Shown: piece by piece, positions 1 to 64,000 of the stretch
Layout of the letters: each line of letters starts with the position of its first letter
Numbering within the stretch: position 1 is the first letter of the stretch
Virus record (IMG/VR): IMGVR_UViG_3300032163_000009
Coordinates: 1 to 64,000 of that record
Length of the DNA stretch: 64,000 nt
Strand: one strand, 5' to 3'
From: a virus
Position numbers and translations under genes: made by a program
The notes under the pieces: generated by a model
Database searches by the model: none
The model's input: the letters and a program-made list of their open reading frames with translations, nothing else
Told to the model about the DNA's origin: nothing

Positions 1-1
1 A

Positions 2-97
2 GCCTTCACGCTTTTAGCCGGAACGCCAGTTGAAAACAGTATTCGCTTTTGTCCATTTTGCGGCGATGAAGTTTTGCAGACAGTGAGCGCAATCTAA
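2..97 (+). CDS. C-terminal end of a small zinc-ribbon protein (cut by window edge)
   Basis: Only the last 31 codons are present, ending at TAA 95-97. They contain RFCPFCG, half of a zinc knuckle, followed by a short hydrophobic tail. The same motif in the same position occurs in the small protein at 5329-5514 (KFCPYCG), so the two are probably members of one family of small phage zinc-ribbon proteins whose function is unknown. The start lies outside the window. Confidence 0.55.
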   Translation, partial: AFTLLAGTPVENSIRFCPFCGDEVLQTVSAI

Positions 98-164
98 CAC
101 CGGCTTGCACGCCGACTGTCTATCGTAGCGTCGATTATCGTAGTGGCTCGGCCATCGCCAGCGG

Positions 165-884
165 GTGAAGCCGAGACCGTTCGACCCGAATACCTACGGT
201 GGGTTGGTGCAATTCATCCGCGACGATGAATTGATGCTGCCCCTGAATCGGCCAGGCTACAAGGCGTGGAAAGAAGAGATCAACGCCAAGATCGATCGCG
301 GCTCGCGGGTGGTGATCTGTCCGTCGTATGTTCGATATGACAGCAAGATCGAAGAGCAGACGGTCGTGTATCACCGCGAGCATTGTTACCCGCCGCGCCC
401 GCGCAATGGCGTCTACACGGTGCAGCGCGTGTTGGAGAAGTCCGATTATCATTCGCGCCGCTTTGTGATCTATCACAATCCACAAGACGAAGTTTACGGC
501 AATTGGTATCAGGACTCGCATACTCGCAAGCGCTCGATCGGCTATTACGTCTACGAACGCGACTGGTGGGTGTTGAACTACGATCGCATTTCGATCGACG
601 ATCTGGACTATTACATCGGATCACGCTTTGAGCGTGACGAATATCTCGACATTCTGCCACTGCTCTATACGCTGCGGCAGCATCGCTTGCAAGAAATCGA
701 ATGGGAAAAGAACTTCGTAAAATTGATCGGCAGCCGTCTGGCTTGCGACGAGGCGATCGTCTGGAAGGCGGTCAACTGGTGGAAGTTCAAAACATTAGTC
801 AAGCGGCCAGTGACTTCCGATGAGCCGAAGGCGCTGCGCATGATCGAACAGAAAATCAAACAGATCCAAAAGAGAGGTGAATAA
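165..884 (+). CDS. Hypothetical protein, 239 aa
   Basis: I do not recognise this protein. It begins at GTG 165; an in-frame TAG at 141 leaves no earlier start, and no clear Shine-Dalgarno precedes it. The protein is rich in Tyr, Arg and Asp, has no membrane segment, and ends in a basic helical tail (residues 215-239). It is followed after two bases by the next gene, so it belongs to the rightward operon of small accessory genes. The start is the least certain part of the call. Confidence 0.7.
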   Translation: MKPRPFDPNTYGGLVQFIRDDELMLPLNRPGYKAWKEEINAKIDRGSRVVICPSYVRYDSKIEEQTVVYHREHCYPPRPRNGVYTVQRVLEKSDYHSRRFVIYHNPQDEVYGNWYQDSHTRKRSIGYYVYERDWWVLNYDRISIDDLDYYIGSRFERDEYLDILPLLYTLRQHRLQEIEWEKNFVKLIGSRLACDEAIVWKAVNWWKFKTLVKRPVTSDEPKALRMIEQKIKQIQKRGE

Positions 885-886
885 GA

Positions 887-1210
887 ATGTTGAGCAATGA
901 CTTGATGATGTTAGGCTTTACCGGCTTGATGCTGCTGGCCGCGTTCATGGGCATCTTGTTCGGCTGGTTTACGGCGGGTCGGTTTCATCGTTGGCGTGGC
1001 CGCAAAGTTTTGAACGAAGGTTCGGCTGATGATTTGAAGGAGCGCATTGAAATGCGGCGGGCGCTGCTCGGGCTGATTTATGAAAGAGCACACCCCGATC
1101 GAATACCGGCGAACAGTTTAATTCCACACTTGCACGACAGCACGCTGCGCCAATCGCTGCGGGCGATTCTCGATGAAGTGTGGCAAGACGAAATTCAATC
1201 GGAGGATTGA
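887..1210 (+). CDS. Small membrane-anchored protein, 107 aa
   Basis: One hydrophobic segment (residues about 7-29) is followed by a basic stretch (RFHRWRGRK), which predicts an N-terminal anchor with the remaining 75 residues in the cytoplasm. The soluble part is charged and helical. ATG 887 has a good ribosome site (AGAGGTGA) overlapping the end of the preceding gene. Function is not recognisable. The arrangement suits a small host-interaction or membrane-associated phage protein, but that is inference. Confidence 0.7.
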   Translation: MLSNDLMMLGFTGLMLLAAFMGILFGWFTAGRFHRWRGRKVLNEGSADDLKERIEMRRALLGLIYERAHPDRIPANSLIPHLHDSTLRQSLRAILDEVWQDEIQSED

Positions 1211-1212
1211 AC

Positions 1213-1737
1213 ATGATGCAAAGACCCCTATGCTTAAAATGCAATGTGGAAATGAAGCCAAAGAAAAACGGCGTGATGGTGGCGGAAACGGCCGGAGATT
1301 CATTGGCTGGCACGCTTCACTTCTATTGTTTGACGGCTGCCGACTTGCTGGAATGTCCGGTGTGCGGTTATGAGATCGTCGCCAATTATGCATCTCGACC
1401 GGCCTATCACGACGTCGGCGATCGAGCGCTGGAAGGCGTTGTCCGAAATTTACTCGATCACGATGTTCCGATCTATCTGTGCCATGAAATCAAAACGGCC
1501 CGCTTGATCGGGCTTGACTGGCCGGACTCGTTGCTGCCGTTGAAGGTGTGCAACAGATCGTATGACTGTCGCGCAGAAAAAGAAGGGCCGACAAATGCGC
1601 ACGGTTCACTGGACGAGACGCTGACACATCATCGCTATCACTGCCCGCGCTGCGACGTGCATCTCACCTCGTTGTTGTTGTGCTCCGGCTGCGGCACGCG
1701 CTATCGAATCGCTAAGCCGGTCGAGGAGCAAAGATGA
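1213..1737 (+). CDS. Double zinc-ribbon protein, 174 aa
   Basis: The start is placed at ATG 1213 because TCGGAGG lies just before it; an in-frame ATG at 1180 lies inside the previous gene. Four CxxC pairs are visible: CLKC near the N-terminus, CPVC near residue 50, and CPRC and CSGC near the C-terminus. This pattern suggests two zinc ribbons separated by an unrecognised middle region. Such proteins usually bind nucleic acid or proteins. The last four bases overlap the next start (ATGA), indicating translational coupling. Confidence 0.75.
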   Translation: MMQRPLCLKCNVEMKPKKNGVMVAETAGDSLAGTLHFYCLTAADLLECPVCGYEIVANYASRPAYHDVGDRALEGVVRNLLDHDVPIYLCHEIKTARLIGLDWPDSLLPLKVCNRSYDCRAEKEGPTNAHGSLDETLTHHRYHCPRCDVHLTSLLLCSGCGTRYRIAKPVEEQR

Positions 1738-2123
1738 GCGGCGATCGACCGTATGCCCCGCTAAAAGTGCGTGACGCAATTGAGCAACGCGACAGCAAGA
1801 GGCCGTATCAGCCGATCGATCGAGACACCCAACAAAAAGTAGTGACGGCCTTTCATGTGCCGCTGCCGGGCAATCGCGGACCGAAAGGCTATTGCACCGA
1901 TAAGCAGCGCTATGATATTACGGCTTTCTTATGCGGTGGCAATGGGAGCAGCAAAAACATAAGTGAGGCGCAAGGTGTGGCGTTGATTGAGTGGTTAGCC
2001 AAGCCGGAGTTGGCCGCGCTGGAAATGTTAGCCATTCTCGACTTTGTGCAGACTGTCGCCAGTGCAGGCGCGTGGCCGACTGAGCCGCCGTTGCCGTTGG
2101 GAGCAGACGATGATCTATCTTAA
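1734..2123 (+). CDS. Hypothetical protein, 129 aa
   Basis: Not recognised. The start overlaps the stop of the zinc-ribbon gene (ATGA). The N-terminal 60 residues are basic and proline-rich; residues 80-115 form a hydrophobic helical part. The 3' end overlaps the start of the following 55-aa gene by 14 bases, consistent with the compact operon. No motif gives a function. Confidence 0.65.
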   Translation: MSGDRPYAPLKVRDAIEQRDSKRPYQPIDRDTQQKVVTAFHVPLPGNRGPKGYCTDKQRYDITAFLCGGNGSSKNISEAQGVALIEWLAKPELAALEMLAILDFVQTVASAGAWPTEPPLPLGADDDLS

Positions 2124-2277
2124 ATGCACTTGCCCGTTTTTAATCAGCAACGGGGTTGATGATCCACACCTGCCCGATTGTCCGCAGAGCCGCAACTATC
2201 AAGCCGCAACTCAAGCGTCAGTCGAGCAACCAACGCAATTACCTTTGTTGCAAGGAGCAGATGATGAGCAAGTCTAA
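2110..2277 (+). CDS. Small Cys-containing protein, 55 aa
   Basis: ATG 2110 is preceded by GGAGCAGACG, a usable ribosome site. The protein starts MIYLKCTCPF and has a second cysteine in LPDCPQS, giving a CxC...C layout that could hold a metal. The C-terminal half is polar and probably flexible. It overlaps its neighbours on both sides. It may be another of the small zinc-binding accessory proteins in this block; no function can be stated. Confidence 0.55.
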   Translation: MIYLKCTCPFLISNGVDDPHLPDCPQSRNYQAATQASVEQPTQLPLLQGADDEQV

Positions 2278-3202
2278 AAACAAGCCGATGCCGATTGAAC
2301 CGAAGGCTGCCGCTAAAGAGATCATCAACATCTTGGGAAGAATTTTGTCCAGCGGCCATCGCCCTAGCGAAATCTTTGACGACTGGATTGAGCAAGTGCA
2401 AGCCAGTCTCAAGCGGCTGCCGCATTTGGCTCAAGCGTCAGCGGAAGGCAAGTCGCTGCCACCTGACCCGCCCGATATACAAAAGATGTTCGAGCGAATG
2501 CACAGTAAATATACGCCAGTGTGTCACGAGACGTTTAGCAAGGCGCTGGCTCAATTAGTCATTGCAGCGGAGGCCAGTTGGGAAGACATCTTAGGCGATG
2601 TCTATATGCAGTGGGGCGCACCGTCGAACGGCCTCGGTCAATTCTTTACGCCGTGGTCAGTGGCCTCGATGATGGCGCACATGACGATGGGCGACATCGA
2701 GCAGCAAATCCATGAGCGCATCAAAGCCGCTGCAACGAAAACGATCGTCGGCCAAGCCTTACTGATGAGCAGTTTGATCATCGATACACCCGCAGACGCG
2801 CAGGAATTTTTCTTCACGCGCTTGCTGCCGGCCGTGCTTCAAGACGTGGAGCCGATTACGATCTGCGATCCAACGGTGGGCAGTGGGGTGATGTTGTTAG
2901 CCGCGGCGGAATGTGTGCCAACCTGGGCGCTGCAATTGGGCTTGGTGCAATTCTTTGGCATGGACATTGATCAGACGTGTGTCACGATGGCGAAGATCAA
3001 CGTCATGCTTCACGGCTTGAACGGCTACGGGCTGGAATGCGCCGATGCACTGACGAACCCGTTGCTGCTGGCAATGCCGATCGCTGAGGAAGTTTACGCG
3101 CCGCTGAAAGATGCGCCGGTGGAAGTGAAGCAAGAAGTTTCGCGCCAATTGCGAACCGGCCAATACCAAATGAATTTGTTCGAGACGGAGGCAAAGACCT
3201 AA
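2264..3202 (+). CDS. Phage N6-adenine methyltransferase-like protein (no NPPY motif)
   Basis: The fold is that of the type I/gamma N6-adenine DNA methyltransferases. GQFFTPWSVASMM is the usual motif upstream of the SAM site, DPTVGSG is motif I for SAM binding, and MDIDQTC follows as the acidic second strand. The catalytic NPPY/F motif that should come next is absent: the chain continues through ADALTNPLLLAM and stops about 50 residues later. A phage family with this shortened form is known and often annotated as N-6 DNA methylase. ATG 2264 is chosen over 2261 for better spacing from AGGAG. DNA adenine methylation is possible but activity is doubtful. Confidence 0.75.
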   Translation: MSKSKNKPMPIEPKAAAKEIINILGRILSSGHRPSEIFDDWIEQVQASLKRLPHLAQASAEGKSLPPDPPDIQKMFERMHSKYTPVCHETFSKALAQLVIAAEASWEDILGDVYMQWGAPSNGLGQFFTPWSVASMMAHMTMGDIEQQIHERIKAAATKTIVGQALLMSSLIIDTPADAQEFFFTRLLPAVLQDVEPITICDPTVGSGVMLLAAAECVPTWALQLGLVQFFGMDIDQTCVTMAKINVMLHGLNGYGLECADALTNPLLLAMPIAEEVYAPLKDAPVEVKQEVSRQLRTGQYQMNLFETEAKT

Positions 3203-3909
3203 TGGCAAGTAGTCAAATCGTCCGATATAATCGGCATGAATTTGATCTGCGCGAAACCGATCAAGTCAAGGCCCTGACCAACTCGTTGCGCACGTCGTTG
3301 AAATTTCCTGAGAAATTGGATCAGTTTATCGAATCCTCAGCGGCGGAGCGCGACCGCATGAAGTGGCAAATGGCGCGAGCGCTGGTCAAATATCTCGACG
3401 CCTTCCCGAAGAACCTGCGCTCGATCGTGCGACCATTGATCGTGGAGCACTACGCGCCGATCATGCGCAACGAAGAAACAACGGTGCGCGAAATGCTCCA
3501 CACCGCCGAGGTCATCCCGATCGGGCTGGAGCAAGACGATCGCTTGTCGATGTTAGGCTTCTCGCACTGGACACGGTTGGCCCGCGTCGGGGATGTCAAA
3601 CTTATCAAGCAGATGCTCGATCAAATTGTTCGAGAAGCCAGCGAAGCCACGCGCATTACATGCGAGTATATCGATCGCCTAAACATCTCGAACAAATTGC
3701 AAAGTGAAGGCTTCGGCAAGCCGGAGATCAACGCGCTGCTGCCGACGCTGGCACCGGCGCAGCCGTCCCACAGTCGTATTCAAGGTCAGGTCGAAGTTTA
3801 TCAAAACGGTCAAGGGCCGCGCAAAGTGATTTGGTTGCCGGTCGATGATCTACAATTTGCCGAAGGCGATCAAGTGATCGTCATTCGGCGCAAAGTGAGC
3901 GAGGAATAA
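3202..3909 (+). CDS. Hypothetical helical protein, 235 aa
   Basis: The start overlaps the stop of the methyltransferase-like gene by one base, so the two are probably translationally coupled. Residues 15-165 are largely helical and charged; the last 45 residues look beta-rich (EVYQNGQGPRKVIWLPVDD). No known motif is visible. Its fixed position after the methyltransferase-like gene may point to a joint role in DNA metabolism, but this is only a context argument. Confidence 0.7.
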   Translation: MASSQIVRYNRHEFDLRETDQVKALTNSLRTSLKFPEKLDQFIESSAAERDRMKWQMARALVKYLDAFPKNLRSIVRPLIVEHYAPIMRNEETTVREMLHTAEVIPIGLEQDDRLSMLGFSHWTRLARVGDVKLIKQMLDQIVREASEATRITCEYIDRLNISNKLQSEGFGKPEINALLPTLAPAQPSHSRIQGQVEVYQNGQGPRKVIWLPVDDLQFAEGDQVIVIRRKVSEE

Positions 3910-3910
3910 C

Positions 3911-4171
3911 ATGGCAGAAAATAAATTGCCTTTGCAGGTGTGGTTTGACGATCACGATTGGGTCGTGGCGGAGACTGCGGCCGATGCTACCGACATCATG
4001 CACGAAGTCTACGGCAATGACAGTTCGGCGCAGCCGGAAGATTTCAGTCAGTTAAGCAGCGACGAATCTATCTCGATCTTCGACGGCGAGACAGAAGAAA
4101 CAGTCAAGCACACGGCCGCTGAATGGATTGCAAGCAATGGGCGAGGCTTACTGGCCTCGGTCGATTTCTAG
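3911..4171 (+). CDS. Small acidic hypothetical protein, 86 aa
   Basis: A short acidic protein with WFDDHDW near the N-terminus and many Asp, Glu and Ser residues. It follows the previous gene after one base and is followed at once by the next. No membrane segment or known motif is seen. Strong acidity in small phage proteins sometimes indicates DNA mimicry or protein binding, but there is no direct support for that here. Confidence 0.65.
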   Translation: MAENKLPLQVWFDDHDWVVAETAADATDIMHEVYGNDSSAQPEDFSQLSSDESISIFDGETEETVKHTAAEWIASNGRGLLASVDF

Positions 4172-4179
4172 GCGCAGAG

Positions 4180-4869
4180 ATGAATACAGACGATCCGCAG
4201 ATCAAAGAACTACAAGAACGCGCGGCGCAGCATCGAGCGCGAGCAGCCGCACTGCGCCAGCGACGCGAGCACCGCTTCGACAATGCGCCCGGCTCATTCG
4301 TGACTGGTAGCAGCGGCCGCCGTCGATCGGGACTTGCCAAGCGCAGCGAACGCGCAATGGCCGGCGCACTGAACGACAGTCGCAAGGCGAGCTGGCACGA
4401 TGATCGAGCAGCGCATTTGGAATATCGAGTCAAGTGGCTGCTCGGCGAAGAACAACGATCAATCGATCGGCTTAAAGCGCAAGCCGATCAAAAAGCAAGC
4501 CGAGCAGCGGCTACCCGGCAACGGCGAGCGATGACTGCGCAAGAAAAATTGTTTGCCTATCACTGCGCCACAGGCTGGGCCTATGCTGATAAGAGCCGCT
4601 GGCAAGACAATGATTACACTTTGATCGCCATTCTCTTTGCCAGCGATTTGACGGTGAGTATTCACAATCCGTGCGCGCCTGACCTCATGGCTTTGATCGA
4701 GGCGGACATAGCGAAAATAAAAGCGCGAGTCGGTGAGAAGGTTGGGTATAACGGTGGCAGCACCTATTTTAGAATCGGTTACAAGTTGCCTGAATCAAAG
4801 GCACTGGACGAAGAAGAAGACCAACAATCTCGAAAGGCTGTGGAGGCATTGTATGCACAGATGGCTTGA
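4180..4869 (+). CDS. DUF3560-like Arg/Ala-rich protein, 229 aa
   Basis: ATG 4180 is preferred because an in-frame ATG at 4123 overlaps the previous gene and lacks a ribosome site. Residues 5-110 are a long Arg/Ala/Glu-rich helical segment with an interruption (GSFVTGSSGRRRSGLAKR) that resembles the helical half of DUF3560 proteins found on phages and plasmids. The C-terminal 110 residues are globular, with a GWAYADKSRW segment. The family has no established function. I assign it by pattern only. Confidence 0.55.
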   Translation: MNTDDPQIKELQERAAQHRARAAALRQRREHRFDNAPGSFVTGSSGRRRSGLAKRSERAMAGALNDSRKASWHDDRAAHLEYRVKWLLGEEQRSIDRLKAQADQKASRAAATRQRRAMTAQEKLFAYHCATGWAYADKSRWQDNDYTLIAILFASDLTVSIHNPCAPDLMALIEADIAKIKARVGEKVGYNGGSTYFRIGYKLPESKALDEEEDQQSRKAVEALYAQMA

Positions 4870-5065
4870 CTGGTATGTAGCCCTGTCGGCTTTGTTCGGA
4901 GGCGGAGCAGCGGCTTTCTTTATGCTCGGCGCAATTAGCGCAGCGACTTATCCAGTCGATGCCCTATTCTGCATCTTGGCCGCGCTGGTGCTATTGCTGC
5001 TCGTTGCGATCGGCGGCATTGGGCTGATCTTGATGAGAGTGGCGGGCTTGAACAATGATCGTTAA
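4853..5065 (+). CDS. Small membrane protein, two spans, 70 aa
   Basis: ATG 4853 follows a GGAGG site at about 4842, inside the previous gene. Two hydrophobic helices (residues about 8-30 and 38-62) are separated by a short loop with a Pro and an Asp. The size and topology resemble small phage membrane proteins, such as class II holins or host-membrane effectors. It lies far from the lysis genes at 7.5-13 kb, so a lysis role is not favoured. It overlaps the next gene by 11 bases. Confidence 0.65.
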   Translation: MHRWLDWYVALSALFGGGAAAFFMLGAISAATYPVDALFCILAALVLLLLVAIGGIGLILMRVAGLNNDR

Positions 5066-5345
5066 CCCTAGCCCGCCGTTTGCGGTTGAGCATGTGCTGC
5101 CGATCATGCGCGATGAAAAGACGCAGACGCGGCGCGTAGTTTGGCCTCAATCGAGTTACGCGTCAGCCGATTGGAAACCGAAGCACGGCCCAGTTGGCAC
5201 GCGCTGGTATCTGCGCGAAGCATTGGCGCGACACGACGGCGAGTCCGGTCGATGGATTTTGTACGCGGCCGATCACGCCTTCGCTAAAAACGACGCAGGT
5301 CAAGCGTTGTTAGGCGTTTGGGGGTCAAATGGAAAACACTTGTGA
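5055..5345 (+). CDS. N-terminal part of a phage ASCH-like (PUA-fold) protein
   Basis: The segment LPIMRDEKTQTRRVV and the later WYLREAL are characteristic of the phage ASCH-like family, whose members read roughly KTQTRRV...WVREA...MPRWASR...VRVERLQDIS. Here only the first half is in frame; the chain ends at 5345. The second half of the family signature is found at 5539-5780 in another frame, after the small zinc-ribbon gene. This is therefore probably a gene split by insertion or rearrangement. ASCH domains are thought to bind RNA or modified nucleotides. Expression of this half alone is possible. Confidence 0.6.
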   Translation: MIVNPSPPFAVEHVLPIMRDEKTQTRRVVWPQSSYASADWKPKHGPVGTRWYLREALARHDGESGRWILYAADHAFAKNDAGQALLGVWGSNGKHL

Positions 5346-5514
5346 ATGGGGTTATTTGGAAGATGACGATGTTTGGGAAACATCCTGCGATGAGATGCAC
5401 TATCTCAATAGTGGTGATCCCGAAACAAATCGGTATAAGTTCTGTCCGTATTGTGGGCAACGCCTAACAATGCGTGCAGTGGACGCTGCGCCGATTGAGG
5501 CGGATGAAGAATAA
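5329..5514 (+). CDS. Small phage zinc-ribbon protein, 61 aa
   Basis: The protein has the layout of a common small phage family: DDDVWETSC near the N-terminus, a variable stretch, then KFCPYCGQRL. The cysteines can hold one zinc. It is related to the fragment at 2-97. It begins inside the end of the ASCH-like N-terminal half and separates it from the C-terminal half, so it may have been inserted there. Function is unknown. Confidence 0.7.
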   Translation: MENTCEWGYLEDDDVWETSCDEMHYLNSGDPETNRYKFCPYCGQRLTMRAVDAAPIEADEE

Positions 5515-5586
5515 AGTTATGGCGGCTTGCGCCACTAACGCAAGCCGAAATGGCGTTGGAAGAAAAGTAAACTGGCGTCGCTGTAT

Positions 5587-6021
5587 ATGCCAGCCAACTG
5601 CGCTCGAACGCGCCTGCTCGTCGTCGGGGTTCGAGTCGAACGCTTGCACGACCTCAGCGCAACGGATTGCCGCGCTGAGGGCTATAGCGCTCGAACCGAT
5701 TACTTTTCGGAATGGGACAAGATGAACGCCGATCGCGGCCACGCGGCTGAAACAAATCCAGTGGTATGTGCTTATACGTTTCTGCGAGAGCGGCCAACTT
5801 TTGTTGAGCGCTGGCGGACAGAATCAGAAGCACTAGGCATTCCGCTTTATAATCGCGCGACGATCGCCCAAATGAAAAGCGGCAAGGCGCGAGTGTTTCG
5901 GCCTGGTCATATCAACCCTGATAATTTCTTGCCGGAACCGCAAGAGTTCGACACCTACTATGCGGCCTTCGATTACTTGCAAGCCTATCTGCTGGCCGTT
6001 AAGGAGAAGATGCAGCGATGA
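5587..6021 (+). CDS. C-terminal part of a phage ASCH-like protein
   Basis: This reading frame contains VGVRVERLHDLSATDCRAEGY and NADRGHAAETNPVVCAYTF in the order expected for the second half of the phage ASCH-like family. Family-like coding sequence begins upstream of the first ATG, right after a TAA at 5536: the in-frame codons there give KPKWRWKKSKLASLYMP. No good start or ribosome site precedes either point. The frame continues 70 residues beyond the usual family end, which argues that it is not merely decaying. It is either one part of a broken gene or a product started at ATG 5587. Confidence 0.55.
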   Translation: MPANCARTRLLVVGVRVERLHDLSATDCRAEGYSARTDYFSEWDKMNADRGHAAETNPVVCAYTFLRERPTFVERWRTESEALGIPLYNRATIAQMKSGKARVFRPGHINPDNFLPEPQEFDTYYAAFDYLQAYLLAVKEKMQR

Positions 6022-6485
6022 AAGTTCTATCTATTCAGCAGCCGTGGGCTTCTTTGATTATGGCCGGAGTGAAGCACGCCGAAACGCGATCGTGGTCAAC
6101 GCTGCATCGCGGGGAGTTAGGCATCCACAGCAGCGCCTCGATCGCAGGCTACATGCGCAACATTTACGAAGAAGATAGTTTGTTCTGCGCGTTGCTCAAA
6201 GATATTGGCGTGCTGAAATGGCCTGACATTTTCAAATTGCCGTTAGGCAAATTGCTTGGCACCGTCAACCTGATCAATTGCGTCTCCACGACCAGCGGCG
6301 ATCACTACTGGTCAACCGTTGAACGGGCGCTCGGAGATTTTTCGCGCGGGCGCTTCGCCTGGCTCTTTGACAAAGAGCGCACGGTGTACGCGCAACCGAT
6401 TCCGCTGCGCGGTTCACTGAGTCTGTGGACTTATAATCCGCCGACTAGCGCGACAAATGAGGTTGATCTAACGTGCCGAAATTGA
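6018..6485 (+). CDS. ASCH domain protein, 155 aa
   Basis: The start MKVLSIQQPWASLIMAG, followed by KHAETRSW and IHSSAS, is the classic ASCH signature. The segment GKLLGTVNLINC and the C-terminal PIPLRGSLSLW complete the PUA-like beta barrel. ASCH proteins are proposed to bind RNA, and some act on modified cytidine; no substrate can be inferred here. ATG 6018 overlaps the previous stop (ATGA). Together with the split relative just upstream, this gives two unrelated-length ASCH proteins side by side. Confidence 0.85.
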   Translation: MKVLSIQQPWASLIMAGVKHAETRSWSTLHRGELGIHSSASIAGYMRNIYEEDSLFCALLKDIGVLKWPDIFKLPLGKLLGTVNLINCVSTTSGDHYWSTVERALGDFSRGRFAWLFDKERTVYAQPIPLRGSLSLWTYNPPTSATNEVDLTCRN

Positions 6486-6958
6486 TCGCCGTTCCAATCA
6501 CACTCAGAGAAGCAAATAATTTTGTGTCTGAATACCACAGACACAATGGCCGTACAGCGCGTGACGGTGGAAAGTTTGCGATCGGCGCATCAACTGGAGC
6601 GGAATTAGTTGGAGTTGCAATAGTTGGTAACCCACTGTCTGCAACATATATGGACGGATTTACGGCAGAGGTTTTACGAGTTTGTGTTTCGCCCGCTTCA
6701 CCAAAGGGTACAAACTCGTTTTTATATTCTCGATGCTGGAAAGCATATCGAGCGATGGGCGGATTAAGATTGATCACTTATACACTCACTTCTGAAAGTG
6801 GCGCATCATTGCGCGGCGCTGGCTGGACTGTTCTGCATAAAACACAAGGACATGATGCTTGGGCGGCTAAATCTCGAATGGATGGCAAAGAGCGCCAATG
6901 GCAAAGTGTTTACGGCCAGCAAAAGATATGCTGGATTGTTGAAGAGGTGAAACCATGA
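6473..6958 (+). CDS. XF1762-family GNAT-like phage protein, 161 aa
   Basis: The features SEYHRHNGRTARDGGKFAIG, ELVGVAIVGNP, EVLRVCVSP and SGASLRGAGW match the XF1762 family, a GNAT-like group common in phages and prophages whose substrate is not known. The usual early HRHN segment and the late LR.AGW segment are both present, so the protein looks intact. This gene and the two after it are visibly richer in A and T than those before 6400, which suggests separate acquisition. It overlaps the ASCH gene by 13 bases. Confidence 0.8.
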   Translation: MPKLIAVPITLREANNFVSEYHRHNGRTARDGGKFAIGASTGAELVGVAIVGNPLSATYMDGFTAEVLRVCVSPASPKGTNSFLYSRCWKAYRAMGGLRLITYTLTSESGASLRGAGWTVLHKTQGHDAWAAKSRMDGKERQWQSVYGQQKICWIVEEVKP

Positions 6959-7074
6959 GACAAGAATCAGAGTTAGATAAATTCAAAGCCGCCCTTAAGA
7001 TCATTGTAAATGCTCCAAAGGAAAAGAAGCGCAAACCAAAGAAACCGAATAAGAAAAAGCGAGTAACGAAATGA
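6955..7074 (+). CDS. Small basic protein, 39 aa
   Basis: Too short for many gene finders, but well supported by its position. ATG 6955 overlaps the XF1762-type stop (ATGA), GAAGAGGTG provides a ribosome site, and the stop overlaps the next start (ATGA). The N-terminal half is a short amphipathic helix and the last 20 residues are mostly Lys, Arg and Pro. Short proteins of this form recur in phages next to XF1762-type genes. Nucleic acid binding is plausible. Confidence 0.6.
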   Translation: MRQESELDKFKAALKIIVNAPKEKKRKPKKPNKKKRVTK

Positions 7075-7229
7075 AGTTCAGATTCTTTTTCGCGTGGTTC
7101 GATTTCTGGATCGGATTCTATTATGACGTTGGACATCGAACCCTGTATATAAATCCGTTACCGATGTGCGTATTTCGGTTTGAGTTCACGGGAAAAATTG
7201 ACGAATCGAAACACCGAACCGATCGCTAG
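7071..7229 (+). CDS. Small conserved aromatic phage protein, 52 aa
   Basis: ATG 7071 overlaps the stop of the preceding small gene. The sequence FAWFDFWIGFYYD, then RTLYINPLPMCVFRF, fits a widespread small phage protein of unknown function that I recognise by its pattern of aromatic residues and the Leu-Tyr-x-x-Pro-Leu-Pro segment. It is the last gene of the rightward block and is followed by the convergent junction. Confidence 0.65.
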   Translation: MKFRFFFAWFDFWIGFYYDVGHRTLYINPLPMCVFRFEFTGKIDESKHRTDR

Positions 7230-7261
7230 TGGTTTATGCGTCAAGTATATTATTGCCCAAT

Positions 7262-7310
7262 AATTCGCAGACTTATCCCAGTTGTGATAAGTCTGCGAAT
7301 TTGGTATAAT
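7262..7310 (+). promoter_or_regulatory. Promoter overlapping a perfect 16-bp inverted repeat
   Basis: Arms 7262-7277 and 7286-7301 are perfect reverse complements with an 8-base loop. TTGTGA (7282-7287) and TATAAT (7305-7310) are separated by exactly 17 bases, and the -10 is preceded by TTGG. The repeat overlaps the -35 and spacer. It may be an operator, or a hairpin ending transcription from the left, although no T-run follows it. The promoter points rightward into a stretch of only about 165 bases before a strong terminator. Confidence 0.55.
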
Positions 7311-7316
7311 GCACAG

Positions 7317-7482
7317 CGGAGGCGCGCAAACTATGTTAGACGGTAACGATCGTCAAAGTGTTTTACCCGACTGGTAGCGCCGATCCCGCAAGGTGAATCG
7401 GCCTTTAGCAAAAACTGGTCGGTTCGCTATTATTCTTGAAATGAAAAGGCCGCGTTGATCATGATCAACGCGGCCTTTTTTG
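7317..7482 (+). ncRNA. Possible short transcript between promoter and terminator
   Basis: A transcript from the promoter at 7282-7310 would run about 165 bases to the palindromic terminator. It contains a GGAGG followed 10 bases later by an ATG at 7334, giving a 14-codon mini-reading frame (MLDGNDRQSVLPDW), and a small stem (GCCGAT/ATCGGC). Either a small regulatory RNA or a very small peptide is possible. It would be antisense to any leftward read-through. This is inference from signals alone. Confidence 0.3.
7444..7482 (+). terminator. Bidirectional terminator, 18-bp perfect palindrome
   Basis: The sequence from 7444 to 7479 is a perfect palindrome with four A at one end and a T-run at the other (TTTTTT on the + strand, TTTT on the - strand). 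It lies between the rightward accessory block and the leftward late block, and would stop transcription arriving from both sides. The GC-rich stem and U-tract make this a confident intrinsic terminator. Confidence 0.9.
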
Positions 7483-7489
7483 TTGTCTA

Positions 7490-7786
7490 TTACACTTCAA
7501 TCAACTTGCCGTCTGTTAAGAATCCGTGCCAACGATCGGGCTGGTCTTTCGCACCATGAACCAAGATCGACGGCGTGAGCGTCGGCACTTCTTTGTTGCC
7601 GTTCCACTGCCACACCGGATATTTTTTCGGCGCTAATTCTTTATCCAGATACAAGGCAGCCACCTCAAGCATTGCATCAGCGCCAAACCGGACAATAACC
7701 ATTAAGCCGTTTAGATCGGTGTTCATGAAACACCAATCGCCTTTTGCGCCATTGGTGTTTAGATCGCCCCAATCTTTTCTTAACAT
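7490..7786 (-). CDS. DUF6527 family protein, 98 aa
   Basis: The C-terminal half carries WQWNGNKEVPTLTPSIL, then HGFLTDGKL, the signature of the DUF6527 family. Family members are common in phage late regions and some are annotated as ammonia monooxygenase-like; the real function is unknown. The start is ATG 7786, which overlaps the stop of the preceding gene (TGATG); an in-frame GTG at 7831 lies inside that gene and is rejected. It is the last gene of the leftward late block. Confidence 0.75.
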   Translation of the reverse strand: MLRKDWGDLNTNGAKGDWCFMNTDLNGLMVIVRFGADAMLEVAALYLDKELAPKKYPVWQWNGNKEVPTLTPSILVHGAKDQPDRWHGFLTDGKLIEV

Positions 7787-7938
7787 CAGCAACCCGCACT
7801 CGGTAGCAACGCTGCAATTATCAACAAACACACTGCCAGCAGGATCAACGTGATGCCGAAAATAATCAAGCGGCGACGGCGGCGATCGATCCCTTGATCA
7901 AAGAACGGCTGCAATTTCGGCGGCACGGGATCGGGCAT
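7786..7938 (-). CDS. Small single-span membrane protein, 50 aa
   Basis: ATG 7938 follows a GGAGG site after five bases. The N-terminal 18 residues are proline-rich, then comes a run of five arginines, then a hydrophobic helix of about 24 residues, and the protein ends in Cys. The positive-inside rule predicts the N-terminus in the cytoplasm. The stop overlaps the start of the DUF6527 gene. Its place next to lysis-region genes suggests a membrane role during lysis, but this is not shown by sequence. Confidence 0.65.
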   Translation of the reverse strand: MPDPVPPKLQPFFDQGIDRRRRRLIIFGITLILLAVCLLIIAALLPSAGC

Positions 7939-7939
7939 G

Positions 7940-8221
7940 TCAATCCTCCGGCACAGGTGCATTGAAATCCAACTCGATCGAGCCGTTGACCGCTTTCAAC
8001 GTCATGCCGATCTCAGGATGTTCACGCAAATGCTTTTCGCGCTGCGGCCAGCGGGCCAACACATTCGCCGCTTGCTGCATATCTTTTATGAAATCGGGGT
8101 CGCGCAATTGCAAGGCGTCGCGCACGGTTTGACTCAACGGCACGACGAGCTGCGCATAGGGCTCAGGCTGTGAAGCAACGCGGGCGGAAATAAAACGCGG
8201 GTCTTCGATCGAGGCATTCAT
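7940..8221 (-). CDS. Hypothetical protein, 93 aa
   Basis: A soluble, mostly helical protein with no recognised motif. It starts at ATG 8221 and ends one base before the next start. It is part of the distal end of the late operon, after the endolysin and membrane genes. Nothing in the sequence gives a function. Confidence 0.65.
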   Translation of the reverse strand: MNASIEDPRFISARVASQPEPYAQLVVPLSQTVRDALQLRDPDFIKDMQQAANVLARWPQREKHLREHPEIGMTLKAVNGSIELDFNAPVPED

Positions 8222-8234
8222 TATTCGACTCCTG

Positions 8235-9086
8235 TCACTTGAGGGTAGGATTGCAATTTACACCGATTTCGGTCCACAGATGATCGGGGGATGAAAAAGT
8301 ATAACTCACTTTCAGATTGTCTTTCAGATGCGATAAGTCATTGTCTAGCCGCAGGGCTGATGGCAGCCAACGCCCGATCAAATCGTTCCAAGTGCCGACG
8401 TATAGGCAAGGCGGATAGGTCTTCCCCCCGTCTGCGATTGACCACTGGACTGCATCAACAAAAACCTGCTTAACTGATTCAGTCTGTGTCACATTCCTAT
8501 TTCCGTACCAAACGCTTTCGAGATAACTATTGCCGCTCGATGCACACTTGGTCAGCCTGGCCGTATAGAGAATTTCTGATGCGACGAAACGATAGGCCGA
8601 CGTGTCGCTGATGACTTCGGCTTCGCCTTGCAGAATCCTCGCCATTCTGGTTAGACAGCCATTGATCTTGAGATCATCAGGAATATCCAGCGCGGGCAAG
8701 TTGGCATTTTCAGGCGTCGGCGCCGGTAAGGCTATCGAGGCAACTTCGATCGGTGTCGCGGTAACGATCGGCGTCACCTTTATAATCGGAGCCGAATCAC
8801 TCTTTTTGATTTCGGCAACGGCGGCAGATGGCGTCACCAGCACCGCCGAATGTGCGGCGACTGGAAAGAACACAGACAGCCCAAAGATAGACACAGCAGC
8901 AATCGCCAATATCGCCACCAGAAGCGGAATGATGTTGAGGCTGATCTTTTCTTTGGCCTGCGTCGCGCTGCGATCGGTTCGAGCGCGCCACTCTGTTATC
9001 TTTCGATCGGTTTTGGCGGCACGATACGGATCGATTGAAGGATCGGCGGGTACGGCATGGGTAAGTCGATCGAGGGGTTGAAGCAT
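8235..9086 (-). CDS. Membrane-anchored protein with outer domain, 283 aa
   Basis: The N-terminal 50 residues are charged and cytoplasmic. One membrane helix spans about residues 51-75, followed by a Pro/Thr/Ala-rich linker (to about 130) and a C-terminal domain. The start of that domain (LTRMARILQGEAEVISD) weakly resembles SleB-type cell-wall hydrolases, which carry a Glu in a similar helix, but the rest does not match clearly. A cell-wall or lysis role fits the location. A terminator lies upstream at 9163-9203, so this gene may need its own promoter. Confidence 0.65.
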   Translation of the reverse strand: MLQPLDRLTHAVPADPSIDPYRAAKTDRKITEWRARTDRSATQAKEKISLNIIPLLVAILAIAAVSIFGLSVFFPVAAHSAVLVTPSAAVAEIKKSDSAPIIKVTPIVTATPIEVASIALPAPTPENANLPALDIPDDLKINGCLTRMARILQGEAEVISDTSAYRFVASEILYTARLTKCASSGNSYLESVWYGNRNVTQTESVKQVFVDAVQWSIADGGKTYPPCLYVGTWNDLIGRWLPSALRLDNDLSHLKDNLKVSYTFSSPDHLWTEIGVNCNPTLK

Positions 9087-9162
9087 AAGGAAAGTGTATC
9101 ACTGTTTTACTCGCTTGATTCGCCGTCTAACATTTTCTAATCTTTCCAGTTATGTCATACTT

Positions 9163-9203
9163 AAAAGGGCGCGAAGATCATACGATCTTCGCGCCCTCTT
9201 TTT
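9163..9203 (-). terminator. Intrinsic terminator, 13-bp stem
   Basis: Arms 9167-9179 and 9184-9196 form a perfect 13-bp stem with a 4-base loop. On the leftward strand it is followed by TTTT, and on the + strand by TCTTTTT, so it could act in both directions. It lies between the duplicated membrane-protein gene and the anchored protein gene, separating the end of the late operon into two parts. The 212-base gap holding it has no other clear feature. Confidence 0.75.
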
Positions 9204-9298
9204 GTTGTTTTGAGCGGGTCGCGCTGCTATCTGCGGCAGCCCACTGCTCGGGTGTGTTTGCACTGCTAAAACACACCCGCAAGCAGACTTGCAGGCAT

Positions 9299-9856
9299 TC
9301 ATGTAGTCTTTATCGTTTTGGCTGGAATAGCCTCGTCTTGCATGGCTTCCGATTCGGCTTTAATCAGGGTCAGCGCTGCCGCTTGCTTGACAGCGGCCGC
9401 TTGAATCCCCGCGTCCTCTTTAGCGAAGGTATAGATCACTAGCACGACGATCGGCTGCAATGCGCCAATGGCAAACTTGACTGACTCGACTAAATCCGCC
9501 GTGCCGGATTTGGCGACGAAATAAGACACGAGGCTGATCGCATCGTTCACCAGCAGGGTGAGGAACTTGCGCGAATGCAGCAAGCTGACGATCACTGAAC
9601 CGATCGAGCCTTCGAAGGCGTCTACGTCGCCGCTGGCAACATTCTCAATCGAGACGGCATAGATCAACACCAAGAAAGTTGGCTGCAAGGCAGCGATGAG
9701 AAAATTAACATCGGCCTGCAACTCGATCGAACCAGACTTGCCGACGACGAACAGCGCGATCGAGATAATCAGATCGAGCAACATCAGCAAAAACTTTTGG
9801 GAGCGAAGCAGTAAACCGAACGTCGATATTTTTTGGGTGTTCTTTTGAGTGTTCAT
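9299..9856 (-). CDS. Membrane protein with tandem internal duplication, possible holin
   Basis: Residues about 14-74 and 89-149 are two copies of one unit. Each reads LL.S.KFL..L.D.IS.....V.KSG, then V.F.I.ALQP..LVLIY....E. Each unit holds two membrane helices, giving four in total, followed by a charged Ala-rich tail. The unit alone looks like a small phage membrane protein of the kind found next to endolysins. With the endolysin 1 kb upstream, a holin or holin-like function is the best guess. ATG 9856 is preceded by AGGAGAACC. Confidence 0.65.
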   Translation of the reverse strand: MNTQKNTQKISTFGLLLRSQKFLLMLLDLIISIALFVVGKSGSIELQADVNFLIAALQPTFLVLIYAVSIENVASGDVDAFEGSIGSVIVSLLHSRKFLTLLVNDAISLVSYFVAKSGTADLVESVKFAIGALQPIVVLVIYTFAKEDAGIQAAAVKQAAALTLIKAESEAMQDEAIPAKTIKTT

Positions 9857-9879
9857 GGTTCTCCTGTTTTAGATAAGCG

Positions 9880-10341
9880 TCAAGTATTCGCGTGACTTAA
9901 TCTTGAAATTTCTTCATCGCGTGCGCGGATGATCTCGCCTAGCCTAACAATTTCAAGTCCCAGTCGCGTCACTTCATTACGACTTTCTTGCAACTTAGTT
10001 GACAGTTCAGAAATGCTTTTGGCGTGTGCACGAATCTCAATGCCCAGCGCCTCGGTGTCGCTGAGGTAGTTTGCCGCCAGCGCCTCATTTTCTTTCTTAT
10101 ACTCTTTCGCGTCAAGCAGAATGGAAGCCCGCAGCGACTCATTGTCCTTGCGGTACTCTTCAATTTGATCGGATAAATGCTCAGCCGTTTCAGTCAGTGT
10201 CTTGATCGCCATAGCATTGTTAAGATTACCTTGAGATCGATCGACGCCCGGTTTATTGCGAGCATTGATCTGCCCCCAAATGGCGGCCAGAGCTGTGATG
10301 AAGCTGCCGATTGCTACCAGTGCAACAAGATCGATGTTCAT
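9880..10341 (-). CDS. Anchored coiled-coil protein, spanin- or Rz-like, 153 aa
   Basis: ATG 10341 is chosen because CAGGAATCA precedes it and it overlaps the stop of the upstream gene (ATGA). The first 20 residues form a membrane anchor (VALVAIGSFITALAAIWG). The remainder is a long heptad-rich coiled coil with many Glu, Arg and Lys. This is the layout of an inner-membrane spanin (Rz) or of the phage gp-type lysis accessory proteins. No outer-membrane spanin partner is evident. Position in the lysis region supports the idea. Confidence 0.65.
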   Translation of the reverse strand: MNIDLVALVAIGSFITALAAIWGQINARNKPGVDRSQGNLNNAMAIKTLTETAEHLSDQIEEYRKDNESLRASILLDAKEYKKENEALAANYLSDTEALGIEIRAHAKSISELSTKLQESRNEVTRLGLEIVRLGEIIRARDEEISRLSHANT

Positions 10342-10739
10342 GATTGATTCCTGAAAATCAAAAGGTATAAATTTGTTAGCGCCATCAGCGAGTAAACCGG
10401 CACGGCGGTTACATTTGCGTTTGCAATGGTAATCGTGACTGCGACGCATATCCAAAAAAACGCAGATAGGGCCAGGCTCACCTTCCTGACTACCTTGAAG
10501 CCGTAAGCAACACTCAAGAATGATAGTAAGCCCGCAAACGCTCCCAGACTGCCCCAGACGATCTCGCTATCGGCGGGTGTTGTCATTAGCTGACGCATAA
10601 TGGCAAATGAACTAGACTCAAAAGTGTTCCACCACGGCGATAGAATCCACATGCTGAATAGCGTCAAGATCAACGCTAGAAATAATTCTAGCGCTGACAC
10701 CTCGGATTGACTAAGGATGTATTTTAAGTTGTGCTTCAT
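10338..10739 (-). CDS. Membrane protein with about four spans, possible holin, 133 aa
   Basis: ATG 10739 overlaps the endolysin stop (ATGA), so it is chosen over the in-frame upstream start at 10865. Hydrophobic segments lie at about residues 17-35, 62-80, 85-103 and 108-127. The gene is coupled to the endolysin upstream and to the coiled-coil gene downstream, the usual place for a holin. There is no family signature, so holin is an inference from topology and context. Confidence 0.65.
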   Translation of the reverse strand: MKHNLKYILSQSEVSALELFLALILTLFSMWILSPWWNTFESSSFAIMRQLMTTPADSEIVWGSLGAFAGLLSFLSVAYGFKVVRKVSLALSAFFWICVAVTITIANANVTAVPVYSLMALTNLYLLIFRNQS

Positions 10740-13330
10740 ACCGCCTCGATGAAACTGCGTATAGCCCGCAAAATCGCGGGCTGATTCTGCAATGCCCAGT
10801 CGTCGTCTTGCCAGCGATAGAATGCCACGCCCGCGATCGGTTGATGCGCTTGATCGATATTCCATTGATGCAGGTATTTGACGCAGTGATCAATCCAAAC
10901 CGCCCCGGTGTCTTTCGACCAGCCTAACTTCGTTGAGTTGTCCAACCGCTGCGGGTTGGCCTCGGTAATATAGACCGGCAGATGCTTGAAGCGCAGCGGC
11001 ACTTCGGCGAGTGCGGTTTCTACCGCGCGGAAGTGCAGGAACTGCCAGCGCAGCGGATCGTCGCTGAACTTGGCATCGGACGTGATCAAAGTCGGGACGT
11101 TGGCTTGCGTCTTGCTGTGCAAGAACAGCGCACCGGCTCCGCTGATGCCGGTCAATATCTTCCGCCACCAGATTCGATTATCGGCTGGACACGCGGCTGG
11201 CAGCCACGCAAACTGCGGCCCGAAATAAGGATCAAGCGGTGCGGGTCCAAAAGCAACCGCGCGGGTCAGGGCTGCCCACACTCGATTGTAGGAAGCAATA
11301 TAACTTTCGGGCGTGATCGGTTGAATGTCCGCGCCTGGCTTGCCTATATCCGAATCGAAGCCCGGCCATTCTTGCGGGTTGTTAATCTCGTTGCCGTAGA
11401 TAAACGCCGCCGCGCCGGACGCGGGGTTGGCGTTGATCGTCTTGACGATCGCTTGTTCGAAGGCCGCTAGCCGATTCGGGGGCGGCAACGTGCCTGTGCC
11501 GTCGGCATAACCGTAGCCGAGTCGAACGACAACCTTGATTCCGGCTTGGGCGAATTTTGAAAAGTCTAGCGCAACCGGTTGATCGCTCACCTGCACCAGC
11601 GCCACGCACAACCCTTTCAAGTTGTTCTGCTGCATCCAGTCGCCACCGGCTGCATCATGCACGCCAATCAACAGCGGCGCAGCGAGGGGCTGAGGCGGTG
11701 TAATCGGCACAGGCTTTTGAATCTCCATGATCGACATGGGATCGATGACATCGGCCACAGAATAACCGCTCAAGCCATGACCGAGGGCTTGGATATTCAA
11801 ATGCAAATGAACCGCAGTGGTGCCAGTCAGTCCGGCTACACCGATATGCTGGCCGCGCTTAACGACTTGCCCGACCCTCACGTTGAAACTATTGAGATGG
11901 CAGTACCATGAGCGCCAAACTCGATCGGCGACCCGATGCTCGATGATCACATGCTGACCATAGTTTAGCGCTGGCGGTGACGCAAATCTGTCTGTCGCCA
12001 AAACGACCGTGCCATCGGCCACAGCGTAAACCGGCACGCTGGCGTGTTTCACATCGTCAAAGGCATCGAAGTCCGTGCCTTCGTGTAAGTGATTGGCATA
12101 CGCGGCCGGTGCGTTGAAAGGATTGGTCACGCGCAGCGGGATCGTCTCGATCGGCGACGAGATCACAAACGGAACAGGGGCGGGCGGCGGCTGAACCGTT
12201 GAGCCAAATTCTCTGAACTCGATATTGCGCACGCCGCGCGCCCGCAGCCAAGTCTCGATGTTGTCCGTCCAGCCTGATCGCTTGTAGACCACGACCAAAC
12301 TGTCGCTGCCTACTTTGGCCGAAGTGTTAATCACCACGGCATCATCAGCGCTTTGAGAGGCGGTGCCTTTGACTTTATCGCGCAGCGCGTCAAACTCTTT
12401 GACTTCGGCCTCGGTCAATTTCTGCGGAGCGAGATAGAAGATGGAGCGATACAAAGTGGAGGCCGGACTTGGAATCGGCGCAGGCACAGGCACGGTCACG
12501 GGTTGCTTGATGATTGCGGCGGCATACGCTGGCAGAATGGCTTTCAAGTTGGATTCCGAGCCGCCTAACTGAAAGCCGCACGCGCCGATCACATCAGCGT
12601 CGAGAATCAACTGGCTGTCGTATTTAACCATGCTGTCGATCCACTGCGAGCCGTTAGACGTGCCACCTGTGCCGAAACCATTGCCCGATGAAGCCTCGCT
12701 AATGATGATCGGTAACTGTGCATCGATCGGCAGCGCAGCCTTGATTTGTCGATAGCGCAGCGCGTTGTCAAAGTCGAGGCGCGGATCAGCATCTTCCCAA
12801 TAGGCATGCAGCGACAAAATCGCCCCCAACTCTTTGGCGCGACGCAGCGAAGGCAGCAAGTAGGGCAGGACGGATATTTCCGGCGCGCCGGTCGTGAATG
12901 ATCCGTAAGCCAGTTTGAAACCGTTTTGATAGGCGATTTCAAGCGCGGTCAGCATCCACACGTTAAACCATTCGGCTTTGGCCGGAACATCCGGCACAGG
13001 TTCATTCAACGGATCAAACCAATCAGCCGGATTCAAGCGCCAGTTTTGCATGAGCGTTCGCTTGTGCGAGTCGCGTGTCTTGGTCATCCACTCAAGGCAA
13101 TTGGCAACGGGATCGCCTTCGAGAAAACCGGGCGGTGTCCGATTGAACTCATCGGTTTGATAACGATATACCCATTTAGTCGTTGGGCTGAATTGGGCAA
13201 TGTCGCCGCTGATGTCTTCATCGACGGAGTAGATGATGCCGATCGGCCTTCCGCCGTTGGCACACGCTGCCAGCCAGTCTCCGAACCCGTCGCGCTTGCC
13301 GCTTGAAATATGGACGCTGAGTTTGCTCAT
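10736..13330 (-). CDS. Three-domain endolysin: glycosidase-like, M23 peptidase, glycosidase-like
   Basis: Residues 1-270 look like a clan-A TIM-barrel glycosidase: LNEP gives the acid/base Glu near 109, and IISEASSG a second Glu near 212. A Pro-rich linker and a small domain (295-375) follow. Residues about 400-535 are an M23 metallopeptidase with HEGTD (416-420), YCHL (478) and HLHL (508-510) as zinc and catalytic residues. Residues 555-864 are a second glycosidase-like barrel with YGNEIN (Glu 648) and YITEANP (Glu 790). The protein would cut both glycan and peptide in the cell wall. It has no signal peptide. The ribosome site is CCGGAGCACC. Confidence 0.85.
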   Translation of the reverse strand: MSKLSVHISSGKRDGFGDWLAACANGGRPIGIIYSVDEDISGDIAQFSPTTKWVYRYQTDEFNRTPPGFLEGDPVANCLEWMTKTRDSHKRTLMQNWRLNPADWFDPLNEPVPDVPAKAEWFNVWMLTALEIAYQNGFKLAYGSFTTGAPEISVLPYLLPSLRRAKELGAILSLHAYWEDADPRLDFDNALRYRQIKAALPIDAQLPIIISEASSGNGFGTGGTSNGSQWIDSMVKYDSQLILDADVIGACGFQLGGSESNLKAILPAYAAAIIKQPVTVPVPAPIPSPASTLYRSIFYLAPQKLTEAEVKEFDALRDKVKGTASQSADDAVVINTSAKVGSDSLVVVYKRSGWTDNIETWLRARGVRNIEFREFGSTVQPPPAPVPFVISSPIETIPLRVTNPFNAPAAYANHLHEGTDFDAFDDVKHASVPVYAVADGTVVLATDRFASPPALNYGQHVIIEHRVADRVWRSWYCHLNSFNVRVGQVVKRGQHIGVAGLTGTTAVHLHLNIQALGHGLSGYSVADVIDPMSIMEIQKPVPITPPQPLAAPLLIGVHDAAGGDWMQQNNLKGLCVALVQVSDQPVALDFSKFAQAGIKVVVRLGYGYADGTGTLPPPNRLAAFEQAIVKTINANPASGAAAFIYGNEINNPQEWPGFDSDIGKPGADIQPITPESYIASYNRVWAALTRAVAFGPAPLDPYFGPQFAWLPAACPADNRIWWRKILTGISGAGALFLHSKTQANVPTLITSDAKFSDDPLRWQFLHFRAVETALAEVPLRFKHLPVYITEANPQRLDNSTKLGWSKDTGAVWIDHCVKYLHQWNIDQAHQPIAGVAFYRWQDDDWALQNQPAILRAIRSFIEAV

Positions 13331-13348
13331 GGTGCTCCGGTTGCCGCT

Positions 13349-13617
13349 TTACTTTTCTTTGGTGTGTGCGGCCTTGGGTGTGACAATCTCGAAATCGACC
13401 AGCACTTCTTGATTGGCATTTTCGGTCATGAACATTGGTGTAGTGAGGCCGCCAAGGTGAATATCCCGCTATTGTTGCCAGCGGCGGCCATGCCTAATGT
13501 TTCTTTCGCGTCTTGCACCAGCGACAGATTGGCACTATAGATAAACGGATTGGTGTCTTTGTCGGCGTTGGTGTTCGGTGTGCGCGAAACAGCGGTGACT
13601 TTGAATTTTGCTTGCAT
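13349..13617 (-). CDS. Small phage structural-type protein, interrupted by a -1 frame change
   Basis: From ATG 13617 the frame reads MQAKFKVTAVSRTPNTN onwards and stops at 13426. Just before that stop, the -1 frame gives a better continuation (IFTLGGLTTPMF, then EVLVDFEIVTPKAAHTKEK), ending at TAA 13349-13351. The combined length needs exactly one -1 step, near 13455, giving 89 residues. The pattern of a beta-rich domain ending in VDFE.V fits small phage proteins of unknown role. No classical slippery heptamer is visible, so this may be a mutation, a sequencing error or two separate products. Confidence 0.55.
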
Positions 13618-13638
13618 GATATATTCTCCTGTGAAAAA

Positions 13639-14073
13639 TTAAGGACGCCTCGCGCTTCGCCGCGCGGCAGCGGGTTGTGCTTTCGGTTGATCCACTACCT
13701 GCACGTCTTCGGATTCAAAGACGATGCCTAGCTGCTCATAGAGATCGGCAATCTCTTTTCGCATTTGAAGCCATTGACCTTTCGGCCACACATATTCTTT
13801 GACGAGGCCGATTAGAAATTCGACCAAGTTGCGGTCCTTGATCTCTACCTTGAAGCGGTGTTCCTTGTCTTTCCACGAATACGCGGTGATGTCACGCCCA
13901 TCGGTGAGACGGGTTTCAGTTTGAGACCACCCGACCAAATCCCGATCCCGATCACTGAGTTCAATCAAATCCAGCAATCGACTGGCCTTGTGCATGATAC
14001 GGGCGGACGGTGCAATGTCGCCAACAATCGTAGCCAGGTTCACGCGCTGCCAAGTATTCAAAAGCAATTCCAT
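13639..14073 (-). CDS. Hypothetical phage protein, 144 aa
   Basis: A soluble alpha/beta protein with a basic Ala/Arg-rich C-terminal tail. The middle part (WSQTETRLTDG, then KDKEHRFKVEIKDR) suggests a small beta sheet followed by helices. It sits between the fibre gene and the small structural-type gene, and is likely part of the late operon. No family was recognised. Confidence 0.7.
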   Translation of the reverse strand: MELLLNTWQRVNLATIVGDIAPSARIMHKASRLLDLIELSDRDRDLVGWSQTETRLTDGRDITAYSWKDKEHRFKVEIKDRNLVEFLIGLVKEYVWPKGQWLQMRKEIADLYEQLGIVFESEDVQVVDQPKAQPAAARRSARRP

Positions 14074-14150
14074 TATTTTCCCTCACTGAAATTTAGGATA
14101 GACTGCCGCTTAGATTCTATGCCTAATTCTGTGCGGTGTCAATCGGCTGG

Positions 14151-17100
14151 TTACGAACCCAAATTCCACACCCTCACCGTGCAATGCCAGGTCACGTTGT
14201 TGTTAAGCGCCCCAGTAATTCTTACCCGCGCCGTCGCCCCCGTCACATCGATCGTAGCATCCCAACCCGCCTGACTTTCTCCGAGAACGGTGGTTGTTGC
14301 CGAACCAACAATTGCCGTAGTCGGCGTACTGTTGCACTTGATAACGGCATAGACCACATATCCGGCGCTGTCATTGGGTGCGCCACTACTGCCGCCAGTT
14401 CTGCGCGCGGTTATCACTGCTTCAATTACACACGTCGTTGATGCGGCCACAGTGACAGTATGAAGCGTTGTTACAGTGGCATCGGTGGTCGCCGCCCGAT
14501 TCTGGTAGATGTTCTCAGTTGGATCATCATTGGTTGCCGTTGAAATATAAGTTTGAACAGCATTCCCCAGTGTGTCTTGCTGCACCTTGATCTCGCCGGT
14601 GCCTGCGCCAGTGGCTGAGCCGATATTAAGGCCACCCGTAATAATGCTGCTGCCTCGGACATCGAGCATTGCCGCTGGTGTGTCGAGTGCACCAATAACC
14701 AACCCGTCAAAAGTGCCTGCACTGGAATACAATTGTGCGCGGCTAGTGCTTGACCCGTTGCTGGTAAGATTAAAAAATGCTTGCACCGTTCCAGTTATAT
14801 TCGTGGTTTCAATAACAACGGTGGCAGATTCGGTAGCGGTCTTACTTAGTGCTTCAATAACTATCTGCGCATTTGTTCCGGCATACGTTGTCAGTACACG
14901 ACTTATATTCACTCCCCCATTGAACCAATGGACACCGTGAGTTGTTCCAGTTGCCGATGTAGCCGCGATTGATATTCCGGTAGAGTTCAGCGTAACATCT
15001 CCGCCACCTGCCGAGATTGAACCATCCGTATCCACATACGCCTGCACCGTCGTATTCCCTCGAAACTCCAACCGGTTATTCGACGTATTCCAATAAGCAT
15101 TTCCTTTCGATGCACCCACCACGCCCAGCGTCACATTGCCGCTTGTATCGACCGAAAAGTAAGTAGCGTCCACCGCGCCAGCCGATCGCGCAATAATGCT
15201 GATTGCACCGGCTGACACCTCCACGCGGCTTTGCGAATTTGCCACTTGCCCGACGATCACTTTGCCGCTCGTGTCCAGTTGCATATTGACCGTCGTATTG
15301 GTGCGGAACTGCGCCGCGCCGGCCGTGATCAAAATGTTGGACAACGACGCCCCCACCGCGCCGATGGTGATCACGCCCGCCGTGCTCATACTCATCTGCG
15401 TCGTATCCACCCCGCCGCCGCTGCGTGAAATGAAATTGACTGCGCCGGCTGTAATCTCAACCCGACTCAGTGAATTGGCGACTGTGCCCACCACAATGTT
15501 GCCGCTGGTGTCCAATGACAAATTAACGGTGGTGTTCGTGCGCAACTGCACCGCGCCCGCCGTGATGTATACATTGCTCAGTGATGCGCCGACTGCACCG
15601 ACAGTGATGTTCCCGCTGCCGTCCCACTGGCCGATCGTGGTGACGTTGTTAATAATCCGCAGCCCGTTCGTCGTGTCGAGCGTGATCGACGTTTGACCCG
15701 CTACTCCATACGAACCAAACCCTACGCCATAAGTATTTACGACATAGCCATAAGCCCCGTTTAAGTTACCGAGCCGCGTCAGCAAGGTCGTCGTGCTCCA
15801 CGGTGAACCGGCATGCGTGCCCATCGAGATATTCGGCGCAGAGCCAATCGTTCCATCGCTGCTCAACGAAATCCAAGATGAGCCACTTGCGCCGTAATCC
15901 ACCACTGCCGCACCTGCGGGAAAAGTCGCTGAACTGCCATTCATCAACGAGACATTGTAGGTGTAATACGTCACGCCGTTGCTGGTATTGATCGCATTGT
16001 CCACGCGCAACCAATTGTCTACCACGGCTGAACCGGTGAACGCCTTGAGGCGCAGAATATCACCGGCTGCGAATAAAGGCAGATGACCAGTTGGTGAATC
16101 TTTCACTTGAATCTGAGCGCCCGAACCATCTTGTAATGAACCAAGCCAGCGATGCTCGTTGTTCGTTCCACGCGGCCAGATCGTCAGGTTGTCAAATGTG
16201 TTGCTGGTATTAGTGCTATACAGGCCATGCAATGTGTAAGTCGAAGCAGGCACAGTGACAACGCCGAGCGCGACCTTAACATTATTGTAATAAAGTAACC
16301 CATTGGTGCCGTCGATAATCAACCGCAGCACCGCTCCCGCACTGTAAGTGGCCGCCGCACTGATCAAATTGGTTGTGACGCCCGCGACCACCTTATCCAA
16401 CTTCGCGTTCGTGCCATCATGATAGGCGATTAGATAGTTGCTTGTATCCTGCCAACGTGCCACGATCCCAGCCACGCCACCAGCACGAGTAACCGCCACA
16501 TCAATAATCGCGTCAGCGCACAGTGAATTAACGGTCGCAAAGCCATTGCCGCCACTCAACGTTGGACAATAAGCTGCATTCGTTGAAATTCCCCATGTGC
16601 CAACTTGTGCCGTATAGGCCAGTGCACTGATTATCTGCGAGTCCGGCCCGCTCGTTTCGGTGCTCGTCAGAGTGACCGCGCTATTCGCGCGCGCGAACGT
16701 ATCGTAGGCGCACGGCGCTGGAATATACAACTGAGTCGGGATTCGGAAATCATCAAAGGTCGCCACGCCGGTGTTGCCTTCATCCTGAATGGTTGGATAC
16801 AAATTCGCAGTGCCCGCCGACGACACCCAAACCAATGACCAATTCGTGTAAATGCCACCTTTGATGAAATACCATGCACCTGTTGATCGCAACACGACTG
16901 CCATTTGATAATCTGTGCCCGAAGACAGATTTGCACCCACCGCCTTTCCCGACGAATTGTCGCGTATGCTTAGTCCACCGCCACCACCAGAATTTTGATA
17001 AATAGTCGCAATAGGTGAAGTCGATGCAGTTTGATCACTATCCCAACCCATTGAGAGTGATCCGGCTGTCGTGAAATTATAGGTTCCTAATATGGCCAAA

Positions 17101-19328
17101 CCCGCTTGTCGCGTCCGCTGCGCATACCACAAACCGGTCACCGCTGAACCCGCTGCGATCGTGATCTTATTTGAAGCGATCGACAATCGGCTATTGGTGT
17201 CCACGACTACGCGCGTGCCGCCGCCCGGTTCTGCCGCAGTGCCGTTGACCGCACCCGCTGCCAAGTTAGTGGTGAATGAATCGCTGATGGTGTAAGCCGT
17301 GGCCGTGGTAACCGCTGCATACAAATTTCCTGCGGATAAAATCATAGCCGTGCCGCCAACCGCATGAATTTCACCGACCGTAAATACCGATGTGCGCATT
17401 TCGCCGCGCGCCGAAATGTTATTGAATTCCGCATTGCCAGTGTCGTTGATTGCCCAGCCGGTCAACCCTGATGTGAATGACGCGGATTGCACCGCATCAC
17501 CAGCGCCAAAGGCCAACACATTCGCAGCCTTGCGATTGATGGCCGCATCCGTGCCAAACACCACATTCGCCGTCGCCCCCAGATTAACCGTCGCGCCGGC
17601 CGCGCCCATATTGATCGTCGTACTTGCACCGGCGAAATTCAAAGTGGTGACCGTGGTGTTTAAGAGTGCGACCGTGGTTTGTGTGGACGTAATCGCAGAC
17701 GCACCTAATGCGAGCGTGGCATTATTGATCGTGGTTGTGCCCGTCGCCGCTCCCATGTTCAACGCCGTAGCCGCACCAGCGAAATTAACAGTCGTAGCCG
17801 TGGTATTCACCAAGGCGAAAGTCGTCGTGTTTGCCAGTAGGTTCACCAACGTCAGTTGTCCGCTTGCATCCGAAGCCAACAGCGAAGCCGCCGCGCCGGG
17901 ATTACTGGACGAAGTAATTGCGTGGCTGTGCGTTGTGCCGCTCACGCTATTGGTCGTTGAAACGGTCAAGGTGGTCGGCGTGCCGACCGCGATCACCTTG
18001 CTGGTAATCGTCAACCCCGCACCCGCCACCGCATCGGCTAACATCAGACCCGTTGAAATCTGCAAGCCCGATGTCGCGGCAAGTCGAACTTGAATGCTGT
18101 CTGCATTGATCGTCATTGATGTATCAGCCGTCGCCACATCGATCGTCCGGTTAGCCGATAGATCACCGCCGCCCGTTAAGCCTGCCCCCGCCGTAATCGT
18201 AATCGCAGCGCGTGCAATCGTTGAATCGATCGCGTGGGTGTGATTAACCACCGTGAAATCATTGGTTGATGAAGCCGTGAGCGACCCCGCGCCTAATGAA
18301 ATTGTGCCGGTAAGATCGGGCAAGGTGATGGTCTTGCCGCTGCTCGTCGGTGTCCACGTCAGTGTGCCGGTCACGCCGCCCGATTGCAGAATAATTTGAT
18401 TTGTAGTCGAGGCTAATTTCAAATGTTGCAGCGTCAGATCACCGGAAGAATCCGAAGCCAACAATGAAGCCGCTGCGCCCGGCGCGCTGGATGAAGTAAT
18501 CGCGTGACTATGAGTCGTGCCGCTGACGCTGTTGGTCGTGGCGACTGTTAAAGTGGTCGGCGTGCCGATAGCGATCACTTTACTCGTGATGGTCAGCCCG
18601 ACACCGGCCACCGTATCAGCCAACATCAAACCCGATGAAATCTGCAAACCGGAGGTCGAGGCCAATCTGACTTGCATCGAATCCGCGTTGATCGTGAGTG
18701 AAGTATCAGCGGTGACCACATCTAATACACCCGCCGTGTGAGTGAGTCCGGCACCGGCGAGAGTTGAAATCGATCGCCACGTCGCTGTCCACGGCGTAGT
18801 GCTTGAGCCGATGTACCCGTAGTCTGCTGCGCCGGAAGTGATACCGATCGAATCCGCTGCGACCGTGATCAGTGTGCCTGCCCCCACATCGATCGTTCGG
18901 TTCGCCGACAGATCTCCGCCTCCGGTTAAACCTGCACCGGACGTAATAGTGATCGCACTCCGCGCGAGCGTGCTGTCGATCGCGTGCGTGTGCGTGGAAG
19001 TTGTAACTGAATTGGTGGAGATCGAAGTGATCGAGGAGGGCGTGCCTAGTTGCAAGCCGCTGGAGATCGTCATACCGCTATTCGTGTTCAGGTTCACACC
19101 AACGCCCGACCCATCGCTCGTGATCGAGGAGTCACGCGTCGTCACCCGCACGGCTTGATAGGCGACGCGAGTGCCGCTGCCATCGGCGGAAGCATATTGA
19201 AGATGATCGTCGGCATTGAGATCGGTCAGCAGACTATGATCGTTGGTGCCGCCGCCCTGGCTGCCGCCGCTGACCGACATCATCTTCAGCCCTTCGTAAT
19301 TATCTTCGCCTCTGCCTAGTCTGCTCAT
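14151..19328 (-). CDS. Large repetitive tail fibre protein, 1725 aa
   Basis: The N-terminus contains DHSLLTDLNADDHLQYA, the collagen-free fibre attachment motif seen in many phage fibres. The remainder is a long series of beta-rich repeats low in charge and rich in Thr, Ser, Ala and Gly: two THAIDST...GAGLTGGGDLSANRTIDV blocks, two SLLASD.SG.LTL blocks, and in the second half several units of about 40 residues around LDTSGN(I/V)VG. The C-terminal 110 residues are less repetitive and may be the receptor-binding tip. ATG 19328 overlaps the stop of the upstream tail gene. It probably forms the host-contacting fibre. Confidence 0.85.
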   Translation of the reverse strand: MSRLGRGEDNYEGLKMMSVSGGSQGGGTNDHSLLTDLNADDHLQYASADGSGTRVAYQAVRVTTRDSSITSDGSGVGVNLNTNSGMTISSGLQLGTPSSITSISTNSVTTSTHTHAIDSTLARSAITITSGAGLTGGGDLSANRTIDVGAGTLITVAADSIGITSGAADYGYIGSSTTPWTATWRSISTLAGAGLTHTAGVLDVVTADTSLTINADSMQVRLASTSGLQISSGLMLADTVAGVGLTITSKVIAIGTPTTLTVATTNSVSGTTHSHAITSSSAPGAAASLLASDSSGDLTLQHLKLASTTNQIILQSGGVTGTLTWTPTSSGKTITLPDLTGTISLGAGSLTASSTNDFTVVNHTHAIDSTIARAAITITAGAGLTGGGDLSANRTIDVATADTSMTINADSIQVRLAATSGLQISTGLMLADAVAGAGLTITSKVIAVGTPTTLTVSTTNSVSGTTHSHAITSSSNPGAAASLLASDASGQLTLVNLLANTTTFALVNTTATTVNFAGAATALNMGAATGTTTINNATLALGASAITSTQTTVALLNTTVTTLNFAGASTTINMGAAGATVNLGATANVVFGTDAAINRKAANVLAFGAGDAVQSASFTSGLTGWAINDTGNAEFNNISARGEMRTSVFTVGEIHAVGGTAMILSAGNLYAAVTTATAYTISDSFTTNLAAGAVNGTAAEPGGGTRVVVDTNSRLSIASNKITIAAGSAVTGLWYAQRTRQAGLAILGTYNFTTAGSLSMGWDSDQTASTSPIATIYQNSGGGGGLSIRDNSSGKAVGANLSSGTDYQMAVVLRSTGAWYFIKGGIYTNWSLVWVSSAGTANLYPTIQDEGNTGVATFDDFRIPTQLYIPAPCAYDTFARANSAVTLTSTETSGPDSQIISALAYTAQVGTWGISTNAAYCPTLSGGNGFATVNSLCADAIIDVAVTRAGGVAGIVARWQDTSNYLIAYHDGTNAKLDKVVAGVTTNLISAAATYSAGAVLRLIIDGTNGLLYYNNVKVALGVVTVPASTYTLHGLYSTNTSNTFDNLTIWPRGTNNEHRWLGSLQDGSGAQIQVKDSPTGHLPLFAAGDILRLKAFTGSAVVDNWLRVDNAINTSNGVTYYTYNVSLMNGSSATFPAGAAVVDYGASGSSWISLSSDGTIGSAPNISMGTHAGSPWSTTTLLTRLGNLNGAYGYVVNTYGVGFGSYGVAGQTSITLDTTNGLRIINNVTTIGQWDGSGNITVGAVGASLSNVYITAGAVQLRTNTTVNLSLDTSGNIVVGTVANSLSRVEITAGAVNFISRSGGGVDTTQMSMSTAGVITIGAVGASLSNILITAGAAQFRTNTTVNMQLDTSGKVIVGQVANSQSRVEVSAGAISIIARSAGAVDATYFSVDTSGNVTLGVVGASKGNAYWNTSNNRLEFRGNTTVQAYVDTDGSISAGGGDVTLNSTGISIAATSATGTTHGVHWFNGGVNISRVLTTYAGTNAQIVIEALSKTATESATVVIETTNITGTVQAFFNLTSNGSSTSRAQLYSSAGTFDGLVIGALDTPAAMLDVRGSSIITGGLNIGSATGAGTGEIKVQQDTLGNAVQTYISTATNDDPTENIYQNRAATTDATVTTLHTVTVAASTTCVIEAVITARRTGGSSGAPNDSAGYVVYAVIKCNSTPTTAIVGSATTTVLGESQAGWDATIDVTGATARVRITGALNNNVTWHCTVRVWNLGS
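17860..19000 (-). repeat. DNA and protein repeats inside the fibre gene
   Basis: Similar DNA blocks recur within the fibre gene: about 17860-18200, about 18440-18730 and about 18870-19000 encode near-copies of the SLLASD, THSHAITSSS and TGGGDLSANRT segments. These repeats could support recombination that changes fibre length. Further short repeats lie at about 15180-15620. Confidence 0.6.
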
Positions 19329-20848
19329 GTGATCGTGTGCCTCATCACCAGCGTACCCATCGGGAATTCCGGCGTCGCTGGCCCCATCTCAACCTCTGCC
19401 ACAAATTGAATTCGCGGATCGTCTTCATCATGCCCGCTGATCTGCGTCGGCCCCACCGGCGCATCATCCAGTTGCAAGTTGTAGCCCGGCACCACGAAAT
19501 ACGGTTCTAGTTCGCCGCCGCTGGCATCATAATAGCGGCCCTGCCGATAATGGTAAGCGATAGTCCCCGGCGCAGGCTGATAGTCGAATAGCCGGCCGCC
19601 GTACACGCCCCCGATCCATTTTTGACCCGTATCATCGCCCGCATCGATGATGTCATTGATCGCTTGCCACGCTCGAATCGGCGCGCGATCGTCCACCAGA
19701 AAATCGGTTGAATTGGTTTCGATTTTGCCCGCTGTCACAAATTCAGATTGAGCGATCAGCGTGCTGATATGGGCGCTCATGGTCGCTGTGCTGCCGGCTG
19801 CCAGACAATATTTGTTCGCCAGCGTCTGTGAATAACCGTGCCACAAAATCGACAGATGATCGGGCTGACCCTGCGCCAGGCTCATATCGAAAGTAGACAA
19901 ATCATTGGGCGAGTGCGTGCGCGGCCATGCCGATTGCACCAGCAGTGTTTTGGCGCGAGCAATCGCTGCCGCCGCCGTGCTGCCCACCATCAGCGCGGCC
20001 AATTCAATTCGACCGAATTCACTCATCGAGCCGCTGTCGGTATACCAGCCCGTTTGCACACCGGGCAGCGGTTCATGGCGAGCCGTGAAGCCGTCACCAT
20101 ACACGCTGCCCGCCACGCTATCGGACAGTAATTTGATGTTGACCGTTCCACTGTAGGTGTTGCCAATGGGGATGCTGAATCTGATCCTATATTCACCGAC
20201 CACTAAATAAGTCCCTTCCGAAGCCAGTGATGCGCCTGTATCCGATCGCTGCGCGCTCACCCGCCAAGCGCCGCTGACAATGTTCAGTTTGCCTTCGATG
20301 TTGTAAGTGCGTCCAGCCACCACCGTGATTGCGCCAATCAACGCGCCGCGCACCGTCGTATCCGCCACCACCACCTTGCCCGAATAAGTCCCTTCATTCA
20401 CCCAATCCGTTGCTTGCGTGACGGTTGCCCCGTTGATCACCGTCCACGCCCCGGACTCGGCCCCGCCGTTCGTCAGCAGGTTGTCGAACAGCCGTGTGTA
20501 AATGGTTTTCGTCGCATTGTACACATTGATGATCGAGCGCGTGTACGTCACCCCGTCCAGTGTAAGATCGATCGAGGCTGCCAAGCCTTGCCACGTGATC
20601 AAGCCGCCGACTGTTTCTTTAATTTCACGCGCCAGCCCCTCCAAAAACATTTCCATCATTTCATCGCGAGTCCATCCGTGGCGCGGATCAGCCAGCAGGC
20701 TCTGGTCGTCGGACGTGCCCAGCCAGTAGCCGCCTTTGGCCCGAATCGAGCGCCGCCATGTCGGGCGCAGCGTCTCAGTCACGTCCCACAGCGGAGCGCC
20801 GCCACGCTTGATGGAATTGTGCAGAGTCAGCGCGTAATCTTGACTCAT
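19325..20848 (-). CDS. Tail/baseplate protein with a galactose-binding-like insert, 507 aa
   Basis: ATG 20848 is preferred over 20926, since the upstream segment overlaps the preceding gene. The middle third (about residues 120-270) contains NGGAESG.W, VVAGRTYNIEGKLNI and SGTVNIKLL, the pattern of a jelly-roll carbohydrate-binding module. The parts on either side (TLHNSIKRGGAPLWDV and DDPRIQFVAEVEMG) look like phage tail-tip proteins. Location between a distal tail-like protein and the fibre supports a tail-tip or baseplate role with sugar binding. It overlaps the fibre start by four bases. Confidence 0.65.
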   Translation of the reverse strand: MSQDYALTLHNSIKRGGAPLWDVTETLRPTWRRSIRAKGGYWLGTSDDQSLLADPRHGWTRDEMMEMFLEGLAREIKETVGGLITWQGLAASIDLTLDGVTYTRSIINVYNATKTIYTRLFDNLLTNGGAESGAWTVINGATVTQATDWVNEGTYSGKVVVADTTVRGALIGAITVVAGRTYNIEGKLNIVSGAWRVSAQRSDTGASLASEGTYLVVGEYRIRFSIPIGNTYSGTVNIKLLSDSVAGSVYGDGFTARHEPLPGVQTGWYTDSGSMSEFGRIELAALMVGSTAAAAIARAKTLLVQSAWPRTHSPNDLSTFDMSLAQGQPDHLSILWHGYSQTLANKYCLAAGSTATMSAHISTLIAQSEFVTAGKIETNSTDFLVDDRAPIRAWQAINDIIDAGDDTGQKWIGGVYGGRLFDYQPAPGTIAYHYRQGRYYDASGGELEPYFVVPGYNLQLDDAPVGPTQISGHDEDDPRIQFVAEVEMGPATPEFPMGTLVMRHTIT

Positions 20849-20849
20849 A

Positions 20850-22256
20850 TTAAGTTTCGTTGCCGCGCAGTGTGCGCCAGCGCGGTATATAGGTGTAAGA
20901 CATGTTGACCAGCTTACCCTTGACACTGCCGGCCGTCACGTCCTGCGCGGCCACCACCAAGACGGGGCTATCATCGTATGCCGGCAGCGCCCATTTGCCT
21001 GTCGGTTTGACGATTACAGAGTACAGAACGTTGCCACCTTCTTCAAATAAGGCGCCGAGGTCGTCCGTCACACGCTGAAAGACGTTAATTGATTTGCCGG
21101 TGGTCGTGACCCCGATCGGGGCGGATAACTTAACCATACCGTCGTCAACTGGAATGAGAATAAAACAGTCAACGTCGAGATAGCCAGCTCCGCTTAGCCG
21201 CTCGGCATCCAGCTGAATGGCGAAGTTTGTTAAAGTGTGCGTGGCATAGATGCGAGTCGGCGGAATAGACACATTCCCCACTTCGTACAGCCGCCAAGCA
21301 GTGCCGCTGACCACCTGCCGGGATCGAATGACGGGATTATAGAGAGTAATGCCCGGCGCGAAACCTGCTTCAATCCGGACCCGCGCCACACTAGCATCGC
21401 TCATTTTAGCGCGAAGCAAGACGGTGTAGCTTCCGCGCTGGTCTGCGTCGACCCCGGTTGAACCCCCTAACTGATTGATGCAGCGCGCCAGAAAAGTCGC
21501 TCCCGAAGCGAAAGTGCATTGCAGCTTATTGGTTCCGTAGGCTGTTCCGTCTGCCACTTGGGCCGTATCTGCGATAAGCGGCAAACCAGAATCGCCAATC
21601 GACCACACCGGCTGAAAATTAGCGGCCACTCCAAATCGATTGGTTTTCCAGCCCAGCCAATAATCAGACATCGGACTTACGGCATCCGGTGGCGTTAATG
21701 AAACCTTAGCAAGTCGGGCCGGCACATCGCCCCTAATCGTTTCACTCAACGTCGCCAGGCCGCCGATTGAATTGATATTCGTCTTGGCCGTCGTCGTCGG
21801 ATAGGCATACGGGTCTTCCCACCACGGCGTTCGCTCGATCGCAACTTGATAATCTTCAACGTCACTATCCAATTGCGCTTCAAGCGCCTGCACGGCGATC
21901 GCTGTACCGCGAATCGATTTGACCATCGCCTGCCGTTCCAGCGTCTCGTTGTTCATCTTCACCCGCAGCCAGACTTGATAGCGCTCCACGCCCGGATTCT
22001 TCAGCCAATCATTCACCTGCCTGATCTTGGTGTCTAATGCTTGCACCTGCGTAGCCAGGTTGTCGCTCGACGAACCTTTGATTCTGAATGTGAACACTTC
22101 CTGCACGCTGGTGTCGCTATCGCTCGCGATCGCCTGCACCCAGCCGTCGCGCTTCAACACGAAGCCCGTGGCCGCGCCCAGCCCGCCCATCAGATCGAGC
22201 GAATCGATATCAGCGGCCATATCGTCCAGCCACACCAGTTTGATCGTTGCCGTCAT
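20850..22256 (-). CDS. Distal tail-like structural protein, 468 aa
   Basis: The gene follows the tape measure directly, where the distal tail protein (Dit) is normally found. Residues 1-150 resemble the Dit-like first domain, with long beta strands and YQVWLRVKMNN. A central beta-rich region (about 170-390) could be an inserted carbohydrate-binding domain, and the last 70 residues return to a tail-type fold ending RWRTLRGNET. The assignment rests on gene order and composition, not on a precise family match. Confidence 0.6.
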   Translation of the reverse strand: MTATIKLVWLDDMAADIDSLDLMGGLGAATGFVLKRDGWVQAIASDSDTSVQEVFTFRIKGSSSDNLATQVQALDTKIRQVNDWLKNPGVERYQVWLRVKMNNETLERQAMVKSIRGTAIAVQALEAQLDSDVEDYQVAIERTPWWEDPYAYPTTTAKTNINSIGGLATLSETIRGDVPARLAKVSLTPPDAVSPMSDYWLGWKTNRFGVAANFQPVWSIGDSGLPLIADTAQVADGTAYGTNKLQCTFASGATFLARCINQLGGSTGVDADQRGSYTVLLRAKMSDASVARVRIEAGFAPGITLYNPVIRSRQVVSGTAWRLYEVGNVSIPPTRIYATHTLTNFAIQLDAERLSGAGYLDVDCFILIPVDDGMVKLSAPIGVTTTGKSINVFQRVTDDLGALFEEGGNVLYSVIVKPTGKWALPAYDDSPVLVVAAQDVTAGSVKGKLVNMSYTYIPRWRTLRGNET

Positions 22257-22257
22257 A

Positions 22258-25200
22258 TCAGCCGCCCATCCGCGCGTTCGAATAATCGATCAAGCGCCGC
22301 CGCTTCTGCTCATATACCTGCGCCAGCGCCAACCGATCGTTGATCACGATCGTGTCACCACCAAAACTATTCTGTGTCGAAGATGATTGACCGCCGCCCA
22401 ATGCCAATTTCTCCATCGCTTGAATCAAGCGCATCGAATCGGAATTGGTCATCACGAAGCCGCGCTGCGATGGGAAAATCAACTCCGGCCCGCCTTCACC
22501 GACCAGCGACGGCCTGTACGCCTCCGCCACCCCGCCGAATTGATGCGGCGTCGCAGTGGGATCAACGCCTCCGTTCGGCGTCGGATCAACATGCACCGCA
22601 TAATGAATCGTCCGCTCGATGTTCGGCAACTCCGATAATTTGGTGGTCAATAGAACCACTTTGCCCATTGTCGTTGTTGCGTGGCTGTCGATGCTGATGA
22701 GTCCGGCCACTGGCCCGCCGCCGCCTTTGCCGCCACGTCCGCCGCGTTCACCGGATGAATCGGTCTCGCCTGTTTCTTGAATTTTCAAACCGAGATTGCC
22801 CATCAGTCCGGTGGTGTTGTCAATGTGCGTTTGAACGCGCCCCAACGCCTCGCCGATGGCCGTTGCCAAGACCGGCGCAGTGGCTTGCCCGGTATGGTTC
22901 ATCGACGCATCGACGTCTTGCATCCCCGCGTTCACGTGCGGCAGGGTAACGGTTGCGACTGTTGATAAGGCGCCGTCAGCGCCCAACGTCGCGTCTCGAA
23001 TGCCCCACAGGGCCAACTGGAAATCTTTGCCGGATGAATTTGGATCAGCTAACACTTTTTGAAACTCGGCCGTATGGATCGCAGCGGTCAACTGACTTTG
23101 ATCAAACAGGCCAAAAGTGTAATTGATATTGCTCATGCGGCTTTCAAAGTCGGCCGCAGAAATCGCGCCATCTGCGAATTGCTTTTGCACGATGTCATAG
23201 GCTTTACTGCCGGCCGCCTGCACGTCGGCCGCCTTCATGGCTTCGATGGTGTCTAAAATTGCCTGGCGTTGTTCCAGTTGCTTGACCGTCGCTCCGCCTA
23301 AAGCTGCGGCGTGCGAACCCAAAGCGGCGGTGAGGGAGGCTACTTTGTTTCTGGCGTCCGCCACCTTCACGGCGTAATCAGCATCCGTGTCGCCTTTCTT
23401 CCGTTCGGTCGTCGTTAAATCTTCAAGCGCTTGCGCCAACTTCGCCTCAGCTAAGGCGCGACCTTCAGTCGTGAACTTTTTATTTTGCGCAATGCCGATT
23501 TGAGCCGAGCCAGCGGCCGCGATCGTTGCTTCTATGTCGGCCAACTTCTTTTGCTCGGTCGCCATCTTGGAAGCTTGATCGGTATAAGCAATGGCAATAT
23601 CGTAAGCCGTGGCAAAGATTGCGCCCTGGGCTTGCTGCGCAGCGGCATTCGCTTTCAGCGCGACCGTCATACTGTCATACTCGTTGACCGTGCCTGCAAT
23701 GGCCCGCGCTTGCTGCTGAGCAATTCGGTTTGTTTCGTCCAGTGCGCCACCTAAGCCATAAGCGCCCTGCATGGCTTCGTATTGCGCTCGCGTGTAGAGA
23801 TCGGTTTGCTTGGAAGCGTCATTCAGGATAACGATGTGATCGCCGATTTTTCGGTACACGACTGAATAACCGGCTGTGACTTTATCTAGCGAGCCGTCCA
23901 GTTCCAATTGTTTCTTGGTGGTGGCGTCGGTGATTTCGTTGAACTGCCCGGCGGCTACGCCTGTACTGACAATCCCGTTGGCATATTCGTCGTACGATTT
24001 TGAGGTCTTGAGGATTTGCTGCGCGTTGCCTTGAAAAGCCGAGGTCAGCCGATTGTTCCATGTAAATAGCAGATCCAGCGTGCCGAGTCCGGTGGTTAAG
24101 GTGTTGAAGAAATCGCCCAACACGGGCAGCAACCGATCGCCCAAGGCAATCTTGACGGCATCGAAAGAGGCTTCGGTTTTCTTGAGCTTGAAGTTGAAAG
24201 TGTCGCTGACGGTTGTAAAAGCCTTATCAGTTGCACCGGCAGCATGATTCATGGAGTCGAGCACCTGCGCGTAGGCTTCGCCTTGCGTTCCGGCTGTAGC
24301 GAGCACGCCGGTGAGGGCGCGGACATTTGGCACGATGTCGCCGAGCGTTTCAATGTTGCCTTGCGTGCGCTCCATCAAATCTTTTAGGGTGGTGAGCAGC
24401 CCTTTGTCTCGAATAGAGTTGCGGACTTCATCCGTAGACAAGCCCAATGAATGTAAAGTCTCCGTGGCTTGCCTGCTTGGATTGAGCAGGCTATTTAACA
24501 CACCGCGCAGCGCGGTGGCCGCCTCATCGGCCGATAGACCGATGCGCGTCATGGTCGCCATGCTCGCGCCCACTTGCTCGAACGACACGCCTAAAGCCGA
24601 CGCGATCGGCAGCACGCGACCGAGCGCACCAGCGAACGCTTCCGGCTCGCCTTTGCCTTCCTTGACGATCTGGATCAAGATGTCGGTGTAATGACCAGCC
24701 CGCTCAACAGGTTCTTGGTAAGCGTTCATCGCCGAGGTCAAGGCATCTGCGACAATTTTAGTTTGGCCCAATCCGGCAGCGCTGGCCTTCGCTGCTGCAT
24801 TGAGAATGGTCAAGCCTTTAGCACCGGCATAGCCCGATGAAGCAATAAAATATAAACCGTTGGCAAGTTCCTGCGGAGCCTTGCCGGTGCGCACACCCAT
24901 TTCGACAACGGCCTCCGTCATGCCGCCGATTTCAGCCTTGGAGGTATCCGTCAAGGCTTCGATGCGGTTCATGGCCGATTCGAAATCGGCCGCAGCCTTG
25001 ACCGATTCCAGCAAGCCAACGGCAAAAGCCATGGCCGCGACTTTCGCTAAGCCTAAGGCAACTTGCAACGCCTGCGCCCCGCGCTCCGAGGCAGCCAGTT
25101 CGGCTTGCACTTGTTTCAAGCCTGAGGTGTAGGCTTGCACATCGCCTGTCTTGGTATATTCGGCGTTGAGTCTGTTAAGTGAAGTAGCCGCTTGCAGCGC

Positions 25201-25506
25201 GGACGGTGAAACCAAACGTGCCTGCAATAAAGAGGCTTCGGACGCTCTGGTATAAGTCTCCGTCGAAATGCGGCCCGCGTTCAGTTCTTCGCGCAGACCA
25301 ATTTGAGATTGCTTGGTGACGTTGGCTAGACTGCTATTCTTGGTGAGCGATAGCGCGAGGGTGTTGTGCGCAATAGCCGACCTCACCGCTGCGGCTTGAT
25401 CTTGATCGAGACTGCGATTCAGTTCAGCTAATTCGCGCTTGGCGTCCGCCACGCCGGAGCCGGTTTTACTTGCGCGTAAAATGAGATTCAAAACTGAGTC
25501 AGACAC
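22258..25506 (-). CDS. Tail tape measure protein, 1082 aa
   Basis: The chain is long and helical with a typical TP901-type core: MGVRTGKAPQELANGLYFI, then ASSGYAGAKGL, and GASMATMTRIGLSADEAATAL around residues 200-350. The N-terminal 140 residues are coiled coil, a hydrophobic stretch lies near 150-170, and the C-terminal third has a Gly-rich linker and a QFGGVAEAYRPSLVGEGGPE segment often found at tape-measure ends. It sets tail length and helps DNA entry. It follows the frameshifted chaperone pair, as expected. Confidence 0.9.
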   Translation of the reverse strand: MSDSVLNLILRASKTGSGVADAKRELAELNRSLDQDQAAAVRSAIAHNTLALSLTKNSSLANVTKQSQIGLREELNAGRISTETYTRASEASLLQARLVSPSALQAATSLNRLNAEYTKTGDVQAYTSGLKQVQAELAASERGAQALQVALGLAKVAAMAFAVGLLESVKAAADFESAMNRIEALTDTSKAEIGGMTEAVVEMGVRTGKAPQELANGLYFIASSGYAGAKGLTILNAAAKASAAGLGQTKIVADALTSAMNAYQEPVERAGHYTDILIQIVKEGKGEPEAFAGALGRVLPIASALGVSFEQVGASMATMTRIGLSADEAATALRGVLNSLLNPSRQATETLHSLGLSTDEVRNSIRDKGLLTTLKDLMERTQGNIETLGDIVPNVRALTGVLATAGTQGEAYAQVLDSMNHAAGATDKAFTTVSDTFNFKLKKTEASFDAVKIALGDRLLPVLGDFFNTLTTGLGTLDLLFTWNNRLTSAFQGNAQQILKTSKSYDEYANGIVSTGVAAGQFNEITDATTKKQLELDGSLDKVTAGYSVVYRKIGDHIVILNDASKQTDLYTRAQYEAMQGAYGLGGALDETNRIAQQQARAIAGTVNEYDSMTVALKANAAAQQAQGAIFATAYDIAIAYTDQASKMATEQKKLADIEATIAAAGSAQIGIAQNKKFTTEGRALAEAKLAQALEDLTTTERKKGDTDADYAVKVADARNKVASLTAALGSHAAALGGATVKQLEQRQAILDTIEAMKAADVQAAGSKAYDIVQKQFADGAISAADFESRMSNINYTFGLFDQSQLTAAIHTAEFQKVLADPNSSGKDFQLALWGIRDATLGADGALSTVATVTLPHVNAGMQDVDASMNHTGQATAPVLATAIGEALGRVQTHIDNTTGLMGNLGLKIQETGETDSSGERGGRGGKGGGGPVAGLISIDSHATTTMGKVVLLTTKLSELPNIERTIHYAVHVDPTPNGGVDPTATPHQFGGVAEAYRPSLVGEGGPELIFPSQRGFVMTNSDSMRLIQAMEKLALGGGQSSSTQNSFGGDTIVINDRLALAQVYEQKRRRLIDYSNARMGG

Positions 25507-25507
25507 G

Positions 25508-26079
25508 TTATTGTCCTAAGCGCCGATAGTAGGCGGTCTTGATCAGCTGACGGGCTTGAGCAATGGCTGGATGGGTAGGCAGTTTAGGCGGCGGCTGGTA
25601 GTGTTTCAAAAGAAGATCGATAATCGAGATGAAGGTGTCATCCAGTTGATCGATCTCCCATGGCCCTAGCGTTGTGCCTAAGTAGGTATTTATTTTTCGG
25701 GCAAGCAAGATCGTTGCCAGCAGCGGGTCATCGGTTAGATCGCCGCCGATGACCCGATCGGTTTTTTCAGCATGTCTGCCCGGTAGTCATCAACCAGCGC
25801 CCAGGCCCGGATCACGATCCAATCCCACAGTGCCGGATCGGTTTCGCTTATCTCTTGCAGCTCGTCGGCTGTCCAGTGCGTTTCAGGATCGTCGGCTTGC
25901 GATAGCCATTCCGCATACCAAGCCAGTGTCAGAACCTCATCGGCCAGCAGGGCGGCGTTGTGCCGAGCCGCAAAGGCGCGCGGCATGTTGACCCAAATTT
26001 GCAGCACTGCCTCAGCCAGTTGCGGCGAGTAGTCAGCGAGTGATAGCGGCTTCAATATTTTGACAAGTTTTATTTTCAT
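25508..26079 (-). CDS. Tail assembly chaperone, -1 frameshift product (gpGT-like)
   Basis: After the slip at the A6 run (25762-25767), reading in the -1 frame continues without a stop through 19 linking codons into the downstream frame that ends at 25508. That downstream frame has no ATG: its first possible start is a TTG at 25708 with no ribosome site. Its sequence starts LLARKINTYLG and is mostly helical. Fusions of this type guide tape-measure and tail-tube assembly in long-tailed phages. Order (major tail protein, chaperone pair, tape measure) is exactly conserved here. Confidence 0.75.
25735..26079 (-). CDS. Tail assembly chaperone, upstream frame (gpG-like), 114 aa
   Basis: This is the unshifted product of the pair: a helical protein with many Trp, Asp and Ala residues, placed between the major tail protein and the tape measure. 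It reads LTLAWYAEWL in the middle and ends in MLKKPIGSSAAI. The codons CTG AAA AAA CCG near its end form the likely slip site. In lambda-type tails the unshifted protein is made in large excess and acts as an assembly chaperone that is absent from the virion. Confidence 0.8.
   Translation of the reverse strand: MKIKLVKILKPLSLADYSPQLAEAVLQIWVNMPRAFAARHNAALLADEVLTLAWYAEWLSQADDPETHWTADELQEISETDPALWDWIVIRAWALVDDYRADMLKKPIGSSAAI
25762..25767 (-). promoter_or_regulatory. Ribosomal frameshift site in the tail chaperone gene
   Basis: Six consecutive A on the coding strand, read as AAA AAA in the zero frame after CTG and before CCG. A slip back by one base gives ACC GAT CGG and opens the downstream frame. 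The heptamer is G AAA AAA, not a perfect X XXY YYZ, so slippage probably depends on the A-run alone. Confidence 0.65.
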
Positions 26080-26082
26080 GGC

Positions 26083-27102
26083 TTAGACCGTGTTGGTGTT
26101 GGTCACGACCGTTACGGCCAGCGCGTTGGCAAGATCGGTCGAGATCAAACCGTGAAAGAGAGCCTGATGTAGATTGTTGTTTTGCGATTCAGCATTCAGC
26201 GGCACCACTTTCTCCCACTGGCCCCAAATGTTGGTGGTCAGCGCGTGCGTGGAGTTGGTGTTGACAATGGCATCGCCCAACATTTTCAGTTGGATGGCGC
26301 GGAAAGTCTGCGCGTCACATTCATCGTAAATGACACCGGCTGCGGCATTGCCTTCCAGCGTCAAGGTCAGCATGGCTTGCACAAAGCCTTCGCCGTAAGA
26401 CGAGAAATACAGATTGGCGTCGCCAAAGAATTTCGGATGGTTGCCGTTCAGGATTTCCAGTTCAAAGCCGCGCAAGGTCGCCGTGACTTCGGTGTTGCCG
26501 GCTGCGGCCCACGTGCTGTCGTCATACAGTCGCGTTTTCTTGGCGCTCATGCTGGTCACGGCCGCTGCGACTAAGGACGCGGTAAAATTTTGCTTGGCAA
26601 CTTGCCGCGCAAAATAATTGGCCTCGATCTTGATCGGACTTTCGCTGCCGTCTTGCGCAATCTCCCCTGAGATTTTGATGTCCTTGAACATGCAATATTC
26701 TCGGACATACGCCTGCATGTCGTCACCGGCTTCCAGCGTGAACGTGTTGGGATTGTTAGCCGCGTTCAACGTCGGCGAGAACGTCCACAGGTAATCTGTT
26801 TGATTGGCCGTCACCGGCGCGGCTGTGACGCCGCCTTTCAAACCGTGCTTGAAGAAAAACGGCAACACTTGAAAATAGGCGTGGGGAATGCCGATGCTGT
26901 CTTCCACGAACAATTCCGATTTCAAACTGCGCCCGGACTCGATGCGCACGCCGAGATTGTCAGCGGGATAAACAGGCTTCCAATCCATCGGGATCGGCTT
27001 CTGCTCCGCCCCAATTAAGATTTTAGTCGCAGGCACAATTGTCCCGCGCGTTGCCTCAGGCCCATATTGATACTTAGAGAAAATTCTTTCACCCATGATC
27101 AT
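26083..27102 (-). CDS. Major tail tube protein, 339 aa
   Basis: The opening (ERIFSKYQYGPEATRGT, then PATKIL) and the middle (ISGEIAQDGSESPIKIEANY) fit siphovirus tail tube proteins, which use a beta-sandwich to form the hollow tail. Location directly upstream of the chaperone pair supports this. Two starts are possible: ATG 27102, three bases after GGAG, or ATG 27096, nine bases after it; the second has the better spacing. The protein ends with a Thr/Val-rich segment. Confidence 0.75.
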   Translation of the reverse strand: MIMGERIFSKYQYGPEATRGTIVPATKILIGAEQKPIPMDWKPVYPADNLGVRIESGRSLKSELFVEDSIGIPHAYFQVLPFFFKHGLKGGVTAAPVTANQTDYLWTFSPTLNAANNPNTFTLEAGDDMQAYVREYCMFKDIKISGEIAQDGSESPIKIEANYFARQVAKQNFTASLVAAAVTSMSAKKTRLYDDSTWAAAGNTEVTATLRGFELEILNGNHPKFFGDANLYFSSYGEGFVQAMLTLTLEGNAAAGVIYDECDAQTFRAIQLKMLGDAIVNTNSTHALTTNIWGQWEKVVPLNAESQNNNLHQALFHGLISTDLANALAVTVVTNTNTV

Positions 27103-27129
27103 TTACTCCTTCATTGAACAGGCTCAGCG

Positions 27130-27603
27130 TTAGGCGGCGACGGTTAACCCGACTGCGCCGCCGACGTCTTGCTTAACTTCCCACTGGACAACAATGCCCA
27201 AATGCGGTTCTTCGCTGCCATACTGCAATTTCACTGGACCGCGCACCGGAAAGGCAATGTCGCTGCGCGGCAGAAAATGCGAGACCTTGTTGTGTAAAGA
27301 CATATTCGCCGCCATTGCATTTCTGATCCGCGCAAACATCAGCATCAACTCTGGATAATGCGATCGGCTGGTGTCATCGTACAAATGCAATTCGGTAACG
27401 CCCGTCCAGAAATCAATCAGCGGCCCGCCAAAACTAAAGTTCGGCTTATAGCCTTCGGTGAACGTCAGGGCGCATGGAAAACTATTGATAGCGTCTGGAA
27501 ATTCGGCCTTGTCGTAAACGTGAAAGGCTTTTATCTTCTTGCCACCTGGTCCCACTAGCGCAAAGACATCAGCCACAGCATCGATCCAATCTTCCACGGC
27601 CAT
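27130..27603 (-). CDS. Tail terminator/minor structural protein candidate, 157 aa
   Basis: A compact alpha/beta protein with a hydrophobic C-terminus. It lies between the HK97-gp10-like protein and the tail tube gene, the usual position of the tail terminator (gpU-like). The MAVEDWIDAVADVFAL opening helix and the internal sheet are compatible with that fold. The one-base overlap with the upstream gene suggests coupling. The assignment is by order. Confidence 0.6.
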   Translation of the reverse strand: MAVEDWIDAVADVFALVGPGGKKIKAFHVYDKAEFPDAINSFPCALTFTEGYKPNFSFGGPLIDFWTGVTELHLYDDTSRSHYPELMLMFARIRNAMAANMSLHNKVSHFLPRSDIAFPVRGPVKLQYGSEEPHLGIVVQWEVKQDVGGAVGLTVAA

Positions 27604-28094
27604 TAGCTGCCCCCGATGGCAAGCAAGTCCGTCAGCCGATCGGCGGCTACTTTGAACAAGGTCAAAATGTTCGGGATGTTTTTTTCATAGGCGCGCTTTA
27701 GAAACCAGTGCCCCTTGATGCCTTTGCGCCCAATGCTGCGAGCCACTACAAAAGCCAGCCCCGGCCCTAACACGGCATCGCTCCACACGCGGATCGCTTC
27801 GATCGGTGGCATCCGTGCGCCAGGCCGCCGCCCGGCTTCCATGACCAGCGGATAAATAGGATTACTCATCGAGGAGTAGACCTCACCAGTGATATAAGTA
27901 ACTTCGTTCATTACTCTCGAAGTCATGCTGCCAGCGAGTTCGCCGGTGAATCTAGGGGCAAGTGTTTGGGCATCAGCCGCGATCGAGGCCACGCTGGAGC
28001 GCATGGCGCTGTCGAGCTGCGTGTCCGACAATCGATCGTAGTTGTCCAACCTCGAAAGTTGTTCCGGCAGTCCCAAGATTTCCACTTCGTACAT
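27603..28094 (-). CDS. HK97-gp10-like neck protein, 163 aa
   Basis: The start (EILGLPEQLSRLDNYDRL) followed by DAQTLAPRFTGELAGSM matches the gp10-like family, in which an N-terminal helix is followed by a PxxTGxLxxS segment. The later VMEAGRRPGARMPP and the basic FLKRAYEKN helix also fit. These proteins act at the head-tail junction or in tail completion. It sits between a connector-like gene and the tail terminator candidate, as expected. Confidence 0.75.
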   Translation of the reverse strand: MYEVEILGLPEQLSRLDNYDRLSDTQLDSAMRSSVASIAADAQTLAPRFTGELAGSMTSRVMNEVTYITGEVYSSMSNPIYPLVMEAGRRPGARMPPIEAIRVWSDAVLGPGLAFVVARSIGRKGIKGHWFLKRAYEKNIPNILTLFKVAADRLTDLLAIGGS

Positions 28095-28095
28095 A

Positions 28096-29088
28096 TTAGA
28101 GGCTCACGATTCGATAGTTCTTCATAATTCTTTCAAGCGGGTCTTTCGGAAATTCCTGATTGTAAAAGACTTCGCCTGTTTCGGGATTGCCGGTTTTGCC
28201 TGCAAAGCCGGTCTGCGACTTTTTGATCATCAGGGCGGCAATTTGTTCGGTCAAGTATCGGATGTCGTAAGGCGGCAGCACTCGCAACACATCAGCCGTG
28301 TTGTGAGCAGCGGCGCTCGTTCCGTTCACTGCGCGAGTGACATTGAACAGGCGGTAGGCTTCGAGTGCGGTGTTGGCACTGTGCTCCTGCCGCTGCGTGC
28401 CATTCCAACCGCGCAGCGCTGAACAACTATTCCCGTTGAGACTTTGCACGCGCAGCTGCTCGTGTTCCAGCCGGATGATTTCATTTACCTGAATGAGCGA
28501 GCCGTCAGAGATATTGAAGTCATTTTGAGAATCCGAAATAGTCTCAGTCAAGCGCAGCGTGCCAACGGTCAGGGGGGCCGCATAGGCTTCGACAACTTCC
28601 TGCTCGTCATCCAGCAGCAAGACCACGCCCGGACTGATTTGCGCGGCAGTGCTGACTTCAACGGTCGAGACGGTTGCATTCTGCACTACCGTCGTGCCGA
28701 GATCGATCGCGTCATCGTAAAGCGACCAGCGACCCGTGATCACGACCGTCGCCCGATTGCTTGACCACGAACTCAAATCTCGGAGTTCAAGCGAATTGTA
28801 GGGGCCGAGTGTCCAGTGGCGATTGAACGGCATCAAGAAGTAATCATCAGTCGAGAGCGTCCGACCATCGACTTCAAGGCTGATCAACTCCACCAGACTA
28901 TCGATCCAAAGCGTGCGCTGCCCGTAGCCGTCAAACGTGCGCGACTCTGTTTCCGCAATAAAGCGGCCTCGCCGGTCGATGACTTGCGAGGCCGCGCGAA
29001 TGAAGCGCAAAGGCTTGTCTACAAAGCGCGTGCCGTCAATCTCCAAATCATCGAAGATGTCGAGCAGTGAGCAGTAAGGTCGATTCAC
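28096..29088 (-). CDS. Head-tail connector-like protein with inserted beta domain, 330 aa
   Basis: The N-terminal 110 residues and the last 70 (RYLTEQIAALMIKKSQTG) look like a gp6-type connector. Between them lies a beta-rich insert (about 135-255) with LIQVNEIIRLEHEQLRV and ALRGWNGT, a motif that recurs in many phage structural proteins as a small repeat domain. The gene stands between the coiled-coil protein at 29091 and the neck protein. A role in the ring below the portal is likely. Confidence 0.6.
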   Translation of the reverse strand: MNRPYCSLLDIFDDLEIDGTRFVDKPLRFIRAASQVIDRRGRFIAETESRTFDGYGQRTLWIDSLVELISLEVDGRTLSTDDYFLMPFNRHWTLGPYNSLELRDLSSWSSNRATVVITGRWSLYDDAIDLGTTVVQNATVSTVEVSTAAQISPGVVLLLDDEQEVVEAYAAPLTVGTLRLTETISDSQNDFNISDGSLIQVNEIIRLEHEQLRVQSLNGNSCSALRGWNGTQRQEHSANTALEAYRLFNVTRAVNGTSAAAHNTADVLRVLPPYDIRYLTEQIAALMIKKSQTGFAGKTGNPETGEVFYNQEFPKDPLERIMKNYRIVSL

Positions 29089-29090
29089 GC

Positions 29091-29531
29091 TCAGGCGTCC
29101 TTCAATTCTTCGTCTTCGGCTGCATCTTTAGCCGCTTGGCGATCGGCCTTATCTTGCGCCTTCTTTTCCTTCGTGGTCAAGATGGCGGTCGTCAACGGCG
29201 CAGCGTCGAATGCAGCGGTGAGGGGCTGATGAGTCAACACTCGCTCGTTCGCGGCCAGCGCCTCGGCTTCCGCTGCGGCTTTATCCAACCGCGCCTGCTT
29301 CGCTTCGGCAACGGCTTGCGCGTCAAGCTCGGCCTTGTCTTTCGCAGCCTGCGCGTCGATCGCCTGCTTGGCTAACGCAACTTTATCCGACACCTTTACC
29401 TCATCGAAGGTGTCGGGCGCGTCGGTCTGCAAGAAAGCCGCGATGGAATCTTCGACTTCAATCACTCCGGCTTCAAAGTGCAGGTTGCGAGGCGGGTTGT
29501 CGTACTGGCTCAGACAAATCAATTTCTTCAT
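29091..29531 (-). CDS. Ala/Lys-rich coiled-coil protein, 146 aa
   Basis: After a short N-terminal domain (MKKLICLSQYDNPPRNL), the rest is a long Ala, Lys, Asp and Glu-rich helix broken once near residue 100. This resembles head-fibre or scaffolding-type coiled coils. ATG 29531 has GGAG six bases upstream and overlaps the end of the glycosyltransferase gene by 59 bases, a large overlap for this block. The function is not known. Confidence 0.65.
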   Translation of the reverse strand: MKKLICLSQYDNPPRNLHFEAGVIEVEDSIAAFLQTDAPDTFDEVKVSDKVALAKQAIDAQAAKDKAELDAQAVAEAKQARLDKAAAEAEALAANERVLTHQPLTAAFDAAPLTTAILTTKEKKAQDKADRQAAKDAAEDEELKDA

Positions 29532-30315
29532 GGGAATCTCCTGTAGTGTCGTGATCTAAGGGTTTACCGGCCAGATCGTGGGACCACTCGCCCCACGCGC
29601 CGGTGTTTGGAAAATTCGCGCGCCCAACATGGGCGGCCATTACCTTTTGAGTCGCACAGACTCGCGCACCGGCTGCCGCTGCCAGTCGTGAGAAGTGCCA
29701 GTCTTCCGGCTCGACGTCCGCGTACCACAGGCCGTCGTCTCGTTTGAAAATCGCGTCGTTTATTTCAAACCAGCAGCGCTCAATCCACGGCTTGCGAACA
29801 TCAATGAGCAGCAAGCCCGTATTCACTAGCAGCGTGGGCGACGTGGATTGATCTTCGAACACGCGCTGAAGGTCGAGGGCATCAAACGTCGGTGGCAGGC
29901 TGGCGGCTTCTTTGAGAGTCAAGCGCTGTCGCCGGAACTCACGGCGACCAACGGGATCGGCTTCCCCCGTTACATCCGGCAGCAAGGCGGTTGAAGTCAA
30001 GCCCTTGCCGTCTTTGATTGCCAGCACTGTGCCCAACACATCGGCCTGACTGCGTACCATCTCCTCCCACAAAACCGCTAAGAAGCCCGGCTGTGGAATC
30101 ACGTCGGCATGCCAAATGAGCAGGTGCGTGATCTCCGGCCGATTGTTCAGCGCGATACAGAGCAAGGCATTGTGGGCATAGGCCAACAGTGAAGCCGTCT
30201 TGAAGGCGACGGTGTAAGGCGGGCAGTGGGGTTGTCGGCTTTCACTGAGCAACAAGCCGCACGCCGCCGCCTTCACCGTGTCATCGTAAGTCGGGACGCC
30301 GATTAAGATGGTCAT
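29473..30315 (-). CDS. GT-A type glycosyltransferase-like protein, 280 aa
   Basis: The start MTILIGVPTYDD, the helix with LLAYAHNALLCIALNN and the strand HLLIWHADVIPQPGFL are those of family-2-like GT-A enzymes, with Asp in the place of the metal-binding DxD. Later, NTGLLLIDVRKPWIERCWFE and DVEPEDWHFSRLAAAAG complete a nucleotide-sugar fold. It lies between a head-decoration candidate and head-tail connector genes, so it may glycosylate a virion protein or, less likely, modified DNA. The donor sugar cannot be predicted. Confidence 0.7.
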   Translation of the reverse strand: MTILIGVPTYDDTVKAAACGLLLSESRQPHCPPYTVAFKTASLLAYAHNALLCIALNNRPEITHLLIWHADVIPQPGFLAVLWEEMVRSQADVLGTVLAIKDGKGLTSTALLPDVTGEADPVGRREFRRQRLTLKEAASLPPTFDALDLQRVFEDQSTSPTLLVNTGLLLIDVRKPWIERCWFEINDAIFKRDDGLWYADVEPEDWHFSRLAAAAGARVCATQKVMAAHVGRANFPNTGAWGEWSHDLAGKPLDHDTTGDSHEEIDLSEPVRQPASQPAL

Positions 30316-30725
30316 GCTGGCAGCAAAATTCCAACCAGAATCACGTCCATGTCGATCGTGTTGGCGGCAAAGTTCGCATCAGCTACGATGTCCACGCCCA
30401 CGATCTTGCCCGCCGCGATTGAGCCGACATTCGGGCGTTGCGTGGTGCTCCCGACTTGCGTGCCAGCGGCAATCGCTACGGTTGGGCCAACGGTCACGGC
30501 CACGGCATTGGCCGTTACCTTGAACGTCGCATTGCCCGCGCCGGGATTGGCGTTCGCTTCGCCGTGGAGCAGCATCGGGTGAAAATTATAGCCGGATGGC
30601 ACCTTTAAGCCTGCGCCACCGTTGGGCATGATCAAGTGAGTGTCTGCATTGGCCGCCACATTTTGAGCGCCGAAATGCAAAGTGATCGGCAACCCGAAAT
30701 CGTAAGTCAAATCATCTGCTGACAT
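30312..30725 (-). CDS. Head decoration-like protein, 137 aa
   Basis: A Gly/Ala/Val-rich beta protein located directly after the major capsid gene. The sequence has GAQNVAANADTHLIMP and a long run of small residues in the middle, as in capsid decoration or head-fibre trimer proteins. The ribosome site is good (ATAGGAGAACTATC). The identity rests on position and composition. Confidence 0.55.
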   Translation of the reverse strand: MSADDLTYDFGLPITLHFGAQNVAANADTHLIMPNGGAGLKVPSGYNFHPMLLHGEANANPGAGNATFKVTANAVAVTVGPTVAIAAGTQVGSTTQRPNVGSIAAGKIVGVDIVADANFAANTIDMDVILVGILLPA

Positions 30726-30786
30726 GATAGTTCTCCTATAGGTGTGTGAGTGTTCGACAGTGCTGACTCAAGCGTTCAAAATTCTC

Positions 30787-32151
30787 TTAGGAGCGCTTGA
30801 TATAATGGATGCCGCTGGTGTGAGTGGCGGTGCTGCGCACGCCACGGCAAGCTACGGCAATGCGGAACGAAGCCACCATCACGAACTGACGCTTCTGAAT
30901 CAAGCGATCCATTTCGATGAGCAACTGGCGGCGGAAGCCGACGCGCCAATCGTTGCGATGATAGATGGCGATCGTGCCATACACATCATTGGTCGCAGGT
31001 GACGTGGTGGTGTATTTGCCGTCCGTGTCCGTTTCGGCCATCGCGCCGGTCACAATCAACGGGATGTTGGCATACTTCGCCAGCTCGCCGCTGAGGATCG
31101 TGGCGTTGGGACCGAACTTGTCCATGGTGGCGACATTGGGCAGCCCCAACATGCCGATATAGGTTTTGGCATCCATTGCCATTGCCAGTTGTCCGACGTT
31201 CGCGCCGTAGCGCCCCATGCGCCCTAAACCCGCCAGCGTCAAGCTGTCGGTCAAGGTGGTGTTCAACGCCACGCCTTGCGCGGTGTTGTCCACGAGGAAC
31301 AAGTGACGGATGCCGTCCTGCCCGTTGGACAGATAGTAGGAATCGTCGGGCGGATTCGCGTCGTCACTGTTGATGTTGCCGGTGTTGGCGTCCGTCGAAT
31401 CGGCGTTCAAGATGAAGCGATCGATCTGTTCCGCGCCGTCTGCCACCAGTGAGGCGCGCAGTGACGGCAGGACAGCGATGATCGAATCTTCATCGAGATC
31501 GTAACTCCAATCGACTTCGTACACCTGCTCAGTGCTGGTCAGCGTCGCCTTGGCGGTCGTCGCATTCTGCGGTGTGATCGCCGTGTTCTGCGTGCCTTTG
31601 CGCCACGCGCCAGTGACCCAGCCTAACGGGATGTCGAACGGGTCGGTCGGCATGGGAATGACAGAGATCGTGCTGGCAACCTTCGCGGCCAAGAACATAT
31701 CCTGCCACAGTTCAGCCGCCATGCCCGTTGGCACAAACTCATCGCCGCTGCCAGGCGTAACGGTGTCCAGCGCCTTGTCCACAACGGCCTTTAAGTCTTT
31801 TGACGGCGGCTTCACGCTGTCGCGTCGAACTTGACCGGCGCGTTCCAACAGCCAGTGCGTGAAGATCAAGTCATCGACCTTCTGGCCGTCGAACTTGCCG
31901 CCTTGCACCAACCCCTTGCTGCGGGCTTGTGCGCCGGGCAGCCCGACTAGCTCGCCGCGCCGAATCGGGCGGTTGGCTTGCTGCTCGCTCAGTCGTTTTT
32001 GAACTTGGGCATCGACTAAGCCGGTTAAATGATCGGCCAGTCGATCGATGTCCAAGGTAGCCTTGTCGGTTTGATGATCTTTCACCGTCGCCGTTAAGGC
32101 GGCTACTTCCGTTTTGATTTCTTCCAACGTGGTGGGATTTTGAGCACTCAT
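30787..32151 (-). CDS. Major capsid protein, HK97 fold, 454 aa
   Basis: Residues 1-75 are a charged helical segment like the HK97 delta (scaffold) domain, usually removed by the protease encoded just upstream. The rest has the HK97 pattern: VPTGMAAELWQD, then VASTISVIPMP, EVYEVDWSYDLDEDS as the E-loop region neighbour, and IAIYHRNDWRVGFRRQLLIEMDRL near the end. The gene overlaps the protease stop by four bases. Cleavage probably falls near residues 90-110, but this cannot be read from sequence. Confidence 0.85.
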   Translation of the reverse strand: MSAQNPTTLEEIKTEVAALTATVKDHQTDKATLDIDRLADHLTGLVDAQVQKRLSEQQANRPIRRGELVGLPGAQARSKGLVQGGKFDGQKVDDLIFTHWLLERAGQVRRDSVKPPSKDLKAVVDKALDTVTPGSGDEFVPTGMAAELWQDMFLAAKVASTISVIPMPTDPFDIPLGWVTGAWRKGTQNTAITPQNATTAKATLTSTEQVYEVDWSYDLDEDSIIAVLPSLRASLVADGAEQIDRFILNADSTDANTGNINSDDANPPDDSYYLSNGQDGIRHLFLVDNTAQGVALNTTLTDSLTLAGLGRMGRYGANVGQLAMAMDAKTYIGMLGLPNVATMDKFGPNATILSGELAKYANIPLIVTGAMAETDTDGKYTTTSPATNDVYGTIAIYHRNDWRVGFRRQLLIEMDRLIQKRQFVMVASFRIAVACRGVRSTATHTSGIHYIKRS

Positions 32152-33641
32152 TTTGCGTATGCCTCCATGACAATTTGCCTAAGTTCGATAAGTAAAGCGC
32201 TCAGCTCTTTAACATCTGGCTGCTCGCCTTCGTTCACAGGTTTTGAGAAAAGCGTCTCCGCTGCGGGTGACAGCGCGACCGTCAATGGCTCACCCGCTTC
32301 ATGCGTCAACACGGTAGACACCGCATCGGTTACGGTTTCGGCCTCGACTTGCTTGAGAACTTCACCGACTTTATCAGCAGCGCTCTGCGCGTCCTGCTGC
32401 GCTGACTTCAATTTGCTTTCGTTGGTGGCGCTGAGCACGCGCCCGCGTTTGGTCTGCAAGGTGTCCGGCGCAGCGGCCAGTTCGATCGGATCGCCTGCGC
32501 CTCGATCAACGGTTGCTTGGGGCGAGGCGTCGGCTGACAAGTGCGCAGCTTGACGGTGCTGCAAGGCTTTCAGCATCTTCACCGCACTGGCTAACGACTT
32601 GCGCGTAACGATGTCGATCGGCAGGCCGGTCGCATGGACTTGCCAGCCTTTGACGATCTCGACAGGCGGCAAGGTGGCAAGCACCTCGCTCAACTCGATC
32701 GACTTCCAATAGTCGGCAGCCAGCAAATCATTATCGGAACAATCGCGGCGCTCGATTGCATACACTGCATCGCCATCAGCCAAGAGCAGCGGCGGTGTGA
32801 ACATGACTGTTTTGAAAGTGACTGTTTGACCGGCTTCGGGGTGGGGGACTTCGCGGCATTCGCCTAAAGTGAAATCCATTTGCAACAGCGTTGCGTCAGC
32901 CGGTACGCTGATGGCGTTCTGCATGAAGCACGCAAACAATTCTTGGTGTTGATCGGTTTCAACCGTGAAGCGGCGCAGCCAAGCCCGCGCGATCGGCTCA
33001 GGCGCAGCCGGTTCGTCGGTTGGCGACACGCTGGCCGCGGGCATCTCGCTTGAACCTGTTTCGGAGGTAGCGAGCAAGGCGTCTTTGTTCGAGGCGACGA
33101 TCACGATCGGCAAGGCCGCCGGAGCGACTAAGCCGCCGAGCGCGTAGTGTGGAATCTCTAGGCTTTTAACGGCCAAGCGCAAGGCTTCCGCATTGGATGG
33201 AATCGGCACCAACGACCACTCCAGCAATTCCCATTCGGTGTAATCGTGTCCGCCAATATTGTTGGGCTTGCCTGCCAGCGGAATGAAACCGATCGAGGAA
33301 GTTTTGATCCATTCGCCGTCCCACAAAAGCCGGACGATGTTTTGAGGATCGGCTTCATTGGCGGCGGGTCGCAATTCAAAGTCAGCGACCAAGCCATCGG
33401 CGGCGCGAATGAGGGTCAATGTGCGGCCGATCGTGGCGAATGGGTCTTTGTAGTTGTGACCCCATTGCACGACCGGATTCTTGAGGTAATTGTCGAACCG
33501 CCCGCCCGCGGGAAAGACGTGATCGCTATCGCGGTCAGCCGCAGCGGTATTGATCACGATGCGTCCGCCGTCTTTGCGTTTGTCTAAAATCTTGATCTCG
33601 AACGTCTTGTGGGTCAGGGCAGGATCAAATTGGATCGGCAT
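32148..33641 (-). CDS. HK97-type prohead protease with long C-terminal extension, 497 aa
   Basis: ATG 33641 is chosen because GATGAGG precedes it and the upstream in-frame start at 33719 lies across a terminator. Residues 1-180 are the herpes-like serine protease: TAAADRDSDHVFPAGG, VVQWGHNYKDPFATIG with His 62, then IKTSSIGF with Ser 115/116 and EWSLVPIPSN. The usual family length is about 200, but here about 300 further residues follow, with a beta-rich part and a final coiled coil (LSATNESKLKSAQQDA) that may act as an internal scaffold. It matures the capsid. Confidence 0.85.
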   Translation of the reverse strand: MPIQFDPALTHKTFEIKILDKRKDGGRIVINTAAADRDSDHVFPAGGRFDNYLKNPVVQWGHNYKDPFATIGRTLTLIRAADGLVADFELRPAANEADPQNIVRLLWDGEWIKTSSIGFIPLAGKPNNIGGHDYTEWELLEWSLVPIPSNAEALRLAVKSLEIPHYALGGLVAPAALPIVIVASNKDALLATSETGSSEMPAASVSPTDEPAAPEPIARAWLRRFTVETDQHQELFACFMQNAISVPADATLLQMDFTLGECREVPHPEAGQTVTFKTVMFTPPLLLADGDAVYAIERRDCSDNDLLAADYWKSIELSEVLATLPPVEIVKGWQVHATGLPIDIVTRKSLASAVKMLKALQHRQAAHLSADASPQATVDRGAGDPIELAAAPDTLQTKRGRVLSATNESKLKSAQQDAQSAADKVGEVLKQVEAETVTDAVSTVLTHEAGEPLTVALSPAAETLFSKPVNEGEQPDVKELSALLIELRQIVMEAYAK

Positions 33642-33660
33642 AATGGCCTCATCGGGCAAA

Positions 33661-33696
33661 CAAAAAGCGCCCGCTCGACATGATCGAGGGGGCGCT
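33661..33696 (-). terminator. Intrinsic terminator before the protease gene
   Basis: Arms 33666-33678 and 33684-33696 form a 13-bp stem with one mismatch. On the leftward strand it is followed by TTTTTG. It sits between the gene at 33723 and the protease start at 33641, inside the head gene block. It could reduce read-through and lower the level of the protease and capsid mRNA, or mark a new transcript start. Confidence 0.65.
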
Positions 33697-33722
33697 GCGT
33701 AATATGTCAGCCTTAACATGGA

Positions 33723-34097
33723 TTATTTTACATCGGTTGACGGTCGATTGTCAATAGGCAATTTCTTTTCCTTGTCGGGGGCCTTGTGCAGCTCAACGAA
33801 TTCAACCTCAATCGTCAAGCCAGCCGCCAAGGCAATAGTCGGGACGTGCGGCTCGTGACTGTCGTCCGCAGACTGTCCAGCCGCAACGATCGACCCGCCC
33901 ATCACTTCGCTCAAAAGGGTCAACAAGGCCTTGTGCGAGACGTGGGCCTTGTCGGTGGCTGACTCCGGCAACGGTCGGGCTTGCACCTTGAGCACCGGCG
34001 CTAGTTCGTCTTGATCTTCAACAACTTTTAAGGCATAGCCTGCCTCGTGGGCGGCCGATTTCAATTCAGTCCAGCGGGTAGCGAATGGATATTGCAT
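33723..34097 (-). CDS. Hypothetical protein, 124 aa
   Basis: Soluble protein with an N-terminal helix (RWTELKSAAHEAGYALKVV) and a charged C-terminus. It lies between portal and protease genes, so it may be a small head protein. No family was recognised. It is followed by the terminator at 33661-33696. Confidence 0.6.
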   Translation of the reverse strand: MQYPFATRWTELKSAAHEAGYALKVVEDQDELAPVLKVQARPLPESATDKAHVSHKALLTLLSEVMGGSIVAAGQSADDSHEPHVPTIALAAGLTIEVEFVELHKAPDKEKKLPIDNRPSTDVK

Positions 34098-34112
34098 GAT
34101 GAACTCTCCTCG

Positions 34113-34325
34113 TCAAGTATTGGGTAACCACTTCAAGCGTACATCTTCACTGACCGTGAAGTTATTGCCGTTGAAATAAACGACGATCGCGCCAGGCTGC
34201 TGCCGTCGTTCCATCGAACGCATCAGCTCCACCACGCTCATTTCGTCTGTGCCTAAAGCCGAGGCCGTCGAACTGGCCGCGCTTTTACCGCGCCGTAGTG
34301 AGGGGCTGTCAGTTGATAGTGTCAT
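34113..34325 (-). CDS. Hypothetical protein, 70 aa
   Basis: A short Ser/Arg-rich N-terminal part is followed by a small beta segment (AIVVYFNGNNFTVSEDV). It overlaps the portal stop by four bases and is likely coupled to it. Nothing gives a function. Confidence 0.6.
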   Translation of the reverse strand: MTLSTDSPSLRRGKSAASSTASALGTDEMSVVELMRSMERRQQPGAIVVYFNGNNFTVSEDVRLKWLPNT

Positions 34326-35686
34326 GCGCTAATCGTTTCCAGCGTGCCGTGTCCGTTTTGCTTAGCTGGTGTCGCGGCCGGTGCAGCCACTGGTGCAGGA
34401 TTCGGATTGATTTGAGGCGCAGGCTTAGGCAAGGCCGCGACGGGCACTTCCGGCCCCGAGATTGGCATGAGGGTTTTACTCATCCAAGCCACGTCGCCCC
34501 ATGGCTTCGGCTTTTGTCCGCGAGCAGTCAGCCAATCGTTGACGGTCAAAACACCCCGATCAATCTTTTCCCGATCGCGCTTCCACTCGTCATTTTCTTC
34601 CTCGCCTAATTCAGTCACTCCGCTGTAATCGGTGTGCAGGAATTCGTCGTCGCGCATCGCATTGTTTCGCTGAAAGAACTCCGTCAGGTGGGTGTCACGA
34701 TAAGCGAGCAGCGGCTTGATGGTCAAGGTGTATAAGGCTTCCACGGCGGCCGACCGTTTCTCCGACGTGTCGTAACTGTCGTTGCCGAAGCCCATCAAAA
34801 TATCCGGCACGCCGAAGCCACCGGCCACTTCGTCGCGGCTCATTTGGCGCAGCGGAATGCCGCTCAAATCTTTAGGCTTCCACGAGAGAATCTTGATGTC
34901 GGTAATAGACTCCTCAAGGACAATCGGTTTGCCGACGTTGCGAGATCCGCCATATTTGAGTGTAATCTTTTTCTCGATGTCGTCGCGTTCGCGCTGCGTC
35001 GTGCCTTGCGGCGTCACGATCGCATACTCGGGGCGAGCGTTGTTTTGATAAAGATACTTCTCCCAAGATTGCGCAAACACGTCTACGGCGATTGCCAATT
35101 GCAGCGCTATCAAGACCGGCAAGCCGCGCCACGGGTTGCGCGGATTATAAAATTTGAAGTGAATAAACTCATCAGGTGGTAGAAAATAAGGCTCGCCTTG
35201 CTTGTCGTCAATCTCGTATTTTGCCACTTCAAGGTAGCGGCGGCGCGCAGGATTAGGATAGACGTTGAAGATGTTAGGTTGACGCGGCCAAATTTCAGTG
35301 TACTGGCCGCGCCCGCTGCGCACCAATTCAAAACCGACTTCACCGCCGAGCAGTTGATCGATCGTCCACTGCCGCCACAGATCGCCGGAGGACATGGCGT
35401 CGTTGACATCGGTTAGCAAGTTGACGACCTCATGCTGCTCTAACCGCTCTTTGCCGCGCGTGCAATACACCGGCAGCGAAGCCACTGCATCCGAAATAAC
35501 CTTGATTGCTTTTTGAACCCACACATAGGTTTCGTAGGTAACAATGGCGGAGAGATAAGTATACGGAGCAGCCGCTTGCATGTCGGAGCGAATGCTAAAC
35601 AAGTGCTCGCGCTCCGTCATCTCTGGATGTTGATCGATCAGCGCCTTGCCACTGACTCTCGATTGAATGCGATCTCGAAGATTCAT
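34322..35686 (-). CDS. Portal protein, HK97 family, 454 aa
   Basis: The segment VWVQKAIKVISDAVASLPVYC, the wing with LLGGEVGFELVRSG, IHFKFYNPRNPWRGLPVL, and MSRDEVAGGFGVPDILMGF are standard for the HK97-type portal. The C-terminal 60 residues are Pro- and Ala-rich and probably flexible. The dodecamer would form the DNA channel at one capsid corner. The gene stands two genes upstream of the prohead protease and downstream of terminase, the usual order. Confidence 0.9.
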   Translation of the reverse strand: MNLRDRIQSRVSGKALIDQHPEMTEREHLFSIRSDMQAAAPYTYLSAIVTYETYVWVQKAIKVISDAVASLPVYCTRGKERLEQHEVVNLLTDVNDAMSSGDLWRQWTIDQLLGGEVGFELVRSGRGQYTEIWPRQPNIFNVYPNPARRRYLEVAKYEIDDKQGEPYFLPPDEFIHFKFYNPRNPWRGLPVLIALQLAIAVDVFAQSWEKYLYQNNARPEYAIVTPQGTTQRERDDIEKKITLKYGGSRNVGKPIVLEESITDIKILSWKPKDLSGIPLRQMSRDEVAGGFGVPDILMGFGNDSYDTSEKRSAAVEALYTLTIKPLLAYRDTHLTEFFQRNNAMRDDEFLHTDYSGVTELGEEENDEWKRDREKIDRGVLTVNDWLTARGQKPKPWGDVAWMSKTLMPISGPEVPVAALPKPAPQINPNPAPVAAPAATPAKQNGHGTLETISA

Positions 35687-35693
35687 AATGACC

Positions 35694-35939
35694 TCAATTC
35701 AACCCGCTGCGCAGGTGTACTATCAAATAAAAGTTTTGGTGGCCGAGGCGTTGAACTCGCCGCCGCAAAGATTCATCAGCCTTGAAGCGCTCAGCAATCT
35801 CAGCCACCTGCTGCCCGAAAGCGAGTTGCAGCGCGAGGTCAAAGGTGTTGGAATTCTCCAGCATATACTTACCGAGACGATCGAGCGTTCGACGGATTTC
35901 TTCGGCTTCAAGTTGTAACTGATGATCACTTGTTGACAA
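35694..35939 (-). CDS. Small helical protein, 81 aa
   Basis: Charged, helical and without membrane segments (EAEEIRRTLDRLGKYMLENS). It overlaps the preceding membrane-protein gene by 14 bases and precedes the portal. A head-assembly or portal-associated role is possible but unsupported. Confidence 0.6.
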   Translation of the reverse strand: MSTSDHQLQLEAEEIRRTLDRLGKYMLENSNTFDLALQLAFGQQVAEIAERFKADESLRRRVQRLGHQNFYLIVHLRSGLN

Positions 35940-36225
35940 GCTGATCTCCTGCTTTGAAACTTTCGATCAAGCCAACGACCAGCCGATGTAAAATGCCATA
36001 CACGATGCCCGCGCCGCCGCCGACGACAATTGAAAACAGATCGAGGCCTAAGATAAAGAGACTGCGGAGAGCAGCCAGCAACCACACCATGGCCCCAATC
36101 ACCCAATGCCATTCCTGCTGCGCGGCTGAGTTCAGCCGATCAAGTTCAACGCGCAGCCACTTGCGAGCGCTGCGCAAAATTAACTGAACGGCCGTCTGTA
36201 GTCGGAGGAAGGTGGAAGTCGGCAT
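35926..36225 (-). CDS. Membrane protein, two spans, 99 aa
   Basis: ATG 36225 is the likely start; an in-frame GTG at 36282 would place a perfect hairpin inside the coding sequence. Two hydrophobic stretches (about residues 38-60 and 64-85) are joined by a short glycine-rich loop. The N-terminal 35 residues are basic and helical. A membrane protein between the terminase and portal genes is unusual. A terminator ends only five bases before the start, so translation probably depends on a separate transcript or on read-through. Confidence 0.6.
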   Translation of the reverse strand: MPTSTFLRLQTAVQLILRSARKWLRVELDRLNSAAQQEWHWVIGAMVWLLAALRSLFILGLDLFSIVVGGGAGIVYGILHRLVVGLIESFKAGDQLVNK

Positions 36226-36230
36226 GGAAT

Positions 36231-36264
36231 ATAAAAGGATACCGAAGCAGGCATCGGTATCCTT
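36231..36264 (-). terminator. Intrinsic terminator directly before a gene start
   Basis: Arms 36235-36245 and 36254-36264 pair perfectly over 11 bp with an 8-base loop, and TTTT follows on the leftward strand. The start of the membrane gene lies at 36225. The hairpin would either end messages from the terminase genes or hide the ribosome site of the membrane-protein gene. Confidence 0.65.
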
Positions 36265-36332
36265 ATCCTTGAAATGAAGCACAGCATTCGACGGTGGGTC
36301 TTGGCTGCGCCAACGGTTCTAATATACGCCGA

Positions 36333-36674
36333 TTATTTGCGCGTGTCAATAGGCAGCACTTCGATCGAATCAATTTGGCCTGTCAGCAAGTCTAGCAGCG
36401 CGTGCGGTTTGATCGCATGTGCTCGCGCCTTGTGCCGTAGTTGCTGATAAGTATTCAGGAAACGGGCATCGTCTTTCGTAACGAATAGACGCACTAAACT
36501 AGGGGCTGACTGCGGCACAGGCGCAAGACAATCCAGCAACACCGCAGAACAATTCCGGCAAAGGTCGTTGGCATCCGTCACCCATTCGGCGCCGACGTGT
36601 TCTAGTTCAAGCCACGGCAAGCCGCACAAGGATTCTTGATCGTTCAAAGAACGTCGCAAGTGGCGATCAGACAT
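36333..36674 (-). CDS. Hypothetical protein, 113 aa
   Basis: The start at 36674 is supported by GGAG six bases upstream. The sequence includes CRNCSAVLLDC, possibly a small metal site, and a basic helical middle (QLRHKARAHAIKPH). No family was recognised. It lies just downstream of the large terminase gene. Confidence 0.6.
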   Translation of the reverse strand: MSDRHLRRSLNDQESLCGLPWLELEHVGAEWVTDANDLCRNCSAVLLDCLAPVPQSAPSLVRLFVTKDDARFLNTYQQLRHKARAHAIKPHALLDLLTGQIDSIEVLPIDTRK

Positions 36675-36724
36675 CTAAGTCTCCAGCCCGCTAATTTCAA
36701 AACGTCCGAGTTGTCTTGGCTCAT
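36644..36724 (-). CDS. Possible 26-aa reading frame
   Basis: ATG 36724 follows AAGGA by six bases and opens a 26-codon frame that overlaps the next gene by 31 bases. It fills the only gap between terminase and the 113-aa gene. The ribosome site is the main support; it may simply be a leader for translational coupling. Confidence 0.25.
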   Translation of the reverse strand: MSQDNSDVLKLAGWRLRCLIATCDVL

Positions 36725-36755
36725 CAGCTGTCCTTGTGGCGAGTATCTGCTTGCC

Positions 36756-38204
36756 TTAATTCTTTGCCCGTGCCCACACCCATGTGCGAAAGGCATCCGC
36801 CGCATGGTTGTTTTCGTCCAATGGTTCTTCTTCGTCGCGACGGCTGCCTTCCGGCGCATACCGATAGCCAGCCGTGACTTCCTCGATGATATTCTTGCAG
36901 CGACGATGAACTGCCACGGCCCGATAGCCTTGACCATCGCAAAATAATTGGCGCACGATCGGGATGCCGTCGATAATCTTATGCACACCGACCCGCGCCG
37001 GGATGTTGGCATTCCGAAAGCGCCGGTGCAGCGCAGGCGCTTCATGCGACACGATCGCAATTTCCGGCAACTGCGTGGAGCGACTCCAACCGGCTTGCAA
37101 GCGCTGCTCGGCTTCCTCTGGGCTCGGGGCAGGCACGACCTCATACTTATCATTCAGCCACTGCCAGCCGTAATGCTTGCCGAACAACTCGATCGCTTCT
37201 CGAATGCAGACTTCTTCAAGGTGCTTGCGGTGATACAGTTCATCGAAAATTAAAATGCGCGTCGGCTGACGCTGAATGAGCAAGATAGCCCGTGGATCAA
37301 TAAAGCCGTCGTCGCACGCCAATTCAAACGGCAGCGTCAGATCAGGTTCGTCGTCGGTCAAGTTACCGATCGGCCAATCCTCGGCGCTGAAATTATCGTA
37401 GACCATACCCTCGAAAGCGGCTGACTCGCCTAAGAACAAACGCGCCCGCAAATTGCCAACCAACGAACTGAGTGTGTCGTAAACTTGTAGCCCTTCGACT
37501 GTCCACTGCCCGTTCTGCCACCAGCGCGGATTGTCGATCAACTGCGCTCGATGAATGACGAGTTTGCCCTCCTGCTGGCGCTTCCACGTCCAGTGCGACG
37601 GCGGCGGCGGATTCATGTCGCCAATGATTTGCGAGTAGCCTAACTTGAAGCGTGTCAGCCGCGTGGTAAGTTTTTGCCATTCATCCAGCGACAACTCCGG
37701 CGCTTCGTTGACGTAGATCAAGTCCCATTCCGTGGACATGATCTTCTCAGTTTGATCCTTGCCGCTCTGCCGAAAGCCACCTACCACAATTTGGCTGCCG
37801 TTCTCGTATAAATAAACATCGCGGTTCTTGCGCTGCGGTGCGCCTTGCAAGACAAAATGATCGGCGGGAATGACATCGAGTTCGAACGTCGCCAGCGCAG
37901 ACTCCGACAATGATTCACGCGTCTTGCGCAGAATGAGAAAGCGGCAACCGGGGATCGTCTCGGCTAAGTGATGCAGCTTATACAGAATGCCGAACGTCTT
38001 AGCCGCGCGGGCTGGCCCGCTCAAGATCACTTCGCGGCGCTGCTCCGTTTGAACGGTCAGCGCTGCGCCGCGCAACTCCGGCACAACCTCAGCCGTCAAC
38101 GAGGTTGCTGTCAGTTGTGTCGCTTGCTCGAAGTGCCGATTGACGCGGCTGATCAAGTAATCGATTCCAGTCGGCTTGGATGGCGGCAAGAGTGGGTTTA
38201 TCAC
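36756..38204 (-). CDS. terL: Terminase large subunit, 482 aa
   Basis: Walker A is SGPARAAKT (residues 62-70) and Walker B LIYVNEAPE (162-170), with Glu 167 as the catalytic acid. The C-terminal half holds the RNase H-like nuclease signature: FELACDDGFIDPRAI, then IFDELYH and NNHAADAFRTW near the end. The enzyme cuts and pumps DNA into the prohead. The most likely start is GTG 38204, giving an unusual 116-base overlap with the small subunit gene; a later TTG cannot be excluded. Confidence 0.9.
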   Translation of the reverse strand: MINPLLPPSKPTGIDYLISRVNRHFEQATQLTATSLTAEVVPELRGAALTVQTEQRREVILSGPARAAKTFGILYKLHHLAETIPGCRFLILRKTRESLSESALATFELDVIPADHFVLQGAPQRKNRDVYLYENGSQIVVGGFRQSGKDQTEKIMSTEWDLIYVNEAPELSLDEWQKLTTRLTRFKLGYSQIIGDMNPPPPSHWTWKRQQEGKLVIHRAQLIDNPRWWQNGQWTVEGLQVYDTLSSLVGNLRARLFLGESAAFEGMVYDNFSAEDWPIGNLTDDEPDLTLPFELACDDGFIDPRAILLIQRQPTRILIFDELYHRKHLEEVCIREAIELFGKHYGWQWLNDKYEVVPAPSPEEAEQRLQAGWSRSTQLPEIAIVSHEAPALHRRFRNANIPARVGVHKIIDGIPIVRQLFCDGQGYRAVAVHRRCKNIIEEVTAGYRYAPEGSRRDEEEPLDENNHAADAFRTWVWARAKN

Positions 38205-38922
38205 TTATATGCTCGAACACGGCGCGGGTGAGGGCGTCGTATAGAATGGCAACTTGCGTGAGACTGACATACGTTTGAGCGTCCAACTCACGCTTGGACT
38301 CCGTTTGAACCAACTTGCGTTTCAATTCGATCAAACGATTCAACTCATCAAACAGCGCCCCTTCACGATTGCCTTGCTCTAACACACTTTGCAGCGCGAC
38401 TACGGCTTGGCCTTGCGCTTGAGCGATGGCGAAACTTTCTGTTTTGAATTCAGCACTGTCGGGATCGGGATTGATCGGCTTGCGCTGCAAAGTGAGCAGC
38501 AGCTCGCGCAAATTTCCTCGGGCTTGCTGCCAGGCCGTCATGCCTGCGCCGGTGGTGCTTAGGCGCTGCATCACACCGATAATTTGAGCGTCGAGCAAAG
38601 CGATGTCGGGGCGCAGGCCGATCAAAGACGGATCACTCAGCGCGTCGTCAAAGGGAATCTTCCACCGCGCAGGCAGGTGCGGCAGATAGCGGCTGCTCCC
38701 TTTGCCTTCGTATTGCGGGCTGGCAATGCCGCTCGGTGTCTTGCCGCCGTGTCGATCGCAGCGGTGATTCAGCATCGGCGTCTTGAGACACGGCCCCGCT
38801 GCGCCGGACGACTTCTTGGCTCCGCAGACCCGCTTGCCTTTTTTTGTGCCTTCAACGCCCAGGCAATAACCGTCGGCATCCAGCGGCAGGTTAAACAGAT
38901 TCCCGAAGGGCTGATTAGGCAT
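38089..38922 (-). CDS. terS: Terminase small subunit-like protein, 277 aa
   Basis: The N-terminal part has HRCDRHGGKTPSGIASPQYEG, followed by SRYLP. This Cys/His-rich opening resembles a group of phage small terminase proteins with a zinc-like head. The remaining 190 residues are helical with a repeat-like core (LLTLQRKPINP, LEQGNREGALFDELNRLIELK). It lies directly upstream of the large subunit. It probably recognises phage DNA, which in this phage may be chemically modified. Confidence 0.7.
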   Translation of the reverse strand: MPNQPFGNLFNLPLDADGYCLGVEGTKKGKRVCGAKKSSGAAGPCLKTPMLNHRCDRHGGKTPSGIASPQYEGKGSSRYLPHLPARWKIPFDDALSDPSLIGLRPDIALLDAQIIGVMQRLSTTGAGMTAWQQARGNLRELLLTLQRKPINPDPDSAEFKTESFAIAQAQGQAVVALQSVLEQGNREGALFDELNRLIELKRKLVQTESKRELDAQTYVSLTQVAILYDALTRAVFEHISDKPTLAAIQADWNRLLDQPRQSALRASDTTDSNLVDG

Positions 38923-39388
38923 CGATGACCTTGCGGCGACGCGCGACGCGGCGCTGGCGGCCTTGCCTGCGGCCTGTCTCGTAAATGGTAATGCCGTGCA
39001 AGGCTTTCATGAGCTTCGCCTTGAGGATATACAGGCGTGTTCGAACGCCCTTGAAATCTTCTACAACCTTTTGACCGTTCTCGATATAAACGAAATCGGC
39101 CATGTAGGTTGCGATGTGGAGGCCGTTCACGTCCAGCGAATACTCGACTTGCAATTCCAGATCGGTAATCTCACCGGCGCGCTCCCGTATCTTCAACTGG
39201 CTGTACCGAGTCGCTTCGCCTTGACTGGCAAACCGGATGCCATCTACCCAGGTAACCTTAGCCTTGAACTTGTTTTGTTTTTTCGGGGCGTGCTGGATCA
39301 GCGCTTGGTATTCTTCGGACGTGTATTCTTCGATCGGTTGATCGGCAACACGCGGCAAGAGCAGCGCTGTCGAAATAGAGCGCTTCAT
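38915..39388 (-). CDS. DUF1064 PDDEXK-type nuclease, 157 aa
   Basis: ATG 39388 overlaps the stop of the upstream gene (ATGA) and is chosen over 39481. The core KFKAKVTWVDGIRFASQGE, then LQVEYSL and YMADFVYIENGQKVVEDFKG, contains the ED...D..Y...GQ.V.EDFK arrangement of the DUF1064 family, a phage restriction-endonuclease-fold group thought to resolve branched DNA before packaging. The C-terminus is strongly basic (RRQGRQRRVARRRK). Next to terminase, a role in DNA maturation is plausible. Confidence 0.8.
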   Translation of the reverse strand: MKRSISTALLLPRVADQPIEEYTSEEYQALIQHAPKKQNKFKAKVTWVDGIRFASQGEATRYSQLKIRERAGEITDLELQVEYSLDVNGLHIATYMADFVYIENGQKVVEDFKGVRTRLYILKAKLMKALHGITIYETGRRQGRQRRVARRRKVIDA

Positions 39389-39921
39389 AGTTGGACCAGC
39401 CAGACGCGGCCAGCGACGAGAAAGGTCGGTTCGCGTTCCGGCCAGTATTCTGAAAAGGCGCGGACCACGCCTTCCTCCCAATAATCATCACCGCAGACAA
39501 GGCCTCCCGGCTTCACCTTTGGCACCCACAATTTCAAATCTTGGATCACCGCTTCGTAGAAATGGCTGCCGTCGATAAACAGCAGGTCTAACGATCTGTC
39601 GCGGAACAACGGCGCGGCGTCAGCACTACTTTTGAAAATAGGCACGATGCGGTGTAGCACACCGGCGCTCTGCACATTAGACAGGAACGATTGATAGAGC
39701 TTTAAGGGTTCATCCACAAGGCCTGTGCCGCTGTCGCTGCCTTGCCAGTGATCGATACAATACACCACGCCTGCGCTGTGCTGCGCCAGCGCAATAGCCG
39801 AATGGCCCAGCCACGAGCCAACTTCGGCAATAGCCGATTTGCCTTGCGCGACGTTAGCCAAAGCCTCAAGCATTTCTTTCGGATGCCAGTTGTCTGGCAC
39901 GGCAATTGTATTGGAGTTCAT
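39385..39921 (-). CDS. SAM-dependent methyltransferase (Methyltransf_24 type), 178 aa
   Basis: IAEVGSWLGHSAIALAQ is motif I, VVYCIDHWQGSDSGTG the second strand with its acidic end, and LDLLFIDGSHFYEAVIQDL and LVCGDDYWEEGVVRAF complete the fold seen in the Methyltransf_24 and sugar-O-methyltransferase groups. It lies between folE and the DUF1064 gene with four-base overlaps on each side. It may methylate a sugar or amine on the modified base. No DNA methyltransferase target domain is present. Confidence 0.75.
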   Translation of the reverse strand: MNSNTIAVPDNWHPKEMLEALANVAQGKSAIAEVGSWLGHSAIALAQHSAGVVYCIDHWQGSDSGTGLVDEPLKLYQSFLSNVQSAGVLHRIVPIFKSSADAAPLFRDRSLDLLFIDGSHFYEAVIQDLKLWVPKVKPGGLVCGDDYWEEGVVRAFSEYWPEREPTFLVAGRVWLVQL

Positions 39922-40796
39922 AACGACACCACCTTTAAGAATTCTGCACGAGTCGAAAGGTCTGTTCTAAACGCGCCACGCATGACAGATGTTTTCATGG
40001 TCAGCGGCGTCTTGATGCCGCGCATGGCTGCGCAGGTATGCACACCCTTGGCAAACACGGCGACATCAGGTGTGCCGGTGACTGCGCTGATGTCAGTCGC
40101 AATGTCAGCGACCAGCCGTTCTTGAATCTGCAACTTGTGCGCGTGCTTGTGGGCAATGCGGGCGAACTTCGACAAGCCTAAAACTTTTGAGCCGGTGAGC
40201 ACGCCGATCGACAAATCACACCAGAACGGCAAGAGGTGATGTTCGCACAAACTCCATACCCGAATGTCTTGCACGACAACCATTTGATCGGCTTCAACTA
40301 CTTCAAACGTGGAGTCTGCATTCGTTTCTTTATAGCGCATGAACTCCAGCCACGCGGCGGCGGCGCGACGCGGTGTCTCGATCAAGCCTTCGCGCTGCGG
40401 GTCTTCGCCAATCGTTTTCAGCAAGTCTCGATACAGGCGCTCCACCTTCGTGATAAATTTGGCATCAGTGAGCAGCGGCGCAGGCGGAGAGAGCAAGACG
40501 ATCGTCTCCGTGTGGCGAGTGGAATATAACTGATAACGCTGCTCGATCTTTTCCGCTGTTTCCATTTGCTGCGCGAACACATATAGCCCCAAGCCTGGCA
40601 GTTCGCCATCGATGACCGTGACTTTAACCGGCTGGCCTTCAAAGACAGCATCATCGGATAGTCCAAGCCGTTGCCCGGCGTTGACATCGCGGACAAAGGC
40701 GGCGGATTGATCGCCGCGCAGTTCGACGCCGTACGGATAGGTCTTCATCACTTGCAAACCGGCAAAGTGCATGTGTTGTGGATCAGTGAGTATCAT
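39918..40796 (-). CDS. folE: GTP cyclohydrolase I with N-terminal extension, 292 aa
   Basis: ATG 40796 is the start by ribosome-site position; the in-frame ATG at 40868 lies inside the previous gene. Residues 110-292 are FolE: TPRRAAAAW, VWSLCEHHLLPFWCD with zinc ligands Cys and His, GLSKFARIAHKHAHKLQIQE, and VHTCAAMRGIK with the second Cys. It opens GTP to make dihydroneopterin triphosphate, the first step toward 7-deazaguanine. The N-terminal 100 residues are an extra beta-rich domain of unknown use. It is the last of the three recognised base-synthesis genes in the operon. Confidence 0.85.
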   Translation of the reverse strand: MILTDPQHMHFAGLQVMKTYPYGVELRGDQSAAFVRDVNAGQRLGLSDDAVFEGQPVKVTVIDGELPGLGLYVFAQQMETAEKIEQRYQLYSTRHTETIVLLSPPAPLLTDAKFITKVERLYRDLLKTIGEDPQREGLIETPRRAAAAWLEFMRYKETNADSTFEVVEADQMVVVQDIRVWSLCEHHLLPFWCDLSIGVLTGSKVLGLSKFARIAHKHAHKLQIQERLVADIATDISAVTGTPDVAVFAKGVHTCAAMRGIKTPLTMKTSVMRGAFRTDLSTRAEFLKVVSL

Positions 40797-40815
40797 TTTA
40801 CTTTTACCTTCGCCT

Positions 40816-41664
40816 TTACCTTCTGATTGGGATTTTTCTCGGCGCGGAACTCGACGCGAGGTAATCACCGGCCATGTATTCTAAAGCGCGGCCGCGTGCA
40901 TTCTTGCCGCCGACCTCAGCCGCGATAGCGTCGATCGCTTGATTGATCACGCCTTGCTGACTGGCATGCACTAGAAAGGACAGATAGCCCCAATCTTTTT
41001 GAGGCGGCGACACCTGCTTGGACACCAGCAGCATGATCGCCTGCTCATCTTCCGTGACACCGTGTTCCGCCTTGAGGCCGTCCAGCGCTGCTCTAAATTT
41101 TTGGGCTTCGCTGCGCGGCAGGGTGAACAGGAAATTGACGTGCGCAATCAGCGCACCTTTTGAATCAGCCGCCGCGCGGGCTTCACCTTCTCCGCCTGCG
41201 TTAGCGCCGTCCAATATCTTTTGCCAATCGACACCCGCTGTAAAGTTTGCGATATAGGCGGGGCTGAGTCCGGCATACTTGATCAGCACAGACGGATCGG
41301 GCAGCGAGCTAACCAGTGCGGCCATTTTGGTTACGTCATTGCCACCGCGCAGCGCATTCAAAGCAATGGTCAACGTCTTCGCTTCGTCGTCCGTGCCTTC
41401 CCATTCGATGACAGGAAACAATGGCTCAGTGGTTAGCAACAATTCTCGATAGCGTTGTTCACCGTCCACGATTCGCCAAAAGTCGTCACCGGCCTTGCGT
41501 CGCCCTGGAAACACATGCTGACATAGGATGCCACCGAACATGCCGTATTGATCCAAGGTGTTGCCCAACGACGCGTGAGTATCGGCATCCATTTCATTCG
41601 GATTCCACGGATTCGGTTTGATCTTGTCGCGCGGCACCATGATCACTTGATTGTAGAATTTCAT
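40816..41664 (-). CDS. ParB-like nuclease-fold protein beside the DNA transglycosylase
   Basis: ATG 41664 overlaps the dpdA-like stop and is preferred over 41691. Residues 10-90 show the ParB N-terminal pattern: VPRDKIKPNPWNPNEMD, then TLDQYGMFGGIL and RIVDGEQRYREL. The C-terminal 180 residues are helical. In bacterial dpd islands, DpdB is a protein of the ParB-like superfamily that acts with DpdA in putting the base into DNA, so this gene may be its phage counterpart. The window holds a second, clearer ParB at its right edge. Confidence 0.7.
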   Translation of the reverse strand: MKFYNQVIMVPRDKIKPNPWNPNEMDADTHASLGNTLDQYGMFGGILCQHVFPGRRKAGDDFWRIVDGEQRYRELLLTTEPLFPVIEWEGTDDEAKTLTIALNALRGGNDVTKMAALVSSLPDPSVLIKYAGLSPAYIANFTAGVDWQKILDGANAGGEGEARAAADSKGALIAHVNFLFTLPRSEAQKFRAALDGLKAEHGVTEDEQAIMLLVSKQVSPPQKDWGYLSFLVHASQQGVINQAIDAIAAEVGGKNARGRALEYMAGDYLASSSAPRKIPIRR

Positions 41665-42617
41665 TGCCACACCACTCCCCGCGTGCGCCACAGGTCAGTC
41701 ATGTTGCGCTCTACCTGCCATAGCACTTTCAGGTTAGCCAAAAAGACTTTGCCTGTGACCGCTCGCTTCGAACCTGAATCAGATTGCGCATTGTCAAAGT
41801 CAAACCATTCACGGGATAGTCCTTGATGCAGCAGCTTGTCGATGTCCAGCGGGTCTTTGGCTTGATGCTGGCCGATGCGGGTAAAAGACATCTTGCCTTC
41901 GGCGGGCGAAAATAAAGACAAGCCCCACAGCGCGGCGGACTTCCACGAAATCGAATCGACGCTATACACGGGCAGCGCTTGCATGAGTGCGATCGAGGTC
42001 GCCTTGAATAAGTGCGTCTTGATCTGACGCTGGTAGGCATCGACCGCCACGCCTCTGATCAACGCTTGAGCAGCGGGCGTGCCGCTGCGCATGATCTCCG
42101 CACCGGCTGCGAGGCCGATATACTTCAAGCCTTTGCGCTTGATGAGACTTTGATAGCCAGCCCAGCCGTCTAACGGCGACCACACATATAAAATTTCAAT
42201 GCCAGTTTCTTGGGCGACGGCTTGCCACACTTCATCGCGCCATCGATCGATCACGTCGATCCCAAACTCCATTTGCAAATCCAACTCCACCATGTAGTTA
42301 GGCTTCAGCGGACAGGTCAAGACTGTTTCCACATATCGATCGCGGAAGCGGCGGGCTTCGTCAATCTTGATTCGTTCGCCGCGTCGAAAGCGCTGATGAA
42401 AAGAATGCGCGCCGGAGTCGAGGAGCACATCACACGGATCAAGCGCAGCGTGCATGGCTTCCAAACAGTTGCGCAGCGAGTTGGCGCCGCTGCTCTTGGT
42501 CTTATTGTGCTGAACGATCGAGGTGAGTAAATGGATCTTCGGCGGTCGCGCAGGTAAAGCCGTCTCGACCCACTTCACTTTCTGTTTGCTGTCTACACCG
42601 GCGAGTAAGACATTCAT
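41661..42617 (-). CDS. dpdA: DpdA-like DNA-guanine transglycosylase, 318 aa
   Basis: This TGT-related barrel has LLDSGAHSF (Asp 67), NYMVELDLQ (Glu 111/Asp 113) and YSVDSISW (Asp 221), matching the three active-site positions of phage DpdA proteins. LYVWSPLDGW and YIGLAAGAEI form strands of the barrel. It would exchange guanine in DNA for a 7-deazaguanine derivative. It overlaps the glycosyltransferase and ParB-like genes by four bases on each side. It is shorter than bacterial DpdA and lacks the C-terminal zinc domain of tRNA TGT. Confidence 0.8.
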   Translation of the reverse strand: MNVLLAGVDSKQKVKWVETALPARPPKIHLLTSIVQHNKTKSSGANSLRNCLEAMHAALDPCDVLLDSGAHSFHQRFRRGERIKIDEARRFRDRYVETVLTCPLKPNYMVELDLQMEFGIDVIDRWRDEVWQAVAQETGIEILYVWSPLDGWAGYQSLIKRKGLKYIGLAAGAEIMRSGTPAAQALIRGVAVDAYQRQIKTHLFKATSIALMQALPVYSVDSISWKSAALWGLSLFSPAEGKMSFTRIGQHQAKDPLDIDKLLHQGLSREWFDFDNAQSDSGSKRAVTGKVFLANLKVLWQVERNMTDLWRTRGVVWQ

Positions 42618-43624
42618 GTCCGCAGCCTCGTGACAATACCTTGCGCGTTGTCTGACCAGCGCGAAGTATAGGCTAAAGCGAGAGGTTCGAAGTCGCGGTG
42701 ATGCAGACGCTCGACTAATTGATCGAAGGTGGAGTAGAGGGCTTCACTTGAAACCATTTCGGGATAGCAAGCCCGATCAGGCACGAGGACTTCACAGCCG
42801 TACAAGATGGCTTCTTGCAGCGCGTAGCCGAATGTCTCTTGCTGCGCCGTGCTCAGAAACCAACGGGCGTGTTTGACGAGGCTGAGATATTCCGTTTTGG
42901 TTAAGCCTGCTTCATACGACACATTGAGCGGCAGGTTCGGCAGCGCTCGACCGTTGCCGCAAGAAGTGATCAAGAAATGCAAGTCGGGCACGGCCGCCGC
43001 AGCGGCGAGGAATTCGGCCAAGCCTTTTTCAGTTGCGGGGCGGTGCGGCCAAATGCAGTAATTCTGTTTAGCGTGCGGTGTTTGCCAACTGACTAATTGA
43101 TTGTACCAATTGATATTCCAGATCAAGCCGGTGACGCGCACCTTGCTGTCCGGCAGATCAAAATACTTTCGCACGCGCTGCGCATGGAACTCGCTGCCCA
43201 CATAAATTTCAGAGGCCAGTTGATGCCAGCTCCGTTCAGCGTTATCGCTCCAGCGGCGCAACTGCTGGACGAAATCTGTTTCATCGGCGCGTCCGGCATA
43301 GTTGAAGCCAACGATTCGGATAGTCAGTTGCTGCAATTCAGCGAGGTAGCCGATGGCTTCCAAGCCCGGAAAGAATAAGTCGCCAACGAGAAAGACGTCG
43401 CCGGAGTGAATGAATTTCTGCGCAAAGAGTTGCGTGACCATTTTGAGTTGTTCGGCCTTGAACGCAATGGTGTTGTTCACGTCCAGAAATTCACCTGACT
43501 GGATTAAGACGCGCTCAAAGCCGTCGGGGTAAAGCGTGACATCTATCAGCGGGCGCAGCGTCTCATTCATCATGACGGTGTAGCGATTGACGATGTTCTC
43601 GATCGGCAAATAATACAAAGTCAT
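42614..43624 (-). CDS. GT-B glycosyltransferase, 336 aa
   Basis: The last 160 residues carry the GT4-type nucleotide-sugar domain: CIWPHRPATEKGL, LHFLITSCGNG, and QETFGYALQEAILYGCEVLVP with the conserved E.FG...EA..... segment. The N-terminal half is the acceptor domain. It is translationally coupled to both the DpdA-like gene and the radical SAM gene, so the acceptor is most likely the deazaguanine base or its side chain. A free metabolite or a protein is an alternative. Confidence 0.75.
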   Translation of the reverse strand: MTLYYLPIENIVNRYTVMMNETLRPLIDVTLYPDGFERVLIQSGEFLDVNNTIAFKAEQLKMVTQLFAQKFIHSGDVFLVGDLFFPGLEAIGYLAELQQLTIRIVGFNYAGRADETDFVQQLRRWSDNAERSWHQLASEIYVGSEFHAQRVRKYFDLPDSKVRVTGLIWNINWYNQLVSWQTPHAKQNYCIWPHRPATEKGLAEFLAAAAAVPDLHFLITSCGNGRALPNLPLNVSYEAGLTKTEYLSLVKHARWFLSTAQQETFGYALQEAILYGCEVLVPDRACYPEMVSSEALYSTFDQLVERLHHRDFEPLALAYTSRWSDNAQGIVTRLRT

Positions 43625-44634
43625 TTCTCGACCTCATTGCCCTTGAACATATTGACTTGAATGTGGCCTTGACTGCGGGCGTTGAACAAACGCCCTTCGG
43701 GGCAGTGCTGACACATCTCAGGCTTGTCCGTCGATTTCATGCGGCGGCGAAACTCGGCATACTTCGGCCCGTTCCAAATCTCCAACGGCGATTGCTCAAA
43801 GATGTTGCCCATCACATTCAAGCCAGCCCAATCCCGATCGCACGGCACGACATTGCCATTTACATGGATCGTCATGCCGTAAAACGCCTCGCGGCAAACG
43901 TCGTCCGGTTGCAGCCCGCCTTTGTCGGCGATCTCGCCTCGGAAAGAATCGAGGAACTTGTAACGCACTTCGTCAGCGTGCAAGCCGCCTGTCCAGTCAA
44001 TGAACTGCGCCTCGGTGTATTCCGGCACGCCATTCAGCATGATCGTTTGAGCCACGGCATACGGGCGCTGCTCGCGCGACAGGATATTGATCACGCGCTC
44101 CCGCAGCAAGTCCAGTCGACCGTTCACCCGCATACTCGCATACCGATCGGGATCGAGGCTATCCACATCCATCACAAGGAAATTCAAGCCAGCGGCAAAG
44201 GCGCGATCGAGTTTGTCGGGGGTAGCGGGCAGCAAGTTGGAAGCAATGACGGTATAGATATTGCGCTGCGTGCAAGCGGCAATGTAGTCGGCAATATCGT
44301 TCTGCATGAACGGCTCGCCAAAATGAAACAGTTCGAGCGACTTCACCCACGGCATTTGATCGAGGATCGATTCGAATTGACCAAGCGGCATCACTGCATT
44401 CAAGTCGCGTTGGCCGTGAACTTTGAGATCGGTGGTGCGCGGACAAAACGGACAGGCGAGATTGCAGCGCGAAGTCGTTTCAACTTGATACAAGCGCGGC
44501 AACGTCACCGGCTCGATCGTGAACCGATCCTGCTCTACTTCGGAGAGCAGCGCCGGAAAATCCATTTGCTCAAAAGTAAAATCGGGCAGGTTACTCAGCA
44601 CACCTTTCAAGCGTGGGTCGTGTTGATCGATCAT
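43621..44634 (-). CDS. Radical SAM/SPASM enzyme, 337 aa
   Basis: RCNLACPFCPRTTDL holds the Cx3Cx2C cluster motif. Barrel motifs LELFHFGEPFM and VIASNLLPAT follow. The C-terminal part has DDVCREAFYG, GNVVPCDRDW and EMCQHCPEG, which are SPASM-type cysteines for one or two further clusters. SPASM enzymes usually modify peptides or small molecules. In this operon it may modify the inserted base or its precursor. It overlaps the glycosyltransferase by four bases. Confidence 0.85.
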   Translation of the reverse strand: MIDQHDPRLKGVLSNLPDFTFEQMDFPALLSEVEQDRFTIEPVTLPRLYQVETTSRCNLACPFCPRTTDLKVHGQRDLNAVMPLGQFESILDQMPWVKSLELFHFGEPFMQNDIADYIAACTQRNIYTVIASNLLPATPDKLDRAFAAGLNFLVMDVDSLDPDRYASMRVNGRLDLLRERVINILSREQRPYAVAQTIMLNGVPEYTEAQFIDWTGGLHADEVRYKFLDSFRGEIADKGGLQPDDVCREAFYGMTIHVNGNVVPCDRDWAGLNVMGNIFEQSPLEIWNGPKYAEFRRRMKSTDKPEMCQHCPEGRLFNARSQGHIQVNMFKGNEVEK

Positions 44635-44981
44635 GCCGCTGCCTCCGTCTCAACCGTTGCGCCGTTCTCGCCGTCCTCACTGACTTCCACTTTGAACCAA
44701 CGCCCGGCATAATTCAATTCACACCATTTGAGCAGCGCGGTCGCCATGACTTCGCAACTCTCGTCGCCGATGAGCGTGGATTGGTAAGTGGCAAACCATT
44801 CGATGGCGTGACTTTGCAGCGCGTGGTATTCGACATCGCGCTCAGTGTGCGTTTGCTCGAAGTCAAGGCGCACTTTGAAAACGTGCCGATGCGGACTCCG
44901 CAGATAAGCGGTATCCAGCGGCGCGTCCGGCCAGCGATGGAAGCCGATTTGAGAAAAGGTTACGAAGCCGGTGAGTTTCAT
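44631..44981 (-). CDS. Short QueD-like T-fold protein, 116 aa
   Basis: The features GFHRWPDAP, RSPHRHVFKVRL, ERDVEYHALQ and DESCEVMATALLKW match a short phage family related to 6-pyruvoyl-tetrahydropterin synthases. The two histidines in HRH sit where the zinc ligands should be, but the catalytic Cys of QueD is not in its usual place. It may be a second pterin-type enzyme or a binding subunit. It overlaps the radical SAM gene by four bases and follows queE by 40 bases. Confidence 0.65.
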   Translation of the reverse strand: MKLTGFVTFSQIGFHRWPDAPLDTAYLRSPHRHVFKVRLDFEQTHTERDVEYHALQSHAIEWFATYQSTLIGDESCEVMATALLKWCELNYAGRWFKVEVSEDGENGATVETEAAA

Positions 44982-45021
44982 AGACTGCTCCTGGTAAGGT
45001 TAATCAACGACAAGGGTTGAA

Positions 45022-45732
45022 TCACACGCCGCGTCGATTGCCGAACAGTTCAATGTGAAAGCGCGGCGTCAAATGATAACCACGCTGCAAGATAGCCGGC
45101 AATAGTTCTTGAGCGCGTCGTTGCAAGACTTGTTGATCGATGCCTTCCAACATGATGTAGACGTGGGGCAGTGGGATGGCGTGCGCCTTGACCAGCTCAT
45201 CGACTTCAAGCAAGTCTTGTTCGTTCATCACGACAAACTTAAACCACGCGATCGGTGAACGCGCAAACCAATCAAGCGTTTCAGGATGGTAGCGCTTCTT
45301 GAGTGCATTGCCGCTATTGATCAATTTTGGGCTGACGTTGTATTGATCGGCAAAGTAAGGCGTCGGGGGTGTGACGGTGCCAGCCGTTTCGATCTGGACA
45401 CGCCACTTCAGCACGCGCAGGCGGTCGATCAATTCTCCGAGGCTGCGCCATTGCAGCATCGGCTCGCCGCCCGTCACAACGAGGGACTTGATTAACGGAT
45501 TGTGTTGCCCTCTCTCTAATATCCTCTCAAGACAGTGTTCAACCGACATAGACTTGATCTCGACGTTGGGATCAAACTTTTCCCAATTCCAAGTATACGG
45601 GGTGTCGCAAAAAACGCATTTCAAATTGCAGCCCGCCAATCGAAGGAAGTATACCGGCTCTCCGATCGACACCCCTTCGCCTTGAATCGTTTCGCCGAAC
45701 ACCTCGGAAATCGCCAGCCGCTCATTCGACAT
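45022..45732 (-). CDS. queE: 7-carboxy-7-deazaguanine synthase, 236 aa
   Basis: The start (SEVFGETIQGEG) and the cluster motif in LAGCNLKCVFCDTPYTW (Cys 35, 39, 42) are diagnostic of QueE. VVTGGEPML, VQIETAGT and NVSPKL follow as the SAM and substrate sites. The enzyme converts carboxy-tetrahydropterin to 7-carboxy-7-deazaguanine. The QueD gene overlaps its start by 11 bases. Confidence 0.92.
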   Translation of the reverse strand: MSNERLAISEVFGETIQGEGVSIGEPVYFLRLAGCNLKCVFCDTPYTWNWEKFDPNVEIKSMSVEHCLERILERGQHNPLIKSLVVTGGEPMLQWRSLGELIDRLRVLKWRVQIETAGTVTPPTPYFADQYNVSPKLINSGNALKKRYHPETLDWFARSPIAWFKFVVMNEQDLLEVDELVKAHAIPLPHVYIMLEGIDQQVLQRRAQELLPAILQRGYHLTPRFHIELFGNRRGV

Positions 45733-46204
45733 ACTGCACCTCGCACACGGCGGAAGTCTTCGGCGTCTCTTTCACTTCAACGCTGGACACCCACACCCCT
45801 TGCCCATCTAGCAAGCGGCTGGCAACTTGCTGAAAAAAGATCGCCAGACATTCAGCAGTAGTGTCGCCTACGTTCAGCAAGGCAACATCTTCAAGCGGCA
45901 AGCTATAAGACTTTTGATTGTGTTCAAACAAAACGAAGCGATCTTCAAACTCTTCCACCAAAGCTGCTGGTAGCAGCGTCCGGTGATCGAGGTGATCGTC
46001 CAGCCAATTTTTGAACACGCCGAGATCGGTGTAGTCTTTGATCCAATTCTGGTTAGTCAATGGGCCGGAGAGCGTGAGGCTGACCAACCAGTTGTGGCCG
46101 TGCAAGCGGCCGCACTTGTGATCAGGTGGAACGGTGAATAAAATATGCGCAGCGGAGAACTCAAATACTTTGGTGATCGTTAGTTTAGTTGAAAGCGCCG
46201 GCAT
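45722..46204 (-). CDS. queD: 6-carboxy-tetrahydropterin synthase, 160 aa
   Basis: FEFSAAH (His 20), CGRLHGHNW (Cys 31, His 35, His 37) and VKETPKTSAVC near the end show zinc ligands, the catalytic Cys and the Glu of QueD. It turns dihydroneopterin triphosphate into 6-carboxy-tetrahydropterin. It is the first gene of the leftward late block, with its own promoter and an AAGGAG ribosome site. Confidence 0.9.
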   Translation of the reverse strand: MPALSTKLTITKVFEFSAAHILFTVPPDHKCGRLHGHNWLVSLTLSGPLTNQNWIKDYTDLGVFKNWLDDHLDHRTLLPAALVEEFEDRFVLFEHNQKSYSLPLEDVALLNVGDTTAECLAIFFQQVASRLLDGQGVWVSSVEVKETPKTSAVCEVQYVE

Positions 46205-46222
46205 CAGTTACTCCTTGCGCGT

Positions 46223-46252
46223 CATTATGCCACGAATGGGCAAGCGCTGTCA
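46223..46252 (-). promoter_or_regulatory. Leftward promoter for the deazaguanine/late operon
   Basis: On the - strand, TTGACA (46252-46247) and CATAAT (46228-46223) are separated by 18 bases, and TGG directly precedes the -10 (extended -10). Transcription would start near 46216, just before the AAGGAG of queD. A terminator lies immediately upstream (46261-46300), so this promoter can separate late genes from the block to its right. Confidence 0.7.
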
Positions 46253-46260
46253 ATTAGCTA

Positions 46261-46300
46261 AAACAAAACGACTCGAACTTCTGCGCAGAGTTCGAATCGC
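46261..46300 (-). terminator. Intrinsic terminator upstream of queD
   Basis: Arms 46270-46280 and 46290-46300 pair over 11 bp with one G-T or A-C position and a 9-base loop containing CTGCGCAG. On the leftward strand it is followed by TTTTGTTTT. It would end transcripts from the block at 46.5-49.9 kb. The rest of 46301-46534 holds only a 7-bp inverted repeat (46350-46377) and no gene. Confidence 0.75.
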
Positions 46301-46534
46301 TTCGTGTCATCCGTAAGATGGACGTCGCTATTATAAAATTATGCCGATCGTGCGGCCTCGTCGGCGCGAAGCCGCACACTACAAAACAGCAACTCGATCG
46401 GAGGGATCGAAGAACACGCTGGCATCATACCACACTTTGTCAATGGCCGTCGAAGGGCAGCTCAGTCAAGACATTTAAGAGATCAGTCAACAGGCAGTCC
46501 TGTCTAAGCATTTGCACCGGCAGTGTTAGGTGGG

Positions 46535-47037
46535 CTATATCTGCTCAAAGACAAACTGAGCAGGCAAGATATTACGGCACAAATAAATACTTTGAAAGGT
46601 ACAGCGTTGGAGAACCTGGCTTTTCTCTCATAATCAATGCGCTTGTCGAATACCATAATTTCAAACTTATTGGTGGACAGCAATTGAAAGCGAATTTTGC
46701 TATCAAATAAACCAGAGTCATTCAGTAGCATGGCAAACGGTTTTTGGAGTGCATACAATCTTTGAAGTATAGGCTCTCTTAGGCTATATGGCGGATTTGA
46801 AATAATCACGTCATATCTTTTTGGCTCATACCGAAAGAAATCTTGACCTGTTTCAATGTGCGAATTGGTTACGGTGAAACCGTGTGACCTGAACACACTG
46901 ACAAATTTACTATACTCTTTATCGAAGGGACACCAGACGATTGAACCGGTTTTTACATATTTCACAAGCGGCTCAATTGCATAAGCCTTTGTGTAGCTTT
47001 CATCGTGCCTGTTGAACTTGTATTGACGTGTGGACAT
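46535..47037 (-). pseudogene. Phage adenine methyltransferase with frameshifted 3' end
   Basis: From ATG 47037, the first 138 residues are intact: AIEPLVKYV, WCPFDKEYSKFVSVF, SHIETGQDFF, IISNPPYS (catalytic motif) and KPFAMLLNDSGL. After FDKRIDYERK the frame runs on to 46504 with unrelated sequence. The expected family ending is still present in other frames: GSPT in the +1 frame, then CRNILPAQFVFEQI ending at TAG 46535-46537 in the third frame. Two indels are therefore needed. The gene is AT-rich compared with its neighbours and looks acquired and decaying, although the catalytic part could still be made. Confidence 0.65.
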
Positions 47038-47044
47038 GTATCAC

Positions 47045-47110
47045 CTATCTGATATTCGAGTGTGGCGGGCCGATCAATTCTCGCCAATCTGGATAGTCGT
47101 TGAATTCCAT
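47045..47110 (-). CDS. Possible 21-aa peptide upstream of the methyltransferase
   Basis: ATG 47110 is preceded by GTGAGG with 8-base spacing, and the frame MEFNDYPDWRELIGPP closes at 47045, just before the methyltransferase start. It could be a leader for translational coupling or a small peptide of the same AT-rich insert. Upstream, 47111-47266 holds no other clear gene. Confidence 0.3.
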   Translation of the reverse strand: MEFNDYPDWRELIGPPHSNIR

Positions 47111-47266
47111 TTTATTTTCCTCACGGCAGAGCAGGGGGTTTGAATTGAGCATAATCCGGTAGCGTGTGAGTATTGAACTCAATACCCGTTTAGTCTGTTG
47201 CTCGTTGGACGTAATTTTCAATATGTTCAAAAGCCATTCAAGTGAAAAACATCTCCCCTGCCCTGC

Positions 47267-47872
47267 TCAGCGGTGCTTAATTGTTACCTCGTCTTCTTCA
47301 TCCAAGAAAACTGTTCGATCGCCGAAAGGCGTGCGCTGCTCTTTCGCTTTCAGTTGTGCGACAAGGTGTGCAGGCAGAGGACGCGGCGCACGCGGCTGAA
47401 TGGGTTGCAGCCAGCCGGAGCGCTTAAGCACCAAGGCCGTGATCACAATGACCGCCCCAGCGACGACGAGCAAGGTAACAATGGGGCCGAGGACTTGCCA
47501 TGCATCGGGCTTGGCGATCTTCACAAACTCCGGCACAGCGATCGGCGCGGCCACTGGCGCAGTGATCGGCTCAGCTACAGGTGCGGCGACTGGCACAGCC
47601 ACCGGCGCGGCGACCGGCACAGCGACATGACTAAGCAACGACACAGCGACGAAGCCCAACACCAAGACAGCGATGCCGATCAAGGCGAGGCCGCCGATCG
47701 CGCTGCGGCGTTCAGCCCCCTGCCCGCTTGTGTCACGCTCTGGCACTGACGCAGTCGCCGTGGCGTGGCCGCCTTGCATGGTGTAATGCTGCGGTCGCCC
47801 GACGATACGCGCCACGATGTAAACCGCCCCGACAAAAATGATCAACGCCCAACCTTCAAGTGTGATGTGCAT
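47267..47872 (-). CDS. Membrane protein with Pro/Val/Ala repeats, 201 aa
   Basis: Three hydrophobic segments are visible: about residues 7-24, 60-82 and 128-150. Between the last two lies a run of short repeats (VPVAAPVA, VPVAAPVAEPITAPVAAP), encoded by an 18-base DNA repeat at about 47535-47625. The C-terminal 50 residues are basic and then acidic, probably in the cytoplasm. The outer repeat segment resembles cell-surface spacer regions. It follows the lipoprotein gene and may work with it at the envelope. Confidence 0.65.
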   Translation of the reverse strand: MHITLEGWALIIFVGAVYIVARIVGRPQHYTMQGGHATATASVPERDTSGQGAERRSAIGGLALIGIAVLVLGFVAVSLLSHVAVPVAAPVAVPVAAPVAEPITAPVAAPIAVPEFVKIAKPDAWQVLGPIVTLLVVAGAVIVITALVLKRSGWLQPIQPRAPRPLPAHLVAQLKAKEQRTPFGDRTVFLDEEDEVTIKHR

Positions 47873-47971
47873 TTAAGCCCCCTGCTCCATTGTTACCTTT
47901 GTTTTCATTGTTTCTGCCTTTGTTCTCTCTTGTACTCGAATGTTCTGTATTGTCTCCGAGCACAGACTTTG

Positions 47972-48011
47972 GGCGACCACTCCCCGCGCTTGGGGCAGGG
48001 GAGTGGTCGCC
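47972..48011 (-). repeat. 14-bp perfect inverted repeat
   Basis: Arms 47972-47985 and 47998-48011 are perfect, with a 12-base loop. It lies just after the lipoprotein stop on the leftward strand. No T-run follows on either side, so it may stabilise the mRNA end or act as a weak terminator. Confidence 0.5.
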
Positions 48012-48023
48012 GCCTTGAAAAAT

Positions 48024-49220
48024 CTACAACCCGTTATCTCGGATGTGGCGGAACAGTTTGATCAAAGTGTCATGCTCGCCGACGAGATGGTTGCCGCCGT
48101 CCTCGCCCTGCCCCGGTTGGCTGATCACATAACCGGCACGCTGCAAAGGCTCAATCCAGTCCGACCATTTCTTGGAAGTATAGTTGGGCAACCAACGGAA
48201 GCCTGGGATCGTGTCGGAGTTTTCGGTCCATTGATACGGCAGTTTGTTGCGTTTGCCTTTGGCGCGCATGGCGGCACTGAGCAAGGCAACGACATGCTTG
48301 CGTTCAATGAATTTCTTTTGACGCTCTGCGAGTTCGGCTGGATCATCGGCGTAGAAAGTTTCGCGTCCGAGATTGCGGATCAACACACCGCTGGGCGTTG
48401 TCGGCAACGCGCCGGAAAAATTCTGACCTTGATGACTAACGACTTCGGCCTTTGGAGTTTCGGCGGCTGAATCCGCAGCCGGTGGTGTAAAGAATTCCTG
48501 TGGCTCACTTAGCCTCGAAGTCGGCGCAGCCAGCAAAAGAATTTCAGCGCCTTGCAACTCGCCCCAGCGGTTGTACCTCAATTTCAACCAGCCGCGATCC
48601 TTGTCCCAGAACGTGGTCGTTTTCGTGTTCAAGTGTCGCAGCAAGATCGCCAGTCCGATGATCGCCGCCAAGACACCCGCTGCCACTAAAAAGCCGATCG
48701 CCAATCGCCCGACGCCGTTGTTGTAATTGGATTGATCGATCGAGTCGTGCAAGTCTTGCGCGGTCTGCGTCGCTTGCACCATGGTATTGGTTTGCTGGAT
48801 GAGCGCGGCTTGCTGCGTCGCGCTCAGTGACACTTGCGACTCGATCGCCAGCGCGGTCGCGGTCGCTTTGACGATGGCCGATTTTTCTTGCAGCGCGATG
48901 GCCGTTGCTTGCAGGTTCAAGGCTTGCACCGTTGACGTGAAGATCAAGGCTTGGGCTTGCTGCGTCGCCATGATCGAGCGGCCTTGCGCATCGACTTGCG
49001 CCTGAACCTGCGCGGTCGCCTCGGCAATCCTCACATTCAAAGCTTGCTGCGTCGCGCGCAAATTATCTTGTTGGGAATTGATCGACACCGATTGACCCGC
49101 CAGACCGATCGACGGCGGTTCACTTTGATCAGCTGAACTCACCGCGAAGCAACCGGCCAAAATAAAACTAGACAGTCCGATCGCCGTCAGTGCCAATAAT
49201 TTTCGGTTAGTCATCATCAC
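48024..49220 (-). CDS. Lipoprotein with coiled coil, second membrane span and inner C-terminal domain
   Basis: Residues 1-24 are a signal peptide ending in LAGC (Cys 24), a lipobox. Residues 45-165 are a coiled coil with repeated ATQQA units. A membrane helix spans about 172-196, followed by about 200 residues with a net charge typical of the cytoplasm. The end (SKKWSDWIEPLQRAGYVIS) looks like a winged-helix segment. A lipid-anchored outer coil joined to an inner DNA-binding-like domain is unusual for a phage. Surface exclusion or sensing is conceivable. The start overlaps the upstream gene; ATG 49217 or 49214 are alternatives. Confidence 0.65.
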   Translation of the reverse strand: MMMTNRKLLALTAIGLSSFILAGCFAVSSADQSEPPSIGLAGQSVSINSQQDNLRATQQALNVRIAEATAQVQAQVDAQGRSIMATQQAQALIFTSTVQALNLQATAIALQEKSAIVKATATALAIESQVSLSATQQAALIQQTNTMVQATQTAQDLHDSIDQSNYNNGVGRLAIGFLVAAGVLAAIIGLAILLRHLNTKTTTFWDKDRGWLKLRYNRWGELQGAEILLLAAPTSRLSEPQEFFTPPAADSAAETPKAEVVSHQGQNFSGALPTTPSGVLIRNLGRETFYADDPAELAERQKKFIERKHVVALLSAAMRAKGKRNKLPYQWTENSDTIPGFRWLPNYTSKKWSDWIEPLQRAGYVISQPGQGEDGGNHLVGEHDTLIKLFRHIRDNGL

Positions 49221-49605
49221 TCTCCGTCGCCCGTCGTTCGTTCAAGATCATTTCCAATTGGGTAGCTGCTTCATCAATGCTCGTCCGATCAACGCTCGGC
49301 AAGAAATCGATCGTCGGTTGCGGCCATTCAATTTTCTCCGGCGTGTAATTCGGGCGGCTGCTTTGAACTCGATGCAAAAACATTCGAGCGCCTTCATCAC
49401 TGAATCCCATTTGTGTTTTGTGTTTCATGATCAAGCGGTCGAGCCATTGGCGCTGGCGGGGCGTGATACGATCCGACTTCGCCAACTGCTGAACAAATTT
49501 ATCGGCCTGATTGAACGCGCCAAATTTGCAGCGACTCAATTTCTTGATCGCCTCGCGCTCCGCGTCTGTCTGATCAAACCACACCACCGGCACTTTGGTT
49601 GTCAT
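49207..49605 (-). CDS. Hypothetical protein, 132 aa
   Basis: ATG 49605 has GAGGGGA before it and is preferred over 49638. The protein is helical and charged and ends in ATESDDD. SDRITPRQRQWLDRLIMKH resembles a short helical motif seen in phage proteins that bind nucleic acid. It overlaps both neighbours and belongs to the leftward regulatory block. Confidence 0.6.
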   Translation of the reverse strand: MTTKVPVVWFDQTDAEREAIKKLSRCKFGAFNQADKFVQQLAKSDRITPRQRQWLDRLIMKHKTQMGFSDEGARMFLHRVQSSRPNYTPEKIEWPQPTIDFLPSVDRTSIDEAATQLEMILNERRATESDDD

Positions 49606-49888
49606 TCGCTGTCCCCTCACCTGCTTCATTTGCTTCATCTATTTCTTGCCACCGCGCAGGTGGCACATATTGACTGCCCACAATTTTCAATTCATACCAA
49701 GTGCGCCCGACGATCACCAGTCCCTCTTTCGCCAAGGCGTTCAAAATATATTTCAAGTGACTGGCTGACGACACCTTGAACCGTTTGATCACCTCAGCCC
49801 GATCAGGCAACGCGCCTTGATGATCGATCAAGTATTGAACAAGGTAACGGTAGAGGGCGTGATAGTTTTTCTTGCGTGTGCCTGACAT
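49574..49888 (-). CDS. Winged-helix transcription regulator, 104 aa
   Basis: Residues 10-75 have the spacing of a LexA/MarR-like winged helix: YLVQYLIDHQGALPDRAEV, a helix-turn-helix around VSSASHLKYILNALAKEG, and a wing ending YELKIVGSQYV. There is no peptidase domain. It is the first gene leftward from the control region and a good candidate for the protein that binds the palindrome at 50318-50333. No ribosome site is seen, and the message may be nearly leaderless. Confidence 0.65.
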   Translation of the reverse strand: MSGTRKKNYHALYRYLVQYLIDHQGALPDRAEVIKRFKVSSASHLKYILNALAKEGLVIVGRTWYELKIVGSQYVPPARWQEIDEANEAGEGTANDNQSAGGVV

Positions 49889-49901
49889 GCCGGTATCTTA
49901 G

Positions 49902-49930
49902 TTCATAACGCCTAAAATGTCCAGTGGCAA
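49902..49930 (-). promoter_or_regulatory. Possible leftward promoter for the regulator gene
   Basis: On the - strand, TTGCCA (49930-49925) and TATGAA (49907-49902) are separated by 17 bases. The start codon at 49888 would lie only about 7 bases after the transcription start. The -10 is weak (four of six). Confidence 0.35.
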
Positions 49931-50305
49931 TTTTAAGCCGTGCGGTAGACACCGCAGCGATGCATTGGCGCAGCGCGGCAAAGAATAACGGCAACGCCTA
50001 CGGTTGAATTTCAACGCGGCTGGACTAAAATGATGTGGACTATGTGTTCGCATGTGCGACGCGCTGCTGTGTGCTTTTAGCACTGCAAACAATATACCCA
50101 AACTGCGCAGCGCGTCCTACCCGTTTTGGGGCGATTTTGGTCCCGCCGTCCAGCCCCTAAACTGCCCGCAGGACGCTTGAGAACCCAAAAGAGCGCCCCT
50201 ACAGCCCTATCTATATGTAGGAACAGCCCCAAATAAGCGCTGCGCAACGCTGCAAACAACCCCCAAAACTGACATTGTAGACCCCTCTTTTTGCCCAGTT
50301 GATAG

Positions 50306-50334
50306 TTGACATTTACTGTATAAACGTTTATACT
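50306..50334 (+). promoter_or_regulatory. Consensus rightward promoter with operator
   Basis: TTGACA (50306-50311), 17 bases, and TATACT (50329-50334) form a near-consensus sigma-70 promoter. A perfect 16-bp palindrome (50318-50333) lies in the spacer and covers most of the -10, so a bound protein would block RNA polymerase. It points toward the early genes from 51125, leaving a leader of about 780 bases. The same arrangement recurs at 56625-56653. Confidence 0.8.
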
Positions 50335-50941
50335 GTTTTTGCAACAAGCAATTGCAACGCGCAGATGGATAGCAAGACACACAACGGTTTGGGAACGTAA
50401 AAGGAATTTCTGCACAGGTTTCCCACCCGATCTAGGCGCGCAAAAAACAAAATGGAACGGTACTGCGTTTAAGAGTTTGTGTGTTGCGCAGTGCAGCAGG
50501 TTGAGGAATGTTTGTGAAGTGCAGATGGCGGTCGTTTTTTCGGGCAGCGCGCCAGCAAGTGCAAAGTAACAAAAAACATTCAACCTAAAGCACAGCGCGT
50601 AGAACGCTAAACAAACCACAGGCCACATTTTGAAATAGCAGTTGTGCAAATAGTGTGAGGAGTTGTTAGCATGTGCGAACGGGCTAACATGCGCAGCAGA
50701 AAATAATAGCTGCGCAGGATCGCTACACTTGGGGATGAACACGCTCCAGAAAATTGAGAACTGTTTGTGGACTGGGCTACATGCGCAGCAAACAAACTGA
50801 ACAGCAAATTGTTCGTAACCTCTCAAATCCATTTAGTCCACTCACTGCCGCACTTGTAGAAAGTTTACAAGGCGACAAACAAAACACCTACATCCGGCCA
50901 GACCGGTGACATACTTTGCAAATCGTTTGGACTAGAAAATT

Positions 50942-51031
50942 GTTAGGCGCTGCGGACTGCGAGCAGGTTTGCACACGTTGCAAAATAACTCCGCTGGACA
51001 GCTTCAACGTCCGTAACCCGCAGCGCCTAAC
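50942..51031 (+). repeat. Long-range 14-bp perfect inverted repeat in the early leader
   Basis: Arms 50942-50955 and 51018-51031 are perfect complements 62 bases apart. Smaller pairings fit inside the loop (for example ACGTTG with CAACGT and GGAC with GTCC). This could fold as a closed RNA domain in the leader upstream of the first early gene. Confidence 0.6.
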
Positions 51032-51046
51032 CCAACGATTGAAAAT

Positions 51047-51081
51047 AAATTTTGCAGCCCGTTCGACGCGCTGCAAAATTT
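51047..51081 (+). repeat. 12-bp perfect hairpin before the first early gene
   Basis: Arms 51047-51058 and 51070-51081 pair perfectly with an 11-base loop. It ends about 34 bases before the ribosome site of the gene at 51125. No T-run follows, so control of translation or mRNA stability is more likely than termination. Confidence 0.6.
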
Positions 51082-51124
51082 GCGTTCAACCAAATCCAAA
51101 ACGCAGAACACAGGAGAACAAAAA

Positions 51125-51811
51125 ATGGCACTGCAATCGAAACAAAGCGTGGTAAAGGAAATTACGAAATTGGAATTGAAACTGCGCGGCAAGTTTTTTC
51201 AAGAGCGAGGCCGGACGTGGTTTAGCAGCAAGTTGACTCGCAAGCAACGCGCTGACATTGAATGGCGGGTCGCAGTGCATCATCGTTGGTTCGAGATGCA
51301 CTTGACCGCAGCCGAATACAAAAAACTGAAAGCAGAGTACGGCTGTGAACGCAAAGGCTGCTATGTGTTCGTCACCGCGCAGTTAGAAACAGTGCGCGTG
51401 ACGATCCCGGCGGCTAAGTTCAGCGGCAAACAAACGCGCGAAAATTTCCAAATCGATTTTATCGAACGCGACTACATGGCAAAGCAAGTGCAACGCACAA
51501 GGAGCAATGACATGCACAACAAGGTAATTAAAACCGATCTTAAGACTTTTGAGCGCGACCGAGAAACTGCACTGAAAGAATTTTGCGTTTGGCACAATTT
51601 GAAAATTGTCAAACGCTATACGACGCGCACCGAATACGCCGTCCCCAAAGGCAACTTACTGCGCGGCGGCGACACAAACGATCGCGTGCTGATGGCATGT
51701 GGTTGCCGATTGCGCTACGAATATTTGAAAGGTTGGCGGTTTGCAGATAAACACGCAGCCCGACATGAAACAAACTGCGCTGACAATGAATTCAACGGTT
51801 ACGTTTGGTAA
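51125..51811 (+). CDS. Hypothetical basic protein, 228 aa
   Basis: First gene of the rightward early block. ATG 51125 follows CAGGAGAACAAAAA. The protein is basic, with a TWFSSKLTRKQRADIEWRV segment and three Cys near the end (ACGCRLRYE and ETNCADNEF). DNA or RNA binding would fit its charge, but no family is recognised. It is the gene directly behind the structured leader. Confidence 0.7.
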   Translation: MALQSKQSVVKEITKLELKLRGKFFQERGRTWFSSKLTRKQRADIEWRVAVHHRWFEMHLTAAEYKKLKAEYGCERKGCYVFVTAQLETVRVTIPAAKFSGKQTRENFQIDFIERDYMAKQVQRTRSNDMHNKVIKTDLKTFERDRETALKEFCVWHNLKIVKRYTTRTEYAVPKGNLLRGGDTNDRVLMACGCRLRYEYLKGWRFADKHAARHETNCADNEFNGYVW

Positions 51812-51840
51812 CCACTCAATCACCTCAAGGAGAAAATAAA

Positions 51841-52413
51841 ATGTCCGACAAAAATTTGAATCAACTATTGAAGAAGGCCGACGAAGCCCGCAGTCAAGTG
51901 AACTACTTTACAGACGCCCAGTTAGCTTACCGGTTAATCGCCCGACGCGGCTCCAAAGGTTTTGTGCGCAGCGCGAAAGAAGGTCAAGTGTACGACCAGA
52001 TGGCGTGCGTGGCAGTGCAATTGAAGAAGGATGTGCTTGCCGGTGACACCACACACATTTCATTGAGCATCGGAGCAGCCAAAGAACTGCGCAGCCAATT
52101 GAACACCGCGATCGAGCAGTATGAATTTGCAACGCGACAAGATGACATTGAAACGCGAGCACGCGAGGACGCCAAGGCGGGCTTGAAGCCGCTGATGATT
52201 TGGACGGCGATTGTGGAATGGCGACTGTGCGGCAGCAACACTGTAGGCGGCAAAGAAGTGATCGAGCGCGAAGAAGTAGATTTGCAAATCCGCAGCGACG
52301 ATCGAACGATTGCGCGTGAGGCAATGAAAGAGGAACTGTCGCGCAATTACCGCGAGGGCGGCAAAATTATTTCGATGGGCAAGCGCGGCAACCTGTCCGT
52401 TTATCAACTGTAA
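51841..52413 (+). CDS. Hypothetical protein, 190 aa
   Basis: ATG 51841 has AAGGAGAAAATAAA upstream and is preferred over an in-frame start at 51805. The protein is helical and charged. Residues 120-185 alternate strands and helices (IWTAIVEWRLCGS, REEVDLQIRSDD). No motif is recognised. It is followed by an unusual structured intergenic segment. Confidence 0.7.
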   Translation: MSDKNLNQLLKKADEARSQVNYFTDAQLAYRLIARRGSKGFVRSAKEGQVYDQMACVAVQLKKDVLAGDTTHISLSIGAAKELRSQLNTAIEQYEFATRQDDIETRAREDAKAGLKPLMIWTAIVEWRLCGSNTVGGKEVIEREEVDLQIRSDDRTIAREAMKEELSRNYREGGKIISMGKRGNLSVYQL

Positions 52414-52423
52414 AAGATTCGAA

Positions 52424-52540
52424 CGCGCTGCGCAGTGCAACGCCCTCACCCACCGGCGAGGAGGCAAGACTTAGGCACTGCGCAGCGCGGGTTATTGTTT
52501 TGCCCGCGTGTGCGTTGGCAACGACGCATAGGCGGGCAAG
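52424..52540 (+). repeat. Two stacked inverted repeats between early genes
   Basis: First, arms 52424-52438 and 52475-52489 are perfect over 15 bp, and each holds the palindrome CTGCGCAG. Second, TGCCCGC with GCGGGCA and TGCGT with ACGCA (about 52501-52537) give a two-part stem with a symmetric 3x3 internal loop. The segment has no reading frame of note and ends about 45 bases before the next start. It may be an RNA switch, a processing site or a small RNA. Confidence 0.55.
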
Positions 52541-52581
52541 CCGGTAACGGTTTGACTACATTTTGATCGGAGAAAAATAAA

Positions 52582-52860
52582 ATGGCACACCTTGAAAATG
52601 AAATCGCTCCACTATCATCTAGCGTAAAAAAGGAAATCAGAAACAAACTCGACGGGCTGGCAGACAAAGTTACTTTCCACCGCGACGGCAGTATCGAGAT
52701 TCGCTTCGGCTTCTTTTATCGTCACGGCATGACGACCGAGACTTGCAAGAAAAATGTATTGGCCGTCGTGCCCGATGCAAAATTTGTCGAAGATGAATGC
52801 TTTGAGAATTGGCAGCCGTGGCCGCGTGACTCTTACTTCAAGATCACCTTCAAGATTTAA
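52582..52860 (+). CDS. Hypothetical protein, 92 aa
   Basis: Small alpha/beta protein. The N-terminal 30 residues are helical, followed by alternating strands (VTFHRDGSIEIRFGFFYRHG) and an acidic stretch. The ribosome site is ATCGGAGA. Function is unknown. Confidence 0.65.
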   Translation: MAHLENEIAPLSSSVKKEIRNKLDGLADKVTFHRDGSIEIRFGFFYRHGMTTETCKKNVLAVVPDAKFVEDECFENWQPWPRDSYFKITFKI

Positions 52861-52893
52861 GATCAATTCCAAATTTCAATCGGAGGCAGTGAC

Positions 52894-53193
52894 ATGATTA
52901 AAACAATTCAATATACACTCAGGTTCACTGAGGGCATTGCTTCATCGATGAAGCACCATATAACAATAACGTGTGGGAGTGTAACTGGAAAGGCGACTGT
53001 CGAAATTACAGAAACAGATGACGGCCGGCTTGGTGATGGCTCTAAGGAAAATCCGTTCATTGGGCGACTGTTAGAAATGGCGGACGACCATGAAGTGAAT
53101 CTAAGCGGGCCGTATGACGCACGCGGGAATTTCAGAAACTTGAGCGGCGCACATGAATATGGTTCACCGCGCAATCTGGACATCGAGAAGTAA
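52894..53193 (+). CDS. Hypothetical protein, 99 aa
   Basis: Beta-rich opening (IQYTLRFTEGIASSM) followed by a Gly/Asp-rich helix-loop part. The ribosome site AATCGGAGG is almost identical to that of the next gene. More AT-rich than its neighbours. No family was recognised. Confidence 0.65.
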   Translation: MIKTIQYTLRFTEGIASSMKHHITITCGSVTGKATVEITETDDGRLGDGSKENPFIGRLLEMADDHEVNLSGPYDARGNFRNLSGAHEYGSPRNLDIEK

Positions 53194-53215
53194 AATTTCA
53201 ATCGGAGGCAACGAC

Positions 53216-53485
53216 ATGCTCGCTTTACATCGCACGGCCAAGACGCAGCGTCAAACCAACAGCACATTGACGGACTGCGTCGTTAAGACTTTCCTGATCG
53301 AGATCGAAGACGCGCTGCGCACTTACTGTCAACAGCACGGCTTCACGATCGACCGGCGCCGGATCGTGTTCATCAAAGAGGCGCGCAACATCGGCGCGCT
53401 GACCGTCAACATCGCGCTGGTCAAGCGCGGAGGTCGGCACTTCACGCTATACGAACAAAACGCGCAATGGTGCAAAGTCAACTGA
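53216..53485 (+). CDS. Hypothetical basic protein, 89 aa
   Basis: ATG 53216 follows the same TTTCAATCGGAGGCA leader as the gene before it, so the earlier in-frame ATG at 53153 is rejected. The middle (VKTFLIEIEDALRTYCQQHGF) is a helix; the end is basic and beta-rich. Function is unknown. Confidence 0.65.
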   Translation: MLALHRTAKTQRQTNSTLTDCVVKTFLIEIEDALRTYCQQHGFTIDRRRIVFIKEARNIGALTVNIALVKRGGRHFTLYEQNAQWCKVN

Positions 53486-53514
53486 ACGACATTCAAATGA
53501 TCGGAGGATCAAAA

Positions 53515-53757
53515 ATGACTGAGCAAGAAGCAAATCAATTGAAAGCCGTGTTAGGCGGTGAGGTATTGCAAACGGGCGGCGGTGTGTATGTGCTGATCCT
53601 AAAAGAAGTCAACCGGCCATACTGCGACGACGCTCGCGTGTTGGTGTTTAGCGGTGAAGTGATTGCGGAATACTTTAGCCGCGAGTTCTTTGACGATGGT
53701 ATGCAACCAGCCGCAGAGTATGACTTAGACACGGTGGTTAATTATGACCAAAGTTAA
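53515..53757 (+). CDS. Small acidic hypothetical protein, 80 aa
   Basis: ATG 53515 follows GATCGGAGGATC. The first half is alpha/beta with VLQTGGGVYVLIL; the second half is acidic (FFDDGMQP, EYDLDTV). It overlaps the following zinc-ribbon gene by 14 bases. No family is recognised. Confidence 0.65.
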   Translation: MTEQEANQLKAVLGGEVLQTGGGVYVLILKEVNRPYCDDARVLVFSGEVIAEYFSREFFDDGMQPAAEYDLDTVVNYDQS

Positions 53758-54274
53758 TTACGATCGCACGGACGTTCGCGCGACGGTCGAAGCAGCGCAT
53801 CGCGTGATCGGCAGCATCGAAACTTCCAAAGTGAAGTTCGTGTATGCGACGGCCAACGGCTTTGTGGTGTCCGGCGTGAAGCCGCCGATCGCTCAAGACT
53901 ACTACCGAGTGACGTTCGACCAGCACGAATTGATCACGGCCAACCCGCAAGAGTATTATGCGTTTGGCTTCGTGATCGCCACGGCCAACAACGGCGCGAA
54001 AGACACCTGTACCTACATGGGCAATGAAGACACACTCGACAAAGCGATCGAACGGGTGACCGGCGCAGTCATTAGATACATGCGCGAGGGCGTGATTGTT
54101 TATCGCGCCGAAGTCAATCGCATGTGCAAGCGCTGTAATTTCACCGGCACGATCGGCAAGATCGGCCACGCGCAGACTTGCCCTAGTTGTCGGGGTGCGC
54201 CGTTGATGAAGGTTGAGCGCGTCTTGATCGACTTGCCTTTTACAGCGGGCAAGGTGTGGAATGTAAAGGATTAA
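53744..54274 (+). CDS. Protein with C-terminal zinc ribbon, 176 aa
   Basis: CKRCNFTGTIG and CPSCRGAP form a DnaJ-like zinc ribbon near residues 127-155. The first 120 residues are alpha/beta (VKFVYATANGFVVSGVKPP, YYAFGFVIATAN) and unrecognised. A nucleic-acid or protein-binding role is plausible. Confidence 0.7.
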   Translation: MTKVNYDRTDVRATVEAAHRVIGSIETSKVKFVYATANGFVVSGVKPPIAQDYYRVTFDQHELITANPQEYYAFGFVIATANNGAKDTCTYMGNEDTLDKAIERVTGAVIRYMREGVIVYRAEVNRMCKRCNFTGTIGKIGHAQTCPSCRGAPLMKVERVLIDLPFTAGKVWNVKD

Positions 54275-54297
54275 ATCTGATTCGGAGAAATCGAAAA

Positions 54298-54567
54298 ATG
54301 AAACACTCTAAACGTCCAGCACTATTGGCCGCCGCTGAATATCTTGGCACTTACTGCCTGATGCAAATGCAGGTTGAACGCTTGATCGAATTGGTGCGCG
54401 AGCATCGGCACACCGACATCACGGCCATCCGTGATCAAAGCCAACCGCGCTGCTTCAAGGTGTCCGTCGCACACAACAATGATTGGGATCGCAATGACTA
54501 TTTGAATCTGGCCGCATTTGTAGCAAGGGCGGTTACGGTCTTGCCAGAGGCACAGCATGTCGCCTAA
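54298..54567 (+). CDS. Hypothetical protein, 89 aa
   Basis: ATG 54298 follows TCGGAGAAATCG, so the in-frame start at 54256 is rejected. Helical opening (RPALLAAAEYLGTYCLM), then a mixed alpha/beta end. It overlaps the next gene by 11 bases. Function is unknown. Confidence 0.65.
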   Translation: MKHSKRPALLAAAEYLGTYCLMQMQVERLIELVREHRHTDITAIRDQSQPRCFKVSVAHNNDWDRNDYLNLAAFVARAVTVLPEAQHVA

Positions 54568-54898
54568 AGTCAGAATCGTTCACGTCAAGCGCGGCATGAC
54601 CGCCGCGAATGTGATCAAGCACCTGCGCGTGATACTCGAAGCGCAGCGCCAGTCGTTGATCGACAACACTGCGCAGGAATGGGTGGAGTATTATCACAAC
54701 CAAGTCCAGCAAATGATCGCCGCGATCGGCGCACTGGATGGCGGCGCTGATATTGTGACGGTGTTGGCGCAGGTGAAGAAATTTATCAACGGCAACTACT
54801 TGAGTTCGATCGCGCGGCTGTATGAAGCCAATCGCTACGGCTTTAAGCCCGACGACAACTGGCAAGTCATTGACGGCGATCTCGTAAGGCAAACCTAA
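54557..54898 (+). CDS. Hypothetical protein, 113 aa
   Basis: Basic start (KVRIVHVKRG) followed by a long helical part with ILEAQRQSLIDNTAQEW. No family is recognised. It overlaps the next gene by one base and is part of the tightly packed early operon. Confidence 0.65.
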   Translation: MSPKVRIVHVKRGMTAANVIKHLRVILEAQRQSLIDNTAQEWVEYYHNQVQQMIAAIGALDGGADIVTVLAQVKKFINGNYLSSIARLYEANRYGFKPDDNWQVIDGDLVRQT

Positions 54899-55302
54899 TG
54901 CCCAATCAAGAACTGTTTCAATGGCTAAGCCAATTTCGCAACACCAGCAACGGCGACACGTTTAGAATCGGTCAAGCCGACTTGATGATTCACTCGCAAC
55001 GCCACACCACTGATCGCGTGAACTTGGATGAGATCGTGACACGCGATCGAGGCCGCGGCTACGGCGGCACAGCACTGAAAGAATTTTGCACTGCGCTCGA
55101 TCGTTGCAAAGTGACTTGCGTGCTGGTGTGTGAACCGTTTTCAGTAACGTATCACACGCTTGACGGCGAGGAAGAAATCATCGCGCCGTCGCAGTCGTGG
55201 CGACAACTGCAAGCGTGGTATCGAAAGTTTGGCTTCAAGGGCAGCGGCAAGGTCATGATTCGCAGGCCGCAAAGCCAGTTCGCCGAAGGAGATAAAAGAT
55301 GA
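54898..55302 (+). CDS. GNAT-type acetyltransferase-like protein, 134 aa
   Basis: The acetyl-CoA loop is RGRGYGGTALKEFCTALD, and LQAWYRKFGFKGSGKVMIR matches the last strands of the GNAT fold. The protein looks complete. It could acetylate a host protein, peptide or small molecule; the acceptor is unknown. It overlaps neighbours by one and four bases. Confidence 0.75.
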   Translation: MPNQELFQWLSQFRNTSNGDTFRIGQADLMIHSQRHTTDRVNLDEIVTRDRGRGYGGTALKEFCTALDRCKVTCVLVCEPFSVTYHTLDGEEEIIAPSQSWRQLQAWYRKFGFKGSGKVMIRRPQSQFAEGDKR

Positions 55303-55736
55303 CGGATGTCGAACAGGACTTGATGGACTATTTACGCAGTGTAAGCGAGATGACTCAAGGCCGATCGCTTGAAGGCGTGGTGTTGAAGCACGTCCGAATC
55401 TGCCTTGCACAGAAGTTACCGTCCGGCTGCAAGCGCGGGCCTAAAGGCATGTGCTTCATGAACGCCTACCATCTAGTTTGCTCCAAGCCGGAGTTGTCGT
55501 ATGTGGAAGGCTTCGCTATGACGGAGGTTGTGCCAATCGCTATTCGGCACGCTTGGGCGGTTGATAAACAAAATCAAGTCTACGACAACACTTGGAAGAC
55601 AGTCGGGGTGGCTTACTTCGGCATTGTAATGAAGTTGAATCAAGTCAACAAGATAATTTTTGAGACAAAGCGCTACGGCGTGCTGGATTTTTCCAGCGCA
55701 GCGTTCCGAAAGATGGTGGAGGTGAAGGATGCCTAA
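55299..55736 (+). CDS. Conserved phage-type hypothetical protein, 145 aa
   Basis: GMCFMNAYHLV, LSYVEGFAM, IRHAWAVD, VYDNTW and AYFGIVM form a pattern I have seen in several phage proteins of unknown function; the His and Asp of RHAWAVD with the earlier Cys recall a papain-like arrangement, which is only a guess. It is coupled to the GNAT gene (ATGA). Confidence 0.65.
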   Translation: MTDVEQDLMDYLRSVSEMTQGRSLEGVVLKHVRICLAQKLPSGCKRGPKGMCFMNAYHLVCSKPELSYVEGFAMTEVVPIAIRHAWAVDKQNQVYDNTWKTVGVAYFGIVMKLNQVNKIIFETKRYGVLDFSSAAFRKMVEVKDA

Positions 55737-55935
55737 GACGCTTGTTTCATCCCCGCAAGTGGTGCGCTATCAGAAAGAATTTGTCAATCGCACCTGGCGC
55801 GTTGTGCCGCACATTTTCGACAACGGCGAAAAGGCTGACGAATGGGCGGCGAGTCACCGCTGGCTGCACTGGGTTGTCCCCGCTGATTTTGGCGGCCACA
55901 AAGTTCTCGACGCGATCGATCATCGCGGCGAATAG
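55729..55935 (+). CDS. Small hypothetical protein, 68 aa
   Basis: A Trp- and His-rich protein (DEWAASHRWLHWVVP) with no known motif. It overlaps the preceding gene by 8 bases and has its ribosome site (GGAGGTGAAGG) inside it. Confidence 0.6.
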   Translation: MPKTLVSSPQVVRYQKEFVNRTWRVVPHIFDNGEKADEWAASHRWLHWVVPADFGGHKVLDAIDHRGE

Positions 55936-55944
55936 GAGCCTGAC

Positions 55945-56358
55945 ATGAAAAACAAATCAACGCGATCGAGTCCAACGATCGGCGCTTCGACACTGCCGAT
56001 TAAATATGCCGTGAAAGACGCCGGGCGCGTGCTGCCCTCGACGGTGGCGGCGAAAGTGCAATTGCTGGCTGAGGCGTTCAATCAATCAGCGCGTGAACGC
56101 AATGCCAACACGACCGGCTCGATCGTTCCATTGATTGTCAAGTTTCGGTTGCATACAGTGATGGCGCCGATTGTTGGCTACGCAGATGTGCCACTTGACG
56201 CCATGCTGTTTCAAGACAATCGAGAAATTAAGCCGATGACCAAAAATCTCGACAGTCGGCGCGGCGACACTTATGCCGTGCGGCTGATGGCGCATGAAGG
56301 CAATCACTTTTTGGAAGTGTATCACTACACATGGCAAGCGGAGGTTGAACATGCCTGA
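55945..56358 (+). CDS. Hypothetical protein, 137 aa
   Basis: Basic N-terminus, then a helix (AAKVQLLAEAFNQSARERN) and a beta-rich C-terminal half ending in HFLEVYHYTW. No family is recognised. The start of the next gene overlaps its end. Confidence 0.65.
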   Translation: MKNKSTRSSPTIGASTLPIKYAVKDAGRVLPSTVAAKVQLLAEAFNQSARERNANTTGSIVPLIVKFRLHTVMAPIVGYADVPLDAMLFQDNREIKPMTKNLDSRRGDTYAVRLMAHEGNHFLEVYHYTWQAEVEHA

Positions 56359-56620
56359 TCAATTGCGCAAAATAAAAACGATCATCGGCTATACCGCCGA
56401 CGCCCGCTTTTACGCAGAAGCGAGCGACGAGATTGTCGGCTTCGTCAAACGGCGTTCTGAAATTCCTTCACCGTACCGTTACTCACCAACGCATGAAGTG
56501 CTGCTATTCAAGGGCTTGAAAGTCATTCACGTTGAAACGGCACATCGCCGCTATGAAATTTTCGACGTGAGCGATCTGCAAATCTTCGCAACCGAAGACG
56601 AAGCGATGAATAGCGCTTGA
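56351..56620 (+). CDS. Hypothetical protein, 89 aa
   Basis: ATG 56351 follows GCGGAGG, so the earlier in-frame ATG at 56294 is rejected. Mixed alpha/beta sequence (IKTIIGYTADARFYAEASDE). It is the last gene before the second operator-type promoter. Confidence 0.65.
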   Translation: MPDQLRKIKTIIGYTADARFYAEASDEIVGFVKRRSEIPSPYRYSPTHEVLLFKGLKVIHVETAHRRYEIFDVSDLQIFATEDEAMNSA

Positions 56621-56624
56621 TTGA

Positions 56625-56653
56625 TTGTCAAGAATTGTATAACCATTTATAAT
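56625..56653 (+). promoter_or_regulatory. Second operator-type rightward promoter
   Basis: TTGTCA (56625-56630), 17 bases, then TATAAT (56648-56653). The palindrome-like site at 56637-56652 matches that at 50318-50333 in 13 of 16 positions and lies in exactly the same register to the -10. It starts transcription at about 56660, just before the zinc-finger/HTH gene and the AAA+ module. Confidence 0.8.
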
Positions 56654-56674
56654 AATCCTCGGAGGCATTCCAAT

Positions 56675-57136
56675 ATGGACGAAAAATTGTTAGGCACGAA
56701 TGTAAGCGATCGGCGGATCGGATTTTGTTTGGTCTGCGGCGAGGTCGGCGCAGTGGCGATCGAGATTGGCGGCACACTGATCATCTCGACCAATTATCAA
56801 AACATCACCGGCGCAGAACATCCTAACGCGCTGCGCTCGATCGATGTTGATCACGGCAACGGCCAAGCGCATTGTCGGGCCGAAGACTTGGGCTTGCTGG
56901 AAATTCACCAGACGGCACAGCTCTCCGGTAGCCACGATCAAACGATCTACAAGGCGATTCAACGCAAGCGACTGAGCGCGACAACTTTGCCGTTCACCGG
57001 CAACCGGCAATTTATTGATCCGATCGACTTGCCGCACTACTGGCTGACCGCGAAAGCGGGCCGCCCGAAAGGGCCACGCAGCAAGCCGTATCAATACAAA
57101 AAGAAAGAACCGGAGGCTGCTATCGCCAATAAATAA
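56675..57136 (+). CDS. Zinc-finger and helix-turn-helix DNA-binding protein, 153 aa
   Basis: ATG 56675 follows CTCGGAGGCATTCC. CLVCG and AHCRAE supply a possible zinc site in the first 60 residues. HQTAQLSGSHDQTIYKAIQ and then KRLSATTLPFTG are an excisionase-type helix-turn-helix. The tail GRPKGPRSKP is an AT-hook-like basic segment. It is the first gene behind the second operator-type promoter and may regulate the module downstream. Confidence 0.7.
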   Translation: MDEKLLGTNVSDRRIGFCLVCGEVGAVAIEIGGTLIISTNYQNITGAEHPNALRSIDVDHGNGQAHCRAEDLGLLEIHQTAQLSGSHDQTIYKAIQRKRLSATTLPFTGNRQFIDPIDLPHYWLTAKAGRPKGPRSKPYQYKKKEPEAAIANK

Positions 57137-57188
57137 TATCGACGCGTTCAAAAAAAGAGTTCTACTATCTGATTCGGAGGAATCGAAA

Positions 57189-58715
57189 ATGTTATCAACA
57201 AAATCTGCTCGGCAGGCAGGCGTCCCCCTCATTGTCGTTGAAACCAACGACAGCGCCCAATCGGTTAAAACATTTCGCGCGGAGTTAAATGGTCGGGCTG
57301 ACACCAGTCCGATGATTTCGCACGATCTAGGCAGCGGCGTGCAAGCCTACAACGACGTTGGCGGAGAATTGCTGCAAACCTTGTGCGGCGACGAAGATCG
57401 CACCGGCATGAATCCAGCCACGTTCTTAATCAATGTAGCGAAGCTGCGCAGCCTGGAAGTTGAGCAACCGGTCTATGTGTTGCTGTTCAATCCGCAGTTG
57501 TATTGGAACTTGGAGTCCGGCATCACCATTCAGCAAGCGGTCTGGAATCTGCGCGACGTACTCAAGCCCTCGAAATCTCAACTGCTCATGTTCGTGCCGA
57601 CTGGCACGCAATTGCCCGACGTGTTGAAGTCGGACGTGCTGGTGTTGAAAGACACGCTGCCCACGCCTGCGGAGTTGACCGAGATCATCGAACGCACGCT
57701 GAACAGCGCAGTCAAAGCCGGATTGGATGCCAAGAAAATCCCTGATCGCGTGACCATTCTCAAGACACTGACGGGCTTGCCTGCGTTTCCAGCGGAGCAG
57801 GTGTTAGCGATGTCCATTAGTCGTGAGGGCGTTGACACGAAAAATTTGTGGGAGCGCAAGCGCCAAGCGATCGAACAAACGCCCGGCCTCAGCGTGTGGC
57901 GCGGCGGCGAATCGTTTAACGACATTGGCGGCTACGAGAACGTCAAAGAGTTCATGCGGCGCATTATCGGCGGCCGTGACGCGCCGAACGCGATCGTTTA
58001 TCAAGACGAGATGGAAAAGTTTTTCGGCGCGAACGTGACCGGCGACAATACCGGTGTCACGCAAGATCAGTTAGGCGTGCAATTGGCTTACATGCAAGAC
58101 ACCAACGCGCTCGGCTGCATGTTCCTCGGTGTGCGCGGCAGTGGCAAGAGCGCGATTGCCAAAGCGATCGGCAACGAAGCTGGCATCCCCACGATCGCGC
58201 TAGACTTGGGCGGCATGAAGGCGGGCATCGTGGGATCTTCGGAAGCGCGGCTGCGCAGCGCATTCGATGTCGTTAGTTCAATCTCGCAGGGCCGTGTGTT
58301 GTTCATTGCCACCTGCAACTCGGTCGCCACGCTGCCACCGGAATTGCGACGGCGTTACAACTACGGCACTTTCTTCTTCGACATCCCCGACAGCGCCTCG
58401 CGCAAAAAGATTTGGGACATTTACAAAAAGAAGTATCCTGAACTGGCGAAAGAAAAAACGCCATCGGACGAAGGCTGGACGGGCAGCGAGATTCGAAACT
58501 GCGTGATGATTGCGTGGAACTTGAAGATCACGCTGCTGGACGCGGCCAAGTACATTGTGCCGGTGACCGTTAGCGACGCAGTGGCGACCACGCGCCTGTT
58601 AGAGAGCGCCAACAATCGGTATTTGGATGCGTCGAGCGCGGGACTATTCCAATACAAGTCGAAGTCAAAGAGCAGCGCAGCCAATTCGGGCGAGCGCAAA
58701 ATGGAGTTGGATTAA
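57189..58715 (+). CDS. Ycf46-like AAA+ ATPase with permuted core, 508 aa
   Basis: Residues 50-240 form the N-terminal and linker regions seen in Ycf46-type ATPases (for example VLLFNPQLYWNL, QLLMFVPTG, FNDIGGYENV). In the core, IVYQDEMEKFFG (Walker B, Asp 273/Glu 274) and GVTQDQLGVQLAYMQD come first. Walker A follows as LGVRGSGKS (314-321), then GIVGSSEARLRSAF and LFIATCN (sensor 1, Asn 377), and PPELRRRY with possible arginine fingers. In ordinary AAA+ proteins Walker A precedes Walker B. The gene starts a module with DUF1257-like, DUF2997-like and DUF3150-like genes. Confidence 0.8.
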   Translation: MLSTKSARQAGVPLIVVETNDSAQSVKTFRAELNGRADTSPMISHDLGSGVQAYNDVGGELLQTLCGDEDRTGMNPATFLINVAKLRSLEVEQPVYVLLFNPQLYWNLESGITIQQAVWNLRDVLKPSKSQLLMFVPTGTQLPDVLKSDVLVLKDTLPTPAELTEIIERTLNSAVKAGLDAKKIPDRVTILKTLTGLPAFPAEQVLAMSISREGVDTKNLWERKRQAIEQTPGLSVWRGGESFNDIGGYENVKEFMRRIIGGRDAPNAIVYQDEMEKFFGANVTGDNTGVTQDQLGVQLAYMQDTNALGCMFLGVRGSGKSAIAKAIGNEAGIPTIALDLGGMKAGIVGSSEARLRSAFDVVSSISQGRVLFIATCNSVATLPPELRRRYNYGTFFFDIPDSASRKKIWDIYKKKYPELAKEKTPSDEGWTGSEIRNCVMIAWNLKITLLDAAKYIVPVTVSDAVATTRLLESANNRYLDASSAGLFQYKSKSKSSAANSGERKMELD

Positions 58716-58716
58716 C

Positions 58717-58989
58717 ATGCCTTGCGATACAGTTCAAATCACGGGAATTCAATTAGGCAAAGTCGATGCCGCGCTGCTGGAAGCAGCGATGGCGAGTTTG
58801 GACTATCAACGCTATCAATGGAAGTTGATCGGCGAAGAAGTGCAAGTGCGCGGCCAGCGGCTGACCGATGAAGATATTTCAGCGGTCAAGGTGGCGTATT
58901 CGCAGCAGGTGGTGAAGCAGACGGCTAATAAGTTTGGCTGGCAGTTGAAGCAGATTAGCCCGACGCAGTTTGTGGCGGTGAAGCGATGA
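58717..58989 (+). CDS. DUF1257-like (Ycf35-type) protein, 90 aa
   Basis: ATG 58717 lies one base after the ATPase stop. The start MPCDTVQ and the later AYSQQVVKQTANKFGW match the general form of DUF1257/Ycf35 proteins, which sit next to Ycf46-type ATPases in plastids, cyanobacteria and phages. The role is unknown. It overlaps the next gene by four bases. Confidence 0.6.
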   Translation: MPCDTVQITGIQLGKVDAALLEAAMASLDYQRYQWKLIGEEVQVRGQRLTDEDISAVKVAYSQQVVKQTANKFGWQLKQISPTQFVAVKR

Positions 58990-59198
58990 ACGGCGACGAA
59001 ATCAAGATTGAGATTCTCGCAGACGGCACGATCAAGATCGAAACCGATCGCATCGGCCCCGCCAATCACTTGAGCGCCGAACGCTTCATCAAAGAAGCGC
59101 AGCGCTTGGCAGGCGGTGCGACTAAAATCACCCGCAAGGTTGGCAAATTCTTGCGCGGTCAACACGATCATTCACATACTCAAACCGGAGGGCATTGA
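58986..59198 (+). CDS. DUF2997 family protein, 70 aa
   Basis: The opening IKIEILADGTIKIETDRIG is diagnostic of DUF2997. A helix (AERFIKEAQRLAGG) follows, then a basic stretch and a His-rich tail (HDHSHTQTGGH) not usual in the family. DUF2997 genes often accompany Ycf46-like ATPases and DUF1257 genes, as here. Confidence 0.75.
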   Translation: MNGDEIKIEILADGTIKIETDRIGPANHLSAERFIKEAQRLAGGATKITRKVGKFLRGQHDHSHTQTGGH

Positions 59199-59202
59199 GA
59201 GC

Positions 59203-60228
59203 ATGGCAAACAAAACAGCAACACCTAAGAAATTGAGTCGGCAGGTTATCCGCAGCGTGGAGCAGGCTTTTGGCGAAGCCGACAAACCAAGCGGCAGTCA
59301 AACGATCGGTCTCGACGTGTTAGCGAACGCGGCGTTATTCACGTTCACTTTTCACCGCTGGGGCAATCGGCGCAAAGCCGACACCACGCCCGAAGGCGCG
59401 ATCGATGACGAAGACAAGGCGAAGAAGCGCGTGCGATCGACGCTGCGCTTAATTGAGAGCGAAGCGTACGATACCATCAATAGTTATATCAACGAAGCGC
59501 GGCAGTGGCTATTGGGGCGGTGTATGCCGTCCTACATGGTCAAGGGCGTGTTTTTCGTTAAGTTGGATCAAGTCGAAACGTTTGAGGCGAAGATCGCGGA
59601 AGTGAAAGAATGGATGTCCAAGACCGGCTTGCCGGATTTGCTGAGCGACTATGAGCGCGCCATTGATCAAGCGGAAGTAGACTTGCGGGCGGTGTCTCGC
59701 ACACTGCGCAGCGCGGAGTTATTCAATCGCGCCGATTATCCCAAGCCAAACGACTTGCGGTCGCGCTATTATGTGACGCACAACTGGATGAGCTTCGGCG
59801 TGCCGCAGAACTTGCCGCTGAAGATACGCGAGCAGGAAGAGACGAAGATCAAAGCCAAGTTCGAAGACGCAGCCGCCGAAATTACCGAAGCGCTGCGGGC
59901 GGCTTTCAACGAACTGCTCACCACGGCGACGGCGCGACTGACCGCCAACCCCAACGGCAAGAAGATGATCATTCGATCGGCGCTGGTCGACAACTTCAAC
60001 GAGTTCATCGAGACGTTCAACGCGCGGAACTTGACCGACGATCGACAGTTGGAACAACTGGTTGAGCAAGCGCGAGCATTGATGAAGGGGGTCAGCGCCG
60101 AAACACTGCGCACGCGCCCGACGGTGCGGCGCAGCGTGGCCGCGCAGTTGTTAAACTTGCAAGCGGCCGCAAAAGAACTGGTCATCGAGCGACCGGATCG
60201 AAAATTCGACTTTGATGATGAGGAATAA
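59203..60228 (+). CDS. DUF3150-like protein with acidic C-terminal tip, 341 aa
   Basis: ATG 59203 follows CATTGAGAGC and is preferred over 59116, which overlaps the previous gene. The protein is helical, with a CMPSYMVKGVFFVKLDQVE segment and a long coiled core that fit DUF3150 proteins of phages. It ends in RKFDFDDEE, nearly the same as the end of the WGR protein at 60541. This suggests that both bind one partner, in the way single-strand binding proteins use an acidic tip. The function is unknown. Confidence 0.65.
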   Translation: MANKTATPKKLSRQVIRSVEQAFGEADKPSGSQTIGLDVLANAALFTFTFHRWGNRRKADTTPEGAIDDEDKAKKRVRSTLRLIESEAYDTINSYINEARQWLLGRCMPSYMVKGVFFVKLDQVETFEAKIAEVKEWMSKTGLPDLLSDYERAIDQAEVDLRAVSRTLRSAELFNRADYPKPNDLRSRYYVTHNWMSFGVPQNLPLKIREQEETKIKAKFEDAAAEITEALRAAFNELLTTATARLTANPNGKKMIIRSALVDNFNEFIETFNARNLTDDRQLEQLVEQARALMKGVSAETLRTRPTVRRSVAAQLLNLQAAAKELVIERPDRKFDFDDEE

Positions 60229-60230
60229 AC

Positions 60231-60581
60231 ATGCCAACTGTCAGTGACGCCAAACAAGATGAAGTCTGGCAGCACTTGATGCAGTTGCCTGCGTCACACC
60301 GCCCTAACGGTGTGACGCAGGCCAGGCTGGAACGCATCAAGGCGCAGGTCTACCAATACCCGTTCTTCTGGCAAGATGTCGTCGTGCGACATGGCTTGCT
60401 CGATCGAACGCCGGAGCAACTGAAAGCCGCTGATCTCGCGGCCTACGAACACATGCTCGGCAATGCGTGGGGCATGATAGCGACGCTGGTGCAGCAAATG
60501 CTGCTCGCGCCGGAGCAGCCCGAGGTGATTAAGGAGCAGCATGAGCAAAGAGATAGTGCGCAGTGTGCGGCTTTGGAATAA
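60231..60581 (+). CDS. Hypothetical protein, 116 aa
   Basis: A helical protein that lies between two genes with matching C-terminal tips. It overlaps the WGR gene by 41 bases. A perfect 15-bp hairpin lies within its coding sequence (60287-60322). No family was recognised. Confidence 0.65.
   Translation: MPTVSDAKQDEVWQHLMQLPASHRPNGVTQARLERIKAQVYQYPFFWQDVVVRHGLLDRTPEQLKAADLAAYEHMLGNAWGMIATLVQQMLLAPEQPEVIKEQHEQRDSAQCAALE
60287..60322 (+). repeat. Perfect 15-bp inverted repeat inside a gene
   Basis: Arms 60287-60301 and 60308-60322 are perfect complements with a 6-base loop. The sequence is read as coding (around HRPNGVTQ). No T-run follows. It may be a protein-binding site or an mRNA hairpin that affects translation of the gene or the one downstream. 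Confidence 0.7.
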
Positions 60582-61092
60582 CACCGATCGGCACGACAAG
60601 GTGTACGAGATCGATCTGGTGCAGCCTGACGGATCGAAAAATCTGTATGAAGTGCAATTCCGTTACGGGCGGCGCGGCACCAATTTGCAAGTCGGTGTGA
60701 AGGTGCGCGACGTGTCGCTGCTGAAAGCCGAAGCCGTTTACGCTGACCTGTTAGCAACAAAGCGCGGGCGCGGATATGAAATCTTGGCTTACCAATCGGT
60801 ATCCAGCCTCGGAGAAGCCCGCGCTGAGCGAGTTGAATGGACAGGCGAAACGCTGGCAGATAAATCCGAGAAAGCCGCACGCGAAATCTTGGCACAACGG
60901 CAGCGTGAGAGAATCACTGAAATAAACCGGCGCGGAATCAAGCGCTCATTAAGCGACGAAGACATTCTTCTGCGGCGCGTCACGCAAACAACGCAGGCCA
61001 AGCCAGCCGCCAAGCCACCCGCAGGCAAATCGAACACGACTAAACCGATCGGGCCGACCGAGCGGAAATTTACTTTTGACGACGAGGAGTAG
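60541..61092 (+). CDS. WGR domain protein with acidic C-terminal tip, 183 aa
   Basis: Residues 7-80 match the WGR domain (RLWNNTDRHDKVYEIDL, YEVQFRYGRRGTN), a nucleic-acid-binding unit of PARPs and of many bacterial and phage proteins. A helical, charged middle region and a Pro/Lys-rich linker follow. The last residues RKFTFDDEE mirror the end of the DUF3150-like protein. It may bind DNA ends or nicks for the AAA+ module. The start lies within the previous gene, behind AAGGAGC. Confidence 0.8.
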   Translation: MSKEIVRSVRLWNNTDRHDKVYEIDLVQPDGSKNLYEVQFRYGRRGTNLQVGVKVRDVSLLKAEAVYADLLATKRGRGYEILAYQSVSSLGEARAERVEWTGETLADKSEKAAREILAQRQRERITEINRRGIKRSLSDEDILLRRVTQTTQAKPAAKPPAGKSNTTKPIGPTERKFTFDDEE

Positions 61093-61095
61093 GAC

Positions 61096-61590
61096 ATGGA
61101 TCAAGAACAATTGATAGAAGAAATTAGAGTGTTGGCACTGGCCCGCGAAGAACTCGCCAAAGCCAAAGATAAAGCCAAAGCGCAGCGCGAGGCGTTCGAT
61201 CAATCGCTTGAGCGGCAGGCAATGCTTGCACAGCAAACCATACTGGAAGCCAGTGTGACAAACATCGAAGCCGAGTTGCGCAATGAAATGGCGCGGCACT
61301 ATCAAGCCACCGGCTTCAAGTCGTTGGCGGATGGCGCGTTAGGGATTCGCGTGTCGAAGGCGTTTCACTATACGCCCGACGAAGCGACGGCGTGGGCCAA
61401 GTCAAACGCGCCGGTGCTGCTGGTGTTGGATCAAAAGGCGTTCGAGAAAATGATCGGCAGTCTGGAGCACAAGCCCGCTTTCGTGATCGAGACGCCGGAC
61501 GTGAAGGCGACGATCGCTACCGATTTGAGCAAGTATCTTAAACCCGAAGGAGGTGAGGCTGGCACGAACACGCAAGCAACGAGCGACTAA
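61096..61590 (+). CDS. Coiled-coil phage DNA-metabolism-type protein, 164 aa
   Basis: Residues 1-70 are a coiled coil (LALAREELAKAKDKAKAQRE). The rest has GALGIRVSKAFHYT, ATAWAKSNAPVLLVLDQKA and VIETPDVKATIATDL, a pattern found in phage proteins near recombination genes and sometimes called host-nuclease inhibitors. The function is not established. It is three bases from the WGR gene. Confidence 0.7.
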   Translation: MDQEQLIEEIRVLALAREELAKAKDKAKAQREAFDQSLERQAMLAQQTILEASVTNIEAELRNEMARHYQATGFKSLADGALGIRVSKAFHYTPDEATAWAKSNAPVLLVLDQKAFEKMIGSLEHKPAFVIETPDVKATIATDLSKYLKPEGGEAGTNTQATSD

Positions 61591-61612
61591 TTGATACCGA
61601 TCGGAGGATAGT

Positions 61613-62014
61613 ATGGCAAGAACTTATGTGCAAGACAGAACCAAAAAGCGTCGCGTGAGTGTGTGGCAAGACGACGGTCGCACGGCCTCAGCGCATGCCG
61701 CCCAGTGGTGTGTGTGTGGTTACTGTTGGGGGCCGGTGGTGGAACGCTACGACGAGGAATTGAAGCGTTGGTATGCGTCCTGTTCGAATGAACTGCATCG
61801 CGGCTTTCACCACTTCGTCTTTGTCGAGCGCACGAAATCGGCGCACGCGCTGGAGGTGCTGGAAGTCAAGCACTTCTATTCGCGGACGCCGCTGGCCGCT
61901 GCGCTCGGCTTTGAACCACCGCTGACCGGCGACGCGCTTCAAGCCCGATTGAAGCAGAACAAACAAGTATTGGGCCAAAGTGATCTCAACCTAGGAGCAA
62001 ATATAAATGAGTAA
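61613..62014 (+). CDS. Zinc-ribbon protein, 133 aa
   Basis: The motif WCVCGYCWGP and a later CSNELHRGFHH can form a zinc site. The N-terminus is basic (RTKKRRVSVW). ATG 61613 follows ATCGGAGG. It overlaps the next gene by 8 bases. A role with nucleic acid is plausible. Confidence 0.65.
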   Translation: MARTYVQDRTKKRRVSVWQDDGRTASAHAAQWCVCGYCWGPVVERYDEELKRWYASCSNELHRGFHHFVFVERTKSAHALEVLEVKHFYSRTPLAAALGFEPPLTGDALQARLKQNKQVLGQSDLNLGANINE

Positions 62015-63257
62015 AGGACCCGTAAGAATGGCGCTGCGCGGAGAACGGCAAGTCGGTGATCCGTTTCCAACGTTCGCTAATATCCGCAAAGGCGCGCCTA
62101 AGATCGATCGTGTAGATGGGGCCAGCGGCCGCGGGTATCAAGTGGTCGGGCCGAACTTGAAGCACTTTCGATTCACCGCGTTCAATGAAACGAACGAGCG
62201 ACTGGTCGCGTTCATCAAGTCGTTGGGCGATGAACCCAATCACATCCCGTTCTACTTTCCAGCGCGGGCGATCGACAACAACTTCATGTTCCGCAATGAA
62301 GGCTATCGCGGCAGCGTGATGATTCACCGCTGCATGCCGGACGAATCGCGCTTGGTGCTAACGGACTTGAATCCCAAGACGTTTGCGCAGCGCGTCAAGC
62401 AAGGCAAAAGTGTCGAGACTGGGCAGCCGGTGCAGTGCGAATGTCCTGAGCAGCCGTTGTATCTGGATGGCAAACAGAAGCCGGTCAATTGCAGTCCGGT
62501 GGTGCGAATGCGAATCATGATTCCAGGCCAAGGCGAGATCGGCGAGCCCGGCTGCTTTCAGGTGTTGAGCACGTCGGCGTATGACGGTATCTACCTCACG
62601 CGCCAACTTGAAGGCTTCTACGAACTGTTGACGATGAACGCGCAGATGGAAGCCAACGGGCTGCGCGGCGTGCCGTTCTACTTGAATCGCTCGATGCGCC
62701 CGATCAAATATCGGGACGACAGCGGCAAGCTGATCAGCCGCGAAGAGTCTTTGCTGTGGCTGGAAATCGATCCCAAGTTCGGCGCGACGCTGCTCGATCG
62801 CATGGTGCAAGAAACACTGGCCGCTGTGAAAGATCAGCCGGTGTTGATGCCTGCTTCAATCGCCGACGAACTGCCCGAAGGGGGCGGACACACCGACAAC
62901 GAAGAACTGTTGAGCATCGTTAGCGGCAGCACAGACAGCGCCGACAGTGCGCCTGATCTGGATTTGACGACGCCGCCCGCTGAGCCGCAACAAACCAAGC
63001 CGCCGACCACGCAAGCGGTCGCAGTGCGCAGTCCGCAGCCCCCGCCCGTCGAAACGGCCTATGCCGCTGATGACTTACCGGGCAACGGTCAAGGCTTTCT
63101 CGACTGGCTCAAGGAAAAGAAGTTCAAAGGGGAGTGGGTGGTCAAGGTGTTAGGCATGGATGCCAAGAAGTATCAGCGCGAGCTGCAAGTCGATTGGCGC
63201 ACGATCGCGCAAATCTTAGTCGACGCGAAAGCGAAGGAAGCGACCACGCCGAAGTAA
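62007..63257 (+). CDS. Recombination-directionality-factor-like phage protein, 416 aa
   Basis: The order HFRFTAFNETNERLVAF, IPFYFPARAID, YRGSVMIHRC, ECPEQPLYL with Cys residues, RMRIMIPGQGEIG and CFQVLSTSAYDGIY matches a large phage family annotated as recombination directionality factors or hypothetical. The last 140 residues are a Pro/Gln-rich linker and a helical end. No integrase is seen in the window, so the name should not be taken as a proven role. Confidence 0.65.
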   Translation: MSKGPVRMALRGERQVGDPFPTFANIRKGAPKIDRVDGASGRGYQVVGPNLKHFRFTAFNETNERLVAFIKSLGDEPNHIPFYFPARAIDNNFMFRNEGYRGSVMIHRCMPDESRLVLTDLNPKTFAQRVKQGKSVETGQPVQCECPEQPLYLDGKQKPVNCSPVVRMRIMIPGQGEIGEPGCFQVLSTSAYDGIYLTRQLEGFYELLTMNAQMEANGLRGVPFYLNRSMRPIKYRDDSGKLISREESLLWLEIDPKFGATLLDRMVQETLAAVKDQPVLMPASIADELPEGGGHTDNEELLSIVSGSTDSADSAPDLDLTTPPAEPQQTKPPTTQAVAVRSPQPPPVETAYAADDLPGNGQGFLDWLKEKKFKGEWVVKVLGMDAKKYQRELQVDWRTIAQILVDAKAKEATTPK

Positions 63258-63291
63258 GCCGCAGGATGAGGTTGCCGGAACACATTTCAAC

Positions 63292-63322
63292 GCAGCCGAT
63301 CGACGGCAACTCGATCGGCTGC
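63292..63322 (+). repeat. 12-bp perfect hairpin after the RDF-like gene
   Basis: Arms 63292-63303 and 63311-63322 pair perfectly with a 7-base loop, and both contain CCGATCG or its complement. The hairpin ends 30 bases before the next start. There is no strong T-run, so it may be a weak terminator or a translation control element. Confidence 0.5.
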
Positions 63323-63351
63323 ATCAAATTTAATCGGAGAACAATAAACGC

Positions 63352-63711
63352 ATGGAAAAGAAAATGGAAAAGAAAAAGGTAGTAGTGAAGCAGGTAGTGA
63401 AGCAAGCGCCGAACTTCTTGACTGTCGATCAGATTCAAACGACCGGCGATCAAGTTTACTCGCGCTGGTGCAAAGGCGTGATCGACGGCACGCCGTTTGA
63501 TTTGCTGGCCGCGCAGTTGGCTGTGGAGTTTGTGCCGCAAGTCAAGAAGGGTCAAAAGGCGACGGCGATCGAACAACTGCGCGACGCCTTCAAAGAGATG
63601 TGGCAGGCGCGCAATCGCAGCGACCGTGCCGTGTACGATCTCGTGTTGGAAGAATGCGTGTTGGTGCAGTTGAATCCGGCACTGGCAATGGAACTGGCAG
63701 GTGTGGCATGA
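63352..63711 (+). CDS. Hypothetical helical protein, 119 aa
   Basis: Lys-rich opening with two close starts (ATG 63352 and 63364), then a helical protein (AAQLAVEFVPQVKKGQKA, RDAFKEMWQARN). The ribosome site is ATCGGAGA. It overlaps the parB-like start (ATGA). Function is unknown. Confidence 0.65.
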   Translation: MEKKMEKKKVVVKQVVKQAPNFLTVDQIQTTGDQVYSRWCKGVIDGTPFDLLAAQLAVEFVPQVKKGQKATAIEQLRDAFKEMWQARNRSDRAVYDLVLEECVLVQLNPALAMELAGVA

Positions 63712-64000
63712 CGGCCAGCAAACAAGGCACACTGACTGACATTCGGCGCGAGTTGATCGATCGCAACCCCGACAACATGCGCAAGATTTTCGATGAAGCG
63801 AAGTTGCAGGAACTAGCGCAGTCGATCAAAGAGCACGGCTTGAATACGCCAATCGTGGTCGCCGAGCGCGGCGATCGGTACATGCTGATCGCCGGTGAAC
63901 GGCGCTTCCGCGCGGCCACACTCATTGACCTCGACGTGCTGCCTGCTTTCGTGAAGGTGGGGCTGGACGATAAGCAAATCGCTATCGCATCAGCGGTAGA
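63708..64000 (+). CDS. parB: ParB-like protein, N-terminal part (cut by window edge)
   Basis: The 97 residues present show the ParB N-terminal pattern: ELAQSIKEHGLNTPIVV, then YMLIAGERRFRAATL, which contains the CTP-binding/arginine-rich GERRFRAA box. The rest lies outside the window. In phages such proteins serve in plasmid-like partition, regulation or DNA modification. Helix-turn-helix and dimer regions cannot be seen. Confidence 0.8.
   Translation, partial: MTASKQGTLTDIRRELIDRNPDNMRKIFDEAKLQELAQSIKEHGLNTPIVVAERGDRYMLIAGERRFRAATLIDLDVLPAFVKVGLDDKQIAIASAV

Follow-up and report, generated by a model that had tools for sequence, protein, structure and literature searches.

Organisation and conservation of the operon

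Do the 7-deazaguanine, glycosyltransferase and radical SAM genes clustered in this virus act together, and what base would they place in its DNA? The window, that is, the whole stretch of DNA analysed, comprises 64,000 nt of the record IMGVR_UViG_3300032163_000009, which is 77,735 bases long. Ten minus-strand genes run from 46204 to 38915, upstream of the terminase genes, and neighbouring genes mostly share 4-base overlaps. A sequence-only reading of this DNA had described the ten as a hypermodification operon; all were found where it placed them. The terminase genes after the operon (36756..38922, minus strand) serve as context only, and comprise a candidate small subunit, proposed from its position (38089-38922), and the large subunit, which matches Terminase_3 (36756-38204). 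Three start codons were assigned: the ParB-like gene probably begins at ATG 41664, not at the listed ORF start 41691, which gives a 4-base overlap with dpdA; folE probably begins at ATG 40796, not at the listed start 40868; and the DUF1064 gene probably begins at ATG 39388.

This arrangement is far above chance, as many unrelated viral contigs repeat the set. Eight genes, those encoding QueD, QueE, FolE, a short T-fold protein, a radical SAM enzyme, a glycosyltransferase, DpdA and a ParB-like protein, form a module that is kept in unrelated viruses. Judging from gene content, we consider it fairly probable that the operon makes a hypermodified, sugar-bearing 7-deazaguanine and installs it in the phage's own DNA.

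Precursor synthesis without QueC

All three enzymes of precursor synthesis are present in the operon by profile search. QueD, the 6-carboxytetrahydropterin synthase (45722..46204, minus strand, 160 aa), matches PF01242 (E = 9.6e-24) and phrog_2389, and its alignment shows the catalytic residues of QueD, Cys and Asp-His, in place. QueE, the 7-carboxy-7-deazaguanine synthase (45022..45732, minus strand, 236 aa), matches phrog_2076 (E = 2.2e-52) and TIGR03365 (E = 6.9e-29). FolE, the GTP cyclohydrolase I (39918..40796, minus strand), is extended at its N-terminus by ~110 aa and matches PF01227 (E = 1.1e-50 over residues 143-314 of the listed ORF). FolE, QueD and QueE are the established route to 7-carboxy-7-deazaguanine, which they would be expected to yield here.

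QueC, which catalyses the step leading to preQ0, was not found (PF06508) anywhere in the 77,735-base record, an absence that the earlier reading had overlooked; the pathway here therefore stops short of preQ0. The same pattern holds more widely: QueC is present in none of the 55 records with the T-fold protein or the glycosyltransferase, compared with 11 of 14 DpdA records that have neither. In some relatives folE, queD and queE are gone, and Vut_1, a queuosine-precursor-type transporter, adjoins the glycosyltransferase-DpdA pair; such pairs occur either with de novo synthesis genes or with Vut_1 in their place (L017, L184, L186, L200, L201 and L209).

The short T-fold protein

The hallmark of this QueC-free branch is a short T-fold protein (44631..44981, minus strand, 116 aa), a role that the earlier reading had overlooked. 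It matches phrog_17812 (E = 2.3e-17) and is related to phage QueD by profile comparison, and its structural model (pLDDT 93) has E. coli QueD as top match (Z 13.1, 111 residues, rmsd 2.4); the fold assigned to it from sequence thus holds on both counts. The protein has the QueD-type His triad H15/H31/H33 and the base-anchoring E77, but the Cys and Asp-His on which QueD catalysis depends are missing from its alignment, so that it does not qualify as a QueD enzyme.

In the 2023 work of Cui, DpdL is reportedly a predicted 7-carboxy-7-deazaguanine decarboxylase, and dDG and dCDG are said to occur in phages. In fold and context the short protein, a QueD-like T-fold protein of QueC-free DpdA clusters, would fit such an enzyme. 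We regard it as a candidate DpdL-like enzyme acting on free deazaguanine, and phrog_17812 may be DpdL itself. With no QueC, the protein would act on the free base, and the simplest idea is decarboxylation to 7-deazaguanine. A pure 7-carboxy-7-deazaguanine decarboxylase is a poor fit to three loci (L184, L200 and L201) in which the T-fold protein occurs with Vut_1 and with neither FolE nor QueD.

DpdA and its probable ParB-like partner

The window protein assigned as DpdA (41661..42617, minus strand, 318 aa) belongs to the DNA-guanine transglycosylase family: it matches phrog_887 (E = 7.5e-12), as do 9/9 homologues, and it has two invariant Asp motifs, D67-SGA and S-x-D221-S. Searched against the PDB, the family profile has a single sequence match, the DNA-guanine transglycosylase 7ui4 (E = 0.004). 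Identity within the family is ~20%, and the assignment of the window protein depends on remote profiles; used as a single query, it gave no match in 50,697 phage records, in viral contigs or in the PDB, and alignment-based profiles were needed to detect its relatives.

Directly beside dpdA lies a gene for a ParB-like protein (40816..41664, minus strand; phrog_2159, E = 2e-11, with phrog_723 and phrog_620). ParB-like ORFs adjoin dpdA in five related loci and are present in 16/44 glycosyltransferase loci. As ParB-like partners encoded beside DpdA are typical of Dpd systems (PMC12839542), this protein is a probable DpdB-like partner, a role overlooked earlier. By analogy with its family, DpdA, aided by the ParB-like protein, would exchange guanine in DNA for the deazaguanine.

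A transglycosylase of this kind could instead target tRNA, in which case the product would be a sugared deazaguanine in tRNA, comparable to mannosyl- or galactosyl-queuosine. The PHROG label of the family is queuine tRNA-ribosyltransferase, and sugars on tRNA queuosine are known (PMC12518689); however, the family profile retrieves no tRNA enzyme from the PDB, DpdA is adjoined by ParB-like partners, and the window is without tRNA genes, all of which make a tRNA target highly improbable.

A glycosyltransferase linked to DpdA

The glycosyltransferase (42614..43624, minus strand, 336 aa) is named only weakly by Pfam, below the cut-off, and as a single query it has no match in the PDB. By a profile of 37 sequences and an AlphaFold model (pLDDT 93.4) it falls with the GT4-type enzymes of GT-B fold, and its EX7E motif (E263, E271), together with R195/K200, is that of a retaining GT4-type enzyme. 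Structure prediction, which had been proposed as a check on the GT-B protein, thus bears out the fold, and the model's matches are to GT4 enzymes acting on small molecules (BshA, MshA, SenB and biopterin glucosyltransferase, Z 22-25), which are generic.

The evidence for its role comes from linkage. In a search with the glycosyltransferase only, DpdA was found in 44/44 relatives whose sequence extends 4 kb or more to either side of the gene, and the T-fold protein in 41/44; all five glycosyltransferase loci without DpdA are interrupted by a contig end. The pairing spans several divergent DpdA groups and phage types, and the T-fold, radical SAM and glycosyltransferase genes are contiguous in relatives. 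The glycosyltransferase and T-fold pair also occurs in cultured phages of Acidovorax, Xanthomonas, Sinorhizobium and Pseudomonas, among its carriers being the Acidovorax phage ACP17 as well as X1 and PA5oct. This linkage supports the earlier view of the locus as a 7-deazaguanine DNA-modification operon whose glycosyltransferase and radical SAM enzyme would act on the base that DpdA inserts, or on its precursor.

It is conceivable that the phage makes an ordinary sugar-free base, 7-deazaguanine or 7-carboxy-7-deazaguanine, with the glycosyltransferase and radical SAM enzyme as mere neighbours serving, for example, the host envelope. Six clusters combine the T-fold protein and DpdA with FolE/QueD/QueE and no glycosyltransferase (L037, L038, L047, L057, L063 and L067), and a seventh, L078, has DpdA, the T-fold protein and QueE without it, which indicates that the core works without a glycosyltransferase; unrelated glycosyltransferases are also often found in phages. 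We nevertheless judge this unlikely, given the presence of DpdA, mostly with the T-fold protein, in all 44 intact relatives across several DpdA groups and phage types, the 4-base overlaps, and the survival of the glycosyltransferase-DpdA pairing where a transporter replaces the synthesis genes. The near-perfect linkage and its persistence alongside Vut_1 therefore tie the glycosyltransferase to base insertion and not to envelope sugars.

By linkage, the acceptor could be the free base, the base in DNA or, less likely, a pterin intermediate. An enzyme whose acceptor is a soluble metabolite, either a pterin or the free base, as with the cyanobacterial biopterin glucosyltransferase, would suit the matches to such glucosyltransferases (9v0l by sequence, 5zer by structure, and 9v0l and 5zes by structure) and the presence of the pterin-making FolE and QueD in the same operon. 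Three records (L017, L186 and L209), however, keep the glycosyltransferase with DpdA and Vut_1, and neither FolE nor QueD was found in them, so that DpdA, not pterin synthesis, is the common factor; we consider a soluble product very unlikely. In the DNA-modification reading, the linkage to DpdA suggests that the GT4-type enzyme would add a sugar to the base, within DNA or just before insertion. Unsubstituted 7-deazaguanine, if that is what the T-fold protein yields, would have no evident O or N at C7 to which that sugar could be joined.

The radical SAM enzyme

The radical SAM enzyme with a SPASM/twitch domain (43621..44634, minus strand, 337 aa) matches PF13186 (E = 9.4e-17) and PF04055, and its gene abuts that of the glycosyltransferase, T-fold protein or DpdA in most relatives. 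The CX3CX2C motif (C57, C61 and C64) and four further Cys (C247, C265, C308 and C311) are invariant among six homologues with 60-65% identity to the window protein. Its best PDB sequence match, at remote similarity, is BtrN (E = 8e-12), the radical SAM/twitch dehydrogenase of butirosin synthesis, with which it shares this arrangement of the CX3CX2C motif and the four Cys of a single auxiliary cluster. In BtrN four Cys ligate the auxiliary cluster, and the enzyme carries out the two-electron oxidation of an aminocyclitol (PMC9012708). The phage enzyme is tentatively taken to act on the sugar or the base, most likely oxidising it by two electrons or epimerising it.

Its weak matches include peptide maturases of NCBIfam. 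A role as peptide maturase is disfavoured, as the T-fold, radical SAM and glycosyltransferase genes overlap by 4 bases and leave no space for a precursor gene.

As a single query the protein gave no match in 50,697 phage records. In a genome scan, its sole close relative outside viral contigs was on a 5-kb Bacteroidales MAG contig (L099) sharing the T-fold, radical SAM, glycosyltransferase order; except for one short match of 25 residues, the others were remote cellular enzymes with 20-34% identity.

Methyltransferase, DUF1064 and timing

The SAM methyltransferase (39385..39921, minus strand, 178 aa) is of the Methyltransf_24/TylF type (PF13578, E = 1.2e-22; PF05711, 24.5 bits over a cut-off of 23). 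Its top PDB match is 6g7d, which we take to be the mycobacterial methylmannose 1-O-methyltransferase, and it is a possible sugar O-methyltransferase. The adjoining DUF1064 protein (38915..39388, minus strand; Pfam E = 5e-17) belongs to phrog_190, annotated as Holliday junction resolvase. Homologues of neither were found among the related loci searched, and both were dropped as module members; DUF1064 is likely a packaging or recombination neighbour and not a modification gene. Of the three decorating enzymes proposed in the sequence-only reading, linkage retains the glycosyltransferase and the radical SAM enzyme, and the methyltransferase does not stand as a standard third. At a guess, and for this phage alone, it may place a methyl group on an oxygen of the sugar. 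One relative, L011, has an unrelated pair of GT2 and methyltransferase.

Late action, which had been argued from the adjacent packaging genes, is not supported by gene context in relatives: ACP17, X1, L013 and L017 keep these genes among replication genes. The best promoter-like match, moreover, lies directly before queD (46224..46253, minus strand; TTGACA-N18-CATAAT with TG ahead of the -10), matching the consensus at 11/12 positions; this top-scoring site of the region is a consensus match only, in a scan that gave nine matches compared with 6.6 expected.

Relation to known systems

Phage 7-deazaguanine modification comprises FolE/QueD/QueE/QueC and DpdA (Hutinet 2019, PMC6884629). The window shares the precursor enzymes to 7-carboxy-7-deazaguanine and DpdA with that system, but lacks QueC and has in addition the QueD-fold protein, the GT4-type glycosyltransferase, the BtrN-type radical SAM enzyme and the methyltransferase. 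The DpdL branch reportedly has the same QueC-free FolE/QueD/QueE and DpdA, and is not known to include the glycosyltransferase and radical SAM enzyme. Bacterial Dpd systems likewise pair DpdA with a ParB-like protein (DpdB); the phage-borne operon differs in having sugar and radical SAM enzymes, and no DpdC was found beside DpdA. Animal tRNA, too, with its mannosyl- and galactosyl-queuosine, is a nucleic acid that bears a sugar on a 7-deazaguanine derivative, but there the polymer is RNA and the acceptor is the cyclopentenediol of queuosine, to which the phage has no visible route. T-even phages, with their glucosylated 5-hydroxymethylcytosine, also decorate bases of their own DNA with phage-coded glycosyltransferases; the base is another, and it enters by polymerase incorporation, whereas here it would enter by transglycosylase swap.

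To our knowledge, the deazaguanines known from phages carry small groups at C7, and no glycosylated deazaguanine in DNA was found in the literature searched, which covered some but not all of the key papers. We lean slightly towards an undescribed, widespread class of phage bases, built on QueC-free or salvaged 7-deazaguanine with one or more sugars, some with radical SAM or methyltransferase changes. With similarly guarded preference, we suggest that such bases would be the DNA counterpart of glycosylated queuosine.

The 44/44 linkage of glycosyltransferase and DpdA in unrelated viruses, and the presence of the glycosyltransferase and T-fold pair in cultured phages, make the proposal testable by mass spectrometry. 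Simpler phage deazaguanines are established as protecting DNA against restriction and related defences, and the bulky base would be expected to do likewise. If true, a sugar-bearing deazaguanine would add a new class to the known DNA bases, and the radical SAM enzyme may bring a new reaction to such a base or its sugar; a base of this kind would link the queuosine and T-even glucosylation strategies, and expose new targets of defence and counter-defence.

Organization of the operon

The ten-gene operon described in the sequence-only reading was recovered in full at positions 38915-46204, with all genes on the minus strand and in the order first noted: queD, queE, a 116-aa QueD-fold protein (phrog_17812; T-fold), a radical SAM/SPASM enzyme (rSAM), a GT4-type GT-B glycosyltransferase (GT), DpdA, a ParB-like gene, folE, a methyltransferase and DUF1064, followed by terminase genes. 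After correction of three start codons (ParB, 41664; FolE, 40796; DUF1064, 39388), 4-base overlaps are found at most gene junctions. Directly before queD lies the strongest promoter-like match in the region, which is a consensus match only. No tRNA genes were found in the window, which is part of a 77,735-base IMG/VR virus record. An ORF ahead of queD (46504-47037, minus strand) shows a weak, sub-threshold match to an adenine-specific methylase profile (EcoRI_methylase, PF13651, E = 1.7e-4), and FolE has an N-terminal extension of ~110 aa (40430-40796, minus strand) before its cyclohydrolase domain, which begins at about residue 143 in listed-ORF numbering.

Linkage of GT and DpdA

Five viral contigs (L008-L012) encode relatives of rSAM (61-67% identity), and in all of them T-fold, rSAM and GT are contiguous and lie beside folE, queD, queE and a DpdA-like gene. 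Elsewhere (L039, L059) the rSAM position is taken by shorter forms of the enzyme. ParB-like genes adjoin dpdA in L008, L009, L010, L011 and L015. A search seeded with GT alone yielded 80 loci. Among the 44 with at least 4 kb on both sides of GT, which include related contigs and hence are not fully independent, iterated HMM searches over six-frame ORFs (E 1e-4) placed DpdA (several groups included) in all 44, T-fold in 41, FolE in 39, QueE in 38, QueD in 34, and ParB-like and rSAM genes in 16 each; each of the five GT loci that lack DpdA is truncated by a contig end. The order T-fold, rSAM, GT was also seen on a 5-kb contig of a Bacteroidales MAG (L099, 3151-5224; rSAM 66% identical), possibly a phage contig binned with its host. 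DpdA-like genes are found in tandem in L057 (7249-8999) and three in a row in L212 (8989-11572).

Cultured phages also carry GT together with T-fold: Acidovorax ACP17, Sinorhizobium Phosso, Xanthomonas X1 and the PA5oct group. As the ACP17 and X1 clusters sit among replication genes, the position next to terminase seen in the window is no general feature and tells little about timing; late modification, earlier proposed from the coupling to packaging genes, was thus not borne out.

Source of the putative modified base

We found QueC, the step leading to preQ0, in none of the T-fold/GT records (0/48 and 0/7) and in 11 of 14 records without T-fold and GT that were found by DpdA search (P = 2e-10 by Fisher test, on a sample including related records and fragments). 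This indicates that T-fold marks a QueC-free branch. T-fold is independent of GT, as it also lies beside DpdA and FolE/QueD/QueE in records with no GT over their whole length. The QueC matches of L216, L217, L218 and L222 span profile positions 85-208 only, which suggests truncated or fused forms.

In L017, GT, DpdA and a Vut_1 transporter gene (PF02592, E = 7.6e-43; 10951-11667) are consecutive, and no T-fold, QueD, QueC or FolE was found in its 70.9-kb record. Five loci resemble it (L184, L186, L200, L201, L209), three of them with T-fold (L184, L200, L201). Phage-borne Vut_1 genes of queuosine-precursor type lie next to or near DpdA in L017, L184/L204, L186, L200, L201, L209, L215 and L220, records in which FolE (and QueD, where searched) was not found; the Vut_1 family includes the YhhQ queuosine-precursor transporters. 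Because GT is kept with DpdA in transporter records, it follows DpdA whatever the source of the base, and this linkage despite different base supply is the strongest argument against a role for GT unrelated to the modification.

Protein families

All nine DpdA homologues match phrog_887; the family profile matched a single PDB sequence, the DNA-guanine transglycosylase 7ui4 (E = 0.004), and motifs D67-SGA and S-x-D221-S are invariant. T-fold aligns with phage QueD (hhalign, E = 1.9e-9), and its AlphaFold model (pLDDT 93) has E. coli QueD as best fold match. It has a His triad like that of QueD and the Glu that would anchor the purine ring, but not the Cys and Asp-His of QueD. T-fold may be the published DpdL, a predicted 7-carboxy-7-deazaguanine decarboxylase of QueC-free phages; its genes in transporter-type records fit a pure decarboxylase poorly.

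The GT model (pLDDT 93.4) is nearest to the solved folds of BshA, MshA, SenB, sucrose-phosphate synthase and biopterin glucosyltransferase, and the ACP17 homologue is one of its two nearest viral models. The rSAM has CX3CX2C and four further invariant Cys, and its best PDB match is BtrN, an enzyme that catalyses a two-electron oxidation and has an auxiliary cluster held by four Cys (PMC9012708).

Two or three glycosyltransferases surround T-fold and DpdA in L013, L125, L128-L130, L132, L133, L136, L138, L140, L141, L145 and L149, which might indicate that the base carries an oligosaccharide. The L013 cluster also encloses a DNA polymerase-like gene (10008-12578). L011 is an independent case in which additional sugar and methyl genes accompany the module: positions 4552-5753, just upstream of queD, encode a GT2 glycosyltransferase together with an unrelated methyltransferase.

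A proposed pathway

What is established here is which genes are present, the families they belong to and how they are linked; together they suggest a pathway. FolE, QueD and QueE are known to yield 7-carboxy-7-deazaguanine, and DpdA to exchange guanine in DNA. In bacterial Dpd systems the ParB-like DpdB assists (PMC12839542). T-fold would convert the free base, GT would transfer a sugar to the base, rSAM would carry out an oxidation or epimerisation and, in the window phage, the sugar might be methylated. The sugar could be attached to the C7 carboxylate (as an ester), directly to C7 (as a C-glycoside) or to a group introduced by T-fold or rSAM. Our limited literature search found no report of sugar-bearing 7-deazaguanine in DNA, which does not in itself prove novelty. 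In tRNA, a glycosylated form of queuosine is already known. Among the phage 7-deazaguanine DNA modifications, the system is placed as a QueC-free variant that has sugar-type enzymes.

Follow-up and report, generated by a model that had tools for sequence, protein, structure and literature searches.

RESULTS

A phage AAA+ ATPase with Walker B ahead of Walker A

The product of the gene studied here is most probably an AAA+ ATPase that descends from Ycf46 and is catalytically complete, and two adjacent blocks of its core have changed places, most simply once in an ancestor common to phages and mobile elements of one clade; we give this reading a probability of about nine in ten. The IMG/VR virus record that contains the gene is 77,735 bases long, and the window, i.e. 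the whole stretch of 64,000 nucleotides that was analysed, covers part of it. The genes of terminase, portal and head protease on the minus strand of the window indicate that the record is a tailed phage.

The translated gene is a single open frame on the plus strand, and the 508-aa protein matches PF00004 with an E value of 2.6e-11. The coordinates and residue numbers given in a preliminary description of this DNA were found to be correct on retranslation. The chain runs from an N-terminal domain through a DIGG linker to the Walker B block, and then to Walker A, GSSEARLR, sensor 1, Arg389 and the lid (Table 1). The segments AIVYQDEMEKFFG, which carries Asp273 and Glu274, and GVTQDQLGVQLAYMQD stand N-terminal to LGVRGSGKS (Lys320), and GSSEARLRSAF and then sensor 1, LFIATCN (Asn377), come after it; the order first noticed, Walker B before Walker A and sensor 1 after it, is therefore confirmed in the translated frame. 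From the Walker A block to sensor 1, the AlphaFold2 model has helix 350–366 and then strand 370–376, which leaves no space for a second, ordinary Walker B. We also considered that the displaced Walker B could be a part of the first domain and rejected it, as the first domain is already complete and co-linear upstream of the block.

Table 1. Features of the putative permuted ATPase and of its partner genes in the window
Feature	Residues	Coordinates	Strand	Basis
Putative permuted Ycf46-type AAA+ ATPase gene	508 aa	57189..58715	+	open frame, PF00004, full-length relatives
Degenerate N-terminal AAA+ domain (D1-like), without Walker motifs	1-228	57189..57872	+	co-linear with normal-order Ycf46, profile 15-248
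Displaced block B (strand 3, helix 3; Walker B Asp273-Glu274)	268-306	57990..58106	+	profile 326-365; strand 268-272, helix 289-304
Block A (strand 1, helix 1, strand 2, helix 2; Walker A GVRGSGKS 314-321)	309-366	58113..58286	+	profile 267-324
Strand 4 with sensor 1 (Asn377), Arg389 (probable arginine finger), strand 5, C-terminal lid (GWTGSEIR)	369-482	58293..58634	+	profile 367-495
DUF1257 (Ycf35)-like partner gene		58717..58989	+	family members against PF06868 weak, best E 0.0075
DUF2997-like small gene, His-rich tail		58986..59198	+	one family member against PF11211 weak, E 0.015
DUF3150-like partner gene		59203..60228	+	PF11348 matched by 8/20 family members, lowest E 9.4e-8

Two adjacent blocks of the Ycf46-type core are exchanged

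We mapped the protein on an HMM built from an alignment of normal-order Ycf46 proteins. In chain order it covers the profile positions 15–248, 326–365, 267–324 and 367–495, so that the homology to Ycf46 extends over the full length in four stretches, the degenerate first domain included, and the co-linear block order is absent. Compared with the profile, one or two positions are lost at the junctions, except before strand 1, where a linker of ∼18 positions is missing. We concluded that two adjacent blocks, A and B, are swapped in the Ycf46-type core and that the junctions are nearly clean. The preliminary description had held that the Walker B segment was moved and that the regions flanking the core resemble normal-order Ycf46. 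The movement is borne out by the segment mapping, the relatives and the tree, and is now refined to an exchange of two adjacent blocks together with the loss of the ∼18-residue linker; the stretches 15–248 and 367–495 are indeed co-linear with the profile.

The displaced block matched its own Walker B positions of the Ycf46 HMM in all of the 97 permuted relatives, with scores of 12–43 bits and with the match always starting at profile position 326–328, and shuffled control blocks (n = 970) scored at most 4.5 bits on the same HMM. PHROG 8638, a normal-order family, matches the permuted proteins in four stretches and the normal-order proteins in one; similarly, PF00004 covers the core in a single piece in the normal-order relatives but not in the permuted ones. 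By these matches the permuted protein would be a derived offshoot of Ycf46 by descent and no ordinary member, because its blocks A and B are exchanged. A chance motif, or an artefact of sequencing or assembly, was discarded as an explanation of practically negligible probability in view of the ∼100 distinct sequences, the isolate phage Tunturi_3 among them, and of the profile scores far above those of the shuffles.

Phages and mobile elements of one clade share the exchange

A single-sequence scan of viral sequences returned no relatives; they were found by alignment-based scans, which covered viral contigs and bacterial genomes. In these, we observed 97 permuted loci, having Walker B 39–44 residues ahead of Walker A, and 64 normal-order loci, having it exactly 59 residues past Walker A, and the two classes of spacing did not overlap. 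The AAA+ chain order of Walker A, Walker B and sensor 1 is broken in each of the 97 permuted loci. A further scan brought the number of distinct full-length permuted sequences to 100. The carriers of the permuted form are phages and mobile regions in MAGs of Acidobacteriota. Of the annotated phage relatives, gp103 of Tunturi_3, an isolated Acidobacteriota phage, is the closest (∼37% identity), and its motif order is permuted in the same way. The exchange is common to a whole clade of phages and mobile elements and is not a one-off.

A tree was built on alignment columns rearranged into the canonical order. The 91 permuted sequences included in it formed one group with a moderate support of 0.68, whose sister was a normal-order protein from a Planctomycetaceae MAG, L105, with a support of 1.0 for the joint group. 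A single origin of the exchange would be the simplest reading of this tree. L105, the nearest normal-order relative, resembles the permuted protein in its lid, in its C-terminal tail and in having a DUF3150-like gene downstream, but unlike it has the ordinary block order, with PF00004 covering the core in one stretch. By eye, L105 (L181) is flanked by integrase-like frames and has a frame resembling DUF1257 on its upstream side and one resembling DUF3150 on its downstream side; a Pfam scan of the latter two frames gave no match.

The copies in Bryobacterales MAGs are surrounded by frames that by eye resemble mobile-element genes (ThiF-like, single-strand binding protein, Rad52-like and primase-like), and these copies have the look of integrated elements more than of core genes. 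One contig of a Bryobacterales-type MAG (G003:C67) carries two permuted ATPases, L177 and L178, located 127 kb apart, each accompanied by DUF3150-like, SNF2-like helicase and other mobile-element-like genes. Another permuted protein (L172:4875-6392) is divergent and has no TFFFD motif. It was recovered only when the normal-order L105 was used as the query; the scans probably underestimate the breadth of the permuted clade.

The rearranged chain is predicted to close a normal AAA+ sheet

In ordinary AAA+ proteins, the Walker B strand neighbours the sensor 1 strand. We modelled the window protein together with 78 permuted relatives using AlphaFold2 and obtained a model with a pLDDT of 93.9 and a pTM of 0.88; as this program is familiar with AAA+ folds, the model is possibly biased toward them. 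The model shows five main strands in the second domain (268–272, 308–314, 335–338, 370–376 and 394–397), and the residues 268–272, for which a structure prediction had been suggested at the outset, are among them. The model of the normal-order control, L105 (pLDDT 85.6), contains the same elements in the ordinary order.

Foldseek and VIA-align are sequential and are therefore blind to the exchange, so the L105 control model was used to gauge the residues lost. On the crystal structure of p97 D2 (6g2v), the sequential aligner superposed 198 residues of the permuted model (2.4 Å, Z 16.9), whereas for the L105 control it superposed 234 residues (2.2 Å, Z 24.3). The deficit of 36 residues is near the size of block B (39), and the remainder of the permuted model occupies its expected place. 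The whole model could be placed on D1–D2 of p97/Cdc48 with a Z of 19.7 over 401 residues (rmsd 5.1). Like the permuted protein, p97/Cdc48 (VCP) has two AAA+ domains, and the first and second domains superpose; the identity is ∼16%, and in p97/Cdc48 both domains have the Walker motifs in the ordinary order.

Covariation was calculated from the 100 permuted sequences after filtering for block order (∼74 effective sequences). When the Walker B strand (268–273) was slid along the chain, the best coupling was found at 370–375, the sensor 1 strand, with a mean z of 0.75, a value matched by 0.44% of random blocks, a figure uncorrected for the ten strand pairs. The strongest covarying pair overall, Asp293–Glu352, connects helix 3 to helix 2. 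The model, the L105 control and this covariation agree with the earlier suggestion that the permuted core may fold around the same sheet, and they strongly support the prediction that the permuted chain still forms an ordinary AAA+ sheet, in which the strands of Walker B and sensor 1 lie next to each other.

As AAA+ rings set their subunits side by side, the Walker B block could instead complete the sheet of the neighbouring subunit, so that the active site would be shared anew, and the prediction for a monomer is compatible with such a swap. However, the loops are predicted to be short, both from the helix end at 304 to the strand at 308 and from the helix end at 366 to the strand at 370. The first of them, the B–A loop, is ∼3 residues long, and block B is confidently placed within the monomer model. 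We regard the swap between subunits as very improbable.

The catalytic residues are retained

We observed that Asp273, Glu274, Lys277, Gly314, Gly317, Lys320, Gly349, Asn377 and Arg389 are invariant in all of the 100 permuted sequences. The set of AAA+ motifs is complete, comprising Walker A, Walker B (hhhhDE), the sensor 1 Asn and an arginine finger, the last being assigned by alignment to Arg389, which is the probable finger. The exception to this constancy lies in Gly319 (58143–58145), the residue preceding the Walker A lysine, which is invariant in the normal-order Ycf46 alignment and is replaced by Ala or Ser in 56 and by Cys in one of the 100 permuted sequences. Judged by sequence, the Ala or Ser may be an adjustment of the P-loop, or it could mean a weakened hydrolysis.

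The latter would lead to a different view of the protein, in which it binds ATP, hardly hydrolyses it and acts as a structural or regulatory subunit of a ring. The loss of this glycine from ∼57 of the 100 permuted members speaks for such a role, but the Walker B Asp–Glu, Lys320, Asn377 and Arg389 are invariant throughout, and the window protein itself keeps GSGKS. A dead ATPase is unlikely because selection would not preserve such invariant catalytic residues, and we consider the weakly hydrolysing subunit an improbable alternative to the catalytically complete ATPase.

Possible route and consequences of the exchange

The AAA+ sheet has the strand order 5-1-4-3-2, and the catalytic motifs are at the strand ends facing the nucleotide. 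The three breakpoints of the exchange, before strands 1, 3 and 4, would fall at the opposite edge of the sheet, and because they sit away from the nucleotide, the ATP site would need no change. The new connections would run from the linker to strand 3, from helix 3 to strand 1 and from helix 2 to strand 4. Each helix-to-strand loop would move over by roughly the width of one strand, and the normal hand of the crossovers could be retained. The likeliest route to the exchange would be a tandem duplication of A–B, after which the first copy of A and the last copy of B were deleted; an A–B–A–B intermediate was not seen among the relatives found.

Ycf46-type AAA+ ATPases occur in cells and in phages (Pseudomonas phage SM1, Aeromonas phage HJ05; phrog_8638). 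They share with the permuted protein the degenerate first domain, the blocks, the catalytic residues and the DUF1257, DUF2997 and DUF3150 partners, and differ from it in having Walker B 59 residues after Walker A, whereas in the window protein it is 41 residues before and the linker ahead of strand 1 is shortened. Natural reordering of P-loop NTPase motifs with retention of the fold is known from the circularly permuted GTPases RsgA/YjeQ and RbgA/YlqF, whose motif order, G4-G5-G1-G2-G3, is a true circular permutation. In contrast, the permuted ATPase has an internal exchange of two blocks, and the window protein matches AAA+ profiles and not GTPase profiles. To our knowledge, permutation of P-loop proteins has been described for GTPases but not for AAA+ proteins. 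A literature search found no earlier description of a permuted AAA+ core, which is weak evidence as most subscription journals are outside its coverage.

AAA+ is among the most studied motor folds, and its motif order is normally regarded as fixed. We think it rather likely that the permuted clade is the first AAA+ lineage found in nature whose catalytic core is internally rearranged, one that is stable and widespread, is most simply of a single origin, and is rewired at the edge away from the nucleotide with no catalytic residue lost and possibly with an altered coupling between the ATP site and the pore. If this is true, the AAA+ motor tolerates rewiring at that edge while all of its catalytic residues are retained. 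A conserved clade with exchanged blocks is a natural experiment on the chain connections that the motor needs, for which L105 offers a direct partner of comparison in the normal order. Annotation that relies on motif order can overlook or misread working ATPases.

Partner genes of the permuted ATPase

The three genes following the ATPase gene in the window were assigned as DUF1257-, DUF2997- and DUF3150-like solely through their relatives, the Pfam matches of the phage versions being weak (Table 1). Within ∼5 kb of the permuted gene, a DUF1257-like gene was detected with an iterated profile in 88 of the 97 loci, a DUF3150-like gene in ∼87 and a DUF2997-like gene in 29, and never on the other strand. 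The DUF1257-like genes detected by the iterated profile also adjoin 12 normal-order genes, DUF3150-like genes adjoin normal-order Ycf46 genes of Verrucomicrobiota, and the Pfam families DUF1257, DUF2997 and DUF3150 adjoin normal-order Ycf46 genes in bacteria. As the permuted and normal-order loci have the same three partner families, the likeliest role of the permuted protein is that of the ATPase in a phage-borne Ycf46 module, in which it would act as a remodelling ring. Less certainly, we infer a p97-like ring with an inactive first domain and an active second domain, which would remodel a protein or nucleoprotein complex together with the DUF1257-, DUF2997- and DUF3150-like partners.

In Synechocystis, the genes of DUF2997, Ycf35 (DUF1257) and the ferredoxin fed7 are clustered (PMC4284462). 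This cluster, the His-rich tail of the DUF2997-like protein and a radical SAM activase-like gene near six copies in the Acidobacteriota MAGs would suit a module serving metal or iron–sulfur clients, whose ATPase would be a metal-insertion chaperone like the MoxR/NorQ proteins. On the other hand, none of the viral loci yielded the radical SAM motif and no ferredoxin motif was detected near the permuted genes, and we hold a metal-inserting function to be unlikely. A general link to iron–sulfur proteins through radical SAM or ferredoxin genes was likewise not supported by the motif search of the neighbourhoods.

Further downstream in the window, 60541–61092 encodes a WGR-domain protein (PF05406, E 2.9e-6), relatives of which are present near few other permuted loci. 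In phage Tunturi_3, gp96 (L001:9606-10634), deposited as an HNH endonuclease, was identified by phmmer as a relative of the DUF3150-like gene of the window, and its deposited name may be wrong.
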